From Lachnospiraceae bacterium (lineage in GTDB: Bacteria > Bacillota > Clostridia > Lachnospirales > Lachnospiraceae): a stretch of 64,000 nucleotides of DNA. The DNA lies in NCBI GenBank assembly GCA_014239155.1, contig JAAZZQ010000063.1, positions 1 to 64,000 on the forward strand. The letters are read 5' to 3'. The notes under the pieces are model-generated. The model had not been told where the DNA came from and made no database searches. It was given only the letters and a program-made list of their open reading frames with translations. Shown here piece by piece: positions 1 through 64,000 of the stretch. The stretch's first letter is position 1; every line of letters starts with the position of its first letter. Both the position numbers and the translations under genes were made by a program.

Positions 1-2
1 AA

Positions 3-3000
3 TTTGAAGAATATGAAGAATCCGAAGAATATGACTCCGAGGGGTATGAGGAACTTGAGACTTATGAGTCCGAAGAATATGACTCCGAAGAGTACGAGGC
101 CCCCAAGACTTATGAATCTGAAGAATATGATTCTGAGGAGTATGAGGAGTTTGAAGAATATGAAGAACCCGAAGAGTATGAGTCCGAAGAATATGACTCC
201 GAGGAGTATGAAGAATCCGAAGAATATGACTCTGAGGAGTACGAGGCCCCCAAGACTTATGAATCTGAAGAATATGATTCTGAGGAGTATGGGGAGTCGC
301 AATCTTATGAGTCAGAAAAGTATAAATTAGAAGAGGCACAATCACAATTTAATACGAAAGAAATCAATATTGATTTGTACGAAGCTGATGATTATGCGGA
401 GGACACAGAAAGTTATTATGAACATTCTGAGGAGGATTATGATGAGGATACATATGAGTATTATGACGACGAGGATTATGACGAGGACTCTTTTGACATA
501 GCATTTGGTACATATAATGACAGCTATCAAAATGATATTGCAACGTTTGATACCAAAGAGAAAATAAGTTTTTGGCAGAGGGTAAAATTGCGAATGCACC
601 ATCTGACAGTTTTTGATGCTGTCCTTGCTTGTACAGGTGTTGTTGTGTTGGTGGCTGCGGTTGTGATTTTCAGTATGTTTATTCAGTCCAATCAGCTAAA
701 CAAGCAGATTGAAGCGTTGGCGCCTTTGGGTGATGAATTAAAGAATCTAGGTGTGGTGGGTGATGATGGACTACTTGCCATGTCAAACGCTGCACTTTCT
801 GGCATGTTTGCAGAAGAAGAGACAAGTTCAGAGGAGATTTCTTCGATTGAAGTGGTTGCGGAACCAGAGACTGCCAAAGTGAATGTGAGTTTTGTGTCAG
901 TGGAGAAAGATCTAAAAATACGGTTTACAGATGCCAATACAGGAGAGCTGATTACTGGGACAGCCTTTGAGGTGACATTGACAAATGCAAAAGGAAAACA
1001 GCTTGTGTTGACAGATGACGATATGGACGGAATGATTTATGCACAGAATATCAATGCAGGCGTGTTTGATGCGATTGTGACCTCGACAGAAAAATATAAA
1101 TTCCCAGCAATTGCGCAGCATGTAACAGTGAAGGATAAGGTTGAGTATGTTGTAATTAATGTGCAAGATGAGGTGAAGACAGAGAAGCAGATTGATGTGG
1201 CGGTGGAGGATACGCAAAAAAATGACGCAGCAGCGGAGGCAGAAGTACTCAAAGATACGGTGGAGTGGGTGGAATCTACAAAGACTCCTGTGAGTGGTTC
1301 AGAGAGTTATCTTCTTGTGGATAAAAATACCATTGCAGATCCATCACAAGTTTCAAGATTGGCAGCAAGAATGCTCTTTGACACGCTCAATGTATCGTTA
1401 GATCAGTCAGAGGCAGTAATGACAACAGGGGCTGTACTTGAGCTGAAAGGAACAAAATTTACAGATGCACAAGAGGGAGATATTGCATATCAGTATAAGA
1501 CAGAATGGAAAAGCTCTGATGAAAGTGTTGCGTCTGTCAGTGATGGTAAGGTAACAGCAAAGGCAGAAGGAACAGCAATTATTACATACACAGTTACCAA
1601 AAAGACAATTACAACCACATATGAGCCCAAGGAGCCAGTGGAAGAGACGTTGGAAATTACCCTTGAAGATTATGAGAGTCTAAACGATAAGCAGAAGGAA
1701 AAGTGCACACCAATTAAAGATGACGCGGACCAGACAATTGGATATATCTATCAAAAAGTAACAGAACCAGAAAAAAAGACAGACGAGACAACGGAAACTG
1801 CAAGTGCTGAGTGTAAGATAACTGTCGAGGCAGTAAAAATTGCATCGGGAAGTTTGGAAATTGTAAAGAGTGCGGACAGCTGCGCTGTCGGGGAAACATT
1901 GACTGTAAAGCCGTCAAAATTGGTGTACACTAAACAGGATGGAAGCACAGAGACGATCACAGAAAAGTTTCCAGCGATTACATGGAACAGTGGAGATCCT
2001 TCCATTGCCACGGTTGACACAGAAGGTGTTGTGACAGGTATTCAAGAAGGAAAAGTGCAGATTACAGGAACTGTCGGAATCCAGGGTGCTGATGGGACGG
2101 AGCTAAAAATTAGCAGCAATGTGGAAATTCGTATTACCAGTGGAGATAAAAAGGTGCTTACAATTGCGCTTGATCGGACAAAAGATGTTACCTTGCCAGT
2201 AGGAGGAACAACAACACTTGTGGCAACGGTTTCCAATTACAAGTCGGATGCGGGTGTGACATGGGAAAGTTCTGATACAAATGTGGCGACAGTTGATGAA
2301 AAAGGAGTGGTTACTGCAATCGCGGCAGGAAGTGTGACAATTACTGCAATTACAAAGGAGCAAGGTGCAGATGGCAATTCGCTAAAAGCAACTTGTGTCG
2401 TCACAGTTCATTCCAATGTAGAAGCAGATACAACAACAAAACTAAAAGATAAGAATGGAAATCAAATTTATATTAAAAATACTGACGGCAGTTATAGGGA
2501 AGCAGTCTATGCGGACTATTTTAACAGCGAGGAGTTTTATATTATATCGCAGCCACAATATATCTATACAGGTTGGCAGACAATAGACGGTAAGACGTAT
2601 TATTTTGACAAAACTGGTAATGTTGTGACTGGGACACAGATTATTCAGGGTGTGACTTATAATTTTGGTGCAGATGGAGCAATTGCAACTTCGGTGAATG
2701 GCTCTACGTTTGGCATTGATGTGTCTAGACATAATGGAACGATTGATTGGAATGCAGTTAAAGCGTCAGGTGTAGATTATGTTATTATTCGCTGTGGATA
2801 TAGAGGTTCTGCTACAGGAGTTCTAATCGAGGACCAATCTTTTCGGACAAATATTAAGGGGGCTACAGCAGCCGGCTTAAAAGTTGGCGTGTATGTGTTC
2901 TCGCAGGCAATCAATGAGGTTGAGGCGGTCAAAGAGGCATCTTTGGCGGTAAGCCTTGTAAAAGGCTATAATCTTACTTATCCGATTTTTATTGATACAG

Positions 3001-3296
3001 AGTCCAGCGGCGGCAGGGCAGACAAAATTGATAGAGCGACGCGAACCGCAGTTGTCAATGCCTTTTGCCAGACTGTTGCAAGTGCCGGATATAAGCCGGG
3101 AATTTATGCATCAAAAACATGGTTTGAGGACAAACTAAATATGGGTGCGATTGGAAATTATAAGATTTGGCTTGCACAGTATTCTACTGCGCCTACTTAT
3201 AGTGGCAGATACGATATGTGGCAGTATTCCAGCAAAGGTAAAATTAGCGGAATCAGTACGAAAGTAGATTTAAACTATAGTTACTTAGGGTATTAG
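3..3296 (+). CDS. Membrane-anchored GH25 muramidase with acidic cytoplasmic tail, Big_2 and wall-binding repeats (5' partial)
   Basis: The frame is open from base 3 with no stop, so the gene runs in from the left; the first internal start-like codon is TTG at 375, well inside it. Domains in order: a long Glu/Tyr/Ser/Asp-rich tail (bases 3 to about 540) built from EEYDSEEYE-like units; a basic stretch and one membrane segment near 612-683 (FDAVLACTGVVVLVAAVV); three bacterial Ig-like (Big_2) domains ending near 2420, each with the typical W-S-S-x-x-x-x-A-T/S-V pattern; a choline-binding-type repeat (TGWQTIDGKTYYFD) near 2570-2690; and a GH25 lysozyme domain from about 2710 to the end, opening GIDVSRHNGTIDW and carrying the acidic IDTES motif. 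By family, GH25 cleaves the MurNAc-GlcNAc bond of peptidoglycan. Topology is inferred as tail inside, enzyme outside. It sits just before the rhamnose genes, and a second GH25 protein lies between rmlA and rmlC, so a role in wall-polymer assembly or remodelling is likely. Confidence 0.9.
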   Translation, partial: FEEYEESEEYDSEGYEELETYESEEYDSEEYEAPKTYESEEYDSEEYEEFEEYEEPEEYESEEYDSEEYEESEEYDSEEYEAPKTYESEEYDSEEYGESQSYESEKYKLEEAQSQFNTKEINIDLYEADDYAEDTESYYEHSEEDYDEDTYEYYDDEDYDEDSFDIAFGTYNDSYQNDIATFDTKEKISFWQRVKLRMHHLTVFDAVLACTGVVVLVAAVVIFSMFIQSNQLNKQIEALAPLGDELKNLGVVGDDGLLAMSNAALSGMFAEEETSSEEISSIEVVAEPETAKVNVSFVSVEKDLKIRFTDANTGELITGTAFEVTLTNAKGKQLVLTDDDMDGMIYAQNINAGVFDAIVTSTEKYKFPAIAQHVTVKDKVEYVVINVQDEVKTEKQIDVAVEDTQKNDAAAEAEVLKDTVEWVESTKTPVSGSESYLLVDKNTIADPSQVSRLAARMLFDTLNVSLDQSEAVMTTGAVLELKGTKFTDAQEGDIAYQYKTEWKSSDESVASVSDGKVTAKAEGTAIITYTVTKKTITTTYEPKEPVEETLEITLEDYESLNDKQKEKCTPIKDDADQTIGYIYQKVTEPEKKTDETTETASAECKITVEAVKIASGSLEIVKSADSCAVGETLTVKPSKLVYTKQDGSTETITEKFPAITWNSGDPSIATVDTEGVVTGIQEGKVQITGTVGIQGADGTELKISSNVEIRITSGDKKVLTIALDRTKDVTLPVGGTTTLVATVSNYKSDAGVTWESSDTNVATVDEKGVVTAIAAGSVTITAITKEQGADGNSLKATCVVTVHSNVEADTTTKLKDKNGNQIYIKNTDGSYREAVYADYFNSEEFYIISQPQYIYTGWQTIDGKTYYFDKTGNVVTGTQIIQGVTYNFGADGAIATSVNGSTFGIDVSRHNGTIDWNAVKASGVDYVIIRCGYRGSATGVLIEDQSFRTNIKGATAAGLKVGVYVFSQAINEVEAVKEASLAVSLVKGYNLTYPIFIDTESSGGRADKIDRATRTAVVNAFCQTVASAGYKPGIYASKTWFEDKLNMGAIGNYKIWLAQYSTAPTYSGRYDMWQYSSKGKISGISTKVDLNYSYLGY
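81..293 (+). repeat. Two copies of a coding repeat, period 147 bases
   Basis: The stretch beginning at 81 (GACTCCGAAGAGTACGAGGC) recurs at 228 almost unchanged for about 65 bases, giving a 49-residue period in the acidic tail (EEYDSEEYEAPKTYESEEYD). Shorter EEYDSEEYE units lie between. The third codon positions are nearly identical between copies, which suggests recent duplication. The array continues beyond the left edge. Confidence 0.85.
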
Positions 3297-3298
3297 AC

Positions 3299-3327
3299 TT
3301 GCATTATTTCCAATTTTAGGATAAAAT
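3299..3327 (+). promoter_or_regulatory. Candidate sigma-A promoter for rmlB
   Basis: TTGCAT at 3299-3304, a 17-base spacer, then TAAAAT at 3322-3327. The -10 matches five of six consensus positions; the -35 is weak. It starts three bases after the stop of the GH25 gene and about 40 bases before the rmlB start. Confidence 0.45.
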
Positions 3328-3364
3328 AGCAAAAAAGATAGTTGCTTATGGAGGTAAATTTTTG

Positions 3365-4441
3365 ATGAGAACTTATTTGGTGACTGGCGGTGCGGGGTTT
3401 ATTGGATCCAATTATATTCATTATATGTTTCGCAAATACGACAATGCAATTCGGATTATCAATGTAGATGCCCTGACCTATGCTGGAAATCTTGAGAATT
3501 TAAAAGAGATTGAAAACAGAGAGAACTATACATTTATCAAGGCGGATATCACAGATAAGGAAGCGATTGCAAAGATTTTTGCGGAGAATGATATTGACAG
3601 AGTGGTTCATTTTGCAGCAGAAAGTCATGTGGACAGAAGCATTAAAAATCCAGAAATATTTGTTCAAACAAATGTTCTGGGAACCGCAGTAATGCTTAAC
3701 TGTGCAAAAGCAGCGTGGGAGTTTCCAGATGGCAGTTTCCGAGAAGGGAAAAAGTTTTTGCATGTTTCGACAGATGAAGTTTATGGTTCTTTGGAGGAAG
3801 ATGGCGGGTATTTTTATGAGACAACTCCCTATGCGCCGCACAGTCCTTACTCTGCGAGCAAGGCAGCCTCGGACATGCTTGTGCGCTCCTATATGGACAC
3901 CTATCAGTTTCCGGCAAATATTACCAATTGTTCTAATAATTATGGACCCTATCAGTTCCCAGAGAAATTTATTCCGCTGGTCATTAACAATGCACTTCAA
4001 GGAAAGAAGCTTCCTGTGTATGGAGATGGCAAAAATGTGCGTGACTGGCTTTATGTCGAGGACCACGCCAAGGCGATTGATATGGTGCAAGAGCAAGGCA
4101 AGTTGTTTGAAACCTATAATATTGGCGGACACAATGAGAAGCAAAATATAGAGATTATCCATATTATTCTTGAGACATTGCAGGAGCAGCTTGCGGAGGA
4201 TGATCCGCGAAAGCAATTGGTATCTGATAACCTAATCACCTATGTGGAAGACCGAAAAGGACATGATAGGCGTTATGCAATTGCGCCGGATAAGATTAAG
4301 GCGGAGATTGGATGGGAGCCGGAGACAATGTTTAAAGATGGTATTCGCCAGACAATTAAATGGTACTTTGAGCATGAGGATTGGATGAAAAATGCGACAA
4401 GTGGCGATTATCAGAAATATTATCAAGAAATGTACAAGTAA
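3365..4441 (+). CDS. rmlB: dTDP-glucose 4,6-dehydratase RmlB
   Basis: This is the second step of dTDP-L-rhamnose synthesis: it converts dTDP-glucose to dTDP-4-keto-6-deoxyglucose with bound NAD. The protein opens with the Rossmann motif TGGAGFIG, has the STDEVYGSL segment and the catalytic YSASKAASD (YxxxK) motif of extended short-chain dehydrogenases, and [17 protein letters not shown], which is typical of RmlB. At 358 residues its length fits the family. ATG at 3365 follows GGAGG at 3350-3354; a TTG three bases upstream is possible but less likely. rmlA follows after 140 bases and rmlC lies further down, so the locus supplies an activated deoxysugar for the wall polymer. Confidence 0.95.
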
Positions 4442-4508
4442 ATTTGGCTGAGCAGAGTGCAGGGAACGTCAATACCACAGCGGGTATGGCGTTCCCACTT
4501 TGGCGTAA

Positions 4509-4556
4509 AATATTCTCTCAAAGTCTTTTGTATCAACGTTGTTTTGAGAGAATATT
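4509..4556 (+). promoter_or_regulatory. Perfect 14-bp inverted repeat in the rmlB-rmlA gap
   Basis: AATATTCTCTCAAA at 4509-4522 pairs perfectly with TTTGAGAGAATATT at 4543-4556 around a 20-base loop, ending ten bases before the rmlA ribosome site (AGGAGG 4566-4571). A weaker GC-rich dyad (GGGAACG and CGTTCCC) sits just upstream at about 4462-4497. Neither is followed by a clear T run, so this looks more like an mRNA-processing, attenuation or protein-binding structure than a plain terminator. Confidence 0.55.
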
Positions 4557-4581
4557 AAATGATACAGGAGGTTATTTTAAG

Positions 4582-5451
4582 ATGAAAGGAATAATATTAG
4601 CGGGCGGTTCTGGCACAAGACTTTATCCTTTGACCAAGGCGATTTCAAAACAGATTATGCCAGTCTACGACAAACCGATGATTTATTATCCACTGTCGAC
4701 TTTGATGCTTGCAGGAATTCGGGATATTTTAATTATCTCGACACCGCGGGATCTTCCGGTGTTCCAAGAATTGTTTGGAACAGGGGACCAGCTGGGGCTT
4801 CATATGGAGTATGCAATTCAGGAACAGCCGCGGGGACTTGCGGATGCGTTTATTATTGGGGCTGATTTTATTGGCGCGGATTCTGTGGCGCTAGTGTTGG
4901 GAGACAACATTTTCTATGGGCAAAGTTTCTCTAAGCTATTGCAGCGTGTTGCGGCAAAAAAGAGTGGTGCTACAATTTTTGGATACTATGTGCGTGACCC
5001 GCGGGAATATGGCGTGGTGGAGTTTGATGAGGATGGAAAAGCGATATCAATTGAGGAAAAGCCAGAGCATCCTAGAAGTAATTATGCGGTGCCCGGACTT
5101 TATTTTTATGACAATGATGTTGTGGAGATCGCTAGAAACGTAAAGCCATCTGCGCGCGGAGAGATTGAGATTACAAGCATTAACAATGAATATTTAGAAC
5201 GAGGAATGCTTACAGTGGAGACAATGGGGCGCGGTTTTGCATGGCTTGACACAGGAAATCATGACTCTCTTTTGGATGCGGCGGATTTTGTCTGCGCATT
5301 TCAAAAGCGACAGGGACTTTATATTTCCTGCATTGAAGAGATTGCATATAAAAGAGGCTTTATCACCAAGGAACAGCTTCTGCAACTTGCACAACCACTG
5401 ATGAAGACAGATTATGGAAAGTATCTTGTAGAGGTTGCAAATGGACTCTAA
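4582..5451 (+). CDS. rmlA: Glucose-1-phosphate thymidylyltransferase RmlA
   Basis: It makes dTDP-glucose from dTTP and glucose 1-phosphate, the first step of the rhamnose pathway. The N-terminus [18 protein letters not shown] is the nucleotide-binding signature of sugar nucleotidyltransferases. The motifs [45 protein letters not shown] and [15 protein letters not shown] are as expected for RmlA. The 289-residue length is normal. ATG at 4582 is preceded by AGGAGG at 4566-4571; the open frame upstream lacks a better start. It overlaps the next gene by 11 bases, so the two are translationally linked. Its substrate could come from the phosphoglucomutase at 18394. Confidence 0.96.
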
Positions 5452-6748
5452 GGGAAAAAGGATAGGGATACTGCTCGTATTGTGCACCCTGTTGCTTGCT
5501 ATGGCGGCAGTGGCGCTTGTCAATTACAATAAACTTGTAGGACATGGTTCTGGAACGGTGGCGAACGACAGTACGAATAGTAATCCCAAACAGATTATAG
5601 AGGAGGACGGAAAGGTACACGGCGCGGATTTGTCAGCATTTATGAGAGACAATGATTTTTTTGATGTCGAGGTGCCAAAAGGATCGAATCAAACTACATA
5701 TGATGAGATGAACGAAAACGGCGAAACAGTACGAAATCTAACGCTTTTGGCAAGTTCTGTAGAGCGCGATATTCGAGTGAAGATTGTCGATGACAATGGA
5801 GAGACTGTGATAGGACAACCGTTTTCTGTGGAGGTCGCGGACACAGGGGTATATATTGATGAGGACAAAGATGGTATTATACGCATAGCAGATATTAAAC
5901 CTGGAGAGTATAAGGTTTCTTTGGAAGAACAGCCAGGATTTAAGGTGCCTGCTGCACCAGTGAGTGTTCGGGTTCGGTCAATGGTATCCTATACAGTGAT
6001 TGATGATATAGAGTATTTTGTGCACTCTGAAGCGGAGGTTGATATCTTAAAGGAGGACACAAAAGAAAAGAAGATTGACAGTGAAGATGAGGATGATACG
6101 CAGTATACAGCGCTTCTGGATGTAGAGGAGGAGCAAGGAAACGCAGTTCAATTAGGAATTGATGTCTCAAAGTGGAATGGTGAGATTGACTGGGAGGTTG
6201 TGAAAGCCGAAGGAGTTGATTTTGCAATTATACGATGTGGATACAGAGGTTCTTCTTCAGGATGGCTCATTGAGGACCCATTTTTTTACCGAAATTTGAC
6301 AGAGGCAAAAAAAGCGGGCATAAAGGTTGGGCTATACTTTTTTACACAGGCGACAAATCAGGTGGAGGCAGTTGAGGAGGCTAGTATGGTTGTAACACTT
6401 CTGGGCGAGACAACTTTGGATTATCCAGTTTTTATTGATACAGAAGGGGCAGGCGGAAATGGCAGAGCAGACAATTTGGATGCGGCGGCAAGAACTGCAG
6501 TGGTCAATGCATTCTGTCAGACCATTCAAAATGCAGGGCTTGACGCAGGTGTGTATGCAAGCCGCAACTGGTATCTAAATAATCTCTATGTGGAGGAGAT
6601 GAATGCGCCAAATATTTGGCTTGCAGAGTACAGACAGACGCCTTTGTATGAGGGGCGTTATGATATGTGGCAGTATACTTCAAGCGGTGCAGTTGCTGGT
6701 ATAGAGGGAAGAGTTGACTTGAATATTAGTTATCTGGGTGTAAACTAG
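5441..6748 (+). CDS. Membrane-anchored GH25 muramidase inside the rhamnose operon
   Basis: An N-terminal hydrophobic segment ([20 protein letters not shown]) acts as a signal anchor. About 190 residues follow with one SpaA/Cna-like beta domain (roughly residues 105-180; ...[14 protein letters not shown]) and an acidic linker. The GH25 domain starts near residue 242 ([17 protein letters not shown]) and has the acidic IDTEGAGG motif and a C-terminal [11 protein letters not shown]. It is closely related to the GH25 domain of the first gene in this window but has a different front half and no wall-binding repeats. ATG at 5441 has GAGG at 5431-5434; TTG at 5435 is an alternative. The start lies inside the end of rmlA. 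Being locked in this operon suggests local peptidoglycan opening during polymer export or attachment (inference). Confidence 0.9.
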
Positions 6749-6792
6749 TACAGCGTTTTCTTAACCCTCGTATACTAAGTGCTTGATATTTG

Positions 6793-6924
6793 CGTCAGTG
6801 CAAGGCGGAGGAAGGAGGCAATGCGGTGGCATTGTCGACTGACGACATGCGTGCGAATCCGTAATTTGTCAGCAGAGCTGACGCGCACGCCGCAGCAAGA
6901 ATGCCATCGGCATTCTTGAAATAA
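6793..6924 (+). repeat. Structured intergenic repeat, copy A (before rmlC)
   Basis: The part shared with a second copy at 59375-59449 is 6850-6924 (75 bases, 67 identical). It contains hairpin GTCAGC-AGA-GCTGAC (6868-6882) and a perfect 10-bp hairpin CAAGAATGCC-ATC-GGCATTCTTG (6896-6918). GCGTGCG (from 6849) can also pair with CGCACGC (6884-6890) around the first hairpin. Upstream, CGTCAGT (6793-6799) pairs with ACTGACG (6838-6844) and encloses CAATGC-GGTG-GCATTG (6819-6834). It ends 22 bases before the rmlC start. It may be a REP or MITE-like element or a leader RNA. Confidence 0.75.
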
Positions 6925-6946
6925 TTAGAAAGGAAAATGAAAAATC

Positions 6947-7513
6947 ATGGGAAAGATTACAGTAGAGGAATGTGTTGCAGATGGGATGGTCATAGAAGGA
7001 TTGAAAGTGATTACACCACAAGTATTTGGCGACAACAGAGGATATTTTATGGAGACCTACAACTATAATGATTTTAAGGCGGCGGGTATCGATCAGGTTT
7101 TTGTGCAGGACAACCAGTCTGCTTCCAGAAAAGGAGTGCTTCGGGGACTGCATTTTCAGAAGAAGTTCCCGCAGGATAAGCTTGTACGCGCTGTCAGAGG
7201 AGAAGTGTTTGATGTTGTAGTTGATTTGCGGGAAGGGTCAAAAACCTTTGGAAAATGGTATGGAGTCTATTTATCGGAGGAGAATAAGAAACAGTTTTTT
7301 GTTCCAAAGAATTTTGCACATGGTTTTTTGGTGCTTTCAGACTATGCGGAGTTTTGTTATAAATGTACTGATTTTTATCACCCAAATGACGAGGGTGGTT
7401 TGTTATGGAATGATCCAGATATTGGGATTCAATGGCCGATTCCAGAAGGAATGGAGCTGACAATCCTAGAGAGAGATCAGAACTGGGGTGGCATAAAGGA
7501 ATTTAAGAGATGA
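6947..7513 (+). CDS. rmlC: dTDP-4-dehydrorhamnose 3,5-epimerase RmlC
   Basis: It epimerises dTDP-4-keto-6-deoxyglucose at C3 and C5, the third step to dTDP-L-rhamnose. RmlC cupin signatures are visible: the PQVFGDNRGYFMETYN start, FVQDNQSASRKGVLRGLHFQ (with the catalytic His in RGLHFQ), KLVRAVRGEVFDVVVDLR and FFVPKNFAHGFLVLSD. The 188-residue length is standard. The reductase RmlD does not follow; the next gene, an exporter permease, overlaps by four bases (ATGA). rmlC and the exporter are therefore translationally linked. ATG at 6947 has a modest GAAAGG upstream. Confidence 0.95.
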   Translation: MGKITVEECVADGMVIEGLKVITPQVFGDNRGYFMETYNYNDFKAAGIDQVFVQDNQSASRKGVLRGLHFQKKFPQDKLVRAVRGEVFDVVVDLREGSKTFGKWYGVYLSEENKKQFFVPKNFAHGFLVLSDYAEFCYKCTDFYHPNDEGGLLWNDPDIGIQWPIPEGMELTILERDQNWGGIKEFKR

Positions 7514-8511
7514 GAAAAGAATTGTCCAAGACCGCTGTCAAACTATATGTGACCCTTGCTGCAGCAGTGCTTGCGGCTGTGATTTTAATTCATCACAATC
7601 CGCTGGCAGACCCGCAGGAAGAGATGATTAAAAAGGTGATGGCTTGCTTCATTATTGTCAGTGCGATGGTGATTTTTTATCGGTTTTATGACAGATTGAT
7701 CACACTTCCAGTAGAACTATGGCAGTCGCGCAAGCTAATCTGGAAGCTTGCAAAAAATGATTTTAAAAACCGTTATGCGGGGTCGTATCTGGGGCGTGTG
7801 TGGGCGTTTACGCAGCCTGTAGTTACAGTATTGTTGTACTGGTTTGTGTTCGGACATGTTATGGGACAAGACAAGAAGGAGATTCTTAATGTCGGTGTGG
7901 AGGCGCCTTATGTATTGTGGCTTACAGCAGGACTTGTGCCGTGGTTTTACTTTAGTGAGGCGATTAACAACGGTACAACTTCGCTGTTGGAGTACAGTTA
8001 TCTGGTTAAGAAGGTTGTGTTTAAAATCAGCATTATTCCAATTGTAAAGCTGATAGCGGCGTCATTTGTCCACTTGTTTTTTGTTGCGTTTATGTTGCTT
8101 GTGTATTTTGTGTATGGATATAGACCATCTATCTGCCTGTTACAACTTTTGTATTATAGTTTCTGCATGTTTATGTTTGTGTTGGCACTTAGCTATTCAA
8201 CCTGCGCGATTGTTATTTTTTTCCGGGATTTGACACAGATTATTAATATTTTATTGCAGGTTGGTATGTGGGCGACTCCAATTTTATGGAATATTGCCCT
8301 GCTGGATAACAGTCCCATTCTTCAAAAGATTATGAAGATAAATCCAGTATTTTATATTGTGAATGGCTATCGGGATGCAATGTTTGCAGAGAAGTGGTTT
8401 TGGCAGGATTTTTATTCGACTGCTTACTTTTGGATTGTGACAGTGGTCTTTTTTGGTATTGGAGCATTAATATTCCGAAGGTTAAAAGTGCACTTTGCAG
8501 ATGTACTGTAA
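7510..8511 (+). CDS. ABC-2 type polysaccharide exporter permease (Wzm/TagG-like)
   Basis: This is the membrane subunit that, with the next gene product, moves a lipid-linked polysaccharide out of the cytoplasm. Two hydrophobic segments precede LWQSRKLIWKLAKNDFKNRY, the amphipathic region typical of Wzm/TagG permeases. About six further membrane segments follow, with the family pattern GSYLGRVWAFTQPVVTVLLY and a C-terminal NPVFYIVNGYRDAMF. The 333-residue size is longer than the usual 260-280 because of the extra N-terminal membrane hairpin (about residues 9-60). The start overlaps the rmlC stop (ATGA) and the ATPase follows directly. Confidence 0.92.
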   Translation: MRKELSKTAVKLYVTLAAAVLAAVILIHHNPLADPQEEMIKKVMACFIIVSAMVIFYRFYDRLITLPVELWQSRKLIWKLAKNDFKNRYAGSYLGRVWAFTQPVVTVLLYWFVFGHVMGQDKKEILNVGVEAPYVLWLTAGLVPWFYFSEAINNGTTSLLEYSYLVKKVVFKISIIPIVKLIAASFVHLFFVAFMLLVYFVYGYRPSICLLQLLYYSFCMFMFVLALSYSTCAIVIFFRDLTQIINILLQVGMWATPILWNIALLDNSPILQKIMKINPVFYIVNGYRDAMFAEKWFWQDFYSTAYFWIVTVVFFGIGALIFRRLKVHFADVL

Positions 8512-8524
8512 GCGAGGGGGAAAT

Positions 8525-9901
8525 ATGGAAGAAAAAAAAGAGGAAACAATGCATGTTGCAATTGCAGTGGAGAATGTCTGCAAGGTTTACCGTCTCTATG
8601 ATAAGCCAACGGACCGATTAAAAGAAGCACTTAAATTAACCAGAAAGCAGAAGTATCATGAATCTTATGCGTTGTCGAACGTAAGCTTTGATGTTCGGCA
8701 GGGAGAGTGTGTTGGTATTATTGGAACAAACGGTTCTGGAAAATCGACAATTTTAAAGATTATTACTGGGGTGTTAAATCCGTCAAGCGGTTCGGTCACT
8801 GTGAATGGGCGGATTTCTGCGCTTTTGGAGTTGGGCGCAGGATTTAATCAGGAGTATTCTGGCATTGAAAATATTTATTTAAATGGTACTATGAATGGTT
8901 TTTCTGAGGAAGAAATTAAGGCGAGAATGCAGGATATCCTTGATTTTGCAGATATTGGTGACTATGTTTATCAGCCGGTAAAGACTTATTCGAGTGGAAT
9001 GTTTGTGCGCCTTGCGTTTTCAGTGGCTATCAATATTGACCCAGAAATTTTAATTGTTGATGAAGCGCTTTCTGTTGGCGATGTGTTTTTTCAGGCAAAG
9101 TGTTATCACAAGTTTGAAGAATTCAAAAGAATGGGAAAGACGATTATGATTGTCAGCCATGATTTAAGCAGCATTGCCAAGTATTGTGACAGAGTAATTT
9201 TGCTCAATCAGGGAGTGAAGCTTGGCGAGGGTTCACCCAAAGAGATGATAGACGATTTTAAGCGTGTTTTGGTAGGACAGTATGAGCTGCCTGAATCAAA
9301 ATCAGAGCAAAGTCTAGTAAATGATGCGGAAGTACAGGAGGCAGTTCAGTCGCAAGCTGCTGCGCAAAAACGTGCAAGACAACAGTCAGATGGCAGGGAG
9401 ACAAAGACGCTTGAGTATGGCACACAGGAGGCAGTCATTGAGGAAATTTATTTGACAGATGACCGCGGAACACAGACCAATGCTATTATTAAAGGACTTT
9501 CTTTTAGCATCTGTATGCGCGTAAGATTTCAGCAAGATTTGCCAGCGCCGATTTTTGCCTTTTCAATTAAGACAGCCAAGGGTACTGAAATTACAGGAAC
9601 GAATACTATGTTTGAAAAGGCATTTTTGGAGCCGGTGAAGGCAGGGGCGGTAAAGGATATTCGTTTCACACAGAAAATGTCACTGCAAGGTGGTGAGTAT
9701 TTAATTTCATTTGGTGTTACAGGATACGAGGGAAATGATTTTAAGGTGTATCACAGACTCTATGACGCGTTGGATGTGACAGTAGTGTCCGACAAAAATA
9801 CAGTGGGATACTATGACATGGATTCCAAAGTGGTGGTCAGAGATGCGCATGAGAAAAGCGATTTGGGGGATAACATTATAAAGTACACAAAGATACAGTG
9901 A
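8525..9901 (+). CDS. ABC exporter ATPase with C-terminal recognition domain (Wzt-like)
   Basis: It powers polysaccharide export with the preceding permease. Walker A GTNGSGKST is at residues 67-75; YSSGMFVRLAFS is the signature motif, PEILIVDEALSVGD Walker B, and IVSHD the switch. Residues up to about 265 form the ATPase domain. A low-complexity linker (about 270-300) leads to a beta-rich domain (about 300-458) laid out like Wzt C-terminal domains, which in Gram-negatives bind the chemically capped end of the sugar chain. Gram-positive TagH proteins usually carry something else there. ATG at 8525 has GAGGGGG in front; an upstream in-frame ATG at 8495 lies inside the permease gene. The next gene encodes a putative methyltransferase-kinase, fitting a capping and recognition system. 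Confidence 0.9.
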   Translation: MEEKKEETMHVAIAVENVCKVYRLYDKPTDRLKEALKLTRKQKYHESYALSNVSFDVRQGECVGIIGTNGSGKSTILKIITGVLNPSSGSVTVNGRISALLELGAGFNQEYSGIENIYLNGTMNGFSEEEIKARMQDILDFADIGDYVYQPVKTYSSGMFVRLAFSVAINIDPEILIVDEALSVGDVFFQAKCYHKFEEFKRMGKTIMIVSHDLSSIAKYCDRVILLNQGVKLGEGSPKEMIDDFKRVLVGQYELPESKSEQSLVNDAEVQEAVQSQAAAQKRARQQSDGRETKTLEYGTQEAVIEEIYLTDDRGTQTNAIIKGLSFSICMRVRFQQDLPAPIFAFSIKTAKGTEITGTNTMFEKAFLEPVKAGAVKDIRFTQKMSLQGGEYLISFGVTGYEGNDFKVYHRLYDALDVTVVSDKNTVGYYDMDSKVVVRDAHEKSDLGDNIIKYTKIQ

Positions 9902-9922
9902 ACAGGAGCAGGTGGAGGCAGT

Positions 9923-12016
9923 ATGGCAGAGAAAATGCGGATAAAGCAGGAAAAAATCGGCGGTGTAATTATGGATTACACCTATTATGCGGGGCAGGAT
10001 TTGTATTCAGACGGCGCAGTGGAAGATGAGATGTTGGATATTGCAATGAACAATTCGCCAGAACAATTTTTGCAGATAATTGAAGAGAAGAAAAGCTGGC
10101 CGATTTTTTATCATTTCTCGCCGCTGCGCACAAATATTATTGACTGGATACCATTCAAAAAAACGGACAAGGTACTTGAGATTGGAGCTGGATGTGGGGC
10201 GATTACCAGCGCGCTGGTCCAGCGTGTTGACAGCGTCACTTGTGTGGATTTATCCAAAAAACGCAGTTTGGTCAATGCATATCGCAACTGTGATGCACAG
10301 AATCTTACGATTATGGTTGGTAATTTTAAAGAGATTGAGCCACATTTGGATACCGATTATGACTATGTACTACTGATTGGTGTTTTTGAGTACGGGCAGG
10401 CATACATCGGTGGGGCATCTCCTTACGAAGATTTTATGCGGATTTGTAACCGCCACAGGAAGCAGGAGGGACGTCTTGTCATTGCGATTGAAAATAAATT
10501 TGGATTAAAATATTGGGCAGGCTGTCGAGAGGACCATTTAGGGACTTATTTTTCAGGACTAGAAGGGTATCGCGAAGGAGGTTCCGCGAGAACGTTTACC
10601 AGACATGGATTGGAAAAGATATTAGACAAGGTTGGAATAACGGAATATAGGTTTTATTATCCATATCCAGACTATAAGTTTACAACAGCGATTTATTCAG
10701 ATGCTTATCTTCCTAAAAAGGGAGAGTTAAGCAATAACCTTAGAAACTTCGACAGAGAGCGAGTGCTTTTATTTGATGAGAAACAGGTGTTTGATGAGAT
10801 TTTAGACGAGAATGCATTTCCGCTGTTTTCCAATTCGTATTTATTGGTAGTTGGCAGTGCACCGAATGTAATTTACACCAAGTTTTCTAATGACAGGGCT
10901 GCAAAATGGGCAGTCCGCACATCAATTGTCAAGGAGCAGTCAGGATTGCTTCATGTGGAGAAGTTGCCAGACACGGAGGCGGCATATAAGCACTTAAAGA
11001 ATACCAAACAAGCATATGAACAATTGTCAATGCGCTATGAGGGGACAAAAATTAAAATCAATGCTTGCACTGCGATTGGGGAGGACCTTAGAAATGGACT
11101 CTCTTTTGTGTACTGCAATGGAAGGACACTAGAATCCTTGCTTGACGAGTGCTTAATGCGGGCGGATGTCGCAGGATTTAAGGCGTTGATTGAAGAGTAT
11201 CTGTATTGGTTACGCTACAAAGAAGACACGTTCGCAGTCAGCAACTTTGACTTTATTTTTCCCAATATTCTTGTGGACGGGGAGACATGGCATGTCATTG
11301 ACTATGAGTGGACATTTGACAAACATATTGATTCAAATGACATTGCTTTCCGGGCATTTTACAATTATATGCTTGGCGGAGAGATGCGCAGAGCGTGCAA
11401 GGACCTTCTTATGAATGATATTTTGGGATTTTCTGATGCACAGATAACAGAGGCGGCTATGGAGGAACAGGAGTTTCAGCTTCGGATTACACAGCGCCGT
11501 GCCTCGGCAGAACGAATGCGGGAACTGATTGGAAATCAGGCATATGCTCTGGAAGGAATGGTGCAGTATTGTCGTCATGCGGATCTTAAGTATGTGGTAC
11601 AGATTTTTATAGACTATGGTGAGGGATTTAGCGAGGAAAATTCCCAAAAACTACGAAATTGTTATCTTCTAGGAAGACATATGAAATTGGAGTTTGATAT
11701 TCCAGAAGGCGCAGTAAAGTTTCGGATTGATCCTTGCTCGTTTCCCTGTGTTGTAGAGGTTCTTAAAGTTCAGGTGGGAGATAGAGTTTATGCCATAGAG
11801 GAGATTGTGGCGAATGGCTGTTGGCAGGAATGCGGTGTGGTTGTGTTTGATCATGAAGATCCGAATCTGGCGTTTGATGTGGAAGGAGGCAGGCACCTTA
11901 TCGCAGAGTTAGACGTTCTGGAACTGCCACCACAGTTTGCAGAACAGATTGTGCAGGATGCAACAAAGAAGGGATTTCTTTCTAGGACAAAGGCGTTTTT
12001 TAAGCCAAAGAAATAA
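9923..12016 (+). CDS. Putative methyltransferase-kinase, WbdD-like chain-capping enzyme
   Basis: The N-terminal half is a class I SAM methyltransferase: motif I VLEIGAGCGAIT at residues 84-95, CVDLSKKR for the ribose-binding acidic residue, and IGVFEYG near 152. Residues about 315-500 look like a small-molecule or protein kinase fold: Asp443 and Asn448 in NFDFIFPNIL match the HxDxxxxN catalytic loop (His replaced by Asn), and Asp460 in HVIDYEW matches the metal-binding Asp. A helical part and a beta domain (about 588-670) follow. Its size (697 residues) and order resemble E. coli WbdD, which methylates and phosphorylates the end of O9a chains and so stops growth. It directly follows the exporter genes. 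The capping role is inference; the methyltransferase call is firm, the kinase call moderate. ATG 9923 has GGAGG five bases upstream; ATG 9971 is an alternative. Confidence 0.72.
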   Translation: MAEKMRIKQEKIGGVIMDYTYYAGQDLYSDGAVEDEMLDIAMNNSPEQFLQIIEEKKSWPIFYHFSPLRTNIIDWIPFKKTDKVLEIGAGCGAITSALVQRVDSVTCVDLSKKRSLVNAYRNCDAQNLTIMVGNFKEIEPHLDTDYDYVLLIGVFEYGQAYIGGASPYEDFMRICNRHRKQEGRLVIAIENKFGLKYWAGCREDHLGTYFSGLEGYREGGSARTFTRHGLEKILDKVGITEYRFYYPYPDYKFTTAIYSDAYLPKKGELSNNLRNFDRERVLLFDEKQVFDEILDENAFPLFSNSYLLVVGSAPNVIYTKFSNDRAAKWAVRTSIVKEQSGLLHVEKLPDTEAAYKHLKNTKQAYEQLSMRYEGTKIKINACTAIGEDLRNGLSFVYCNGRTLESLLDECLMRADVAGFKALIEEYLYWLRYKEDTFAVSNFDFIFPNILVDGETWHVIDYEWTFDKHIDSNDIAFRAFYNYMLGGEMRRACKDLLMNDILGFSDAQITEAAMEEQEFQLRITQRRASAERMRELIGNQAYALEGMVQYCRHADLKYVVQIFIDYGEGFSEENSQKLRNCYLLGRHMKLEFDIPEGAVKFRIDPCSFPCVVEVLKVQVGDRVYAIEEIVANGCWQECGVVVFDHEDPNLAFDVEGGRHLIAELDVLELPPQFAEQIVQDATKKGFLSRTKAFFKPKK

Positions 12017-12053
12017 CAAAAGTATACTCTGAGATGGGGGATAGAGGATAGGA

Positions 12054-14111
12054 ATGTTGGGAAAGATAAAAGGTGCTATACAGGACAGATTGTATCAGAA
12101 TTGCATTGAGGAGTATGAGAGAGACTTGCGCTGTCAGACCGATCCTTATCTGGTGTGGGTTCAAGAGAATGAGCAAAATGCTTCTAAAAGAGAGGGAGCA
12201 GAGCGATATCCCGAACTTGGTCTTGTCTATATGGAGGATTGTGGCAGTCGCTTCTCTTTGTCTAACATAAACAAAAAGTATCTTTTGTTTGTCTCACGGG
12301 AAGGCAGAATGGCAATAAATGCGATACATGAAATTGTGGAGTATTTTGAATCTCATCAGGATACAGATATAATTTATCCGGATGAAGATGTGTGGATGTT
12401 AGATCAAAGCAGATCACAGAATGTTCTGAAAGATGACGGGGGTGCGCATCGGGTTTTTCCGTGGACAAAGCCAGTGTGGTCACCGGATACCTTGTTTTCA
12501 TTCTTCTATTTTGGACACATCTTTGCAGTTCGCAGGGAGGCTTTCTTGTCGCTTGTGTGGCTTGGAGATACGGATTATCGTAGAAATATTTATGACTTTG
12601 TCTTGAAGGCATCGGAACAAGGCAATTGTCCAAATCATATTGAGAAGATACTTTTTCATGCATATGAGCGGGGAACTAGCAGGGAAGCGATTGAGGACAC
12701 ACTGATGCACAGAACGGATTTTATTGGTGTGGGTGATGCCTATGACGATATTCGCGTACAGGCAATGACACGGCGCAACCTTGCAGGAAGAATGGTAGTA
12801 GATACAAAAACCGGAATCTCCTATCCAGTTTATGAGGTGCCAGACAAGCCGCTTGTCAGTATTGTTATTCCCTCGAAGGATAACCCAACAGTGCTGCAAC
12901 AGTGCATTCGCTCTATTTATGCACATACAGATTATCCCAATTTTGAGTTGATTGTGGTTGACAATGGCAGTCGGGAGGAAGTGCGCGCCGCACTTGAATA
13001 TTTTCAGGAGGAGTGTTTTTTTCACTATTTGTATTTGCCAATGGACTTTAATTTTTCGCGAATGTGTAACTTGGGAGTGAAAGAGGCAAAGGGAACATAT
13101 ATTCTGCTACTCAATGATGATATGGAGGTAATTGAGAACACATGGCTGACGCGAATGGTTGGGCAGGCATCGCTGCGACATGTCGGTGCAGTAGGCGCAA
13201 AACTTTTATATCCAAACTCAACCAAAATACAGCATGTGGGGATTACCAATACCATATCGGGTCCCGGACATAAACTAAAACTCCTTGATGACAGCCTGTC
13301 TTACTATTATGGTAGAAATCGCTTTGTCTATGATATGATTGGTGTTACAGCAGCCTGCCTTTTAATACGAAAGGACTGTTTTCTTGCTATGGGAGGATTG
13401 TATGAGGGGCTTGCTGTGGCGTACAATGATGTCGATTTATGTTTCCGCCTGTGGGACAGAGGGTTATACAATGTCCAACGCAACGATGTTGTGTTGTATC
13501 ATCATGAATCGCTCAGCCGCGGAGATGACTTAAAAGATGAGAAAAAATTGAAACGCTTGACAGCAGAGAAAGATATACTTTATGAGCGACACCCCAATCT
13601 TTACCGAAAAGATCCTTTTATTGGAACGCTGTTAAACAGTGGTGATTCGGAGTACAGTTGCCGCTGGCTAGAAGGGTATGAGCGTTCGGATGCCATTGCT
13701 GTAGGAGATGTTCCCATAGCAGGGAAAAAGCTTCCGCCACAGGAAAAGATGAATCAAGCAATTATGATTGCCTTGGAAGATTGTGGGCGGGAAGGTCATG
13801 CAAAAAAGGCATACTATCTTATTAAAGGTTGGGCGTATATACCAGGCGTAGACAATGCACGCTACCGCTATAAAATCCTTTTTGTCAATAATGCAGGCAA
13901 TGTGTGGGAACTTCCTGTACAGAAGCGTTATCGCAAAGACGTGGCGGCAATTTTGCCAGACGAAACCAATGTAGAATTGACTGGATTTTGTAGCTGGATT
14001 TTTGAGGGCGCGCTGCCGCCAGATACGTATGAACTGTGGATGACTGCAAAAGATGGCTGTTCGAGACAGAGACTATATCGAAGGATGGAGAAAAAGCTGG
14101 CAATCGAATGA
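12054..14111 (+). CDS. Glycosyltransferase, family 2, with degenerate second GT domain
   Basis: The active GT2 domain spans residues about 267-500: PLVSIVIPSKDNPTVLQQCI, VVDNGS, and the metal-binding LLLNDDMEV (NDD 354-356), then IQHVGI, ACLLIRKDCF and AYNDVDLCFRLW. In front of it (about 70-205) is a region that matches the back half of the first GT2 domain of the gene at 16269 but without its DQDD motif, here replaced by FVSREG. A C-terminal beta-rich domain (about 565-680; LIKGWAYIPG...) is shared with the next protein. It probably adds a sugar, such as rhamnose, to the growing polymer in the cytoplasm; donor and linkage are unknown. It forms a tandem pair with the next gene, overlapping it by four bases. 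Confidence 0.85.
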   Translation: MLGKIKGAIQDRLYQNCIEEYERDLRCQTDPYLVWVQENEQNASKREGAERYPELGLVYMEDCGSRFSLSNINKKYLLFVSREGRMAINAIHEIVEYFESHQDTDIIYPDEDVWMLDQSRSQNVLKDDGGAHRVFPWTKPVWSPDTLFSFFYFGHIFAVRREAFLSLVWLGDTDYRRNIYDFVLKASEQGNCPNHIEKILFHAYERGTSREAIEDTLMHRTDFIGVGDAYDDIRVQAMTRRNLAGRMVVDTKTGISYPVYEVPDKPLVSIVIPSKDNPTVLQQCIRSIYAHTDYPNFELIVVDNGSREEVRAALEYFQEECFFHYLYLPMDFNFSRMCNLGVKEAKGTYILLLNDDMEVIENTWLTRMVGQASLRHVGAVGAKLLYPNSTKIQHVGITNTISGPGHKLKLLDDSLSYYYGRNRFVYDMIGVTAACLLIRKDCFLAMGGLYEGLAVAYNDVDLCFRLWDRGLYNVQRNDVVLYHHESLSRGDDLKDEKKLKRLTAEKDILYERHPNLYRKDPFIGTLLNSGDSEYSCRWLEGYERSDAIAVGDVPIAGKKLPPQEKMNQAIMIALEDCGREGHAKKAYYLIKGWAYIPGVDNARYRYKILFVNNAGNVWELPVQKRYRKDVAAILPDETNVELTGFCSWIFEGALPPDTYELWMTAKDGCSRQRLYRRMEKKLAIE

Positions 14112-16252
14112 AAGAAAAAACATTACAATATCAGAAAGAACTTTTTGCACAGAAGACACCATATCTGCAATGGTTAAGACAGCAAAAGACACAAGATACA
14201 GATACAATGGTTGTTTCGGGGAAGCAGATAAACAAGCTTCCCTTTTCTTCGTGTATGGATTGTATAAAATGCTTTGGTGAAATTAAGGCGGAGCAAATCT
14301 ATCTGTTTGTAAGAGAGGGCGGGACACTGACAGCATATGCAGAACAGAAAATCGCAGCGCATTTTCTTACATCTGAGGAGAATGACAGAACACTGTTTGT
14401 CTATGCAGATGAAGATTATACAGGAAGCTTGCAAGCGCTTTACGGTATAGAGGAACAGTGTTTTGATGTTGCGGTCACAATGCCTTATCAATACTGTATG
14501 GAAAAGGGAGAAACGTACTACAGAGGACTCCCTTGGTTTAAACCGGATTTTTCACCGGATACGCTCGCTTCTTTTTTCTATCTTGGCAGCGTGTTTGCGA
14601 TTCGCGGAGATGTGATTTTAAAGATAATTGGTCAATATCAGAATGAAATTGATATTTATGAACTTGTCTATTGGATTTTTCAGGAGGCGTTAGAACGACA
14701 TCAGTCGGGAAAAAATACTGGAATTATCCATATATCAGAGGTATTGTACACCAATGGCTATCAAAGGCAAGCACAGCAAATAGAGTGTTCCAAAAAAATT
14801 CAAAAGCTGTATCAAAAGGAGCCAAAAAAGGAAAAAGTATCTATTATTATTTTAAGCAAAGACCATGCAGAATTATTAAAAAAATGTTTGGAGACATTGA
14901 TTCAGTACACAGAATATGAAAATTATGAAGTGATTGTTGTGGATAATGGCAGCAGTCCAGAACAAAAACAGCGGATATTGAACAGAATAGATGCACACAA
15001 TAACACAGATAAAAAACATAAGATTTTCTATTATTATCAGAGACAGGAATTTAATTTTTCTGCACTGTGCAATATTGGCGCGCAGTATGCAAATGGTCGT
15101 TATCTACTTTTTATGAATGATGATGTGCAAGTAATGGGGACTGCGGAAGGTAGAAAATGGCTAGACAAAATGATGGTATATGCCGCAAAGCCTTATGTGG
15201 GCGCTGTGGGGGCAAAATTGTATTATCCAAGTTCTTTAGAGGAGGATTGTGATAGAATCCAACATGTGGGAATTACCAATATGGGGATTGGACCTGCACA
15301 TAAATTAAATGGTAGAAAAGATACAGGCTGTATCTATTATGGGCGCAACACACAAAATTATAATATGTTGGCGGTTACGGCTGCCTGTATGCTGATAAAA
15401 AAGTATGTGTTTGATACGGTCGGCGGATTTGATGCATCTTTTCCAGTAGCGTACAATGATGTAGAGCTTTGTTTTCGGTTATACCAGCAGGGATATTTTT
15501 CGGTGCAAGTTAATGAGGCAGTACTGATTCACCATGAATCTCTTAGTCGGGGATATGATTTTTCTCCAGAAAAACAGCGGCGACTGCAAGAGGAAAAGGA
15601 ACGTTTATATAAAAAATATCCTTTATTTTGCGCCGCAGACCCTTTTTATAGCCCGCATTTGGTACAGTGGAAAAAAGATATAGATTACAATGTCAATTAT
15701 TTATATGCGTGTGATAAAATGGCAGAGCCTGTGCTTTTAACTGGGCAGATAGCAAAGCATAAGAGTGGAAAAGGGATAAGTAAAATAATACAACGAGAAT
15801 ATTTTCGGGAACAGCTCTATCAAAAAAATACCACAGTTGGAAAAGTGTATGACCATATCACAGGCAGGCATCGTTTTATACTTCAAATAGATGGTGTGGA
15901 GCAGAATGATATAGAAGTGAAAATAACTGGTTGGTGTGTAAAACGCAATCAGGATAACGCAGGCATTTCTCGAACAATTTGGCTTGTTGAGGAGACAAAA
16001 AAACTTGGCACTGGAACAATCTATGCGTTTGATTTGCCGCCAAAATTGCGCGAAGATGTGGCAGAATTGTTTGCAAGGGACAAAAATACAGAACATGTGG
16101 CGCTCTCAGGTATAAATCTATTGTTTGCAAAACAAGGTTTGCGCTCTGGAAAATATCGAATAGGAGTTCTTGTTGATAAGAAACATATGCTATATATACA
16201 AGACCAAGCAGGAAGTTTGGTGTTTGTAAAAGTTGAAAAAGATTCACAGTAG
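14108..16252 (+). CDS. Glycosyltransferase, family 2, paralogue of the preceding gene
   Basis: It has the same three-part build as its neighbour: a degenerate GT2-like region (residues about 60-215, FVREGG where a DxD motif would be, then YADEDYTG and FKPDFSPDTLASFF), an active GT2 domain (about 243-480; VSIIILSKDHAELLKKC, VVDNGSS, FMNDDVQV with NDD 337-339, AYNDVELCFRLY), and a C-terminal beta domain (about 600-705; ITGWCVKRN...). The ATG at 14108 overlaps the previous stop as ATGA and was chosen over an in-frame ATG 72 bases earlier for that reason. Sequence divergence from its neighbour suggests a different donor or linkage rather than redundancy. Function beyond sugar transfer is inferred only from the locus. 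Confidence 0.85.
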   Translation: MKEKTLQYQKELFAQKTPYLQWLRQQKTQDTDTMVVSGKQINKLPFSSCMDCIKCFGEIKAEQIYLFVREGGTLTAYAEQKIAAHFLTSEENDRTLFVYADEDYTGSLQALYGIEEQCFDVAVTMPYQYCMEKGETYYRGLPWFKPDFSPDTLASFFYLGSVFAIRGDVILKIIGQYQNEIDIYELVYWIFQEALERHQSGKNTGIIHISEVLYTNGYQRQAQQIECSKKIQKLYQKEPKKEKVSIIILSKDHAELLKKCLETLIQYTEYENYEVIVVDNGSSPEQKQRILNRIDAHNNTDKKHKIFYYYQRQEFNFSALCNIGAQYANGRYLLFMNDDVQVMGTAEGRKWLDKMMVYAAKPYVGAVGAKLYYPSSLEEDCDRIQHVGITNMGIGPAHKLNGRKDTGCIYYGRNTQNYNMLAVTAACMLIKKYVFDTVGGFDASFPVAYNDVELCFRLYQQGYFSVQVNEAVLIHHESLSRGYDFSPEKQRRLQEEKERLYKKYPLFCAADPFYSPHLVQWKKDIDYNVNYLYACDKMAEPVLLTGQIAKHKSGKGISKIIQREYFREQLYQKNTTVGKVYDHITGRHRFILQIDGVEQNDIEVKITGWCVKRNQDNAGISRTIWLVEETKKLGTGTIYAFDLPPKLREDVAELFARDKNTEHVALSGINLLFAKQGLRSGKYRIGVLVDKKHMLYIQDQAGSLVFVKVEKDSQ

Positions 16253-16268
16253 AAAGGTGTGGGGCAAA

Positions 16269-18275
16269 ATGGCAAAGGATATGATTGACATACATCAGAA
16301 TAAGGAAGTGCAAGATGTGCAATTCTATAAGCAGGCATATGAGCAGGAGAAGGCGCGCGCAGCGTCTCTTGCAGGCAGGCTTGCAGATGCCAGAAATGAG
16401 GCGGACAGCCTGCAATTTCAATTGGACCGCATCAAAAAGAATCCGCTGTGGAAGGCATCAAAGCCTTTGCGTCAGACAATGCACTGGGGACTTCGCAATT
16501 ATCGGCGTCTGCGGAATCTAGGCGGACCCAAAGGAATTGCCAGAAAATTAAAACAAAAGCGCATTGAGGCGGAGGCAAAGAAGCTTCATGGAACCGCAAG
16601 TTTCCCAACGCCGGAGGAGGCAGAGCGGCAAAAAAACACTGTGTTTGACCAGATGGTAAAAATTAGTATTTTGGTGCCACTATGGAATAATCAGCGGGAG
16701 TTCCAGATAGAGATGCTTGACTCCGTGATGAACCAGACGTATCAGAACTGGGAACTTTGTCTGGCAGATGGTTCTGACGAGACACACAGTTATATTGCAG
16801 AGATCTGCAAAGAATATGCCGCGCGCGCAAACGGCAGAATTATTTACCATAAATTAGAGAAAAATGATGGCATTGCTGGAAATACAAACGAGTGCTTAAA
16901 ACTTGCCACTGGCACTTATCTTGGTCTGCTTGACCAAGATGATGTTTTGCATCCTTGTGCGCTTTACGAGTATGTGAAGGCAATTAATGAACTGGAAGCG
17001 GATTATATTTATTGTGACGAGACTACGTTTAAGGGAAACAGCATTGACAATATGATTACATTGCATTTTAAGCCAGATTTTGCACCAGATAATCTGCGCG
17101 CAAACAATTATATTTGTCATTTTAGCGTGTTTTCGCGGGAGCTTCTGGAAGGAACTGAGCTTTTCCGGAGTGGTTTTGATGGGAGTCAGGACCACGATAT
17201 GATTCTGCGGCTGACCGCAAATGCAAAAAAAGTGGTACATGTGCCAAAATTGCTGTATTACTGGCGTTCGCATAAAACAAGTGTGGCGAGTGATATCAAT
17301 GCAAAACCCTATGCGATAGCGGCGGCAAAAGGGGCAGTGGCAGACCATTTAACACGCTGCGGATTTAAAAATTTTGAAATTAAAAGCACCCGTGCGTTTG
17401 ACACAATCTTTGAGATTAAGTATGAGATTCGCAGTGAGGACAAAATTTCGATTTTAATTCTAAACAAGGATCACGTGGAGGACTTAAAACGTTGTATTGA
17501 CTCGATTAAAGAACGAAGCACTTACAGCAATTATGAGATTATTATAATAGAGAATAACAGTGAAAAGAAAACTGTTTTTGACTATTATGACACCATTAAA
17601 AAACAGAAAAACATAACAATTGTTACGTATACAGGCGCGTTTAACTACGCAAAGATCAATAATTTTGGCGCTGGCTATGCGACAGGAAAATATCTCTTGT
17701 TATTAAATAATGATACGCAGGTAATTTCTATGAATTGGATGGAGTCTATGTTGATGTACGCCCAGCGCCCTGACGTGGGAGCCGTCGGCGCAAAGCTTTA
17801 TTATGGCGATCGAACAATTCAACATGCAGGGGTAGTGATTGGACTTGGCGCACATAGAACGGCAGGGCACACACACTATAAAATCAACTATGACAATCTT
17901 GGTTATATGGGGCGACTGTGTTATGCACAGAATGTATCCGCAGTGACTGGTGCATGTTTGATGGTTAGAAAGAGCCTTTATGATGCACTTGGCGGACTCG
18001 ATGAAGCGTTTGCGGTGGCTCTTAATGATGTGGATTTCTGTCTGCGTGTCAGAGAGAAAGGGTATTTGAATGTCTTCACTCCATTTGCAGAGCTGTATCA
18101 TTTTGAGTCCGCTTCGCGCGGCAGCGATGTTGTGGATGCAAAAAAGGCAGAGCGCTACGAGAAGGAGTCGGTGCTGTTTCGGGAGCGGTGGAAGGAGCTT
18201 TTGGCAAAAGGGGATCCTTATTACAATCCAAACTTTTCTTTGGACCGCAGCGATTATTCTTTAAGAATAAATTAA
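16269..18275 (+). CDS. Two-domain family 2 glycosyltransferase
   Basis: An N-terminal coiled-coil (residues about 15-65) ends in the KKNPLWKASKPLR motif seen in many polysaccharide GT proteins. GT2 domain one starts at 131 (KISILVPLWNNQREF), has ADGSDE and the metal-binding LLDQDDVLHP (222-227), then DGSQDHDMILRL and LYYWRSH. GT2 domain two starts at 392 (KISILILNKDHVEDLKRC) with LLLNNDTQV (NND 480-482), IQHAGVVIG, and ALNDVDFCLRV. Both appear complete, so it may form two alternating linkages of a repeat unit. ATG at 16269 follows AAAGGTG at 16253-16259; an earlier TTG lies inside the previous gene. Domain one is close to the gene at 20680; domain two to the active domains of the two previous genes. 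Confidence 0.88.
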   Translation: MAKDMIDIHQNKEVQDVQFYKQAYEQEKARAASLAGRLADARNEADSLQFQLDRIKKNPLWKASKPLRQTMHWGLRNYRRLRNLGGPKGIARKLKQKRIEAEAKKLHGTASFPTPEEAERQKNTVFDQMVKISILVPLWNNQREFQIEMLDSVMNQTYQNWELCLADGSDETHSYIAEICKEYAARANGRIIYHKLEKNDGIAGNTNECLKLATGTYLGLLDQDDVLHPCALYEYVKAINELEADYIYCDETTFKGNSIDNMITLHFKPDFAPDNLRANNYICHFSVFSRELLEGTELFRSGFDGSQDHDMILRLTANAKKVVHVPKLLYYWRSHKTSVASDINAKPYAIAAAKGAVADHLTRCGFKNFEIKSTRAFDTIFEIKYEIRSEDKISILILNKDHVEDLKRCIDSIKERSTYSNYEIIIIENNSEKKTVFDYYDTIKKQKNITIVTYTGAFNYAKINNFGAGYATGKYLLLLNNDTQVISMNWMESMLMYAQRPDVGAVGAKLYYGDRTIQHAGVVIGLGAHRTAGHTHYKINYDNLGYMGRLCYAQNVSAVTGACLMVRKSLYDALGGLDEAFAVALNDVDFCLRVREKGYLNVFTPFAELYHFESASRGSDVVDAKKAERYEKESVLFRERWKELLAKGDPYYNPNFSLDRSDYSLRIN

Positions 18276-18299
18276 ATTTTGGATAATTCTCATAGAATC

Positions 18300-18328
18300 T
18301 TGCAAAATTTCCAAATTTTTGGTTTAAT
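18300..18328 (+). promoter_or_regulatory. Candidate sigma-A promoter for the phosphoglucomutase
   Basis: TTGCAA (18300-18305), 17-base spacer, TTTAAT (18323-18328), in an AT-rich gap of 118 bases after the glycosyltransferase. The -35 matches four and the -10 five of six positions. It would put the start of the transcript near 18335, upstream of the GGAGG site. Confidence 0.45.
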
Positions 18329-18393
18329 ATAAATGGAATGTAGTGCAAACTGACAACGCACTGATTTTAATGAATTTATGTGGAGGTAGCAGT

Positions 18394-20121
18394 ATGAGTT
18401 TTATGGATGAATTTAACTTCTGGCTCAATGATGATTACTTTGACCAGGCAACAAAGGACGAGCTCTTAAAGATTAAGGACAATGAGAGCGAAATTGAGGA
18501 CCGTTTTTACAGGGAGCTTGAGTTTGGTACTGGTGGACTTAGAGGTGTAATTGGCGCAGGTACAAACCGCATGAACATTTACACAGTAAGAAAGACATCA
18601 CAGGGTCTGGCAAACTATATCATCAAAGCAAATGGGCAGGAGAAGGGGATTGCCATCGCATACGATTCACGTTTTATGTCTCCTGAGTTTGCTGATGAGG
18701 CAGCGCTGTGCATGGCAGCAAATGGGATTAAGGCATATGTGTTTGAGTCGCTGAGACCGACACCAGAGCTTTCTTTTGCTTTGAGGACACTTGGCTGCAT
18801 CTCTGGTATTGTTATCACAGCAAGCCACAATCCGCCAGAGTACAACGGCTACAAGGTATACTGGGAAGATGGCGCACAGATTACGGCACCCAAAGACAAA
18901 GACATTATTAATGAAGTGAAGGCTGTAACCGATTATCATACGGTCAAGACAATGGATAAACAGGAGGCGATCAATGCTGGTTTGTATCAGGTAATTGGCA
19001 AGGAAATTGATGACGCATACATGGTGGAATTAAAGAAACAGATTATTCATCCAGATGTGATTCAGGCGGTTGCAGATGACATTAAGATTGTATATACACC
19101 ACTGTGTGGAACTGGAAACAAGCCAGTGAGAAGAATCCTTTCAGAACTTGGTTTTAAGAATGTATATGTTGTGCCAGAGCAGGAAAATCCGGATCCCAAG
19201 TTTACAACATTGGACTATCCAAATCCAGAAGATCCAAAGGCATTTACATATGCCTTAAAGCTTGCAAAAGAGAAGAATGCAGATATTGTGCTTGCGACAG
19301 ACCCAGATGCAGACAGACTAGGCATCTATGCGCTTGATACAAAGAGCGGAGAGTACAAGGCGTTTACAGGCAATATGTCGGGTATGTTGATTGCAGAATA
19401 TATTCTAAGAGAACGCAGAGCTACAGGAACAATGCCTGAAAATCCTGCACTTGTCACAACGATTGTGACAACAAATATGACAGCGCCTATCACAAAAGCG
19501 TATGATGTAAAGTTGATTGAGGTGCTCACAGGATTTAAGTTTATTGGTGAGCAGATTAAGTTGTTTGAGCAGACTGGATCTAACAATTATGTGTTTGGTC
19601 TTGAGGAGAGCTATGGATGTCTTGCAGGAACACATGCGAGAGATAAAGATGCGGTTGTCGCGGTAATGTGTCTGTGTGAAGTTGCTGCATGGTGCAAGAA
19701 GAATGGCAAGACGCTTTATGATATGATGCTTGAGGTTTATGAAAAGTATGGTTACTACAAAGAGACACAATATGCAATCACAATGAAAGGTATTGATGGC
19801 TCAAAGCAGATTGCGGCACTGATGGACAAATTCCGTAACAATCCGCCTAGAAAATTTGGCGAGTTGGAAGTTGTGCGTGTAAGAGACTATGAGAACGATG
19901 TTATCACAGAGCTTGAGAGCGGCAAAACCTATCCAACAGGGCTGCCAAAGTCCAATGTACTTTATTTTGACCTTACAAATGATTCTTGGTGCTGTGCAAG
20001 ACCTTCTGGTACAGAACCCAAGATTAAGTTTTACATGGGTGTTAAGGGAACAAGCTTAGAGGATGCCCAGAAAAAGGTAGAAGACTTGACGAATGAGGTT
20101 AAGGCTGTTATCGAAGAATAA
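18394..20121 (+). CDS. Phosphoglucomutase / phosphomannomutase (alpha-D-phosphohexomutase)
   Basis: It interconverts glucose 6-phosphate and glucose 1-phosphate, thereby feeding RmlA. The phosphoserine loop ITASHNPPEYNGYK places the active-site serine at residue 144. The metal loop ATDPDADRLG has Asp303, 305 and 307; the sugar-binding FGLEESYGCL and the phosphate-binding SGTEPKIKFY near the end complete the family set. The 575-residue length fits the PgcA-type enzymes of Firmicutes. ATG at 18394 follows TGGAGGTAGCAGT; an in-frame start 51 bases upstream has no ribosome site. A strong hairpin follows at 20141, so this gene may be its own transcription unit. Confidence 0.93.
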   Translation: MSFMDEFNFWLNDDYFDQATKDELLKIKDNESEIEDRFYRELEFGTGGLRGVIGAGTNRMNIYTVRKTSQGLANYIIKANGQEKGIAIAYDSRFMSPEFADEAALCMAANGIKAYVFESLRPTPELSFALRTLGCISGIVITASHNPPEYNGYKVYWEDGAQITAPKDKDIINEVKAVTDYHTVKTMDKQEAINAGLYQVIGKEIDDAYMVELKKQIIHPDVIQAVADDIKIVYTPLCGTGNKPVRRILSELGFKNVYVVPEQENPDPKFTTLDYPNPEDPKAFTYALKLAKEKNADIVLATDPDADRLGIYALDTKSGEYKAFTGNMSGMLIAEYILRERRATGTMPENPALVTTIVTTNMTAPITKAYDVKLIEVLTGFKFIGEQIKLFEQTGSNNYVFGLEESYGCLAGTHARDKDAVVAVMCLCEVAAWCKKNGKTLYDMMLEVYEKYGYYKETQYAITMKGIDGSKQIAALMDKFRNNPPRKFGELEVVRVRDYENDVITELESGKTYPTGLPKSNVLYFDLTNDSWCCARPSGTEPKIKFYMGVKGTSLEDAQKKVEDLTNEVKAVIEE

Positions 20122-20140
20122 AGAATAAGCGGCAAGTTAG

Positions 20141-20180
20141 ATGAAACCGGACGCTGCGGGCGGCAGTTGTCTGGTTTCAT
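20141..20180 (+). terminator. Strong hairpin after the phosphoglucomutase gene
   Basis: ATGAAACCGGAC...GCTGC pairs with GGCAGTT..GTCTGGTTTCAT across 20141-20180: about 17 pairs with one G-T wobble near the base and a single bulge. The following bases (TTCGTG) are only weakly T-rich, so it may be a terminator or an attenuator in front of the GtrA gene. It also argues against an in-frame ATG at 20141 being used. Confidence 0.5.
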
Positions 20181-20209
20181 TTCGTGAGAAGAGTGGAGTG
20201 TTAACCGAT

Positions 20210-20665
20210 ATGAATAGATTGCTGGCGCAGATTATGAAATTTGGTGTGGTGGGCGTAGCTTGTTTTTTGATTGACTATGTGATTGGGATTGTGGTGTTGA
20301 ATATTATCTTGAAACTGAGCGGTGAACAGTATTTTGAACTTGCCTCTATGGCGGGTTCCGCGCTGGGATTTACAGTTTCTGTAATTATAAATTATATCTT
20401 GAGTTTTAAGTTTGTGTTTGAGCGCAAGGAAGACCTCAACCGTAAGGCTGAGTTTGTTGTCTTTATTGTGTTGAGCGTGATTGGGTTGGGGCTGAATCAG
20501 TTTATTATCTGGGTATGTGTGGGACCGCTTTATGGAAATGTAGCGTTCCTGCGCAGACTATTAAATTATAATTTTGCATACACAGGTGCGAAGGTAGTGG
20601 CGACAGCGGTTGTAATGGTGTACAATTTTGTTAGCAGAAAGATATTTTTGGAGAAGAAAGCATAG
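20210..20665 (+). CDS. GtrA family membrane protein
   Basis: A small protein of four membrane segments with the GtrA pattern: KFGVVGVACFLIDYVIG opening, SALGFTVSVIINYILSFKFVF in the middle, and the Arg/Lys-rich C-terminus ending VYNFVSRKIFLEKK. By family, GtrA proteins help flip or deliver lipid-linked sugars such as undecaprenyl-phosphate glucose across the membrane for polymer decoration. The 151-residue length is typical. ATG at 20210 follows GTGGAGTG; the upstream ATG at 20141 lies within a hairpin and would add unrelated residues. Its place between the mutase and a glycosyltransferase suggests side-chain addition to the wall polymer (inference). Confidence 0.88.
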   Translation: MNRLLAQIMKFGVVGVACFLIDYVIGIVVLNIILKLSGEQYFELASMAGSALGFTVSVIINYILSFKFVFERKEDLNRKAEFVVFIVLSVIGLGLNQFIIWVCVGPLYGNVAFLRRLLNYNFAYTGAKVVATAVVMVYNFVSRKIFLEKKA

Positions 20666-20679
20666 AGCGGGGGATTGCT

Positions 20680-22035
20680 ATGTCATTGGCACAGAATATT
20701 AGAAAGACAATCAATTACAGTAAAAAGAATGGATATACAGAGGCGGCAGTTGCAGCGTGGGAGCGGGTGACGGCAAAGTATTATGCCAATTATGATTATC
20801 ATGCACCCAATGAGGAAGTCTTAGCGAGGCAAAGAGCAGACAAAAGTGTATCTGATATTAAATTTTCAATATTAGTGCCAGCGTATGAGACGCAGGCAGT
20901 CTATATGAGTGCGCTGATAGAGAGCTGCATTGTGCAGACTTATGAGAATTGGGAGCTTGTTATTGCAGACGGAAGTGAAAAGAATACAGTTAGCGATTTG
21001 GTCCATCAGTATCAGGATACAAGGATACGATATGTTTGTCTGGAAGGCAACAATGGGATTGCCGAGAACACCAATCAGGCGATTGCCTCTGCAACAGGCG
21101 ATTACTATGGTTTGCTAGACCATGACGATTTGTTGACTCCGGATGCTTTGTATGAGATGGCGCGCGCTGTACAAAAGAGTCGCCCAATTTTAGCGTATTC
21201 TGACGAGGACAAGTGTGATATATCAGGAAAACATTTTTATGACCCGCATTTTAAGCTTGATTTTAATTTGGATTTGCTTTTGACGAACAATTATATCTGT
21301 CATTTTATGGCTGTCCGCGCAGACATACTCAAAAAGTTGCAGATTAGAAAAGAGTATGATGGTTCACAGGACTATGATATTATTCTAAGGATTGTGAGTA
21401 ATCTTTTGATAAAGGAAAAGGAGAATAAGGAGGCAAGGCCAGTGGAGGAATTTATTGTGCATGTGCCAAAAGTGCTCTATCACTGGCGGTGTCATGAAAA
21501 TTCTACAGCGGATAATCCACAGAGCAAAATGTATGCATATGAGGCTGGGAAAAAGGCATTGATTGACTTTGCATCGCGCATGGGCTGGAAAGTTGATGTC
21601 CGTCACAATAAACATCTTGGATTTTATCGAATCGAATATGGAGACAGTATTCTTACGCACAGACCAGATTTGGCTGCGGTTGGCGGTTTTGTCACAAAAC
21701 GTGGCAAAGTGATATCTGGTATCTACCAAGGACAACCTTTATTGTATGCTGGTTATATGAACAGGATGGATTTGTATCAGAATACCACATGGCTTGATTT
21801 GCGCAATATGGCGGTCAACAAGGCATATCAGTCTGTCTATGAGGATGTTACAGGGCATTCGTACATCAGTACGCTTCCTGCGGAGGAAAAAGAGTTGCCA
21901 CAGTGGATTCAGGACCTAGGGCGAACTACAGAGGGGAACAAGAAGCTGATGGAACTTAGCCAAGAGCTGTGTAAGCGCTTGATAAAAAACCGGGCAAGGT
22001 TGTTGTTGGATCCCGTTTGTGTGAGAAAAATATGA
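20680..22035 (+). CDS. Glycosyltransferase family 2
   Basis: One GT2 domain starts near residue 66 (KFSILVPAYETQAVYMS), with ADGSEKN, GNNGIAENTNQAI, and the metal-binding LLDHDDLLTPDALYE. Then come YSDEDKCD, DGSQDYDIILRI and LYHWRCHENSTAD. These match domain one of the gene at 16269 closely in order and spacing. A short helical lead (residues 1-60) and a C-terminal tail of about 110 residues with no recognised domain flank it. ATG at 20680 follows GCGGGGGATTGCT. It likely transfers one sugar in the cytoplasm during wall-polymer synthesis; donor and acceptor are not visible in the sequence. Confidence 0.87.
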   Translation: MSLAQNIRKTINYSKKNGYTEAAVAAWERVTAKYYANYDYHAPNEEVLARQRADKSVSDIKFSILVPAYETQAVYMSALIESCIVQTYENWELVIADGSEKNTVSDLVHQYQDTRIRYVCLEGNNGIAENTNQAIASATGDYYGLLDHDDLLTPDALYEMARAVQKSRPILAYSDEDKCDISGKHFYDPHFKLDFNLDLLLTNNYICHFMAVRADILKKLQIRKEYDGSQDYDIILRIVSNLLIKEKENKEARPVEEFIVHVPKVLYHWRCHENSTADNPQSKMYAYEAGKKALIDFASRMGWKVDVRHNKHLGFYRIEYGDSILTHRPDLAAVGGFVTKRGKVISGIYQGQPLLYAGYMNRMDLYQNTTWLDLRNMAVNKAYQSVYEDVTGHSYISTLPAEEKELPQWIQDLGRTTEGNKKLMELSQELCKRLIKNRARLLLDPVCVRKI

Positions 22036-22085
22036 AAGTGTGAAGGGCAGCAGCTTTAGTTGCTGGACAAGGTTGAAAGTAGGGT

Positions 22086-23063
22086 ATGATAAAGTCAACA
22101 ATTGTGATACCAAATTTTAATGGTATGCAATATATACAAACTTGTCTTGAGAGTTTGTATAGCGGAACCACAAAAGAGATTGCAGTGATTGTGGTGGATA
22201 ATGCCTCGACAGACGGGAGTATGGAGCTGGTGCGGGATCAGTTTCCACAGGTGAAATTAGTTGTCAATCAGACCAACACAGGGTTTAGTCATGCAGTCAA
22301 TCAAGGAATTCGCCTGAGCAATACGCCATATGTGATTTTGCTAAACAATGACACGCAGGCGGATCTATCGTTTGTGCATGAGTTGGAAAAAGTGATGGAT
22401 AACGACAATCGGAAACGATTGTTCTCTGCTTCTGCAAAGCTTATCTCGCTGTATGATAAAGAGAAGATTGATGATGCAGGCGATTATTATTGCGCGTTGG
22501 GTTGGGCGTTTGCAAGGGGCAAGGGAAAGAGTGCAACACACTATGACCGAGACTGTGATATTTTTGCAGCGTGTGCAGGAGCGGCTATCTATCGCAGGGA
22601 ATTGCTGGAAGAGAATCAGGTCGGATTGTTTGATGAGGAGCATTTTGCATACTTTGAGGATATTGACCTAGGCTATCGTGCAAAAATTTTTGGATATAGA
22701 AATCGATTTGCGGCAAACTCTATAGTATACCATGCAGGAAGCGCCACGAGTGGTTCGCGGTACAATGCATTTAAGACCAGATTAGCATCGAGAAACAGTG
22801 TCTATCTGATTTATAAAAATATGCCAGTTTTGCAGATTTTGCTGAATTTGCCGCTTCTAATTACAGGTTTTTTGATAAAAATGTTATTTTTTATTAGAAG
22901 AGGAATGGGAAGAGAATATATAACAGGTCTTTGGAAAGGAATTGAGCTTTCAGTGGGACCCGCCGGAAGAAGGCACAGGCAGCGCTTTGAAAAGAAGAGA
23001 ATCAGAAATTACGTGTTGATACAGTTTGAACTTTGGAGGAATTTGTTTCGGCTTTTTGCATGA
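22086..23063 (+). CDS. Glycosyltransferase family 2, rhamnosyltransferase-like
   Basis: A compact GT2 enzyme opening STIVIPNFNGMQYIQTCL, with VVDNASTDGS, TGFSHAVNQGI, the metal-binding LLNNDTQADLSF, YFEDIDLGYRAKIFG (acidic base region) and YHAGSATSGSRYN. This profile resembles RfbF/WbbL-type rhamnosyltransferases. A hydrophobic stretch near residues 240-275 (LQILLNLPLLITGFLIKMLFFI) is a possible membrane contact. At 325 residues it has the normal family length. The ribosome site (AAGTAGGG) is weak. rml genes in the same locus make dTDP-rhamnose a likely donor, but that is inference. Confidence 0.85.
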   Translation: MIKSTIVIPNFNGMQYIQTCLESLYSGTTKEIAVIVVDNASTDGSMELVRDQFPQVKLVVNQTNTGFSHAVNQGIRLSNTPYVILLNNDTQADLSFVHELEKVMDNDNRKRLFSASAKLISLYDKEKIDDAGDYYCALGWAFARGKGKSATHYDRDCDIFAACAGAAIYRRELLEENQVGLFDEEHFAYFEDIDLGYRAKIFGYRNRFAANSIVYHAGSATSGSRYNAFKTRLASRNSVYLIYKNMPVLQILLNLPLLITGFLIKMLFFIRRGMGREYITGLWKGIELSVGPAGRRHRQRFEKKRIRNYVLIQFELWRNLFRLFA

Positions 23064-23070
23064 GTTAAAA

Positions 23071-23110
23071 AAAAAGTTGTACTTTTTGCTCAAATATTGT
23101 AGAATATAAT
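23071..23110 (+). promoter_or_regulatory. Small hairpin and a consensus -10 box before the initiating transferase
   Basis: AAAAAGT-TGT-ACTTTTT (23071-23087) forms a short AT hairpin just past the previous stop, and a perfect TATAAT lies at 23105-23110. No convincing -35 sits 16-18 bases upstream (TTGTAC at 23077 is 22 bases away). A weak promoter is possible. Confidence 0.3.
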
Positions 23111-23147
23111 GAGTTAAATTCTTTCCATTGGAATTAAGGTGAAGAAA

Positions 23148-24557
23148 TTGATAAGAGATAATCAGAAGTATTTTAACAGACTGCTGGTTTTGCTCGATGC
23201 ACTGGTTATAGGAGCCTCTTACTGGCTTTCTTGGTTTTTGTGGCTCGGCGGATATGTGAAAGAAAATGACCCCGGTACAGGTATTTTGGCAGTGCAGATT
23301 TATTTCACTGCATTTGTCGTAATCGTTCCGGGATATCTGATTCTGTACAATACGTTTGATCTGTATTCATCCAAGCGTACAGCAAAGACAGTATACGAGA
23401 TTTTTAATATTATAAGGGCAAATACCATTGGGCTTCTGGCGGTTATGGTAGTACTTTTTGCGATTAATATCCCAGATTTTTCGCGTGGTATGATTGGTGT
23501 TTTCTACGGAATAAACATTGTGGCAGAGTCGCTTATGCGAAAATCTGTTCGATATGGACTGCGACGAATGCGCAAGAAAGGCTACAATGTCAAGCATATT
23601 CTACTGGTGGGATACTCGCGTGCGGCGGAGGAATATATCAATAAGATTAAGGCGAATCCTGAGTGGGGATACGAGGTCTGTGGTATATTGGATGACCATG
23701 TTCCTGTTGGAGCTGTCTATAAAGGGGTTCAAGTGACAGGAGAAATTGACGCGCTAAACGCCATACTACCAGAGAATAGGCTGGATGAGATTGGTATTAC
23801 GCTTTCTTTGTCAGATTATGACAGACTAGAAAGTATTGTTAATATCTGTGAGAAATCAGGAGTTCATACAAAGTTTATTCCCGATTACAATAGCGTCATT
23901 CCAAGCAGACCCTATCTGGAAGATCTTGATGGGCTTGCAGTGGTAAATATTAGGAGAGTACCACTTAACAATATGGCAAACATGTTAATAAAACGGTTGG
24001 TGGACATTGTAGGCGCGTTGGTTGCTATTATATTGTCTTCTCCGTTTATGCTGGCGGCAGCAATTAGTGTAAAAGCGACGAGCAGAGGACCTCTGATTTT
24101 TAAGCAAGAGAGGGTAGGGTTGCACAACAAGCCTTTCCAGATGTATAAATTTCGGAGCATGGAGGTACAAAGTAGCGCTGATGAAAAGAAAGGCTGGACG
24201 ACTAAAAATGATCCGAGAGTTACAAAAGTGGGCAGGATTCTCCGGAGTACGAGTATCGATGAGCTTCCACAGTTTTTTAATGTGTTAAAGGGGGATATGA
24301 GTCTGATCGGTCCGCGCCCTGAGAGACCTCTTTTTGTTGAAAAATTTAAGGAAGAGATTCCCAGATATATGATTAAACATCAAGTACGGCCTGGGATAAC
24401 GGGATGGGCACAGGTAAATGGATATAGGGGAGATACCTCGATTAAAAAGCGAATTGAGTATGATCTTTACTATATTGAAAACTGGTCGATGACATTTGAT
24501 TTGAAAATTTTATTTCTTACAGTATTTAAAGGATTTATTAATAAAAATGCTTATTAA
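23148..24557 (+). CDS. Undecaprenyl-phosphate phosphosugar transferase (WbaP-like, polymer initiation)
   Basis: It transfers a phosphosugar from a nucleotide sugar to undecaprenyl phosphate, the committed step of polymer synthesis. Four to five membrane segments fill residues 10-130, then a Rossmann-like CoA-binding domain (HILLVGYSRAAEEYI), then the catalytic bacterial sugar transferase domain: KRLVDIVGALVAI hairpin, KQERVGLHNKPFQMYKFRSM, STSIDELPQFFNVLKGDMS, IGPRPERP and RPGITGWAQVNGYRG. The start is taken as TTG at 23148, six bases after AAGGTGA, because relatives I recall start at the equivalent IRDNQKYFN; GTG at 23139 is the alternative. The sugar transferred cannot be read from sequence. 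Confidence 0.9.
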   Translation: MIRDNQKYFNRLLVLLDALVIGASYWLSWFLWLGGYVKENDPGTGILAVQIYFTAFVVIVPGYLILYNTFDLYSSKRTAKTVYEIFNIIRANTIGLLAVMVVLFAINIPDFSRGMIGVFYGINIVAESLMRKSVRYGLRRMRKKGYNVKHILLVGYSRAAEEYINKIKANPEWGYEVCGILDDHVPVGAVYKGVQVTGEIDALNAILPENRLDEIGITLSLSDYDRLESIVNICEKSGVHTKFIPDYNSVIPSRPYLEDLDGLAVVNIRRVPLNNMANMLIKRLVDIVGALVAIILSSPFMLAAAISVKATSRGPLIFKQERVGLHNKPFQMYKFRSMEVQSSADEKKGWTTKNDPRVTKVGRILRSTSIDELPQFFNVLKGDMSLIGPRPERPLFVEKFKEEIPRYMIKHQVRPGITGWAQVNGYRGDTSIKKRIEYDLYYIENWSMTFDLKILFLTVFKGFINKNAY

Positions 24558-24732
24558 GGAATTGTAGGAAAATAAGTGATACAGATTGCGTAGGATATTT
24601 CTTCGAGATTGTAGGCAAAAAACATAGGTGTAGCGGGCTGCAGCAAGGCTTTCTGTAAGCACTTTTCTATCAATAATTCTGTGCAGAAGTACAAATTTGT
24701 GGGCCGCTTTTGGCAGCATGGAGGTTTATAAA

Positions 24733-26319
24733 ATGCAGGAGTATGATAATAATCAAAATAATAATATCAGGAGGATGCCAAGCGGCAGTGACAGACAGCC
24801 GAGAAGTCAGATGCAGAGTGGTCAAGCAAGAAGACCTGTATCAAGACCAGTGCGTCAGGGGATGGCAGAGAGTCAGTCAAGACCAGTGCGTCAGGGGACT
24901 ACGTCCAGTCAAAGACCAATGCGTCAGAATGCGTCGGAGAGTCAGTCAAGGTCCATGCATCAGAGAACTGTAGAAGACCAGTCAAGGTCCATGCGCCAAA
25001 GTACAGCGGAGGGACAGACAAGGCACAAACCAGCGAATGGACAGTCTGTAAGACCGATGCAGGGCGGTCAACCAAGGCCGACAGGGCAGGGAGGACCAAA
25101 CAATCAATCAAAGAGACCCGTGTCGGAGGTGCGGCCAACCAATAAAAAAGTACAAAACATGGCAGGAAGTGCACCAAAGAAAAAGAGTGGAAAAAACAAA
25201 AAAAGTTTGACCCCGCAACAAGCGTCAAAGAAAAAGAGAAAAAAGATTATACTGTTTATATCAGAAATTTTTTTGCTGCTGATACTAGTTGGTGCGCTGT
25301 GGGCAGTCAAAAAGTCACAGTTAATTCAATATGTTGATATAAAACCAGATGATGTGCATATCAATAAGGAAGTCCAACAGGTTATTGATGATGGCACTAC
25401 TACTATGAAAGGATACAGAAATATTGCGTTGTTTGGCGTGGACTCGCGCGATAAAGAACTTGATAAAAATACACGAACAGATGTAATTATGATTGCGTCG
25501 ATTAATCAGGACACAAAGAAAGTTAAGCTGGTGTCTGTGTACCGTGACACTTGGTTAAATCTATCAACAGATAAGTACAGCAAGGCAAATGCCGCTTATG
25601 CAAAAGGTGGAGCAAAGCAGGCAATCAGTATGCTCAATATGAACCTTGACATGGATATTACAGATTTTGTCACCGTGGGGTTTGATGCAGTAATTCATGT
25701 AATAGATGCAGTTGGCGGTGTTGAGATTAATGTGACTGAGGCAGAAATTAAAGACTTAAACAACTATCAGATTTCAATGGTAGGAAAGCAGACAGGATTG
25801 AATGCAAAAGGAGAGCCTAATTTTGAGGCAAAGGCGGGCGTGGATTATACTCCTGTCACAAAACCAGGCTTGCAGACATTAAATGGTTTGCAGGCGACAG
25901 CATATTCGCGTATCCGCTATGTTGGAGGAGATGGGGCGAGAACAGAAAGACAGAGAACGGTTCTGACACAGATGGCGAAAAAGGCAATGCAGATGAAGCC
26001 CGCCAAGATTGATGAGATTACAAATGCTGTGTTTAGTGAGATAGCGACGTCCCTCTCAATACAGGAAATTTTATCACTGCTTGCAGATATTGCAAGTTAT
26101 GATATTGGTGAGACGTCCGGTTTTCCATTTGCAGATCATGTGAAAATGAATGGACACGTGGGAAATCAGAGTGTTGTTGTACCAATCGATCTGAAAAAGA
26201 ATGTAACCTTGCTGCATGAGTTTTTGTTTGACGAACAAGATTATGTTCCATCAGAGACTGTAAAGGAGTGTAGCCAGCGTATTGCGGCAGAAACGGGTAT
26301 CAATTATAATGGAGAATAG
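24733..26319 (+). CDS. LytR-CpsA-Psr (LCP) wall-polymer ligase with basic repeat tail
   Basis: LCP enzymes move the finished polymer from its lipid carrier to peptidoglycan on the outer face of the membrane. Residues 1-170 form a cytoplasmic, Arg/Gln-rich low-complexity tail with repeats such as SQSRPVRQG and SQSRSMRQS, ending in a Lys-rich patch (KKKRKK). A membrane helix lies at about 172-192. The LCP domain follows: NIALFGVDSRD, TRTDVIMIASIN, VSVYRDTWLNL, YSRIRYVGGDGARTERQRTVL, carrying the conserved Arg and Asp that bind pyrophosphate. ATG at 24733 has GGAGGT seven bases upstream (24720-24725); earlier in-frame starts lack spacing. The long basic tail is unusual for the family. A terminator follows at 26328. 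Confidence 0.93.
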   Translation: MQEYDNNQNNNIRRMPSGSDRQPRSQMQSGQARRPVSRPVRQGMAESQSRPVRQGTTSSQRPMRQNASESQSRSMHQRTVEDQSRSMRQSTAEGQTRHKPANGQSVRPMQGGQPRPTGQGGPNNQSKRPVSEVRPTNKKVQNMAGSAPKKKSGKNKKSLTPQQASKKKRKKIILFISEIFLLLILVGALWAVKKSQLIQYVDIKPDDVHINKEVQQVIDDGTTTMKGYRNIALFGVDSRDKELDKNTRTDVIMIASINQDTKKVKLVSVYRDTWLNLSTDKYSKANAAYAKGGAKQAISMLNMNLDMDITDFVTVGFDAVIHVIDAVGGVEINVTEAEIKDLNNYQISMVGKQTGLNAKGEPNFEAKAGVDYTPVTKPGLQTLNGLQATAYSRIRYVGGDGARTERQRTVLTQMAKKAMQMKPAKIDEITNAVFSEIATSLSIQEILSLLADIASYDIGETSGFPFADHVKMNGHVGNQSVVVPIDLKKNVTLLHEFLFDEQDYVPSETVKECSQRIAAETGINYNGE

Positions 26320-26327
26320 AGGAGCCA

Positions 26328-26372
26328 AATAAGGGACCGTAACGTCGGTTCCTTATTGTCTTTGTCTTTTTC
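26328..26372 (+). terminator. Intrinsic terminator after the LCP gene
   Basis: AATAAGGGACCG (26328-26339) pairs with CGGTTCCTTATT (26346-26357), 12 pairs with one G-T wobble and a six-base loop, then a T-rich tail GTCTTTGTCTTTTT. It should end the transcript that contains the LCP gene. Confidence 0.85.
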
Positions 26373-26416
26373 AGCATATATTCTATCAGTAAATATAGAT
26401 TCAAAGGGGGATATTC

Positions 26417-27349
26417 ATGCAGTACAGTGTAGATGTCATTTTGCTGACCTACAAGCCCACAAAGCCAGTTCTCGGGTTGATTAGGGCATTAGAGGGGCAG
26501 ACGTATCCCGTGCGGAAAATTATTATTATGAATACGGAAGAACGGTACTTTTACAGTCTTTTTTATGGGACAGGCTTTCTGGAAAAGTACAAAAATATTG
26601 AGGTTCATCACCTTTCAGAGAAGGAATTTGACCACGGAAGGACAAGGGCAAAAGGGGTGCAATACTCCAAATCAGATGTCTTTGTATGCATGACGCAGGA
26701 TGCTATGCCAGTGGATGATCGACTGATTCAAAATTTGGTTTGCGCATTGACCAGACAGGATAATATTGCTGCCGCATATGCAAGGCAACTTCCGCGTTCT
26801 GATTGTCGTGAAATTGAGAAATACACAAGAAGTTTTAATTATCCGAAGAATTCTTTTGTGAAATCGTTGCAAGATGTGGATCAGCTTGGCATTAAAACTT
26901 TTTTCTGCTCCAATGTATGCGCTGCCTATAATCGTGAGATTTATGAGAATATGGGCGGATTTGTGAAGAGGGCAATCTTTAATGAGGATATGATTTATGC
27001 GGGGCATGCAGTCAACGCGGGTTACAGTATCGCTTATGCCGCCGATGCGTGTGTGCAGCATTCACACAATTATACTTGTATGCAACAGTTTCATAGAAAT
27101 TTTGATTTGGGAGTTTCTCAGGCAGAACACCCTGAAGTATTTCATATTGTATCTTCGGAACGGGAGGGTGTGAAGTTGATTCGGGATACGATTCGGTATC
27201 TGTGCAAGACAGGACACAAAAGATTGATACCATATCTGTTTGTGTCAAGTGCTTTTAAACTTATTGGGTATCAGTTGGGAAAGCATTTTCAGTCTCTTCC
27301 GGCTGGCATGGTGCGACGATGCAGTGCTAGCAAGACATATTGGGACTAA
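26417..27349 (+). CDS. Glycosyltransferase family 2 (rhamnosyltransferase-like)
   Basis: The GT2 fold opens SVDVILLTYKPTKPVLGLIRAL, continues TEERYFYSLFYG, HHLSEKEFDHGRTRAKG, and the metal-binding CMTQDAMPVDD (TQDAMP in place of DxD). SNVCAAYNREIYENMGGF and the acidic FNEDMIYAGHAV follow. This set, with EFDHGRTR and TQDAMP, is typical of rhamnosyltransferases. At 310 residues it is complete. ATG at 26417 is preceded by AAAGGGGG. It stands alone between a terminator (26328) and the structured region before glmS, so it may have its own promoter, though none is clear in the short gap. Confidence 0.86.
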   Translation: MQYSVDVILLTYKPTKPVLGLIRALEGQTYPVRKIIIMNTEERYFYSLFYGTGFLEKYKNIEVHHLSEKEFDHGRTRAKGVQYSKSDVFVCMTQDAMPVDDRLIQNLVCALTRQDNIAAAYARQLPRSDCREIEKYTRSFNYPKNSFVKSLQDVDQLGIKTFFCSNVCAAYNREIYENMGGFVKRAIFNEDMIYAGHAVNAGYSIAYAADACVQHSHNYTCMQQFHRNFDLGVSQAEHPEVFHIVSSEREGVKLIRDTIRYLCKTGHKRLIPYLFVSSAFKLIGYQLGKHFQSLPAGMVRRCSASKTYWD

Positions 27350-27354
27350 AATGA

Positions 27355-27510
27355 GAATATTTTATTACAGTTCAGTCTAGGACTTTGTATTTACTATAAA
27401 GTCCGTAAAACAGCGTTGAAGTTGGGAAGAATCAAGCCACCACGAAGTGGTTTTGCATGGCTTGATTCTTATAACAGGAAGCCATAGGCTGAACTGTTAC
27501 GAATATTTTA
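27355..27510 (+). ncRNA. Structured intergenic region before glmS (possible leader RNA or mobile hairpin element)
   Basis: ACAGTTCAG (27367-27375) pairs with CTGAACTGT (27489-27497). Inside lie GGACTTTGTA-TTTAC-TATAAAGTCC (27380-27404) and a 13-bp stem AAGAATCAAGCCA (27427-27439) with TGGCTTGATTCTT (27458-27470), itself enclosing CCAC-GAA-GTGG. The AATATTTTAT flank also occurs on both sides. No core of the glmS ribozyme (cleavage site followed by GCGCC) is present. Its ends resemble those of the dyad at 45270-45352. It ends about 30 bases before the glmS start. Confidence 0.55.
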
Positions 27511-27542
27511 TAGGGCAGCAGTGATAAATGGAGGATGGAAAA

Positions 27543-29369
27543 ATGTGCGGAATTGTAGGATATATCGGAAAACATGCGGCGGCGCCAGTAATACTTGATG
27601 GGCTTTCCAAGCTGGAATACAGAGGTTATGACTCAGCGGGAATGGCTGTTTTTGATGGGAAACACATTCAGATTCGGAAATCCGCCGGGAGACTTAAAGT
27701 ACTAGAAGAACTGACACATGGTGGTGCCACAATGCCCGGAAATATTGGTGTTGGGCATACACGGTGGGCGACACATGGCGCACCGAGTGATATCAACTCG
27801 CATCCACACTATAATGCTGAGGAGACGATTGCAGTGGTTCACAATGGAATTATTGAGAATTATCTTCCATTGAAGGAGAAACTAGTGTCAAAAGGATACA
27901 CATTTGTGTCAGACACGGATACAGAGGTACTAGCACATTTGATTGATTATTATTATAAGGGAAATCCCTTGGAAGCCATTACCAAGGTAATGCATCGTGT
28001 TCAGGGATCTTATGCACTGGGGATCTTATTTGCGGAACATCCTGATCAGATTTTTGCAGTGCGAAAAGACAGCCCACTGATTGTTGGGCAGAATGAAGAT
28101 GGATGTTTTATTGCGTCAGATGTGCCTGCTATCTTAAAGTATACCAGAAAAGTTTATTTTATACAGAATCAGGAAGTGGTTCGTCTGCGTGCTGATCACA
28201 TGCATTTCTATACGGTGGACGAGGAGGAAATCACAAAAGAACCTGTCACGATTGAGTGGGATGCCAACGCCGCAGAAAAAGGCGGTTATGCGCATTTTAT
28301 GCTGAAAGAGATGTATGAGCAGCCAAAGACTGTGACGGATACATTGAGTCCGCGTATAAAAGACAAGGATATTGTGATTGAGGAGCTAGGCATGACCGAG
28401 GAGGAAATCAAGGCAATTCACAAGATTTTTATTGTGGCGTGTGGCTCTGCATATCATGCTGGTGTGACTGGAAAATATGTGATAGAGGGAATTGCGCGGA
28501 TTCCGGTGGAGGTTGATGTAGCGAGTGAATTTCGCTATCGCAATCCAATTTTAGAAGAGGGAACAATGGTGATTGTAATCAGCCAGTCTGGTGAGACGGC
28601 AGACACGCTTGCAGCACTGCGGGAATCACAGCAACTTGGACATAAAGTGCTTGGTATTGTCAATGTTGTTGGCAGTTCTATTGCGCGCGAGGCGGACAAT
28701 GTGATGTATACATGGGCGGGACCTGAGATTGCGGTTGCCACCACAAAGGCGTATAGTGCACAGCTTATCGCACTCTATTTGCTTGCGATAAAGTTTGGAA
28801 AGGTACGCGGAAAGTTAGATGAGGTTGCGTTTTACAGAATGTTGGAGGATTTAAAGCGTCTTCCAGCACAGATTGAGATGCTTTTAGCAAACAAACAGCG
28901 CATTCAGCGCTTTGCCAACCGTTATATTGGCGCAAAAGATGTATTTTTTATTGGCAGAGGCACTGATTTTGCAATTTCTATGGAAGGCTCGCTAAAACTG
29001 AAAGAGATTTCTTATATTCACTCTGAGGCGTATGCAGCAGGTGAATTAAAACATGGAACGATATCCCTGATTGAAAAAGGAACGCTTGTTGCGGCTGTCG
29101 TTACGCAAGATGCGCTTTTTCAGAAAACACTTAGCAATATGGTTGAAGTCAAGGCGAGAGGGGCATTTGTGCTGGCTGTCACCAATGAGGGAAATACAGA
29201 GATAGAGAAAGCTGCGGACTATGTAATCTATATTCCGAGAACCAATCAATATTTTACAAATTCATTGGCAATCATACCACTGCAACTTTTTGGATATTAT
29301 GTGGCAGTTGGAAAAGGCTGTGATGTCGACAAGCCAAGAAATCTTGCAAAATCCGTTACAGTGGAGTAA
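27543..29369 (+). CDS. glmS: Glutamine-fructose-6-phosphate aminotransferase GlmS
   Basis: It makes glucosamine 6-phosphate from fructose 6-phosphate and glutamine, the entry to UDP-GlcNAc and peptidoglycan. The mature protein must begin with the nucleophilic cysteine, and MCGIVGYIGKHAA starts exactly at ATG 27543, behind GGAGG. The glutaminase domain shows YRGYDSAGMAV, GHTRWATHG and HNGIIENY. Two SIS sugar-isomerase domains follow with CGSAYHAG, VISQSGETADTLAAL and the C-terminal DKPRNLAKSVTVE. The 608-residue length is standard. It is placed at the end of the wall-polymer locus and 18 bases ahead of the HtrA gene, which may be co-transcribed. Confidence 0.97.
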   Translation: MCGIVGYIGKHAAAPVILDGLSKLEYRGYDSAGMAVFDGKHIQIRKSAGRLKVLEELTHGGATMPGNIGVGHTRWATHGAPSDINSHPHYNAEETIAVVHNGIIENYLPLKEKLVSKGYTFVSDTDTEVLAHLIDYYYKGNPLEAITKVMHRVQGSYALGILFAEHPDQIFAVRKDSPLIVGQNEDGCFIASDVPAILKYTRKVYFIQNQEVVRLRADHMHFYTVDEEEITKEPVTIEWDANAAEKGGYAHFMLKEMYEQPKTVTDTLSPRIKDKDIVIEELGMTEEEIKAIHKIFIVACGSAYHAGVTGKYVIEGIARIPVEVDVASEFRYRNPILEEGTMVIVISQSGETADTLAALRESQQLGHKVLGIVNVVGSSIAREADNVMYTWAGPEIAVATTKAYSAQLIALYLLAIKFGKVRGKLDEVAFYRMLEDLKRLPAQIEMLLANKQRIQRFANRYIGAKDVFFIGRGTDFAISMEGSLKLKEISYIHSEAYAAGELKHGTISLIEKGTLVAAVVTQDALFQKTLSNMVEVKARGAFVLAVTNEGNTEIEKAADYVIYIPRTNQYFTNSLAIIPLQLFGYYVAVGKGCDVDKPRNLAKSVTVE

Positions 29370-29387
29370 TGAAGGAGGCACAAAGGT

Positions 29388-30947
29388 ATGGGAAAGAAAA
29401 ATTCAACGTTCAAAAATATAGTAGTAGTTTTGGGGTGTACTGCATTTGCTGGTGCATATGCTCTGGGTGCTAGTTGCTTTATCCGCAATTTTATAGAGGA
29501 GGGGATTGCGCGACCGACATGGCTGGACAAAGTGGAGATTTACATTGATGAGGAGGCGAAAGTTGCAAACGGCGCAATGACGCAGACTTCTGACAGGGCG
29601 GGGAATGACGTGCCATTTCCTGTAAAAACAGGAACCCGAGGAGGTAGTAAGGACCGATCAGGAGCAGGGGATTTTCTTCAAAAACCGCGGTTTGAGGAGG
29701 AAACTGAAACTGAAACGGAGACTGAGACTGAACAGGAAAGCGAAACGGAGACAGACATCGAACAGGAGACTGAATCAGAGACAGAAACGGAAATACAGAC
29801 GGAAACCGAAATGGAGACGGAAACCGAACAGGAGACAAAAACAAGGCAGAAAAAAGAAGATACGGAATTAGACACAGAAGAGACGCGCAAGAAAAAGCCC
29901 TCCGATGAAGTGCGTCATGTTGAGATTGTGGAGCAGAAGGACCAAACGCCTACTGTTGTAGCAGACGTGACTGCGGTAGTCAAAGCAGCAATGCCTTGTG
30001 TAGTATCCATTACAAATGAATATACAGCCTATGATTTCTGGTATGACGAGGAATATGATGAGAAGGCAAACGGTTCTGGAATTATTGTTGCTCAGAGCGA
30101 TGAGGAAATGTTGATTGTGACGAATTATCATGTCATTCAAGACAATAATAATTTATATGTAAAATTTATTGATGATAGGGAAGCAACGGCGTATGTGAAG
30201 GGAACCTCTCCGGAGAATGACCTTGCAATTGTCTCCGTATTTTTGGATGATATGTCTGAAAAGACACTGGATAATATTGCAATTGCCGCTTTTGGAGATT
30301 CCGACAGTTTGCAGGTAGGAGAACCGGCGATTGCGATTGGCAATTCTCTAGGATATGGGCAGTCTGTCACAACGGGGGTTATCAGCGCACTAAATAGAAC
30401 TGCGTACACAGATGACCAGAATATGACTGAGCAGGGATATCTGATTCAGACAGACGCAGCGATTAACCCGGGCAATTCAGGGGGCGCTCTGCTCAATGTA
30501 AAGGGGGAAGTGATTGGCATTAATTCCAGCAAAATTGCAGACTATGTGATTGAAGGTATGGGATATGCGATTCCGATTACAACTGCAGAGCCAATTATTG
30601 AGGATTTGATGCTGAGGGAGACAAAGAAAAAAGTACCTGAGGCAGAGAGGGCATTTTTGGGAGTTGCAGGTACAGATGTGATTGAGGAGGCAACACAGCG
30701 ATACGAGATGCCAGAGGGAGCGTTTGTATCAAATGTGCTCGCTGATACAGCCGCCGATGATGCAGGTATTCAAAAGGGAGATATTATTACCTATATAGAC
30801 GGTGAACGGATAAAAGGCATGGATGAACTGCAGGGATTCCTACAATATTATACTATAGGAACAGAGATTGAGGTTGTGCTGATGCGTCCAACCAAAGGAG
30901 AATATAAGGAAATGACAGTCACTGTAAAACTGGGTTCAAAAGAGTAG
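29388..30947 (+). CDS. HtrA/DegP-type membrane serine protease with Glu/Thr-rich stalk
   Basis: A membrane helix near residues 11-33 anchors it with the bulk outside. A stalk at about 103-150 is almost pure Glu/Thr (ETETETE, with Gln/Ser breaks). The trypsin-like domain follows with the triad His248 (TNYHVIQ), Asp278 (ENDLAIV) and Ser364 (NPGNSGGALLN). A PDZ domain lies at about 405-515 (FLGVAGTDVI, DDAGIQKGDIITYIDG). By family it degrades or refolds damaged extracytoplasmic proteins. ATG at 29388 has GAAGGAGG upstream. The ClpX-like gene follows after 17 bases, which suggests a shared stress-response unit. The stalk is longer and more acidic than usual and may span the wall. Confidence 0.9.
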   Translation: MGKKNSTFKNIVVVLGCTAFAGAYALGASCFIRNFIEEGIARPTWLDKVEIYIDEEAKVANGAMTQTSDRAGNDVPFPVKTGTRGGSKDRSGAGDFLQKPRFEEETETETETETEQESETETDIEQETESETETEIQTETEMETETEQETKTRQKKEDTELDTEETRKKKPSDEVRHVEIVEQKDQTPTVVADVTAVVKAAMPCVVSITNEYTAYDFWYDEEYDEKANGSGIIVAQSDEEMLIVTNYHVIQDNNNLYVKFIDDREATAYVKGTSPENDLAIVSVFLDDMSEKTLDNIAIAAFGDSDSLQVGEPAIAIGNSLGYGQSVTTGVISALNRTAYTDDQNMTEQGYLIQTDAAINPGNSGGALLNVKGEVIGINSSKIADYVIEGMGYAIPITTAEPIIEDLMLRETKKKVPEAERAFLGVAGTDVIEEATQRYEMPEGAFVSNVLADTAADDAGIQKGDIITYIDGERIKGMDELQGFLQYYTIGTEIEVVLMRPTKGEYKEMTVTVKLGSKE

Positions 30948-30964
30948 TAACGGAGGGAATAATA

Positions 30965-32536
30965 TTGGATAACAATTTTGACAATGACAATAACGAAACG
31001 TTAGAAATTGTAGATACGACAGAAGACGAGAAGACAAAGGAGACAGAAAAGGACGAGAAGGAAAGCAACGAGAAGGAAAGCGAGTATGAAGATGTGTGTT
31101 TTATCTGCCGGCGTCCTGAGAGCAAGACTGGGAAAATGTTTAAACTTCCAAACAATATCTCTGTCTGTTCGGATTGTATGCACAAGACAATGGACACAGT
31201 TAGTCAGTTCGATTACCAAGGAATGCTCAACAATACAACGTTCAATTTTGACAAAGATAACAATAAAGATGGCAAAAGACGATTTCCGAATATTAGTTTT
31301 GTAAACATTGCAGATTTGCAGGGGGACGGTGGAATTCCAAATCGCCAGAAACTTAAGAAAAAAAAGCCGAAGGATAAGAAGGAAGCAGCGGTATTCAATA
31401 TCAATGATTTGCCGGCTCCACATAGAATCAAGGCGCAACTTGATGACTTTGTAGTGGGGCAGGATTATGCAAAGAAAGTGATTTCTGTGGCAGTATACAA
31501 CCACTATAAGCGCGTGACAACAGGGACGATGGATGAGATTGAGATTGAAAAGTCAAATATTCTTTTGTTGGGGCCTACTGGTTGTGGTAAGACCTATTTA
31601 GTAAAAACACTTGCAAAACTTCTGGATGTGCCACTTGCCATTGCGGATGCAACATCATTGACAGAGGCGGGATATATCGGTGATGATATAGAGTCTGTAA
31701 TCTCTAAATTGTTGGCTGCGGCAGAAAATGACGTGGAGAAAGCAGAGCAGGGAATTGTGTTTATTGATGAGATCGATAAGATTGCCAAAAAGAAGAATAC
31801 CACTTCGCGCGATGTGAGTGGAGAGTCCGTACAACAGGGAATGTTAAAGCTTTTAGAGGGTTCTGATGTGGAAGTTCCTGTGGGGGCAAACAGCAAAAAT
31901 GCAATGGTCCCGCTTACGACAATCAACACCAGAAATATACTTTTTATCTGTGGAGGTGCGTTCCCAGATTTGGAGGATATTATTAAGCGAAGACTTACAA
32001 AACAATCTTCGATTGGATTTAATGCAGAGCTAAAAGACGCTTTTGACAAGGAAGCAAATATTCTAAAAAAAGTGACAATAGAGGATCTTAAGAAATTTGG
32101 TATGATTCCAGAATTTATTGGGCGTTTACCGATTATCTGCCCAATGGACAGCCTTACCAAAGAGAGCTATGTTAAAATTTTGAAAGAGCCAAAAAATGCA
32201 ATTCTTAAGCAGTATCAAAAACTTTTGGAGTTAGATGAAGTAAAGCTGAATTTTGATGACAGCGCTCTGGAGGCGATTGCAGAGAAAGCGATGGAACGCG
32301 ATACAGGTGCACGCGCACTCCGCGCGATTATTGAGGACTTTATGCTGGATATTATGTATGAGATTCCAAAGGATGACAATATCGGTGAGGTGACTATCAC
32401 AGGGGATTATATTAATGGCACTGGAGGTCCCGTGATTGATATCCGCACGGATGCAGTGCACACAAAGCAGCTTGCACAAGCTTCTGTGCCAGAAGAACAA
32501 AAAAAGACAGAGGAGCATAATTTCTATGAGTTTTGA
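30965..32536 (+). CDS. Divergent ClpX-type AAA+ unfoldase
   Basis: ClpX unfolds proteins and feeds them to ClpP. Here the N-terminus has about 40 acidic residues before the zinc domain (Cys45, 48, 68, 71), and a Lys-rich linker (about 95-140). Walker A is GPTGCGKT (203-210), Walker B VFIDEIDK, the pore loop AGYIGDD (235-241), the ClpP-binding loop IGF (350-352) and DTGARALRAIIED sensor 2. Unlike standard ClpX, the substrate-binding RKH loop is absent: that stretch reads GANSKNAMVP. At 523 residues it is about 100 longer than usual. TTG at 30965 has GGAGGG seven bases upstream. It may be a second ClpX with altered substrate choice. It sits in an operon behind an HtrA protease. Confidence 0.88.
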   Translation: MDNNFDNDNNETLEIVDTTEDEKTKETEKDEKESNEKESEYEDVCFICRRPESKTGKMFKLPNNISVCSDCMHKTMDTVSQFDYQGMLNNTTFNFDKDNNKDGKRRFPNISFVNIADLQGDGGIPNRQKLKKKKPKDKKEAAVFNINDLPAPHRIKAQLDDFVVGQDYAKKVISVAVYNHYKRVTTGTMDEIEIEKSNILLLGPTGCGKTYLVKTLAKLLDVPLAIADATSLTEAGYIGDDIESVISKLLAAAENDVEKAEQGIVFIDEIDKIAKKKNTTSRDVSGESVQQGMLKLLEGSDVEVPVGANSKNAMVPLTTINTRNILFICGGAFPDLEDIIKRRLTKQSSIGFNAELKDAFDKEANILKKVTIEDLKKFGMIPEFIGRLPIICPMDSLTKESYVKILKEPKNAILKQYQKLLELDEVKLNFDDSALEAIAEKAMERDTGARALRAIIEDFMLDIMYEIPKDDNIGEVTITGDYINGTGGPVIDIRTDAVHTKQLAQASVPEEQKKTEEHNFYEF

Positions 32537-33176
32537 GTTGGGAAATATCAAATGTTTTGCAAGACCACCAAAATTTCGGAATCGAATGATAATGATGCTT
32601 TGTGGTGTGACAGTACAGGGGCTGGGACTATCCCTGTTAAGGTCTATAAATTTGGGGACAGACCCTTGTTCCTGTCTGACACAGGGAGTTATCAATTATG
32701 TGCCGCTTAGTTTTGGCACTTGTCAGCTATTGTGTCATATGGTGACATTTCTCTTTGTCATTCGATTTGACCTTAGCATGATTGGATTTGGAACAATTGG
32801 CAATATGTGTTTTTTGGGATATATCTCTGACTTTTTTCGCTGGATATGGTCTTTACTGCTTCCAGCAGGATTTTTTGAGGTGACAGGAAATCGATACATA
32901 TTGTTGATACCATCACTTATCGTCTTTTTGCTGGGAGCTTCGGCTTATATGTGCGCGGGTCTTGGTTCCTCACCGTATGATGCGATGCCATTTATTATCT
33001 CAAGACGTGTAAAGAAAGTTTCTTTTAAAGTGGTACGTATGATTTGGGATATCAGCTTTATGACAGCGGGCTTTGTTCTGGGCGGAGATGTGGGAATTGT
33101 CACTGTTGTTGTGGCTTTCTTTCTCGGACCAATCATCACATGGATGCAGAAAAAGATGGAGGTACTGATTGCATAA
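32526..33176 (+). CDS. YczE/YitT-family integral membrane protein
   Basis: About five to six membrane segments and the family pattern GLGLSLLRSINLGTDPCSCLTQGV early and CAGLGSSPYDAMPFII late (paired GTDP/GSSPYD motifs). The biochemical role of this family is not established. ATG at 32526 overlaps the end of the ClpX gene by 11 bases and has GAGGAG nine bases upstream, so translation is coupled. The stop is immediately followed by the start of the methyltransferase gene. No domain beyond the membrane family is visible. Its tight link to a ClpX-like and an HtrA-like protein hints at an envelope function. Confidence 0.8.
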   Translation: MSFELGNIKCFARPPKFRNRMIMMLCGVTVQGLGLSLLRSINLGTDPCSCLTQGVINYVPLSFGTCQLLCHMVTFLFVIRFDLSMIGFGTIGNMCFLGYISDFFRWIWSLLLPAGFFEVTGNRYILLIPSLIVFLLGASAYMCAGLGSSPYDAMPFIISRRVKKVSFKVVRMIWDISFMTAGFVLGGDVGIVTVVVAFFLGPIITWMQKKMEVLIA

Positions 33177-34007
33177 ATGACAGAGCTTGAGGAATATTAT
33201 AATAAATTTAATGAGGAGAAACGGCTAAATTCCCGTCATGGGCAGGTGGAATATCGTGTCTCCATGAAATATATTCACAAATATCTAAATGAGGCCGCAA
33301 AAAGGGTGGGCACAGAGCAGGTAAAAGTGCTTGACATTGGTGCGGGAACAGGGCGCTACAGCGTGCCGTTGGCAGAAGAAGGCTATGATGTCACTGCGGT
33401 TGAGCTTGTCAAATACAATCTTGGCATTCTAAAAAAGAAGGCAAGCCCTGTCAAGGCAATTCAGGGAAATGCCATAAACTTAAAAAAAATTCCGAACAAA
33501 AGTTTTGATGTAACATTGCTGTTTGGACCCATGTATCATTTGTTTGGTTTTGCCGACAAGCAAAGGGCATTGCAGGAGGCGAGACGTGTCACAAAACCAG
33601 ACGGTGTGATACTCGTGGCATATTGTATGAATGAATACAGCGTGATCACATATGGTTTTAAGGAACGGCATATACTGGATTGTATGGAAGAAGGACGCTT
33701 TAATGAGGATTTTCAGACAATTTCTGGACCAAGCGCATTGTATGACTATATGCGCATAGAGCAGATTGATGCGCTCAATCAAGCCGTAGGTTTGCAGCGG
33801 ATACAGATTCTATCGCCCGACGGTCCAGCAAATTATATAAGATCGTTTTTAAATCAGCTTAGTGAGCAGGAATTTGAAGCGTTTGTCCGCTATCAGATGG
33901 CTGTCTGTGAGCGCGCTGATTTGATTGGTGCAGGTGCACATACCGTTGATATATTGAGAAACCGTTTTTCTAAAAGTGAGGAGGAACAATGGACATTAAC
34001 CAAGTAA
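33177..34007 (+). CDS. Class I SAM-dependent methyltransferase
   Basis: Motif I KVLDIGAGTGRYSVPLAEEGYDVTAVE is split around residues 49-75 (VLDIGAGTGRYS, then AVEL for the acidic ribose contact). LLFGPMYHLFG and the post-motif RVTKPDGVILVAYC complete a Methyltransf_11/25 profile. The C-terminal part, about 100 residues, is helical and unrecognised. The substrate is unknown. It starts directly on the base after the previous stop and overlaps the next gene by 19 bases, so the operon is compact. It could act on a small molecule or on a product of the neighbouring TPR-nucleotidyltransferase; that is speculation. Confidence 0.85.
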   Translation: MTELEEYYNKFNEEKRLNSRHGQVEYRVSMKYIHKYLNEAAKRVGTEQVKVLDIGAGTGRYSVPLAEEGYDVTAVELVKYNLGILKKKASPVKAIQGNAINLKKIPNKSFDVTLLFGPMYHLFGFADKQRALQEARRVTKPDGVILVAYCMNEYSVITYGFKERHILDCMEEGRFNEDFQTISGPSALYDYMRIEQIDALNQAVGLQRIQILSPDGPANYIRSFLNQLSEQEFEAFVRYQMAVCERADLIGAGAHTVDILRNRFSKSEEEQWTLTK

Positions 34008-36850
34008 CAAAAGAGCTTGATGATCTTTTTGCGCAGCAGAAAATAGAGGAGATATCACAGTATTTGGAGTCCCATATTGCACAGGCAGTCAGCGAGAATG
34101 CGCAAGATGTTTTGTTGACGCTCTACAATGAAATTATTGGATTTTACAGAGAGACAGGGCAGTATGCACTTTCTATAGAAAACTGTCACAAAGCAATTGC
34201 ACTTATGGACGAGATGGGAATACAAGATACAATTCCATATGCGACAACACTGCTGAATGCCGCCAATGCACATCGCGCTGCGGGGTTGCTTCAAGAGTCA
34301 TTGGACTTATATAATAAAGTAAGACCAATCTATGTGGCGCAGTTAAAAGAAGACGATATGTATTTTGCAAATTTTTACAATAATCTTAGTCTTCTATATC
34401 AGGAAATGAAAGATTTTGCTTCTGCAAAGGAACAGCTTGTAAACGCGCTCTACATTGTAACCCACGTATCGGATAAACAGTTTGAGGTAGCGGTTACACA
34501 GGCAAATCTTGCCAACACTTGTATTGAGCTTGGACAGGATGATGAGGCGAAGGCGAGAGCGGAGGAGGCAATTCGCATCTTTGAGGAAATTGGTGTGGAT
34601 GATGCACATTATAGTGCAGCACTGTCCGCGCTGGGAAGTTTGTATTACATGGATAAGGATTATACAAATGCACTGAGCGTTATGGAAAAAAGTAGAGATT
34701 GTGTGTCAAAGTATTTGGGGACAGACAATATTCAATATCAGAGACTGAGTGATAATATTCAGATTATAAAGGGCAGATTGAGCGAAACGGCAGCATCAAA
34801 TTGTATGGATAACCAAACGGATTCGTCAGAGGAGAATGTGTCTGAAAATTTGCCTGTACAGGCTCAGGAGACGAAACATACTGCACTGGAAAGCGTATTG
34901 GAAAATCAGGAATTAGGAGAGCAAGTTTTAGAGGAAACTATGCCAGAAAATGAGATTGTGGATCGTGTGGAGCCGGATATGTCGGAAATGGAAACCATAG
35001 AGACAATAGACACAGAAATAACAAATGCAGAAGCAGAGAAGGCAGAAACAATAAAATTGGAAATTTCAGATGCGGAAAAGGCATATAATGAAGGGGTTGA
35101 AAAAGATCTCTTTGAGAGTGTTATAGAGGATATTATTCGGGAGAGTGAGAAGACAGCTTTGGAGGAAGCAGAGCAAGAAGTACAACCAGAAACTGTTGAG
35201 GAAAGTGTTGAAAATCTTACGCCAGAAATGACTGGATTAGAATTGTGCCGCCGCTATTATGAGGAGTATGGTCAGCCAATGATTGCAGAGAAGTTTCCTG
35301 ACTATGAATCTCGCATTGCGGTAGGGCTTGTGGGAAAAGGCTCCGATTGTTTTGGCTTTGATGATGTTTTGTCAAGAGATCATGATTTTGGACCGCGCTT
35401 TGTCATGTGGGTTACAAAAGAGGTTTATGATCAGATTGGAGAGGACTTGCAGGTGGCATATGAAAATTTGCCGACAAGTTTTATGGGAGTTGATAGGATT
35501 GAGACATTTCATGGCAAGGACCGCTGTGGTGTTATAATTATAGAAGAATTTTATAAAACTGTGCTTGGTGTCAATCTCACAGGAATCCTTGTACATTCAG
35601 AGAACGACAACACATCTGGAAAGGAAAAGATGGATGCGATTAAAAGTTGGCTTGCAGTGCAGGATTATGCGCTTGCAGCGGCAGTAAACGGAGAAGTGTT
35701 CCGCGATGATGAGGGAATCTTTACAAAATATAGGGAACTTTTGCAGGCGTATTATCCAAAAGCTGTGTGGTATAGAAAGATAGCACAGACTTGCGCGCTG
35801 TTTTCTCAGAGTGGTCAATATAATTTGCCTCGTATGCGCAGGCGCGGGCAAGTTGTATCGGCAGAGCTTGTAAAAGCGGAGTGTGTCAAACATGCAATGA
35901 AATTGTACTATCTGCTAAATAGAACATATGCGCCGCACGACAAATGGCTTTTTAAGGGTCTCCCAGAAAATCCATTGATGACAGTGGACCATACAGATGT
36001 AGCGGAGTTAGTGGAAAAAATCAGTTTGCTGCCAGCGGATCGTGCACATGAGCAGGAGCTGACCACAGCGATTGAATCGCTTGCTGTAATTTTTGCAAAT
36101 GAATTGGAAAAACAGGATATGGTAGGGCAATGTGACCTTTATCTGGATGCTTGTACCAAAGAACTTATAACAAAAAGTGATGCACTTTTGACGGCGACTG
36201 TTGCCAGTACGCCAGTGATTACAGCGCTTTCCTTGTCCGTTGCAAAGGCGGAGTTTGAGGCGTTTGACAAAGTGCAGAATGAGGGTGGCAGAGCTTCCTG
36301 CCAGAATAACTGGCCCACGTTTAAGGTAATGCGTATGAGTCAGTATATGACATGGACAGAGGATATGCTGCTTCAGTATTTGTATGAGTTCAAGACAAAT
36401 TATGAAAATGGCAGGAATATGGTGGAAGAAAAGTATGCTCGTATGATGGAGTCTACAGCGCCGGTTGAATATGCGGCTTTTGCAGACCAGCTTCCAATAC
36501 TCTCAGAAGAAAAGAAGACGATTATGGAGCAGATTATAGGATTGCAGGTAAAATGGATGGAGGAATTTGCCCTTGCATATCCTAATCTGGCAGAAGATGC
36601 ACGCCATATCCACACATCAGAGGATTTGCCAAATGACACCTCTTACGAGACTTATCTAAGAGGAGAACTTGGAACATATTCAGACCGAATGCTAGAGATG
36701 TATGGACGATATATTGTGACACACGCACAGGAAGGAAAAAATGTTGCGCGTGAAATTATGGAAAACACAGTCCATTTCTACGGATATCAAGATTTGGATG
36801 CAGCGAATGCTGCGAAATCTGAAGGAGGAGATTTCGATAGCATAAATTAG
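33989..36850 (+). CDS. TPR protein with C-terminal DUF4037 nucleotidyltransferase-like domain
   Basis: Residues 1-265 are tetratricopeptide-like helices (repeated patterns such as ATTLLNAANAHRAAGLLQES and ALSALGSLYYMDKDYTNALS). Residues 270-415 are a Glu-rich disordered linker. From about 420 there is a DUF4037 domain: GKGSDCFGFDDVLSRDHDFG has Gly451-Ser452 and Asp464/Asp466, matching the GS...DxD signature of nucleotidyltransferases, and ends around 850. At 953 residues it is large; the enzyme domain probably works with partner-binding TPRs. ATG at 33989 has GAGGAGG in front and lies within the end of the methyltransferase gene. No substrate can be assigned. trpS follows after 21 bases. Confidence 0.82.
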   Translation: MDINQVTKELDDLFAQQKIEEISQYLESHIAQAVSENAQDVLLTLYNEIIGFYRETGQYALSIENCHKAIALMDEMGIQDTIPYATTLLNAANAHRAAGLLQESLDLYNKVRPIYVAQLKEDDMYFANFYNNLSLLYQEMKDFASAKEQLVNALYIVTHVSDKQFEVAVTQANLANTCIELGQDDEAKARAEEAIRIFEEIGVDDAHYSAALSALGSLYYMDKDYTNALSVMEKSRDCVSKYLGTDNIQYQRLSDNIQIIKGRLSETAASNCMDNQTDSSEENVSENLPVQAQETKHTALESVLENQELGEQVLEETMPENEIVDRVEPDMSEMETIETIDTEITNAEAEKAETIKLEISDAEKAYNEGVEKDLFESVIEDIIRESEKTALEEAEQEVQPETVEESVENLTPEMTGLELCRRYYEEYGQPMIAEKFPDYESRIAVGLVGKGSDCFGFDDVLSRDHDFGPRFVMWVTKEVYDQIGEDLQVAYENLPTSFMGVDRIETFHGKDRCGVIIIEEFYKTVLGVNLTGILVHSENDNTSGKEKMDAIKSWLAVQDYALAAAVNGEVFRDDEGIFTKYRELLQAYYPKAVWYRKIAQTCALFSQSGQYNLPRMRRRGQVVSAELVKAECVKHAMKLYYLLNRTYAPHDKWLFKGLPENPLMTVDHTDVAELVEKISLLPADRAHEQELTTAIESLAVIFANELEKQDMVGQCDLYLDACTKELITKSDALLTATVASTPVITALSLSVAKAEFEAFDKVQNEGGRASCQNNWPTFKVMRMSQYMTWTEDMLLQYLYEFKTNYENGRNMVEEKYARMMESTAPVEYAAFADQLPILSEEKKTIMEQIIGLQVKWMEEFALAYPNLAEDARHIHTSEDLPNDTSYETYLRGELGTYSDRMLEMYGRYIVTHAQEGKNVAREIMENTVHFYGYQDLDAANAAKSEGGDFDSIN

Positions 36851-36871
36851 ATAAATTGGAGGAATAAAAAA

Positions 36872-37966
36872 ATGAGCAAAATCATTTTAACAGGTGACAG
36901 ACCGACAGGAAGACTTCATATTGGTCATTATGTGGGGTCGCTTCGCCGTAGGGTAGAGTTGCAGAATTCGGGAGAGTACGATAAAATCTATATTATGATT
37001 GCAGACGCACAGGCGCTTACAGACAATATTGAGAATCCAGAGAAAGTGAGACAGAATGTGATTGAGGTGGCGTTAGACTATTTGGCAGTAGGGCTTGACC
37101 CTGCAAAGTCTACCCTTTTTATCCAATCACAGATTTCGGAGTTAACTGAATTGACATTTTATTATATGGATTTGGTGACTGTCTCAAGACTGCAGCGCAA
37201 TCCAACGGTAAAGAGTGAGATACAGCTTCGGAATTTTGAGGCAAGTATTCCAGTAGGATTTTTTACGTATCCAATTAGTCAGGCGGCGGATATTACATTT
37301 TGTAAGGCAAATGTGGTTCCTGTAGGGGAAGATCAACTTCCTATGATTGAGCAGACAAAAGAGATTGTACACAAGTTTAATTCCGTGTATGCGCCGGATA
37401 ATCCAGTTCTTGTGGAGCCGAAGGCATTGGTGCCAGAGGCGGAGGCGTGCAAACGACTTCCGGGAACAGACGGAAAGGCGAAGATGAGTAAATCTCTTGG
37501 CAATTGCATTTATCTTGCGGACAGCGCAGATGAGGTGCGCACCAAGATTATGAGTATGTACACAGATCCATTACATTTGCAGGTTAGCGATCCAGGGCAT
37601 CTTGAAGGCAATACAGTGTTTACGTATCTCGATGCATTTGCACGCGAGGAGCATTTTGCGCGTTATTGCCCGGATTATGCAAATCTAGATGAAATGAAGG
37701 AACATTATACCAAAGGCGGGCTTGGTGATGTAAAGGTCAAAAAGTTTTTGAATCATGTTATACAGGAGGAGCTAGAGCCAATTCGGAATAGACGTGCGGC
37801 GTTTGGAAAGGATATTCCAGAGATTTACAATATACTCAAGAAGGGTTCTGAGGCGGCGCGCGAAGTGGCGGCACAGACATTAGCAGAGGTAAAACATGCT
37901 ATGAAGATTGACTATTTCGAGGATATGGAACTAATTCAGGCGCAGAGTGCGCGCTATCAAGGATAA
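36872..37966 (+). CDS. trpS: Tryptophan-tRNA ligase TrpS
   Basis: It charges tRNA-Trp. The class I signatures are clear: [13 protein letters not shown] (HIGH) near the start and [10 protein letters not shown] (KMSKS). [12 protein letters not shown] and the long C-terminal helix are typical. The 364-residue length matches the longer TrpS forms. ATG at 36872 follows TTGGAGGAATAAAAA. No T-box leader can fit in the 21-base gap, so it is probably transcribed with the preceding operon. A dyad that may terminate from both sides follows at 38023. Confidence 0.96.
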
Positions 37967-38022
37967 AAATGACCGTATCGGTTAAATTAAATTTAGAGTA
38001 ATAGGCTCAGGATTAAAAGAGA

Positions 38023-38069
38023 AGCCGGTTCCAGATACGCTTTCACTGAAAGTTTTTCGATAACCGGCT
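38023..38069. terminator. Inverted repeat between convergent genes (candidate two-way terminator)
   Basis: AGCCGGTT (38023-38030) pairs with AACCGGCT (38062-38069), with an inner CTTTC-ACT-GAAAG (38040-38052). It lies between trpS (+) and an oppositely oriented gene (-). A T-rich stretch follows on the minus side (TCTCTTTTAATCC); the plus side has none. Confidence 0.5.
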
Positions 38070-38101
38070 GTCTTGCCTGCCCTTATCCTATTTCATTTCC
38101 T

Positions 38102-38629
38102 CTACTTTGTACATACAGCTTTTATAGTATTTATATCTAATCCTTTTCCAATAAACTGGACAATATCATGGTGGTTCTCTGTGATAAGCCAATCAAATTT
38201 TTTATTTGTTATGTAATAATCTGTCGGAGCAATTGCATCATTGACAATAAGATGGACAATGGCGGGGCTGCATTCCGCTATCCAATATTTTGCTGTCTGT
38301 TTCTTTTCCTCCAAAAAAAGATATATTTTTTCACATTCCACAATCTGTGGAAGCTTTTCAATCCATTCATAGGAAGCATGATTTTTACTGCCTTCCTCAA
38401 AAGAATAAATTTTTTGTATCTCCTTACGAAATCCCGCCTCAATATTAGACCAGTATAATCCGCAGTTTTTTGCGTATTCCTCATCCACGAACATCTTCAA
38501 CAATCTGTCATAAACATTTTGCCATTCATAAATGCCCAAAAGCCGAAAATCACTTTCTGAAATTCCTTTTTCCTTGCAATACTGAATTACCTCCAGACGC
38601 AATCCAGCCCATTTCTTATATGCCTGCAT
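38102..38629 (-). CDS. Hypothetical protein, 175 residues
   Basis: No family is recognised. The protein is soluble, mixed alpha/beta, starts MQAYKKWAGLRLEVIQYC and has WQNVYDRLLKMFVDEEYAKN in its first half. Its back half is beta-rich (KIYLFLEEKKQTAKYWIAEC, DYYITNKKFDWLITENHHDI) and resembles small immunity or ligand-binding proteins in character only. ATG at 38629 has GGGGTG upstream on the minus strand; an earlier ATG 21 bases out is possible. It lies 21 bases downstream of the CPBP gene and is probably co-transcribed with it. Base composition is more AT-rich than the flanking genes, as for its neighbours, which fits an acquired segment. Confidence 0.75.
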   Translation of the reverse strand: MQAYKKWAGLRLEVIQYCKEKGISESDFRLLGIYEWQNVYDRLLKMFVDEEYAKNCGLYWSNIEAGFRKEIQKIYSFEEGSKNHASYEWIEKLPQIVECEKIYLFLEEKKQTAKYWIAECSPAIVHLIVNDAIAPTDYYITNKKFDWLITENHHDIVQFIGKGLDINTIKAVCTK

Positions 38630-38650
38630 TTTTTCACCCCTTTTAGACAA

Positions 38651-39409
38651 TCATATTTTATGAATTTCAAAATCATTTTCTTCTCTAATTGAAAGAACAA
38701 CTGCCATAACAATAATGATTATTTTACAAACATACGACACATATTGATTCCCACCTATTACTAACTGTGAGAAAACATTGATTAACGAATGCGTCATCAC
38801 GCATATCCACAAACTATTTGTCTTTACAAATAAAGCTGATAAAATAAAGCAATTCGTTAACAACCCAAGTAGAAACGCAATTTGCTGTACTTGTGGTAAT
38901 GTCCCTTCAATATAAAAATACGAAAAATGCCATATTCCCCATACAACAAATGTTAGTATCGTAGATAGGATATAACTATGGCGTTCCTGCAAAATAGGTT
39001 GAAAAGCATATCTCCATCCTATTTCTTCAATCCCTCCAAATATAATTGCTTTAAAAAATAAGATAATTGGAATATACCATGCGTTTATGGTCAATTTGCC
39101 ATTGAATACAACATAACAAAAATCTAAACACATAAACAAGAAAACAAATAAATAACTACTACATTTTTGCTTAATAGCAAAAAAATCTTTCAGTAATTTC
39201 TTTATACTATATTTTTTGTGTTTTACCGCAATAAGAGTTCCCCATAGAGCAGATGAAATTCCTCCAATTCCAATAGCAACCATTCCAATTGACGTTGTAT
39301 AATCTATAACCATACCAAAATTACGCAATATAAAAACTATAATACACATCATCCATATTTGTCCTAAAGTTCCTAACAAATAAAGGGAAATTGCTTTATC
39401 TCGACTCAT
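38651..39409 (-). CDS. CPBP-family intramembrane glutamic endopeptidase
   Basis: A membrane protein with seven or eight hydrophobic segments and the CAAX-like protease motifs: FGGIEEIGWRYAFQP (EExxxR), WGIWHFSYF (FxxxH) and MTHSLINVF (HxxxN-type). By family these act in bacteriocin self-immunity or membrane-protein processing. ATG at 39409 follows GGAGATATTT on the minus strand; a start 45 bases further out is less likely. The region is clearly AT-rich compared with trpS and spoVAD. The gene faces away from a small Xre-type gene, and the small hypothetical gene follows it. A second CPBP protease in this window (53584) is not closely similar. Confidence 0.87.
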   Translation of the reverse strand: MSRDKAISLYLLGTLGQIWMMCIIVFILRNFGMVIDYTTSIGMVAIGIGGISSALWGTLIAVKHKKYSIKKLLKDFFAIKQKCSSYLFVFLFMCLDFCYVVFNGKLTINAWYIPIILFFKAIIFGGIEEIGWRYAFQPILQERHSYILSTILTFVVWGIWHFSYFYIEGTLPQVQQIAFLLGLLTNCFILSALFVKTNSLWICVMTHSLINVFSQLVIGGNQYVSYVCKIIIIVMAVVLSIREENDFEIHKI

Positions 39410-39614
39410 AAATATCTCCTGAAAATTCTCATTTGTCTTTGGAATATTATACATCTATTCACCACTTTTGGGAATACCTGTAAAAAGTTGTAAACTGCTG
39501 AAAAATTCACAAAATAGGTTGTAATTTTTTATATATTCGTTATTACGAAGATATTTAAATACCAGAATATATTTTATTCTATGGTGAAAGATAACATCAA
39601 AGGAGGTGTTGAAT

Positions 39615-39824
39615 CTGATTGACTATTTTCCGTTTTGGGAAACCTTAAATAAATCAACTCAAAACTGGTATACTTTGACAAATAGACCTCATTTATCACA
39701 TAGCATACTCCACCGTTTAAAACACAACAAAGATGTGTCAACGAAAACATTGAATGATTTATGCCGAATTTTAGACTGTGACATAAAGGATATTGTTCGG
39801 TATATTCCCTCCAATCGAGACTAG
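39615..39824 (+). CDS. Small Xre-family HTH regulator with a likely CTG start
   Basis: A 69-residue DNA-binding protein. IDYFPFWETLNKS, SHSILHRLKHNKDVSTKTLNDLCRILDCD and DIKDIVRYI match the small Cro/C1 proteins whose relatives begin with Met-Ile-Asp-Tyr. The only codon in that place is CTG at 39615, eight bases after a perfect AGGAGG (39601-39606). GTG at 39606 overlaps the ribosome site and TTG at 39609 is two bases away, so neither fits well. It diverges from the CPBP operon and may control it. A hairpin with a T-rich tail follows. Confidence 0.75.
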   Translation: MIDYFPFWETLNKSTQNWYTLTNRPHLSHSILHRLKHNKDVSTKTLNDLCRILDCDIKDIVRYIPSNRD

Positions 39825-39837
39825 AAATTATAAATTT

Positions 39838-39881
39838 GCAGCAGTAATGTTTACGGATTACTACTGCTTAAATTTACTTTT
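39838..39881 (+). terminator. Intrinsic terminator after the Xre gene
   Basis: GCAGCAGTAAT (39838-39848) pairs with ATTACTACTGC (39857-39867) with one mismatch and an eight-base loop, followed by TTAAATTTACTTTTAA. It starts 14 bases after the stop codon. Confidence 0.7.
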
Positions 39882-40163
39882 AACATCATCTTCCTTGCCT
39901 ATTCTCTTTGTTTATTGCTTATTCTTTTCGGTTTGCGGTAGCGGATATTTCTTCGCAATCGGCTCATATCTTTTGCAATAATAGTTCCAATATTCCTTCC
40001 TTTCCGCCAGCATCACATACCATCAAAATTCAGTTCACAACTTTTTCAAAAACATAACTTAAAAATGATATTGCTCTAAAAGAGATGTCTTTTTGATTTA
40101 AGGTATAAATCATTGGATTTCAAGAAAAACTATTAAAAAAAGAAACAGGCGGGAGGAAGTCAG
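39882..40163. other. Non-coding AT-rich stretch before spoVAD
   Basis: With the terminator it makes a gap of about 340 bases. It holds only short open frames without ribosome sites. No clear sigma-G, sigma-F or sigma-A promoter pair was found by eye before spoVAD; the last 14 bases contain the ribosome site GGGAGG (40151-40156). Confidence 0.5.
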
Positions 40164-41264
40164 GTGGAAAAGAATACAGTAAATAATGAGGCGATTGGAA
40201 CATCTAGTATTGTGTATGGGAGCCCCGTTTTAATTATGGGAAGTGGGTCAATTGTAGGGCAGATGGAAAATGAAGGACCGCTTGCAGGAAGTTTTGACAA
40301 GGTTAGCGAAGACAAAAATGACCTGTTTGGAGAAGATTCTTGGGAGAAGGCAGAGAGTGCGCTTCAAAAGGAAGCAGTGGCGCTCACACTGGCAAAGACA
40401 GGTGCGGAGACAGGTGATATCCGCTTTTTGTATGCTGGTGATTTGCTTGGTCAAAATATAGCAAGTTCTTTTGGGTTGGTGGATTATAATATTCCATTGT
40501 TTGGATTGTACGGTGCGTGTTCTACTTGCGGGGAGTCTCTTTGTCTGGGGAGTATGAGTATTGCCGCCGGCTATGCGGAGCGAGTTATCAGCCTGACTTC
40601 AAGCCATTTTGCAAGTGCACAGAAGGAGTTCCGATATCCGCTGGAATACGGTGGACAAAGACCCCTCTATGCATCGTGGACTGTGACAGGAAGTGCGGGA
40701 TTTCTGCTACAAAATGTCAATGCATCAGGAAGATCTGTGTCCGGCAGACCAATTAAAAATGAATATGAGGGCAAATATCAAAATAAAATTGGCATTACAG
40801 GCGTTACTGTAGGGCGAATAGAAGACTTTGGTATTAAGGATTCCTTTAATATGGGGTGCGCAATGGCACCAGCAGCAGCATGGACAATCGCTGGAAATCT
40901 AAAAGACTTTGGCAGAAAACCACAGGATTATGATGCAATTTTTACTGGAGATTTGGGAAGTGTTGGTCAGCAAGCACTGTTTGAGCTATTGTCCCAAGAA
41001 AATATTGATATTCGTGACAGGCATTATGATTGCGGGTTATTAATCTACGATACACAAAAGCAAGATGTCCATGCAGGAGGAAGTGGCTGTGGGTGTTCCG
41101 CAGTTGTGTTGTCAGCACATATTCTGCCTAAACTTGCAAAAGGGGAGTGGAAACGCATTTTGTTTGTACCTACGGGGGCACTACTCAATAAAACATCATT
41201 CAATGAAGGGCAAAATGTCCCCGGAATTGCACATGGTGTGGTAATTGAAGCACTTTCTGAGTAG
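40164..41264 (+). CDS. spoVAD: Stage V sporulation protein AD (SpoVAD), isolated copy
   Basis: SpoVAD binds dipicolinic acid during its uptake into the forespore and has a thiolase-like fold. Visible family traits: GSPVLIMGSGSIVGQMENEGPL at the front, DRHYDCGLLIYD, HAGGSGCGCSAVVLS, FVPTGALLNKTSFNEGQNVPGIAHGVVIE at the end, and ACSTCGESLCLGS in the position of the thiolase active-site region. GTG at 40164 has GGGAGG seven bases upstream. The 366 residues are a little above the usual 340. spoVAC and spoVAE, normally adjacent, are absent here. It may be a leftover or a repurposed copy. Confidence 0.9.
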   Translation: MEKNTVNNEAIGTSSIVYGSPVLIMGSGSIVGQMENEGPLAGSFDKVSEDKNDLFGEDSWEKAESALQKEAVALTLAKTGAETGDIRFLYAGDLLGQNIASSFGLVDYNIPLFGLYGACSTCGESLCLGSMSIAAGYAERVISLTSSHFASAQKEFRYPLEYGGQRPLYASWTVTGSAGFLLQNVNASGRSVSGRPIKNEYEGKYQNKIGITGVTVGRIEDFGIKDSFNMGCAMAPAAAWTIAGNLKDFGRKPQDYDAIFTGDLGSVGQQALFELLSQENIDIRDRHYDCGLLIYDTQKQDVHAGGSGCGCSAVVLSAHILPKLAKGEWKRILFVPTGALLNKTSFNEGQNVPGIAHGVVIEALSE

Positions 41265-41360
41265 AATTAATTATATTGTCTGATTATTTACCAAAATTAT
41301 ACAAAAAGACGGAAGAATTATAAAGTTGTATGATTTGTTCAAAAAATTCAGAAAACAATC

Positions 41361-41388
41361 TAAATTTTTTCTTCAAAAGGTTCGATAT
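41361..41388 (+). promoter_or_regulatory. Candidate motility-type (sigma-D/sigma-28) promoter
   Basis: CTAAA ends at 41364 and TTCGATAT lies at 41381-41388, separated by 16 bases. The sigma-28 consensus is TAAA-N15-GCCGATAT, so the -10 differs in two bases and the spacer is one longer. The transcript would start near 41395, 78 bases ahead of the unknown gene at 41473. Confidence 0.4.
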
Positions 41389-41421
41389 ATTAATTAGAAA
41401 CAGAATGACTATCTTAGCATG

Positions 41422-41449
41422 ACTGTGCGGAAAAGGGGGTCGGCACAGT
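41422..41449 (+). promoter_or_regulatory. Leader hairpin with GGA-containing loop
   Basis: ACTGTGC (41422-41428) pairs with GCACAGT (41443-41449). The 14-base loop contains GGAAAAGGGGG, and a second GGA lies in the ribosome site AAAGGAG (41460-41466). This double GGA arrangement resembles CsrA-bound flagellin leaders, but that is only a resemblance. Confidence 0.4.
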
Positions 41450-41472
41450 ATATATAAGGGAAAGGAGCATCT

Positions 41473-42027
41473 ATGGAGGTTCGGAGTGCAAATATAGCCC
41501 TAACAAACAGGGCGGCAGCGGCAATTGACAATTCTGGTTCAAACGGAAAGGAACAGCAACATGCGATGAAGGTAAACAGTGCTGTTCCCGAGGAGAATCA
41601 GGAACTTGATGATGAGTCGGTTATGCTCTCAATATCTGCAGCAGGTCTTAAGAGAAGTCTACAGTTGGAGAAACAGACGGAGAAGGAAGCGGCAGAGGAA
41701 ACCTTTACGGGAGAGACAGAACTTGAGGATATGATGAAGAAAATGGAAGGACTTTCCAGTCAGGTTATCAATGGACATTTTTCCATATCAGACAGGTTGA
41801 GTTTTAATTCAGAAATTGAAAAGCTGACCAATGAAATTAATCGGTTAAATGGGGACAATATGGTTGTCACAAAAAATAATTGTATGCAATTGTCACAGAG
41901 AATATCGGATTTGACGCGCAATATTAGTGCGGCAGCTGTTTATCGTAATAGTGCGCGCACAGTGTTTATGGTCAACTCAAGACAACCAGTAAAACCGACA
42001 GACTCAATGCTTGACATTACACTATAA
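41473..42027 (+). CDS. Unknown coiled-coil protein, 184 residues
   Basis: No family is recognised. The first 40 residues are low complexity; residues 45-70 read SVMLSISAAGLKRSLQLEKQ, reminiscent of linker segments in flagellar-type secreted proteins but not a hit. Residues 85-165 are strongly helical with heptad character (ELEDMMKKMEGLSSQVI, LNSEIEKLTNEINRLN). No signal peptide or membrane segment. ATG at 41473 follows AAAGGAG. The promoter in front looks like a motility sigma site, so the protein might belong to the flagellar or chemotaxis regulon; no flagellar genes are in the window. A good terminator follows, so it is a single-gene unit. Confidence 0.75.
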   Translation: MEVRSANIALTNRAAAAIDNSGSNGKEQQHAMKVNSAVPEENQELDDESVMLSISAAGLKRSLQLEKQTEKEAAEETFTGETELEDMMKKMEGLSSQVINGHFSISDRLSFNSEIEKLTNEINRLNGDNMVVTKNNCMQLSQRISDLTRNISAAAVYRNSARTVFMVNSRQPVKPTDSMLDITL

Positions 42028-42033
42028 AATAAG

Positions 42034-42061
42034 AAAAGAACGCCAATATGCGTTCTTTTTT
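42034..42061 (+). terminator. Intrinsic terminator
   Basis: AAAAGAACGC (42034-42043), loop CAATAT, GCGTTCTTTTTT (42050-42061). It closes the preceding single-gene unit. Confidence 0.9.
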
Positions 42062-42206
42062 GGTCGTTTTTTCTTTATAGATTGTTATTATTAAGGAAAG
42101 AGTTTGTAAGATTTTCTTGACTTTTTTCTTATACTGGCACAAGATGATATAGAAGGATAACCGTTCAGAGAAAGAAGTGATATTTATACGCAGGATGGAT
42201 TTTAAG

Positions 42207-42425
42207 ATGGAACGTCCCGGACAAGTGAAGGTAGGAGATGTGATCACAGTTACGGAGGGCGTTTTGCCAAGTAATTATTATTATACCATTAATCCGGCTG
42301 TGGCGATGTCCGGAAACATTCCTTTTCGGGACAGGCTTCAGTCGAAGAGCGGCACAGTGGTTTCTGTGGAGGAAAACACAAGAGGTTATTATGTTATTGT
42401 AGAATTTGAGGAAGATGAGATATAA
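42207..42425 (+). CDS. Small conserved-type hypothetical protein, 72 residues
   Basis: A short soluble protein: ERPGQVKVGDVITVTEGVLPSN, AVAMSGNIPFRDRLQS and the beta pattern GTVVSVEENTRGYYVIVEFEEDE suggest a small beta-barrel. The role is unknown. The start is uncertain: ATG 42207 (AGGATGG eight bases upstream), ATG 42195 and GTG 42177 are all in frame. It lies 14 bases ahead of ridA, separated by an AAAGGAGG site, and is probably co-transcribed with ridA and aroK. Confidence 0.7.
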   Translation: MERPGQVKVGDVITVTEGVLPSNYYYTINPAVAMSGNIPFRDRLQSKSGTVVSVEENTRGYYVIVEFEEDEI

Positions 42426-42439
42426 AGGAGGAAATTTTT

Positions 42440-42817
42440 ATGAAAAAAATTAGCACAGATAAGGCGCCGGCGGCAATTGGTCCATATTCACAGGCAATTC
42501 TTGCGGGAGACTTTCTGTATGCGTCCGGTCAGATTCCCATTAATCCTGAGACTGGAAATGTGGAGGTAGAAGGCATTACGACGCAGGCAGAGCAGTCTAT
42601 AAAAAATGTTGGTGAGATTTTAAAAGCGGCAGGTACAGACTATGACCATGTGGTAAAAACGACTTGCTTTCTGACAGATATTGCCGATTTTGCAGCGTTT
42701 AATGAAGTGTATGCAAAGTATTTTACACAGAATCCAGCAAGGAGCTGCGTGGCGGTAAAAGATTTACCCAAAAATGTGCTCTGCGAGGTTGAGGTGATCG
42801 CATACCTTGGGGATTGA
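42440..42817 (+). CDS. ridA: RidA-family reactive-intermediate deaminase
   Basis: RidA hydrolyses reactive enamine/imine intermediates released by PLP enzymes. The sequence shows KAPAAIGPYSQAILAGDFLYASGQIPINP, the conserved Arg in NPARSCVAV and the terminal EVEVIAYL, all in family positions; 125 residues is the normal size. ATG at 42440 follows AAAGGAGG. It sits between a small unknown gene and aroK. Confidence 0.95.
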   Translation: MKKISTDKAPAAIGPYSQAILAGDFLYASGQIPINPETGNVEVEGITTQAEQSIKNVGEILKAAGTDYDHVVKTTCFLTDIADFAAFNEVYAKYFTQNPARSCVAVKDLPKNVLCEVEVIAYLGD

Positions 42818-42838
42818 TGACAGCTAGGAGTGAGACAT

Positions 42839-43339
42839 TTGAAAGCAAAAAATATTGTATTGATTGGAATGCCTGGCGCAGGCAAAAGTTCAATTGGCGT
42901 GGTGCTTGCAAAGAACATGGGGATGTCCTTTGTGGATTCCGATCTTGTAATTCAGGAGCAGGAGGGGAAAAAACTTCATGAATTGATAGAGCAATATGGA
43001 TTGGAAGGATTCTTGGGTATTGAGAGCAGAGTGAATACTGCGCTGAATCCCAAGACCGCAGTGATTGCCACAGGCGGCAGTGCAGTCTATAGTGCGCAGG
43101 CAATGGAGCATTTGCGCAGTATTGCGATGGTGGTTTATTTAAAGCTATCCTATAAGAGTATTCAGGAGCGTTTGGGAGATTTGACAGAGCGCGGCGTTGT
43201 TCTTAGAGAAGGCTTGACACTGCGCGGATTGTATGAGGAGCGGGTGCCCTTATATGAAAAATACGCTAATATGACAGTGGATTGTGAAAATAAAAATATT
43301 CGTGAGATTGTTACGGAGCTTGCAAAGCGATTGAAATGA
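42839..43339 (+). CDS. aroK: Shikimate kinase AroK
   Basis: It phosphorylates shikimate in the aromatic amino-acid pathway. Walker A GMPGAGKSSIG, the acidic FVDSDLVIQ, the shikimate-binding FLGIESRV and ATGGSAVYSAQAM, and the lid Arg region ERGVVLREGLTLRGLYEER are all present. TTG at 42839 is eight bases after AGGAG, so it is preferred to GTG at 42830. The 166-residue length is standard. A two-way terminator separates it from the oppositely oriented pepF. Confidence 0.93.
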   Translation: MKAKNIVLIGMPGAGKSSIGVVLAKNMGMSFVDSDLVIQEQEGKKLHELIEQYGLEGFLGIESRVNTALNPKTAVIATGGSAVYSAQAMEHLRSIAMVVYLKLSYKSIQERLGDLTERGVVLREGLTLRGLYEERVPLYEKYANMTVDCENKNIREIVTELAKRLK

Positions 43340-43354
43340 AGATGGGGTTAGCCA

Positions 43355-43403
43355 AATAAAAACCCGTTCGTTTATGCGGTGTGCAGAGGAACAGGTTTTT
43401 ATT
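43355..43403. terminator. Bidirectional terminator between aroK and pepF
   Basis: AATAAAAACC (43355-43364) pairs perfectly with GGTTTTTATT (43394-43403) and an inner GTTC/GAAC pair extends the stem after one mismatch. The T-rich arm serves aroK on the plus strand and, read in reverse, pepF on the minus strand. Confidence 0.85.
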
Positions 43404-43415
43404 GGATATAAATAA

Positions 43416-45233
43416 TTATCGCATCAATTCAGCCATCTCATCAATTAAACTGTCAAATAGTTTTAGTGCTTCCTCGACAGGTTTTTTTGTAGACATATCA
43501 ACACCAGCGTCTTTTAAGATAGATACAGGGTCTTTGGAGCATCCAGCACTCAGGAAGCATTCTTTGTACGCTTTTACAGCAGGGGCACCTTCATTTAAGA
43601 TTTTTTGTGAGAGTGCAATTGCAGCGGAAAATCCAGTAGCGTATTGATATACATAGAAATTATAGAAGAAGTGTGGAATGCGTGCCCACTCCAAATCAAT
43701 CTTTGTATCATGCACAATATCTTTTCCGAAATACAGTGTGATTAAATCGTGGTAAACCTTGCAGGCAGACTCTGAGTTGATACTCTCACCATTTTGTATC
43801 ATTTGGCTCATTTTTAACTCAAACTCTGCAAACATTGTCTGGCGATAAAGCGTTGTCCGAAACTGTTCTAGAAAATAATTGATTAAATATGCCCGTTCTT
43901 TTTTATCTGTAGTCTTTTTTAGCAAATGCTGCATAAGCAGCGCTTCATTGCAGGTGGAGGCAACTTCTGCCACAAAGATTACATAGTCTGAGTCTACCAC
44001 AGGTTGATTTTTGTTGGAGAGGTAGGAGTGCAGTGCATGTCCCATCTCATGAACTGTTGTAAACTCGCTGTCGAGATTGTTTTTATAATTTAACAGGACA
44101 TAGGGGTGAATGCGACAGCCACTAGAATAGGCGCCACTGCGCTTTCCTGTATTTTCATAGATGTCAATCCAGCGGTTTTGAAATCCTTCGTCGAGAAGTG
44201 CCACATAATCCTCACCAAGAACAGCGAGAGCCTCGCGGATATTTTCCTTAGTCTCTGCAAATGGAATATTGCGTTCCGCATTTGACACCATAGGTACATA
44301 TAAATCATACATGTGGAGTTCGTCCACTTTTAACAGTTTTTTTCTAAGGCGCACATATTTGTACATAGACTCCATATTCTCATGAACTGCTTGAATTAGA
44401 TTGTAATAAACTTGTGGGTCTACATTGGTGTGATTGAGCGCTGCCTCTAAAGGGCTATTGTACTTGCGCATTTTGGCAAAGAAATTGAGCTGTTTCATCT
44501 GTGCTGACAGAATTGCCGCGGAGGTGTTCTTGTGCTCGTCGTAAGTTTTATACAGGGATTCAAAGGCATCTTTTCTGACATTTCTATCATAATTCTGCAT
44601 GAGTGGGATAAAACTTGCATGTGTTACAGCGAATCGGTTTCCCTCAATATCTGTCACAGATTCATAGGTCATATCAGCGTCATTTAAAAGACCAAAAATG
44701 TCTTCTGGTGACTGTGCAAGGTCCCCGGCAGCAGCGAGGATTTTCTCCTCGGAATCACTTAAAATATGCGCCTTTTTCCGAAGAATATCATTTAGACATC
44801 TTTTGTAGGTGGAAAGTGCAGGTCGCTTTTCATAGAATTCTTTTAAGGTGCTGTCAGGAATTTCAAGGATTTCTGGTTCCGCAAATGATAATGCAGAGGA
44901 AATTTCCACACATGTGCCCATTGTCTGGTCTTTATAGCCTTGATAAGTGGTATTTTTTGTATCCTCATCTGCCTTTCGCAGAGAATAGTTTGCAAATTTG
45001 TCAATCAACACAAAAATCTCATCTTGCAATTTCATGAAGTCAAGTAGGCTGTCTGCATTTTTGCCGAGCTTTCCGCGAAAGGATTCTATCTGCGGAAGCA
45101 TTCCCTTTAGTCGCTCCAAATCTTTTTTCCAGTCCGCATCACTTGCATAGAGGTCTTCTACAGCCCAAGTGTACTCTCTTGGCACATCACTGCGTTTCTC
45201 ATAACTTTCAGTTTTGTTTTGTTGGTTGTCCAT
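43416..45233 (-). CDS. pepF: Oligoendopeptidase F (M3 metallopeptidase)
   Basis: It cleaves short peptides in the cytoplasm. The zinc motif HEMGH lies in TVHEMGHALHSYLSN, followed by the third ligand region ASTCNEALLMQHLL. The front shows DVPREYTWAVEDLYASDADW and a PepF/M3 prefix, and the end FYVYQYATGFSAA with LSAGCSKDPVSILKDAGVDM. The 605-residue length fits. ATG at 45233 follows AAAGGAGAA on the minus strand; upstream in-frame starts lack a site. It converges on aroK and diverges from addB. Confidence 0.95.
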   Translation of the reverse strand: MDNQQNKTESYEKRSDVPREYTWAVEDLYASDADWKKDLERLKGMLPQIESFRGKLGKNADSLLDFMKLQDEIFVLIDKFANYSLRKADEDTKNTTYQGYKDQTMGTCVEISSALSFAEPEILEIPDSTLKEFYEKRPALSTYKRCLNDILRKKAHILSDSEEKILAAAGDLAQSPEDIFGLLNDADMTYESVTDIEGNRFAVTHASFIPLMQNYDRNVRKDAFESLYKTYDEHKNTSAAILSAQMKQLNFFAKMRKYNSPLEAALNHTNVDPQVYYNLIQAVHENMESMYKYVRLRKKLLKVDELHMYDLYVPMVSNAERNIPFAETKENIREALAVLGEDYVALLDEGFQNRWIDIYENTGKRSGAYSSGCRIHPYVLLNYKNNLDSEFTTVHEMGHALHSYLSNKNQPVVDSDYVIFVAEVASTCNEALLMQHLLKKTTDKKERAYLINYFLEQFRTTLYRQTMFAEFELKMSQMIQNGESINSESACKVYHDLITLYFGKDIVHDTKIDLEWARIPHFFYNFYVYQYATGFSAAIALSQKILNEGAPAVKAYKECFLSAGCSKDPVSILKDAGVDMSTKKPVEEALKLFDSLIDEMAELMR

Positions 45234-45563
45234 TTTATAGTTCTCCTTTATATTATATTCGTAAATCTTGTTACTGTTCACTCCCAATATCAGTTAGTTA
45301 AGACCAAATTCCAAAAAACGGGCTGAAAATGACATTGCCTGTGAACAGTAACGAAATCTTTCCTAAATAGTCTACCATTTTATCTGGCATTATGCTAGAC
45401 TATTATGAGGAGAAGTTTGAAAAGAAGAGTTAAAAGTTACTATTTATGAGGATAAAAAAGTAGTGAAAAGTGTGTGCAGAAATGCTGCTTATACCAACAA
45501 TATTTAAAATTTTGCTTAAAACTGATAGGTGTGAACAGCAGTGGTAAAAAAGAGGGGTAAAAT
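45234..45563. other. 330-base divergent intergenic region between pepF and addB
   Basis: It contains the large dyad at 45270-45352 and a second one, AATAGTCTA (45366-45374) with TAGACTATT (45396-45404). No open frame with a ribosome site was seen. The minus-strand TATAAT at 45252-45257 is too close to the pepF ribosome site to serve it well. Confidence 0.5.
45270..45352. repeat. 12-bp perfect inverted repeat, possible small mobile or structured element
   Basis: GTTACTGTTCAC (45270-45281) pairs with GTGAACAGTAAC (45341-45352) around 59 bases. Its ends resemble the region before glmS: TTACTGTTCA against TTACAGTTCA on the left, and TGAACAGTAACGAA against TGAACTGTTACGAA on the right. Its interior has no other strong stem. 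Confidence 0.5.
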
Positions 45564-48500
45564 ATGGGATTACGATTTTATATTGGTGCGTCAGGTTCTG
45601 GCAAGAGCTTCCAGCTTTACAATTATATGATTCAGGAATCAATGGCAAATCCACATGTCAATTATTTGATTGTCGTGCCAGACCAATTCACAATGCAGAC
45701 ACAGCTTGAGATGGTAAGACGCCACCCAAACAAGGGAATTATGAATATTGATGTGCTTAGTTTTGGCAGGTTATCTCACCGCATCTTTGAGGAAGTGGGA
45801 GGCAATGACAAACCAGTGCTTGACGATACTGGAAAAAGTCTGGTACTGCGGCGTGTGGCGGCAGGAATTGAGGATAAGCTTGGTGTGATGAAGCGCAATA
45901 TCCGAAAGCCCGGATATATCAGCGAGGTGAAATCCGCACTGTCTGAGTTTATGCAGTATGGTATTGGCATAAAAGATGTGGAAAAATTGTGTGCATATGC
46001 TTCCAATAGAAATGTGCTTGCCTATAAATTAAAGGACTTGCATTTATTATATGAAGGTTTCTTGAATTATATTAATGAGCGTTATATCACAACAGAGGAA
46101 ACCTTGGATATTCTTAGGAAGGTGCTGCCGCGCTCAAAAGTTGTGAGAGGAAGCGTGATTGTCTTTGATGGGTTTACTGGTTTTACACCTGTGCAATACA
46201 ATGTAATACAGGAATTAATGTTGCAGGCACAGGAAGTCATTGTAACTGTGACAATGGGCGTGGAGGAGGATGCTTATATACAGGATGGAGAGCAAAAGCT
46301 TTTCTATCTAAGTAAGAAGACAATACATGACCTTGACCGACTCTGTAGAGAGGCGGGCGTTCGGAGAGAGGAAGATGAACGCATAACGGATGCAGTTGTT
46401 CATCGCTATCAGGAAAATCAGGGATTATCACATCTTGAGCGCACACTTTTTCGGTATCCAGCACATGAGTACAAAGGAGAACAGGAAAGCATTCATATTT
46501 TTGAAGCTTCTACACCCAAGGAGGAATTGCGACAAGTCTGCCTTGAAATTCGCAGACTTGTGCGTGAGAAAAACTACTGTTATCGCGATATTGCTGTGGT
46601 GACAGGGGATTTGGAGCGCTATGGATTTTTGGCACAGGAAATGTTTCATCGCTTTGACATTCCCTATTTTTTAGACCAGACAAACAAATTGGTTCTCAAT
46701 CCATTTATTGAATTTATTCGCAGTGCGCTTTTAGTCGTTATACAAGAATATTCGTATGAGACAGTTTTTCATTTTTTGCGCTGTGGTATGGCGGGGGTGA
46801 CACCAGATGAGACAGACAAGCTGGAAAATTATTGTCTTACAATGGGAATACGAGGCAAAAAGGCATGGCACAAAAAGTTTGCAAGGCGGATAAAGAAACA
46901 GGAGGAGGCGGCAACAGTACTTGACGAGTTAAATGCAATCCGGGAAAAAGTCGTTGCCATGTTAGATCCACTCATGCAAAAAAAATCAGAAAAAAAGACG
47001 ACAGGGAAAGAGCTGGTAAAAGCACTGTATGATTTTATTGTCAACGCTTCAATAGAAGATAAATTGATGGAGTATGAACAATATTTTACAGAGCAGGGGG
47101 ACTTGGTAAAGGCAAAAGAATATGCGCAGGTTTATCGGCTGGTTATGGAGCTATTAGAACAAATCTGCGGTCTTCTAGGCGAGGAGGAACTAGAGATTAA
47201 GGAGTTCGCAGACATTTTAGATGCAGGTTTTGCCGAGATTAAGGTGGGTACAATTCCACAGAGCGTGGATAAGGTTGTAATTGGAGATATTGAACGAACG
47301 CGTCTGTGTGAGGTGAAGACATTATTTTTTATGGGAGTAAATGATGGAATTATACCCAAAAGCAGCGGGACAGGGGGAATTATCTCAGATATTGATCGAG
47401 AATTTTTGCAGGAATCAGAATATGAACTTGCACCGACACCGCGCCAACAGATGTACATACAGCGGCTGTATCTTTATCTGATGATGACGAAACCAACAGA
47501 ATACTTGTATTTATCCTATGCGAAAGTAGACAATGAGGGAAAGAGTATTCGCCCGGCATATTTGGTTAATACCGTCGTTAGATTGTTTCCGGATATTGTG
47601 ATAGAACAGCCACAGTTACGCCCAATAGAAGAGCAAATGGAATCGCCTGCGGACGCACTCACTTATCTGGTTGCGTTGTTGCGGCGTTATGCGGCAGAGG
47701 AGATTGGAGAGGAGAGACGACTTTTTATTACACTTTATGATACTTATGTCAGAAGTGAGCGGTATGCATCTGTTTTGGAGCAAATGCGCAGAGCAGCCTT
47801 TTCCTATCTGTCCGATGCAGATAGAAACAGGATTCCAAGAGAGCTTGCAAGACTTCTGTATGGACAGATTTTAAAAAATAGTATCAGTCGCCTTGAAAAG
47901 TTTGCCTCTTGTTCTTATGCGCATTTTTTGCAATATGGTCTAAACCTTGAGGAGCGTGACAAGTACAGTTTTGAAAGTGTGGATATGGGAAATATATTTC
48001 ACTCAGTTTTGGAAAACTTTTCGGAAAAGCTTGCGGAGGAGGGATATACATGGTTTGACTTTCCAAGGGAAGCTGGGGAGCGGATTGTCGGTGCATGTCT
48101 TGAGGATTACGCGGTATCCTACGGAGAGACAATTCTCTATAGCAGCAAGCGCAACGAATACATGATTAAGAGAATGCATAGAATTTTGAATCGAACAGTA
48201 CAGACATTGCAGTATCAACTGCAAAAGGGAGCATTTACGCCAGAGAATTTTGAGCTTTCTTTTCAGATGACATCTGACCTCAATGCGGTGAACATATCAC
48301 TGTCTGAGGAGGAACGGATGCAATTGATTGGACGTATAGACCGTGTGGATACTTGCAAACAGGACGAGAAATTGTATGTCAAGATTATAGATTATAAATC
48401 TGGTAATCAAAAGTTTGATTTGGCAGCATTGTATTATGGACTGCAACTGCAACTTGTTGTCTATATGAACGCAGCGGTGGAGGTGCTAAATAAAAAGAAT

Positions 48501-49037
48501 CAAAAGGAAAAAAATAACACGCGTGTCATTCCTGCTGCCATGCTTTATTATCATGTCAGTGATCCTATGACCGAGACAGAAAAGGGCAATCCTGCTCCTT
48601 CCGAGATTGAGGCAGCAATACGCGAAGAGTTGAAAATGACAGGTATGGTCAGCGATAACGAGGAGATTATAAAGCTTCTCGATGAGGATTTTGAGACGAA
48701 ATCAAACATTATTCCAGTGGCGAAAAAGAAAGACGGCAGCTTTACAAAGGCATCTTCTGTGCTTTCGGACAAAGATTTTGAGACAGTGTCTACCTATGTG
48801 AACCATAAGATTAAGGAGCTTGGCGTGTCGATTCTTGACGGTGAGATTGGGCTAAATCCATATGAGCAGAAGGACACAGACGCCTGTACTTACTGTGATT
48901 ATAAAAGTGTCTGCGGCTTTGATAAAAAGTTGGGTGCAAACTTAGTTCGGCATCTTGAGGATATGAACCAAGAAGATGCGATGGAGCGCATCAAACAGAG
49001 CCTTGGCGTGGAGGATAAGGAAGGAGGAGCGCAATAG
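45564..49037 (+). CDS. addB: ATP-dependent helicase/nuclease subunit B (AddB)
   Basis: AddB is half of the AddAB double-strand-break repair enzyme, the Gram-positive counterpart of RecBCD. IGASGSGKSFQLY is its Walker A. A degenerate helicase body follows; the nuclease domain shows GRIDRVDTC and IIDYKSGNQKF. The iron-sulfur cysteines are in KFASCSYAHFLQYG and DACTYCDYKSVCGFD. The 1157-residue size fits. ATG at 45564 follows AGAGGGGTAAAAT. It abuts addA with no gap, so the two subunits are co-translated. Confidence 0.96.
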   Translation: MGLRFYIGASGSGKSFQLYNYMIQESMANPHVNYLIVVPDQFTMQTQLEMVRRHPNKGIMNIDVLSFGRLSHRIFEEVGGNDKPVLDDTGKSLVLRRVAAGIEDKLGVMKRNIRKPGYISEVKSALSEFMQYGIGIKDVEKLCAYASNRNVLAYKLKDLHLLYEGFLNYINERYITTEETLDILRKVLPRSKVVRGSVIVFDGFTGFTPVQYNVIQELMLQAQEVIVTVTMGVEEDAYIQDGEQKLFYLSKKTIHDLDRLCREAGVRREEDERITDAVVHRYQENQGLSHLERTLFRYPAHEYKGEQESIHIFEASTPKEELRQVCLEIRRLVREKNYCYRDIAVVTGDLERYGFLAQEMFHRFDIPYFLDQTNKLVLNPFIEFIRSALLVVIQEYSYETVFHFLRCGMAGVTPDETDKLENYCLTMGIRGKKAWHKKFARRIKKQEEAATVLDELNAIREKVVAMLDPLMQKKSEKKTTGKELVKALYDFIVNASIEDKLMEYEQYFTEQGDLVKAKEYAQVYRLVMELLEQICGLLGEEELEIKEFADILDAGFAEIKVGTIPQSVDKVVIGDIERTRLCEVKTLFFMGVNDGIIPKSSGTGGIISDIDREFLQESEYELAPTPRQQMYIQRLYLYLMMTKPTEYLYLSYAKVDNEGKSIRPAYLVNTVVRLFPDIVIEQPQLRPIEEQMESPADALTYLVALLRRYAAEEIGEERRLFITLYDTYVRSERYASVLEQMRRAAFSYLSDADRNRIPRELARLLYGQILKNSISRLEKFASCSYAHFLQYGLNLEERDKYSFESVDMGNIFHSVLENFSEKLAEEGYTWFDFPREAGERIVGACLEDYAVSYGETILYSSKRNEYMIKRMHRILNRTVQTLQYQLQKGAFTPENFELSFQMTSDLNAVNISLSEEERMQLIGRIDRVDTCKQDEKLYVKIIDYKSGNQKFDLAALYYGLQLQLVVYMNAAVEVLNKKNQKEKNNTRVIPAAMLYYHVSDPMTETEKGNPAPSEIEAAIREELKMTGMVSDNEEIIKLLDEDFETKSNIIPVAKKKDGSFTKASSVLSDKDFETVSTYVNHKIKELGVSILDGEIGLNPYEQKDTDACTYCDYKSVCGFDKKLGANLVRHLEDMNQEDAMERIKQSLGVEDKEGGAQ

Positions 49038-52000
49038 ATGGCAATAAATTTTACACCAGATCAACAGCGTGTCATTGACACTAGAAACTGTAATATTTTG
49101 GTATCGGCAGCGGCAGGAAGCGGCAAAACAGCAGTTCTAGTAGAGCGGATTATTCAGATGATTACAGATGACAGCAATCCTGTTGATATTGACCGCCTTT
49201 TGATTGTGACGTTTACTTCTGCTGCAGCAGCGCAGATGCGAGAACGCATTAGCAAGGCAGTATCTCAGAAGTTGGAGGAACACCCGGAGAGCGAGCATTT
49301 GCAGAAGCAGGCATCACTTATACACAATGCGCAGATTACGACAATTGATTCTTTTTGTCTGTATGTAATTCGCAATAACTTTAATGAGATTGGCTTAGAC
49401 CCAGCGTTTCGTGTGGCGGATGAGAGCGAGGTCAGACTGCTTGAGTCAGATGTGATGGGCAAGCTTTTGGAGGAGGCGCACACAGAGCCAACAGAGCGTT
49501 TTCTTCATTTTATCGAATGTTACAGCACTGGAACCAACGAGAAAAAAATAGAGGAAGCAATTTTAAGACTCTATCATTTTTCGATAAGTTATCCATTTCC
49601 GGAACAGTGGCTGACAGAGCGGTTGGATGATTATCGGATAGAGGATATCAGTGCGCTTTCTGATAAAAAATGGTTTCAGTGCGCGCTTGCCTATATTCGC
49701 ACAATTTTGCAGGAGTGTAGAAACCGGCTTCAGCAGGCGTTGGAGATCGCAAGTGGTGTAGGCGGGCCAATTCAATATGTGGACAATCTGATATCAGATA
49801 TCATTCTGATAGAAAAGCTTCAGAGTGCATCCAATTACAATGAATTACATGATTTGTTTACTTATTCTGCTTTTACGCGACTGTCTGGAAAGAAGATGGA
49901 GGGTGTGGACTCTGTTCTAAAAGAGATGGTCAAGGCAATACGAGACGAGGTAAAGAAAAATATTGCAGATTTAAAAAAGTTTTTGTTTCAGATTTCTGTA
50001 GAGAATACTTTAAGGGATATGGCATCGTGTCAGGAATCTGTGGAGGAGTTAGTATCACTCACACTGACTTTTAAGAAAATGCTGGACCAGTTAAAGCGTG
50101 ATCGAAATGTGATTGATTTCTCCGATATGGAACACTTTGCACTACAGATTCTGCTAAAGCGCGATGAAGATGGCAAGATTGTCCCGGGAAATACAGCGCT
50201 TGAGTTGCAGGATTATTTTGTGGAGATAATGATTGATGAGTATCAGGACTCTAACGAAGTGCAAGAGTTGTTATTAAAGTGTATTTCTGGAGAGGACAAA
50301 GGGCGTTACAACCGGTTTATGGTAGGCGACGTCAAACAGAGTATCTATAAGTTCCGTCTGGCAAGACCTGAGATATTTATGGAAAAATATGACACATATG
50401 TCATAAATGACAAGAGCAGCCATCGGGTTAGAATTGACTTAAGCATGAATTTTAGAAGCCGCAGGGAAGTGACAGATGCGACAAATTTTATATGCAGCCA
50501 GTTAATGACAGCGAGTGTTGGGAATGTGGAGTATGATAACAGGGCAGCACTGTATGTAGGTGCTTCCTATCCAGAGTCAGAGCAGATGGATGAGAAGGAT
50601 ATTTATCAGACGGAACTACTAATTGCCACGCCGGATTCTCTTCTGATACAAGAGGGTGATACAGAGATACGAAAATATTCCGAGAAAGAGATTGAGGCGG
50701 TGATGGTAGCGGAGCGCATCCGGCAAATGGTGGGAAAATTTCCAATTACCGATGCGGCGTCAGGAGAGGTTCGTCCTGCGAAATATTCGGATATTGTGCT
50801 TTTGTTTCGAGCGACAGCAGGCTGGGATGAAGATTTTCGGAGGATTTTGTCTGAGCAGGGAATACCAGTGCATGTGACCAGCAGGGCAGGGTATTTTGAG
50901 ACATTAGAGGTACAAGGAATTGTCAATTTTCTGCGTGTGTTAGATAATCCCTTGCAGGATATTCCACTCTTTGGAGTTTTAAAACTGCCATTTTTTGATT
51001 TTACAGAGACAGATATTACCTATATTCGTTGTTTTGCCAGAGATTTTATGAAACAACAAGAGGAACAGGAAGAAAAGAAGTGCAGAAAACTATTTTTATA
51101 TGAACAGATTCAATTGTATTATAATCACATATGTGGTTTGAAGGCAGCATTAGCAAATGAGGAATTTGGAGAGGAAATCAGCCCAGAGAACAAAGTTCAA
51201 CCGGCAAAGTTAGAACGGTTTTTTAAGATGGTTACAGAGTACCGCAGAAGAGTTGCGTACACGCCAATCAAGGAGCTTTTACAACAGTTAATTGCAGATA
51301 CATCATATGATGCCTATATAGGTTCCATGCCAAGTGGTGATCAGAGGATGGCAAACATTGAACTGTTGTTGGAAAAAGCGGGGACATTTCAGAATACAAG
51401 TTTTTATGGATTGTTCCATTTTATTCGATATCTAGAAACGATACAGGAGCAAGATGTAGATTTTGGCGAGGCGAATATTCTTGACGAGAATGCAGATGTT
51501 GTGCGCATTATGACAATTCATAAAAGTAAGGGATTGGAATTTCCAATCTGTTTTGTCTGTGGATTGTCCAAACAGTTCAATCAGATAGATATGCGCAAAA
51601 GTATTTTGATGGATGTGGAGCTTGGTGTTGGTGTGGATTATATTGACCCAACACTGCGTCTAAAACGAAAAACAATGCGCAAAAATGTGGTGGTACAGCG
51701 CATGAAGGAGGATACCCGCGGGGAAGATTTACGTGTATTGTATGTGGCACTTACAAGAGCTAAGGAGAAGCTGGTTCTTACTGGATATATCAGTGATTTT
51801 GATAGAAAGCTTGCAAACAATATACATTTGACAATGGAGTCTGCTGAAAAACTCCCATACTCTGTGATAATGGGGGCAGGTTCTTATATGGATATGATAC
51901 TTGCAGCTCTGATACGCCATAACTGTATGAAAAAGCTGTTGGAGGAGCGTGGATTTGAGTATATTAGATATCCGTTGCCCTATAGAGAGATTCCAATTGG

Positions 52001-52910
52001 GATTACGCTGTATCAAGAGACAGAAAGCCAAGCGGAAAAAATAAGGGCGCAATTAAAGAAACAGGGGAAGTCAATTGCTTTGGAGGAAGAGCTTTCTAAG
52101 GCATCCGCATATTCCGACGCAGCGTTAAAAACGGTATTGCAAGAAAGACTGCATTATGTGTATCCACATTCCGATTTGGAGGGATTGACAGTAAAGACAA
52201 CAGTTTCTGAGCTAAAAAAAGCGTCTTACAAGGAGGCTTTTGCGGAGTCTGCGGAGCTTGTGGTGTTGCCAAGAGAGCACTATATACCAAATTTTGCACT
52301 TGAGGATATGGAAAATGTAACAGAAGTGTCAGAAACAGAGGTAATTACTGAGGATACGCCACGAACAAAAAGGGCACTGTCAGGTATCCAATATGGAACA
52401 GCAGTGCACAAGATTATGGAGTTGGTATCTTTTTCTGAAAAGTTAGGCACAGACAATAAGCACCTTTATGCAATGCTAAAGAGTGAGCAGGAACAATGGA
52501 TTGCTGAGGGTACCGTTACTACGGATGAGCTTGCTTGTGTTGGCATCAATAAAATTAAAAGTTTTTTCCAGTCTGGATTGGCAAAACGTATGATAGCGGC
52601 GAATGCGCGCAACGAGCTTTTTAAGGAACAACCTTTTGTGCTTGGTGTTGGTGCTGACCAGTTAAAACCAGACTTCCCCTCAACGGAGATTGTACTGATT
52701 CAAGGTGTGATTGATGTATTTTTTTATGAGAATGATGAAATCGTGCTTGCAGATTACAAGACAGATAAGGTAAGTTGTAAGGAGGAATTAATTCAGCGCT
52801 ATAAGGACCAACTTGACTATTATCAGCGGGCGCTTGAGCAGATTACTGGAAAGCGCGTGAAGGAGCGGTATTTGTATTCTTTTTCTTTGCAGGAGGAGAT
52901 TTATGCTTAA
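49038..52910 (+). CDS. addA: ATP-dependent helicase/nuclease subunit A (AddA)
   Basis: This is the UvrD-type helicase with a C-terminal nuclease; with AddB it resects broken DNA ends. Walker A SAAAGSGKTAVLVERI lies at residues 23-38, then VTFTSAAAAQMRERI, MIDEYQDSNEVQE (Walker B), RFMVGDVKQSIYKFR, MTIHKSKGLEFP and YVALTRAKEKLVLTG. The nuclease motif is ADYKTDK near the end. At 1290 residues it is full length. It begins on the base after addB stops, and its end overlaps the HAD gene by eight bases. Confidence 0.97.
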   Translation: MAINFTPDQQRVIDTRNCNILVSAAAGSGKTAVLVERIIQMITDDSNPVDIDRLLIVTFTSAAAAQMRERISKAVSQKLEEHPESEHLQKQASLIHNAQITTIDSFCLYVIRNNFNEIGLDPAFRVADESEVRLLESDVMGKLLEEAHTEPTERFLHFIECYSTGTNEKKIEEAILRLYHFSISYPFPEQWLTERLDDYRIEDISALSDKKWFQCALAYIRTILQECRNRLQQALEIASGVGGPIQYVDNLISDIILIEKLQSASNYNELHDLFTYSAFTRLSGKKMEGVDSVLKEMVKAIRDEVKKNIADLKKFLFQISVENTLRDMASCQESVEELVSLTLTFKKMLDQLKRDRNVIDFSDMEHFALQILLKRDEDGKIVPGNTALELQDYFVEIMIDEYQDSNEVQELLLKCISGEDKGRYNRFMVGDVKQSIYKFRLARPEIFMEKYDTYVINDKSSHRVRIDLSMNFRSRREVTDATNFICSQLMTASVGNVEYDNRAALYVGASYPESEQMDEKDIYQTELLIATPDSLLIQEGDTEIRKYSEKEIEAVMVAERIRQMVGKFPITDAASGEVRPAKYSDIVLLFRATAGWDEDFRRILSEQGIPVHVTSRAGYFETLEVQGIVNFLRVLDNPLQDIPLFGVLKLPFFDFTETDITYIRCFARDFMKQQEEQEEKKCRKLFLYEQIQLYYNHICGLKAALANEEFGEEISPENKVQPAKLERFFKMVTEYRRRVAYTPIKELLQQLIADTSYDAYIGSMPSGDQRMANIELLLEKAGTFQNTSFYGLFHFIRYLETIQEQDVDFGEANILDENADVVRIMTIHKSKGLEFPICFVCGLSKQFNQIDMRKSILMDVELGVGVDYIDPTLRLKRKTMRKNVVVQRMKEDTRGEDLRVLYVALTRAKEKLVLTGYISDFDRKLANNIHLTMESAEKLPYSVIMGAGSYMDMILAALIRHNCMKKLLEERGFEYIRYPLPYREIPIGITLYQETESQAEKIRAQLKKQGKSIALEEELSKASAYSDAALKTVLQERLHYVYPHSDLEGLTVKTTVSELKKASYKEAFAESAELVVLPREHYIPNFALEDMENVTEVSETEVITEDTPRTKRALSGIQYGTAVHKIMELVSFSEKLGTDNKHLYAMLKSEQEQWIAEGTVTTDELACVGINKIKSFFQSGLAKRMIAANARNELFKEQPFVLGVGADQLKPDFPSTEIVLIQGVIDVFFYENDEIVLADYKTDKVSCKEELIQRYKDQLDYYQRALEQITGKRVKERYLYSFSLQEEIYA

Positions 52911-53571
52911 ATATATTTTATTTGATTTGGATGGCACTTTGACAGATCCGAAACTTGGAATTACGAGTTCTGTACAATATGCACTTCATGCACTTGGCAT
53001 TGACGAACCCTCTCTTGACAGATTAGAGCCTTTTATTGGACCGCCATTGGCAGATAGCTTTCGAGAATTTTATGGATTGGATGAGGAACAGATTGTTATC
53101 GCCATAACAAAGTACCGTGAGCGATTTGCAAAACAGGGAATTTATGAGAATGAAATCTATCCCGGAATTTCCGAAATGTTAGGGAGCCTAAAATTGAGCG
53201 GTAAAATATTGGCGATTGCGTCAAGCAAACCGACTTTGTTTGTAGAACAGATATTGGATTATTTTAATATTAGAAAGCATTTTGATTATATTGTCGGCAG
53301 CAATATGGATGGTACGCGCAGCAGAAAAGAAGAGGTTGTTGAGGAGGCATTGCGGCAGATGATTCCTGCTGAGATAATGCCTTCGGAGAAAAAATACACT
53401 GTTGCAATGGTAGGGGATCGCCGGTTTGACATTGAGGGCGCAAAGGCACAAGGTATCATTTCAGTAGGAGTGTCTTTTGGCTACGCATCAGAGGGAGAAC
53501 TTGAGCAGGCAGATGCGGATTTTATTGTTGATTCGGTGAAGACGTTGTATAATGTGTTGACCACAATATGA
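52903..53571 (+). CDS. HAD-family phosphatase (phosphoglycolate phosphatase-like)
   Basis: A haloacid dehalogenase-type phosphatase with FDLDGTLTDPK (nucleophile Asp8 and Asp10), a helical cap (about 18-85), IASSKPTLFVEQIL (motif II Ser), and VGDRRFDIEGAKAQG (motif IV). Size and cap match Gph/PpaX-like enzymes, which clear phosphoglycolate or pyrophosphate; placing it behind addA would fit 2-phosphoglycolate from repaired DNA ends, but this is inference. ATG at 52903 has AGGAGG upstream and overlaps addA. Confidence 0.9.
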   Translation: MLKYILFDLDGTLTDPKLGITSSVQYALHALGIDEPSLDRLEPFIGPPLADSFREFYGLDEEQIVIAITKYRERFAKQGIYENEIYPGISEMLGSLKLSGKILAIASSKPTLFVEQILDYFNIRKHFDYIVGSNMDGTRSRKEEVVEEALRQMIPAEIMPSEKKYTVAMVGDRRFDIEGAKAQGIISVGVSFGYASEGELEQADADFIVDSVKTLYNVLTTI

Positions 53572-53583
53572 ATGGAGCGTTTC

Positions 53584-54498
53584 ATGAGCACAAAAAATGC
53601 AAAAAGGCAGATAAAAAGAACTCTAAAACGGACAACATTGCTACAGAAATTGGCGTATATTGTAAGACCGTTTGTTGTTTATATGTTAGTGAAAACTGTC
53701 GCAATGTTCTTTCTTGCAATTGCGATTCCGGTACTTCCCATCACAGGAATTACAGTGTGGGTAGAGCGCAACGCGCTGCCGCTCAGCGCTGTGGTAAACA
53801 GTGTGGCAAGTCTGGTGGGAGTCAGTTTTTTGCTCAATGATTTTCTGATTGAGGCAAGTACAACTGGCGAGGTGGATATTGACAGAGGCATATTAATACA
53901 ATTTTTTTGTTTTCTGAGAATGGATTTGTTCGGCAAGAAGACGACACGCAAAAAGATTTGTCTGATATTGTGCATATTTCTTGGAATCACTGCCTCGCTG
54001 GCACTTAATATAGGGATTGAGCAGGCAGCAGAATTGTTTGGTTCTGGCAAGAATGCATTTGGATCGGAGCGGTATGAAGCAGTGGAATCGATACAGTATT
54101 CTGTGTCAATGGGACTAGGAATTATATTGTATGGAATTATATCTCCATTTGTGGAGGAGATTGTGTTTCGCGGAGTTCTTTACAACCGTATTAGAAAGTT
54201 TTACAGTATGAAAATAGCAGTGGTTTTCTCTGCGCTTTTGTTTGGATTTTTTCATGCAAATTTACCACAGTTTTTATATGCAACAGCGATGGGAATATTA
54301 ATGGCAATATGCTATGCGTATATTGGCTGTTTTGCTGCACCGGTTTTGCTGCATCTGTCTGCCAACCTTTTTATTTTTTTAATATCTGGATTTACAGAAT
54401 GGACCGCATTTTTAATGACGCCTGTTTGGGGCGTGATTTTTACGGTGATATCAATCGGATTGCTTTTTCTATGCACACAGGCGTCCGAACAACAGTAA
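53584..54498 (+). CDS. CPBP-family intramembrane metalloprotease
   Basis: Seven to eight hydrophobic segments and the family motifs SPFVEEIVFRGVLYNR (EExxxR), FGFFHANLPQFLYA (FxxxH) and LLHLSANLFIF (HxxxN). By family it may process membrane proteins or give peptide immunity. ATG at 53584 has GGAG five bases upstream; ATG at 53572 begins immediately after the previous stop and is possible. It is the last gene of the addBA unit, before a strong terminator. Confidence 0.87.
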   Translation: MSTKNAKRQIKRTLKRTTLLQKLAYIVRPFVVYMLVKTVAMFFLAIAIPVLPITGITVWVERNALPLSAVVNSVASLVGVSFLLNDFLIEASTTGEVDIDRGILIQFFCFLRMDLFGKKTTRKKICLILCIFLGITASLALNIGIEQAAELFGSGKNAFGSERYEAVESIQYSVSMGLGIILYGIISPFVEEIVFRGVLYNRIRKFYSMKIAVVFSALLFGFFHANLPQFLYATAMGILMAICYAYIGCFAAPVLLHLSANLFIFLISGFTEWTAFLMTPVWGVIFTVISIGLLFLCTQASEQQ

Positions 54499-54536
54499 TG
54501 TTTTTACGCGATTTTAGAGTTTTAATTAACAGCTAT

Positions 54537-54570
54537 GAGTAGGGGATTGTATCCCCTACTCAATTTTTTT
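54537..54570 (+). terminator. Intrinsic terminator
   Basis: GAGTAGGGGA (54537-54546), loop TTGTA, TCCCCTACTC (54552-54561), then TTTTTTT (54564-54570). It ends the addBA operon and faces the end of the flavin reductase gene. Confidence 0.95.
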
Positions 54571-54582
54571 CCGAACAGTTAC

Positions 54583-55086
54583 TTAGCGTGCCATTAGTTC
54601 AATAATCTCTCCAACATACATTGTATGTAGGTCTCCATTTTTGTACCATTTAGCAATGTCTGGTGAGAGGAAAGTTTCTTCTGTTATCCGAATTGCAGCC
54701 AGTTTATGGCACAAGAGCACAAAGCTTCCCTCGTCAATAAATGGAATGGAAAGTTTATAATTCCACGTCAGTCCTGCTTCTGCAACTTTGTCAGAATTGC
54801 GGCCGGAATGGGAACCACAGTAATTGAGCGCTTCCTTATACTCTTTTCCCATAAAAGATATTGAGAAAAATTCTCCAGCGTCGAGAAACTCTTTGGTGTA
54901 CCTTGAGTCTCGAATAAATAGGAAGGCGACATTTTTTCCCCATAATACACCGATGCCGCCCCAACTGACAGTCATGGTGTTTGCCTTTTGTTTTGTGCCA
55001 GCTGATACTAGCGCCCAGTCTTTTCCGATTGACTCAAATGGATTTAGTTCCAGCTGATCCACTGGAATTGGTTGAAAAACATGCAT
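54583..55086 (-). CDS. Flavin reductase family protein
   Basis: A flavin-binding protein of the FMN-binding split-barrel type: ESIGKDWALVSAGT, TMTVSWGGIGVLWGKNVAFLFIRDSRYT and EFFSISFMGKEYKEALNYCGSHSGRNSDK are characteristic of the family found in anaerobes. It likely reduces or carries FMN in the cytoplasm; substrates are unknown. The 167-residue length is usual. ATG at 55086 follows AAAGGAGAATTATC on the minus strand, and a good promoter lies behind it. Confidence 0.9.
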   Translation of the reverse strand: MHVFQPIPVDQLELNPFESIGKDWALVSAGTKQKANTMTVSWGGIGVLWGKNVAFLFIRDSRYTKEFLDAGEFFSISFMGKEYKEALNYCGSHSGRNSDKVAEAGLTWNYKLSIPFIDEGSFVLLCHKLAAIRITEETFLSPDIAKWYKNGDLHTMYVGEIIELMAR

Positions 55087-55134
55087 GATAATTCTCCTTT
55101 TACATTTATATTCATGTTTTCATAGGTCTTTATT

Positions 55135-55163
55135 ATTATAGCGCGTTCTGTAAAAATTGTCAC
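55135..55163 (-). promoter_or_regulatory. Sigma-A promoter of the flavin reductase gene
   Basis: Read on the minus strand: GTGACA (55163-55158), exactly 17 bases, TATAAT (55140-55135). The -10 is perfect and the -35 is one base off. The transcript would start near 55128. Confidence 0.75.
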
Positions 55164-55358
55164 GGTGAAATTGAATTGTTAAACGAGAGGTTCTTGTTAC
55201 TGGATTATATTCTTGCGAAATGCGCATTTTGTGTGCATTCCTGACCCATAAAAAGGAATGGTTACTTTTCTTTTTATTTTTATCGAATAAATAGATGTAT
55301 TGGGTTATTTTATAATCAGTACAGTATAAAAATGTATAGAAGAAAAGGATGGGATGTT

Positions 55359-56465
55359 ATGGGAAGACATGGAGAAAACATTAGGAAAAGAAAAGATGGA
55401 CGCTGGGAAGGACGATATTTGGTGTACGATAAGGAAAAGGGCAAAAAAGTTTATCGCTCAGTCTATGCCCGATCTTATGAGGCAGTGCGGGAAAAGCTGG
55501 AGGATAAAAAAGGTCAATTACTCAATTATACAAACAAGTCAGAAGGGAAACAGCATCGGATATGCCCGGAGGATGTAAATCTAGATATTGTTGCGCAAGA
55601 ATGGCTTACTGAAGTTATGAAGAAAAGGAAACGGTCAACCTATATAAAATATCATTTGACTTATCACAGATACATTCAAGAATTTTTTCAGAGTGCTACA
55701 CTGTCAGAACTGACAAACGAGGAAGTGCGCCAAAAGATTTCAGGACAATATTCAGACAGTGTCTATAAAAGTATATATTGTATATTAAATCAAATATTAA
55801 AATTTGCTTCAGAGCGGTATAATGTCATGGTGCCTTTACTAAAAAAATCTGTGTCAGATGTAAGAAATGCGCCTGTTAAAGTTCTTGCTAAGAGTGAACA
55901 GAGAAAGCTGATAGATGTGCTTTCAATAGAGATGGATCGCTTTAAAATGGCAGTGTTAATGTGCCTTTTTACGGGGCTCCGACTGGGAGAATTATGTGCA
56001 CTTAAGTGGGTGGATATTGATTTTGAAAATAAACTTTTGATTGTCAATCGAACGGTACAACGTCTTTATGCCGAAGGGTATCGCACGAAGACAGTTCTGA
56101 CAGAAACATCTCCGAAAAGTGCATATTCGAGACGGGAAATTCCATTGTCAGACAAGGCATTAGAATTGTTTCTGAAGTTCAAGAATAACAAAGAGTATGT
56201 ATTTGGTGGAGAAAAGCCACTTGAACCTAAAAATTTACAATACCATTTTAAAAAGATATTAAAGGAGGCAGAGATTTCTGATAAAAATTTTCATATCCTA
56301 CGACATACTTTTTCTACAAACTGTATTGAGGGGGGGACTGATGTAAAAAGTTTGAGTGAAATGTTAGGTCATTCCGATGTTCAAATCACATTAAATCGTT
56401 ATGTGCATCCGTCGATGGAGACCAAGAGACAATATATAAATAATTTATTGGAAATTTATTATTAA
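55359..56465 (+). CDS. Tyrosine recombinase / integrase, isolated
   Basis: A site-specific recombinase of the phage/Tn type. N-terminal arm-binding AP2-like region (RKRKDGRWEGRYLVYDKEKG), SAM-like core-binding domain (about 75-170), and a catalytic domain with FTGLRLGELCALKW (first Arg), HILRHTFSTN (HxxR), LGHSDVQITLNRYVHPS (His and nucleophilic Tyr). All catalytic residues are present, so it looks active. ATG at 55359 follows AAAAGGATGGG; a start 27 bases upstream is possible. No excisionase, relaxase or clear attachment repeat flanks it, so it may be a relic or a stand-alone recombinase. Confidence 0.92.
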   Translation: MGRHGENIRKRKDGRWEGRYLVYDKEKGKKVYRSVYARSYEAVREKLEDKKGQLLNYTNKSEGKQHRICPEDVNLDIVAQEWLTEVMKKRKRSTYIKYHLTYHRYIQEFFQSATLSELTNEEVRQKISGQYSDSVYKSIYCILNQILKFASERYNVMVPLLKKSVSDVRNAPVKVLAKSEQRKLIDVLSIEMDRFKMAVLMCLFTGLRLGELCALKWVDIDFENKLLIVNRTVQRLYAEGYRTKTVLTETSPKSAYSRREIPLSDKALELFLKFKNNKEYVFGGEKPLEPKNLQYHFKKILKEAEISDKNFHILRHTFSTNCIEGGTDVKSLSEMLGHSDVQITLNRYVHPSMETKRQYINNLLEIYY

Positions 56466-56486
56466 AAATAGTCACAAGGTTCACAA

Positions 56487-56515
56487 TTGACAAATATATG
56501 TTCATATAGTATAAT
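56487..56515 (+). promoter_or_regulatory. Perfect consensus sigma-A promoter for the two-component genes
   Basis: TTGACA (56487-56492), 17 bases, TATAAT (56510-56515). This is an exact match with ideal spacing. The transcript would begin near 56522, 80 bases ahead of the LytTR gene. The spacer holds ATATG-TT-CATAT, a near-symmetric site that could be a regulator target. Confidence 0.85.
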
Positions 56516-56602
56516 GCGTACATATGTTTTAAATACTTGGCAATTGAAGGAATAGATTCTAAGGATCGATTTAAAAATTTTTTATGGATAGGGAATGATA
56601 GA

Positions 56603-57313
56603 ATGTTACATATAGCAATCTGCGATGATGAGAAAGATTTCGTTATATATTTAACGGAACTAATATATCAATATGCCGCTGAGACCGGGGAGGAAATGAA
56701 AGTGTCTACTTTTTATGACGGCATGGAGCTGATTGAAGGTTATGACACAACAATTGACCTTATTTTTCTTGATATTCAGATGAAACTTGTAAATGGTCTA
56801 CGCACTGCAGAGCGGATTCGGCAAATGGATGAAAAGGTGGGAATTATTTTTTTAACGACTCTGACACAGTGCGCGCTGGAGGGCTACAAATATCAGGCAA
56901 CAAACTACATTATCAAGCCAATGAAGTATGTCCGGCTAAAAGCGGAAATGGATGACTGGCGTAAGCACAACAGGAAAAATGACAGCCCTGCGATTGTAGT
57001 TGCCAATGATTCTGGGAAATACAAGATATTTTTGAATACGCTGCGATATGTGGAGACATTTAACCGCAATCTGCTTGTGCATACAGAGCAGGAGAACATT
57101 ATCTGTTACAGGAGCATGAAAGAATTAGAACAGGAGTTGGCAGAACATGGATTTGTGCGTTGCCATACCAGTTATATTGTGAACCTGTTTTTTGTCAAAG
57201 GGGTTAATAAATTAGAAATTACGCTGGTTACTGGGGAGATAATCCCAATCAGCCAGCCCAAGCGCAAGCAGTTTATGGAACAGTTAGCAGAATATTGGGG
57301 AAATTTGCTATGA
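56603..57313 (+). CDS. LytTR-family response regulator
   Basis: Receiver domain: LHIAICDDEKDF with the acidic pair, phosphoacceptor Asp in LIFLDIQMK, and NYIIKPMKY. LytTR DNA-binding domain from about residue 135: YVETFNRNLLVHTEQ, FVRCHTSYIVNL, ISQPKRKQFM. It resembles AgrA/VirR-type regulators that answer peptide or envelope signals. ATG at 56603 precedes the receiver directly; an upstream in-frame TTG would add 22 unrelated residues. It overlaps the kinase gene by four bases (ATGA). Confidence 0.93.
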   Translation: MLHIAICDDEKDFVIYLTELIYQYAAETGEEMKVSTFYDGMELIEGYDTTIDLIFLDIQMKLVNGLRTAERIRQMDEKVGIIFLTTLTQCALEGYKYQATNYIIKPMKYVRLKAEMDDWRKHNRKNDSPAIVVANDSGKYKIFLNTLRYVETFNRNLLVHTEQENIICYRSMKELEQELAEHGFVRCHTSYIVNLFFVKGVNKLEITLVTGEIIPISQPKRKQFMEQLAEYWGNLL

Positions 57314-58632
57314 TGCGGTTTTTAGAAATTTTGAGCGATGTATTTGCCTATGGGTATGTATTTGTTTTTCTGTGTATGATTTGTACCTTTCTTCCAATGC
57401 GGAAAAATTGGCTTTTGCGGATTGTAGGTGTTCTTGCAATTGATTTTCTTGCAACGGTTTTTATCTATTCTAATGACCCATATGGTCTCTTTGGGGCAAT
57501 GGCAGGTTTTTTTCTTTATGTTTTTGTGTTCCATGTAGGGAAATTCATTGAGAAAATAACGGCTGTGTTGGTCTTTTGCCCAGCAATGATTGCAGTGAAT
57601 TATCTAATGGAAGAGACTGGAAAAATTATTTTTTTTGGATTGACAGAGGCGTCACCTAGTCCAACAGATGGCACATGGACTTATGAGCAACATCTGGCAA
57701 GCACAAGCATTCATATGATTTCCTTGCTGATGAGGTTTTTGTTCTGGGTTGCGGCGTGGTGGTTTCTGCGCAAGTACCTGCGCCAGATTACGTCAAGCTT
57801 AACAATAAAGATGTGGATGATTGTAGATGTCCTAATGCTTGCACCTTTTGTGGCAATTGCGACAATTCTCCTTTTTATGCCAGAAACTATATGGATTGTC
57901 TATCCGATTTGTGCAGCGTCTATTCTGTCTAGTTTTGGATGTGTCTATTTGGCGTCCTATATCTGTAATTCTATGCAGACGGCATACCATGCACAGGAAT
58001 TGGAAATGAAGCAGGCGTATTATAAGGACCGAATCCGTGATGAGGAACGAGTGCGCAGCATTTATCATGACTTAAAGAATCATTTATTGGTGTTGCAGGC
58101 GCAGGCTGGGAATGGACAGGAGGTGCAAACTTCTATACAGGGACTGCAAAGCCAGATTCAAGAGTATGAGACATACTATCAGACAGGAAATGAGTACCTA
58201 GATATTATTATTCGTGATAAGGCGCGTGCAGCGAAGGAGCGACAAATTGATTTTGCTGCTGCAGTCGCCTTTGCCGATGGTGCGTTTATAGAGCCACTTG
58301 ACATTAGTGCTATTTTTGGAAATGCACTTGACAATGCAATTGAAGCGAGTGAAAAATTGCCAGAGCGGGAACGGCTAATTACATTAAAGGTAAAACGCGT
58401 GCGGGATATGTTGGTCATTTCCACAGAGAATAATGCACCGCAGGTAGATGATGTGCAAAAATGGATTTTGGCAGATCCTGTAGGAAAAAATAGAACGACA
58501 AAGGAGGATGCGTTTGCACATGGATTTGGACTCAACAATATAAGAACTGCTGTTGAAAAGTATGCTGGGCAGTGTAGTGTCAGGGCGGCAGAGGGGAAAT
58601 TTATGCTTAAGATTGTGATTCCAATGCCATGA
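57310..58632 (+). CDS. GHKL sensor histidine kinase
   Basis: About six membrane segments in the first 220 residues form the sensor. The phosphorylated His is in SIYHDLKNHLLVLQ. The ATPase part has GNALDNAIEAS (N box) and HGFGLNNIRTAVEKY (G box), as in AgrC-like kinases. It should phosphorylate the LytTR regulator it overlaps. No agrB or agrD-like precursor gene was found nearby, so the signal is unknown. ATG at 57310 is within the regulator stop (ATGA). Confidence 0.92.
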   Translation: MMRFLEILSDVFAYGYVFVFLCMICTFLPMRKNWLLRIVGVLAIDFLATVFIYSNDPYGLFGAMAGFFLYVFVFHVGKFIEKITAVLVFCPAMIAVNYLMEETGKIIFFGLTEASPSPTDGTWTYEQHLASTSIHMISLLMRFLFWVAAWWFLRKYLRQITSSLTIKMWMIVDVLMLAPFVAIATILLFMPETIWIVYPICAASILSSFGCVYLASYICNSMQTAYHAQELEMKQAYYKDRIRDEERVRSIYHDLKNHLLVLQAQAGNGQEVQTSIQGLQSQIQEYETYYQTGNEYLDIIIRDKARAAKERQIDFAAAVAFADGAFIEPLDISAIFGNALDNAIEASEKLPERERLITLKVKRVRDMLVISTENNAPQVDDVQKWILADPVGKNRTTKEDAFAHGFGLNNIRTAVEKYAGQCSVRAAEGKFMLKIVIPMP

Positions 58633-58698
58633 GGTGGCGGCTGTCATCTCGTTTGAATGGAGCATATATAAAGTTATAAGGATTTCAGGAGGTGTTAC

Positions 58699-59136
58699 AT
58701 GGTACGGGAGATTGCTGAAACGGAATTAAATGCATTGCTAGAATTATATTTATATTTACATGAGAAATCAATTCCGGAGATTACACAACATTTGAACTGT
58801 ACATGGGAAACAATTGTCAAGGATAAAAATCACCATATTATTGTGAATGAAGTTGATGGTAAAATTGTATCTTCCTGTGTATGTGTCATTATTCCTAATT
58901 TGACAAGAAATATCAGACCTTATGCTTTTATAGAAAATGTTGTTACCCATAAGGATTACCGGGGGAATGGATATGCAACAGAGTGTTTGAAGGCTGCAAA
59001 GAAGATTGCAGAACAAGCCCATTGTTACAAAATGATGTTGCTTACAGGTTCAAAAGAAGAAAGCATTCAGCATTTCTATAAAAATGCAGGCTATAACAGC
59101 ACAGACAAAACGGCGTTTATTCAGTGGCTTGAATGA
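58699..59136 (+). CDS. GNAT-family N-acetyltransferase
   Basis: It moves an acetyl group from acetyl-CoA to an unknown amine. The acetyl-CoA motif RGNGYATECLKAAKKIAEQ (V-x-x-x-x-R-G-x-G-x-A) and the C-terminal FYKNAGY are standard, and 145 residues is the normal size. ATG at 58699 follows CAGGAGGTGTTAC. It stands after the kinase gene and before a region rich in inverted repeats; link to either side is unclear. Confidence 0.9.
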   Translation: MVREIAETELNALLELYLYLHEKSIPEITQHLNCTWETIVKDKNHHIIVNEVDGKIVSSCVCVIIPNLTRNIRPYAFIENVVTHKDYRGNGYATECLKAAKKIAEQAHCYKMMLLTGSKEESIQHFYKNAGYNSTDKTAFIQWLE

Positions 59137-59204
59137 GTTTGGTAGTGTTATAGATTTTACCTCGTAGATCTTAGTTTACGCATTTTGCATTGTGCCTTTT
59201 ATGC

Positions 59205-59249
59205 ATAACTTTATAATGAGATTAACAAGTACAATGATTATAAAGTTAT
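59205..59249. repeat. 13-bp perfect inverted repeat, one arm recurring at 58666
   Basis: ATAACTTTATAAT (59205-59217) pairs perfectly with ATTATAAAGTTAT (59237-59249) around 19 bases. A close copy of the right arm and what follows (TATAAAGTTATAAGGATT) lies at about 58666-58684, in front of the GNAT gene. It could be a shared operator or the edge of an inserted element. Confidence 0.6.
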
Positions 59250-59266
59250 AGAGGATTAGAGTTTTT

Positions 59267-59449
59267 ATCTCAGCCGGAGAAGACGCCCGCTTCTATAAGT
59301 GGCGGGTAAAATACAATTTTGTCTCAGTGGGAGTACAATCTCCGGCTGAGATAAGCCTCCGGCATGACTGTAGGCGTGCGAATCCATAATTTGTCAGCGG
59401 AGCTGACCCGCACACCGCGGCAAGAATGCCGATGGCATTCTTGAAATAA
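59267..59449 (+). repeat. Structured intergenic repeat, copy B (before FtsX-type ABC genes)
   Basis: Part of a 354-base gap with no gene. ATCTCAGCCGGAGA (59267-59280) pairs perfectly with TCTCCGGCTGAGAT (59339-59352). The 75 bases 59375-59449 match copy A (6850-6924) at 67 positions, with GTCAGC-GGA-GCTGAC (59393-59407) and CAAGAATGCC-GAT-GGCATTCTTG (59421-59443). The stems are preserved between copies while loops differ (GAT against ATC). It ends 41 bases before the ATPase start. Confidence 0.8.
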
Positions 59450-59490
59450 GGTGATAAGACTCTGAGAGCTATGCAACAGGAGGATGCAAT

Positions 59491-60180
59491 ATGAGTATTT
59501 TGAGCACAACACATTTGACAAAGCAGTATGGCAGCGAGCCGAATATTGTGAGGGCGCTTGACGATGTAAATATTTCTGTGGAACAGGGGGAGTTTGTCGC
59601 AATTGTCGGAACTTCCGGCAGCGGGAAATCTACATTGCTGAATATGCTAGGAGGATTGGACCGCCCGACTTCCGGCAGTGTGCGGGTAGACAAGTTCGAG
59701 CTAGGCAAGCTTTCCGACGAGGATTTAACGGTATTTCGCAGACAGCGCATTGGTTTTATTTTCCAGAGTTATAATTTGGTGCCAATTTTAAATGTTTATG
59801 AAAATATCATTATGCCAATTCAGTTGGACGGCAAAAAGCCCGATGAGTACTTTATACAGGAAGTTGTGGAACTTTTAGGATTGGAAAAAAAGCTTGACAA
59901 TATGCCAAATACGCTTTCAGGAGGACAGCAACAGCGTGTCTCGATTGCCCGCGCACTGGCAAGTAAGCCAGCGATGATTCTGGCGGACGAGCCGACGGGA
60001 AATCTCGACAGCAAGACGAGCGATGAAGTTATTGAACTGCTGCGGGTTACGAGCCAGAAATTCCATCAGACCATTGTGATGATAACGCACAATCCTGAAA
60101 TCGCAAATCAGGCGGATCGCTGTATACAAATTGAGGATGGGCATGTCGTAAGGGTACAGAAAGGCAGGGCGGAAGTATGA
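59491..60180 (+). CDS. ABC transporter ATPase (MacB/BceA-like)
   Basis: The energy subunit of an FtsX-type ABC system. Walker [15 protein letters not shown], signature [15 protein letters not shown], Walker [14 protein letters not shown] and switch MITHN are complete; 229 residues is standard. ATG at 59491 follows CAGGAGGATGCAAT. It overlaps the permease by four bases (ATGA). By family such pairs resist or sense antimicrobial peptides or act in lipoprotein transport; the partner is the next gene. Its transcript may include the structured repeat at 59267-59449. Confidence 0.94.
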
Positions 60181-62723
60181 GACAAGCCAGGAAAGCCCAG
60201 ATTAATATTCTTTACACGTTGTCCCAGCGCAGCTTTCAGCAGAACAAAGGGCGCAATCTGGTGGCAGTACTTGCGATTGTGCTGACTACAATGATGTTTA
60301 CCACACTGTTTACGTTGGCACAGAGTATGGGGCGGAACATGACAGAAATGTATCTGCGTCAGTCCGGCACAAAGGCGCACGCCAGCACAAAACAGATTAC
60401 GGACGAGCAAATTGCGCAGCTTTCTGCACACCCGGACATTGTGCGTTTTGGTAGGTCAATTGTGCTTGGCATTGCTAACGATCAACGTCTTGCGGGGCGA
60501 CAGGTGGAAATCCGATATGGCAGCGATCAGTATGCGAAGGATTGTTTTGCATACCCTGTGACAGGTAAAATGCCAGAGCAGAAGAACGAGATTGCACTGG
60601 ATACGCTAGTGCTTGAGCGATTGGGTGTTTCGCAGGAACTGGGACGGACTGTCACACTCGAGTGGGGAAACCGTTCTGACACCTTTGTACTGTGCGGCTG
60701 GTGGGAAGGTAATCTCTCCTCCTACGCAAGTATGGCGTGGGTCAGCGAGGCATTCGCGCTGGAAGCTTCTGAGAATGTCTCAGTGTCTACAGAAGGGCAA
60801 GTATTGGGATTGCGCATGATGAACATTACATTTTCAGACACAAAAAATATTGAGCGAAAGACTGAGAAAGTCCTTCAGGACAGTGGTTTGACAACGTTGT
60901 CATTTCAGACAAATATCGCATATACGGCGGAGATACAAAATAGTATCTTTGCGGAAAACCTGCCGATGTATGGTGGTATGGTGCTGGTGTTTGTGGCAGG
61001 GTATTTGATTATCTACAATGTTTTTCAGATTTCTGTTGCCGCGGATATTCAATTTTATGGGAAGTTAAAGACTCTCGGAACCACAAAAAAGCAGTTAAAA
61101 AAGTTGATTTACAGCCAAGGAAACCGACTTAGCATTATTGGTATTCCCATTGGACTTGCAGTGGGGTATTTGCTTGGCGCGCTATTGGTTCCAGCATTGA
61201 TTCCTATGAAGGAGATGAAAGTAGTTGTCTCTATAAGTCCTGTCATTTTTATTGGTTCTGCACTATTTGCCTATATCACAGTAGTTATATCTTGTATGCT
61301 GCCTGCACGCATGGCTGGAAAAGTTTCCCCAATTGATGCATTGCGATACACAGATGGCAGCGCATCCTATCATAAAAACAAAAAGAAATCTAGGAATGGT
61401 GCGTCCTTACACAGTATGGCGTGGGCAAATCTTTGGCGCAGCCGTAAGCGGACAGTTATGGTTATTTGTTCCCTGACGCTGGGGCTTGTGCTAATGAGTT
61501 ACTTCTATGCAAAGAATGTTAGTTTTGATGTGGAAAAATATCTGATGGATATGGTGGTGGCGGACTATGAGATTGACGATGCGACAAACAATGCTGCCAG
61601 CTTTTATGACCCAGCGAGTGAAACCATCAGTGACACAATGCTTGCAGATATTATGGGACTGAGAGCGTCAAGTGCGGTCGAGGCGACAGGACGACTTTAT
61701 TCCAGACAGGAAAAGATATTGCTCAGTGAGCAGGCAAGGCAGAATTTGACAGCATATTACAATGCGGAACGGTTGGAAGAATTTGCTTCCTATGACCCAA
61801 CGTTTCCAGAATGGAAGAGAGAATTTGATGCGGTAGTGGGCGGTGAGGAACATCTGTATACAATCTATGGTGCAGACGGATTGATACTAGATGCGGCAGT
61901 TAGCAAAAATTATATACTGGATGGTGTTTTTGACACTGCGTTGTTCGCTACAGGGCAGTATTGTCTGGCAATTGGTCCTTCTATTATGCCCGGTGGCATG
62001 ATTCCAACCCATTCTGTAGGGGAGAAGATTTTGATTTCGGGGCGCGAGTTTGAAGTGATGGCAGTTTTAAGACCATTGCCACCAATGGTAGCGGGAAAGG
62101 ATTCGCTTAGCTTTGATCTTCCGATTGTGTTGCCTGCAGATGTTTTTACAGCGCTGTGGCAAGGGAGCAATATGAGAAAATTTTATTTTGACGTTGCAGA
62201 TGAAGCGATAGAGGATGCGCAGGCGTTGCTTTCACAGTACCAACAGACAACAGCAATTGGAATGAATGTGGTCTCGCGACAGTCCATGATAGACCAGTAT
62301 GAGGAGCAGACGCGCGCTTCAGCTGTAATGGGATATGCAGTCAGCATGATTATTGCGCTTGTTGGTGTATTAAATTTTGTTAACAGTATGGTGACAGCAA
62401 TCATTGCGAGACGGCGGGAGTTTGCCATGATCCAGAGTGTTGGCATGACCAAACGCCAGCTGCGGCAGATGTTGATATTTGAGGGGCTTTACTACGCAGG
62501 ACTGACACTGTTTATAGCGTACACTCTAAGCACACTGACGATTGGTGTATTGCTACGCGCAATGATGACAGAGGCAGATGGTTTTTCGACTTTTCATTTT
62601 ACCTTGTTTCCGCTTGTGTGCTGTACGCCGGTTCTGATTGTATTTGCACTTGTAATTCCATATTTGTGCTTTAAGAATCTCGAGCAGCAAAGCGTTGTGG
62701 AACGGTTGCGTGCGACGGATTGA
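60177..62723 (+). CDS. FtsX-family ABC permease
   Basis: One N-terminal membrane segment (NLVAVLAIVLTTMMFTTLFTL), an external domain of about 200 residues, a first FtsX block of three segments (MVLVFVAGYLIIYNVFQI onward), a fourth segment, a second external domain of roughly 250 residues, and a final FtsX block (ALVGVLNFVNSMVTAIIARR, then FVMIQSVGMTKRQL-like text). This duplicated layout with large external parts is typical of peptide-related or lipoprotein transporters. 848 residues. The start overlaps the ATPase stop (ATGA). The substrate cannot be told from the sequence. Confidence 0.92.
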   Translation: MRQARKAQINILYTLSQRSFQQNKGRNLVAVLAIVLTTMMFTTLFTLAQSMGRNMTEMYLRQSGTKAHASTKQITDEQIAQLSAHPDIVRFGRSIVLGIANDQRLAGRQVEIRYGSDQYAKDCFAYPVTGKMPEQKNEIALDTLVLERLGVSQELGRTVTLEWGNRSDTFVLCGWWEGNLSSYASMAWVSEAFALEASENVSVSTEGQVLGLRMMNITFSDTKNIERKTEKVLQDSGLTTLSFQTNIAYTAEIQNSIFAENLPMYGGMVLVFVAGYLIIYNVFQISVAADIQFYGKLKTLGTTKKQLKKLIYSQGNRLSIIGIPIGLAVGYLLGALLVPALIPMKEMKVVVSISPVIFIGSALFAYITVVISCMLPARMAGKVSPIDALRYTDGSASYHKNKKKSRNGASLHSMAWANLWRSRKRTVMVICSLTLGLVLMSYFYAKNVSFDVEKYLMDMVVADYEIDDATNNAASFYDPASETISDTMLADIMGLRASSAVEATGRLYSRQEKILLSEQARQNLTAYYNAERLEEFASYDPTFPEWKREFDAVVGGEEHLYTIYGADGLILDAAVSKNYILDGVFDTALFATGQYCLAIGPSIMPGGMIPTHSVGEKILISGREFEVMAVLRPLPPMVAGKDSLSFDLPIVLPADVFTALWQGSNMRKFYFDVADEAIEDAQALLSQYQQTTAIGMNVVSRQSMIDQYEEQTRASAVMGYAVSMIIALVGVLNFVNSMVTAIIARRREFAMIQSVGMTKRQLRQMLIFEGLYYAGLTLFIAYTLSTLTIGVLLRAMMTEADGFSTFHFTLFPLVCCTPVLIVFALVIPYLCFKNLEQQSVVERLRATD

Positions 62724-62729
62724 TAGAAG

Positions 62730-62776
62730 AAAAAAGGTATTTTTCCTGAAGAATATTTTGGGAAGGTGCCTTTTTT
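62730..62776 (+). terminator. Intrinsic terminator after the ABC permease gene
   Basis: AAAAAAGG (62730-62737) pairs with CCTTTTTT (62769-62776), with TTCC/GGAA extending the stem inside. The run of T closes the pair, six bases after the stop codon. Confidence 0.75.
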
Positions 62777-62868
62777 ATATGATACCAGATTCTTTTTTTA
62801 TGCATATAATTTATTAGTATATGCTAGGCAACGGTTTTTCATATCAAACATAAATGAGGTGATTTTAA

Positions 62869-63903
62869 TTGAATAACTTTAATATGAACTGGATGTTTCA
62901 GACGCCGAATCTATTTGGTGTCAACGCTTCCAATAGAAACCGGAATCAAAGACCCCTGCAGGATTCCCGTAATTTGATACAGGAGGCAAACACTCCCATA
63001 CCTAATGCTGTGCAGCATAAGGAAGCCGTAGAATCCAAGAGTGCTTCCTGCTGTCATGAATCCGACAACAGGTACAATGCCTGTGTCACGCATACAGACA
63101 TGGGCGCAATCAATCCAAGAGAACCATTTGTAGAGTCAGAAGCAGAGCGAAGAGGAGTGTGTGGAGAAATGGACTCAGGCAGTGCGTATGGAGAAATGCA
63201 AGCTATTGAGTCACAGGATGCATATAGGGAGAGAGGAACAGGTTTTAGAGGTGAATGTATGACAACGGAAACAACAAGGGAATATGGTATGATGGGCTTT
63301 GTGGGAGCAAGAGGTGAACGCGGTGATATTGGTCCAATGGGACCAAGAGGCGAGCCAGGACCACCGGGGTGTTCTGGCGAGCGTGGAGAAACTGGACCGC
63401 AAGGGGTCACAGGACCACAAGGACCACAGGGGGCTACAGGTCCGATGGGACCAAGAGGCGAACCGGGACCACGTGGACCACAAGGACCACCCGGATATCC
63501 GCAAAACAGTATTTTTGCAACTTTTTCGGGGCAGGACTTGATTGTGCCAGAGAGTGCCACTATTCCACTCAAAACGGAGATTCCAGATGTTACTCAGAAT
63601 ATAGTTCTTAGCAATCACTGTTCGATTGCGTTGACTTCGGGTTACTATGTTATTAGTTATTATCTATCTACCATTATGAAGCGGCATAGCTTTGTAAAAC
63701 TCACACCAATATTTAATGACTGTAAGCAGACCTTGTACAGCGCATACACAGAGGCAGAGAAGCGAAAGGAACTGCTAGTGTTGTCAAGATATTTTATTAT
63801 TGAGATACCGGCTAGTACCACGTTGTTTTTTGCGTGGTATTCATCAGCGGGTGCTGCAAAAATCAACATAAATCTAAGTATACAAAAACTGTATCGACAA
63901 TAA
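62869..63903 (+). CDS. Collagen-like triple-helix surface protein with C-terminal trimerisation-type domain
   Basis: Residues 1-142 are a Cys-containing, low-complexity head without a signal peptide. Residues 143-211 (bases 63295-63501) are 23 uninterrupted Gly-X-Y triplets ([12 protein letters not shown] and similar). Residues about 215-344 form a beta-rich domain ([50 protein letters not shown]) like the C1q/TNF-type heads that trimerise BclA-like proteins. Such proteins form hair-like layers on spores or cells. TTG at 62869 has GAGGTGA six bases upstream. A glycosyltransferase follows at once, suggesting the collagen region is glycosylated. No anchor is visible. Confidence 0.88.
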
Positions 63904-63923
63904 GTTAAGGGGGAAGAAAAGTG

Positions 63924-64000
63924 ATGTCGACAATAAGTCTTTGCATGATTGTAAAAAATGAGGAGAGGCATATTGCGCGCTGTCTGGACAGTGTGGCGGG
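63924..64000 (+). CDS. Glycosyltransferase family 2 (3' partial)
   Basis: The frame from ATG 63924 reads STISLCMIVKNEERHIARCL and continues DSVAG to the edge. This is the opening of the GT2 enzymes (CMIVKNEE...ARCLDSV) often followed by TPRs. GGGGG at 63909-63913 serves the start; GTG at 63921 is an alternative. It follows the collagen-like gene after 20 bases and may modify it. Confidence 0.82.
   Translation, partial: MSTISLCMIVKNEERHIARCLDSVA

Follow-up and report, generated by a model that had tools for sequence, protein, structure and literature searches.

A predicted methyltransferase-kinase chain terminator beside an extended Wzt in a Gram-positive gut bacterium

The DNA analysed, called the window below, comprises positions 1-64,000 of the forward strand of contig JAAZZQ010000063.1 from Lachnospiraceae bacterium GCA_014239155.1, a member of a Gram-positive gut family. 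Gene names were assigned in the present analysis, and all genes described lie on the + strand. The dTDP-rhamnose pathway is represented by an rmlB-like dehydratase (3362..4441), named from its PF16363 and PF01370 matches and its neighbouring genes, an rmlA-like nucleotidyltransferase (4579..5451; PF00483, E 8.2e-78) and the dTDP-sugar epimerase rmlC (6947..7513; PF00908, E 1.7e-71). A strong match to RmlD was found outside the window, elsewhere in the same genome, and with these genes it supports a system for a rhamnose chain. A Wzm-like ABC permease of 333 aa (7510..8511; PF01061, E 1.5e-19) is followed by wzt (8525..9901) and by the gene for a 697-aa methyltransferase-kinase (9923..12016), the presumed chain terminator, hereafter the 9923 protein. 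Downstream are two GT2 glycosyltransferases (12054..14111 and 14108..16252; both PF00535), a double GT2 glycosyltransferase (16233..18275) that is likely the polymerase half, judging by its similarity to an O7-type protein of P. asturiensis, a polyprenyl-phosphate sugar transferase (23139..24557; PF02397, E 1.2e-73) as candidate for chain initiation, and a LytR-CpsA-Psr (LCP) protein (24697..26319; PF03816, E 4e-31) as candidate for wall attachment.

The wzt ORF spans 8495-9901 and encodes 468 aa from a TTG start, or 458 aa from the start at 8525. Residues 50-182 match ABC_tran (PF00005), and residues 296-432 (9410..9820) match Wzt_C (PF14524) with an E-value of 1.4e-41, so the beta-rich C-terminal extension that the sequence-only reading had placed on this ATPase, directly before the second gene, is a predicted cap-binding domain and not an unrelated one. 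Window Wzt is 35-38% identical to the Wzts of E. coli O9 (35% over 436 columns), P. asturiensis and C. braakii; for the Wzt_C domain alone, identity to the domains of these three Gram-negatives is just 17-23%.

The 9923 protein contains a methyltransferase domain (residues 9-304; 9947..10834), delimited with our own HMM, a kinase domain (residues 313-547; 10859..11563) and a beta-rich domain (residues 556-668; 11588..11926). Several Pfam methyltransferase families match around VLEIGAGCGAIT, as expected from the SAM methyltransferase domain noted earlier, and tblastn matched this part to two gammaproteobacterial plasmid proteins (E 1e-29 and 6e-30). Y28 and Y157 are each kept in 51 of 64 homologous methyltransferase domains. 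A Pfam search of the 9923 protein gave no kinase match; Pkinase was matched in 4 of 41 homologues. When predicted alone, the kinase part gave a mean pLDDT of 89.7, and fold comparison assigned it to the aminoglycoside-kinase type, with APH(3')-Ia the best by VIA among the matches listed. A sugar-kinase-like fold is thus confidently predicted, in agreement with the kinase-like part proposed before. The residues named in that proposal, Asp443, Asn448 and Asp460, lie at the positions given, in a catalytic stretch that also holds E462 and W463 (11249..11311). Among 66 homologous kinase domains, D443, N448 and E462 are kept in every one, D460 and W463 in 65 each and K347 in 64.

Other searches of the 9923 protein were less informative. 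Against solved structures, phmmer returned 14 matches, methyltransferases only, and a profile search also returned weak JAK1 kinase matches (E about 0.02). Two split kinases used together as query were uninformative, and the E. coli O8 methyltransferase was not recognised by the methyltransferase profile (E 0.04). The VIA fold list for the full 9923 model covers the methyltransferase alone. In the beta-rich part, AF2 places eight strands within residues 559-667, and a three-sequence search matched it weakly to residues 564-626 of the P. asturiensis protein (domain E 0.009). No clear coiled-coil ruler appeared in a crude heptad scan, in which the best scores were 3.3 in residues 500-697 and 4.3 in residues 1-500, as compared with 6.2 for the WbdD coil and 5.1 for the P. 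asturiensis protein. The double glycosyltransferase at 16233 scored 5.3 at its start and 5.1 elsewhere, so the start scarcely stands out.

Judged by homology, the closest relative of the 9923 protein is the ORF6 terminator of Klebsiella pneumoniae O7, not WbdD. ORF6-O7 was shown in 2024 to place methyl-phosphate on terminal rhamnose; the description gives Y28, Y66, G91, G93, E112 and Y158 as SAM residues and an aminoglycoside-kinase-like kinase with catalytic D441, to which AmiN is closest (PMC11231755). The comparison runs through a protein of P. asturiensis (Pseudomonas) that carries the residues printed in that paper. This protein is a clear homologue of the 9923 protein, and its Y28, Y66, G91, G93, E112 and Y158 are identical to those of ORF6-O7. 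Opposite the first five of these the window protein has Y28, Y63, G88, G90 and D109; its Y157, read as the column after E156/E157, lies opposite Y158, and its D443 opposite D443. Like ORF6-O7 (D441; here D443), the 9923 protein has a methyltransferase, then an aminoglycoside-kinase-like kinase, then a beta-rich domain, which here occupies the place of the Ig-like CBM, and its chain would likewise contain rhamnose. The gene order wzm, wzt, terminator is the same in E. coli O9 and in P. asturiensis and C. braakii, the presumed relatives of the O7 system, where the enzyme also lies directly after wzm-wzt. Over 550 columns, the glycosyltransferase at 16233 is 36.7% identical to the double GT2 at the C-terminal end of the P. 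asturiensis protein. Unlike ORF6-O7, the 9923 protein does not include the glycosyltransferases, which have genes of their own, and is not continued by a clear coiled coil; its host family is Gram-positive, and an LCP gene lies nearby. K347 aligns with a His of P. asturiensis and an Arg of C. braakii, and in C. braakii Glu also replaces the third kinase Asp; because of these replacements, not all relatives need be active kinases.

The logic of WbdD and Wzt, on which the sequence-only reading had drawn, is well supported by sequence as regards a terminator beside Wzt_C, with the O7 enzyme in place of WbdD as its closest relative. As in E. coli O9/O9a, a single protein would combine two activities (predicted here) and be encoded next to a Wzt that has a cap-binding domain, in the same gene order; WbdD as described differs in having a coiled coil and in acting on a mannan (PMC3482155). 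Catalytic spacing is D-x4-N-x12-D in WbdD and D-x4-N-x11-D in the window. The E. coli HS gene, annotated as a methyltransferase only, was taken as WbdD from its place and its length (708 aa). When a profile was compared with this single E. coli O9 protein, the methyltransferase alone aligned (probability 83; kinase 0.4 over 20 columns), and the missed kinase leaves room for one of WbdD type in the 9923 protein. Full-length Foldseek placed WbdD at ranks 1, 2, 3 and 5 (best E 6.9e-11), with TM scores of 0.19-0.31 and an rmsd of 14-18 Å; these matches were not taken as membership, because the whole alignment fails to superpose. WbdD lies outside the best 50 fold matches to the kinase alone, which carries no weight either way.

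Conservation of the pair was surveyed in 250 genomes of the family, with just a few first-look candidates scored in each. The enzyme was found in 130, a count that is perhaps somewhat high because the survey profile can match a related paralogue, as in the window's own genome. Wzt_C was present in 126 of these 130 and absent from four (Fisher p 8.5e-43, relatedness ignored), in keeping with the co-occurrence on which the sequence-only reading depended. Five of the 130 have no listed place; in the other 125, Wzt_C lies on the same strand less than 400 bp upstream of the enzyme in 96 and within 5 kb in 117, and eight have no Wzt_C on the enzyme's contig. Coupling of the enzyme to a cap-reading Wzt is thus usual but not universal, since in 9 of 66 loci the enzyme is accompanied only by a short Wzt and has been retained without a Wzt_C reader. 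In 64 of the 66, the methyltransferase is accompanied by the kinase, either within a single protein or in an adjacent gene, and the two exceptions, L047 and L049, both begin at a contig end. In L050 the methyltransferase, kinase, beta domain and glycosyltransferases form a single 1472-aa frame, and in L053, L055 and L065 the kinase is fused to a glycosyltransferase; these fusions support a system of polymerase, terminator and export.

Wzt_C domains linked to the enzyme carry a common pocket signature. The pocket stretch of window Wzt runs from S395, G397 and T399 to R411, Y413 and D414 (9707..9766). In a profile alignment, R411, Y413 and D414 are present in 51 of 51 Wzts linked to the enzyme (all of at least 400 aa in enzyme loci, L001 and L063 omitted), and R411 in one of 21 unlinked Wzts, the rest having 13 aromatic residues, one Cys and six gaps. 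The unlinked set was hand-chosen: 14 places in enzyme-free genomes, six in enzyme-bearing ones and the second locus of the own genome. Since 13 linked and three Gram-negative Wzts served to build the profile, its bit scores are circular and linked Wzts are at an advantage. With MAFFT, none of the 21 unlinked Wzts had R411 and 17 had a gap there; the profile-alignment count was used instead. The E. coli O9 Wzt and those of the two presumed O7-type systems also have Arg in this column.

The Wzt of Aquifex aeolicus is described as reading a 3-O-methyl cap with T346, A348 and W362, the Trp stacking on the cap (PMC9445017). Its cap-binding domain is the same domain as that of the window, aligned at E 3.2e-12, with N313 opposite N360; in the printed alignment, matched by eye, T346, A348, H350 and W362 correspond to S395, G397, T399 and R411. 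E. coli O8 Wzt, used as a methyl-cap control, has Ala, Ala and His at the 395, 397 and 399 columns and a gap at R411, which becomes Lys under forced alignment; a Trp lies 12 residues past the His opposite His350, like that of Aquifex, by eye and in no program output. K349 of Wzt, considered as a phosphate ligand, was dropped, as it lies opposite Aquifex Arg302, an ATPase-domain contact.

The locus probably encodes polymerase, terminator and exporter of one system in a Gram-positive. In the cytoplasm, a chain containing rhamnose would be assembled on a polyprenyl carrier; the 9923 protein would phosphorylate the sugar at the growing end, presumably rhamnose, and then methylate that phosphate, and growth would stop. 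The Wzt C-terminal domain, with R411 sitting where methyl-cap readers carry an aromatic residue, may then bind the capped end and license export by Wzm-Wzt, after which the LCP enzyme may link the chain to the wall.

A terminator and its reader could instead use another cap, such as phosphate alone, a cyclic phosphate, or a separate sugar O-methyl and phosphate. The terminal 2,3-cyclophosphoryl-rhamnose described for C. difficile SLCT-11 (PMC6254364) is one such case, and hhalign places E156 and Y157 opposite WbdD H132 and H133, which are not kept and which are described as important for phosphate methylation; no Arg stands opposite WbdD R203, in a P-x-P stretch matched by eye. However, ORF6-O7, the shown phosphate methylator, itself has Tyr158 at that place (PMC11231755), LEY in its P. 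asturiensis relative corresponds there to FEY in the window, and methyltransferase and kinase stay together as described above, which leaves a different cap rather unlikely.

A role in modifying internal residues of the chain or a side group, with growth not ended and Wzt_C reading some other feature, would suit the loci that keep the enzyme with a short Wzt. Such a role appears very unlikely in view of the operon place, the fusion to glycosyltransferases, the homology to proteins related to an established terminator and the Wzt_C subtype that travels with the enzyme. The product might also be an S-layer or other protein glycan and not a wall polymer, a destination compatible with a methyl-phosphate cap and matching the Gram-positive precedents from Geobacillus and C. 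difficile, both S-layer glycans as described (PMC2943079, PMC6254364); with the LCP gene in the same gene run, we consider it improbable.

Those precedents also bear on novelty. For Geobacillus stearothermophilus, WsaE is described with a methyl-capped rhamnan and a Wzt predicted to bind the cap; by this description the system resembles the window as a Gram-positive capped rhamnan with Wzt as predicted reader, and differs in its methyl cap, in its S-layer destination and in that the accessible text describes no kinase (PMC2943079). The S-layer glycan of C. difficile SLCT-11 likewise is a Gram-positive rhamnose-containing chain with ABC export and phosphate on the terminal rhamnose, and its authors speculated on an analogy to O9a; by description it differs in its cyclic phosphate, its S-layer location and a capping enzyme left unnamed in the accessible text (PMC6254364). 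The suggestion that such a system was not established in Gram-positives thus needs qualifying: capped chains are already known there, and a literature search that covered mostly papers outside subscription turned up no Gram-positive terminator of the methyltransferase-kinase type. Overall, the underlying observation of the sequence-only reading was confirmed and its interpretation partly supported.

To our knowledge, no mechanism of length control is established for ABC-exported surface polysaccharides in Gram-positive cells. We tentatively put forward, at somewhat under an even chance, that about half of the sampled family genomes cap a wall rhamnan with methyl-phosphate and send out no unfinished chains, and that one Wzt pocket position is a code from which cap chemistry can be predicted in Gram-positives and Gram-negatives alike, aromatic residues standing for methyl caps and Arg for methyl-phosphate caps. 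If the reading of the locus is right, the surface polymer of a common gut family would bear a phosphate cap that the transporter checks. The chain end would then be a defined epitope, loss of one gene would be expected to leave chains trapped or longer, and the residue code in Wzt would be open to direct testing.

The 697-aa methyltransferase-kinase (window 9923-12016, + strand), the presumed chain terminator, and the Wzt ATPase with a putative cap-reading Wzt_C domain (8525-9901, +) lie in a + strand gene series spanning 375-26319. This series also contains rmlB, rmlA, rmlC, two GH25 proteins, wzm, several GT2 glycosyltransferases, a phosphoglucomutase, GtrA, a sugar-phosphate transferase and an LCP protein. 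RmlD is strongly matched at another place in the same genome (PF04321, E 5.7e-88; 89 contigs, 4.57 Mb), and a near-identical enzyme copy (99%) occurs in a Lachnospiraceae MAG. The muramidase-type GH25 proteins (375-3296 and 5435-6748), one with Big_2 and choline-binding repeats, flank the rhamnose genes, a layout seen again in many related loci. At 38001-40000, GC content falls to 0.324 with negative GC skew, differing from the rest of the window.

The sequence-only reading had coupled the extended ATPase to the enzyme, and a family survey of 250 genomes bears this out: the enzyme profile was matched in 130 and Wzt_C in 147, with both in 126. Among 125 enzyme genomes with listed places, Wzt_C preceded the enzyme by <400 bp on the same strand in 96, lay within 5 kb in 117 and was absent from that contig in 8. 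At class level (n=291), the enzyme was matched in 19 genomes and Wzt_C in 47; comparing the two lists by reading, 16 of the 19 also had Wzt_C, one by a C-terminal match only. Enzyme loci from other genomes (n=66) carried a C-domain Wzt in 53 cases, only a short Wzt in nine and none in four, all four running to a contig end. In 52 of the 53, the end of Wzt ranged from a 53-bp overlap with the enzyme frame to a gap of 157 bp ahead of it; the exception, L065, has Wzt downstream.

In Aquifex Wzt, a 3-O-methyl cap is held by a pocket of L300, T346, A348 and W362 (PMC9445017). A profile of 13 linked and three Gram-negative domains matched the Aquifex protein (HMMER, E 3.2e-12) with no gap in the pocket stretch; allowing for chain numbering one above that of the paper, T346, A348, H350 and W362 fell opposite window S395, G397, T399 and R411 (alignment read by eye). 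Among 51 Wzts of at least 400 aa from enzyme loci, S395, R411, Y413 and D414 were present in all and G397 in 49. The R411 column in 21 Wzt_C domains not linked to the enzyme held an aromatic residue in 13, a gap in six, Arg in one and Cys in one; no such pocket rule was found in the literature searched. The arginine and small residues may leave space for a charged methyl-phosphate cap. Identity between the window Wzt_C and Gram-negative domains is low, and the comparison therefore rests on the shared signature: S, G, R, Y and D also occupy these columns in E. coli O9, P. asturiensis and C. braakii, of which, in the sources consulted, the cap is known for E. coli O9/O9a alone.

The source genome has a second wzm-wzt pair with Wzt_C (G000:C63:60000-74000; L083:1909-8697), followed by a 1557-aa protein with a GT2-like end. 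Because its pocket is missing the R411 signature, this Wzt likely serves a different cap. Two relatives of the methyltransferase part (748-759 aa; L002:1285-3531 on G000 contig C27, L003:1351-3627 on G000 contig C41) have a C-terminal cytidylyltransferase-like domain (PF01467), and are perhaps enzymes for an activated sugar or polyol. Longer-than-usual Wzm frames (446-479 aa; L066:5116-6549, L040, L052) possibly reflect just an early start; a stretch of that in L066 weakly resembles the terminator beta domain (E 2e-3).

The nine short-Wzt loci (L054, L056, L057, L059, L060, L062, L067 and L069, the Eubacterium plexicaudatum clade, plus L063) encode a Wzt of 245-275 aa and retain the enzyme and its catalytic residues. 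L057, the only one tested by Pfam, had no Wzt_C in its Wzt; the enzyme beta domain was unmatched in eight and matched in L063. Since these loci keep the enzyme, it appears that a cap can be of use without a Wzt_C reader. Export through a transporter lacking a cap-binding domain is published for K. pneumoniae O1/O2 (PMC11231755).

The system had been put forward as one not established in Gram-positives. Capped chains as an idea have precedents in Geobacillus (PMC2943079) and C. difficile (PMC6254364); for a methyltransferase-kinase terminator paired with a Wzt that reads its cap, no Gram-positive example was found in the literature searched. The nearest relative identified, the K. pneumoniae O7 terminator ORF6-O7, comprises a methyltransferase, a kinase, an Ig-like CBM, a coiled coil and two GT2 modules; the unannotated 223-aa kinase, closest to AmiN, has catalytic D441, and D441A is inactive (PMC11231755). 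It places phosphate on O3 of the terminal rhamnose, then methyl on that phosphate; the paper's text names orthologues in alpha- and gammaproteobacteria and cyanobacteria, with no mention of Gram-positives (PMC11231755). By tblastn, the window enzyme matched two of 72,556 plasmid records, from P. asturiensis and C. braakii, both encoding presumed ORF6-O7 relatives. In a search of three sequences, the Gram-positive profile detected the P. asturiensis kinase at domain E 4.3e-10 and that of C. braakii at only 0.0045. A crude heptad scan showed no clear coiled-coil ruler in the window enzyme. The 1457-aa P. asturiensis protein is identical to the printed ORF6-O7 residues at Y28, Y66, G91, G93, E112 and Y158, with D443 equivalent to D441; its double GT2 shares 36.7% identity with the window 16233 glycosyltransferase, and wzm and wzt precede its gene. 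Because these residues, the kinase, the double GT2 and the wzm-wzt order all correspond, the window holds what looks like an ORF6-O7-type machine, split between a terminator half and a polymerase half.
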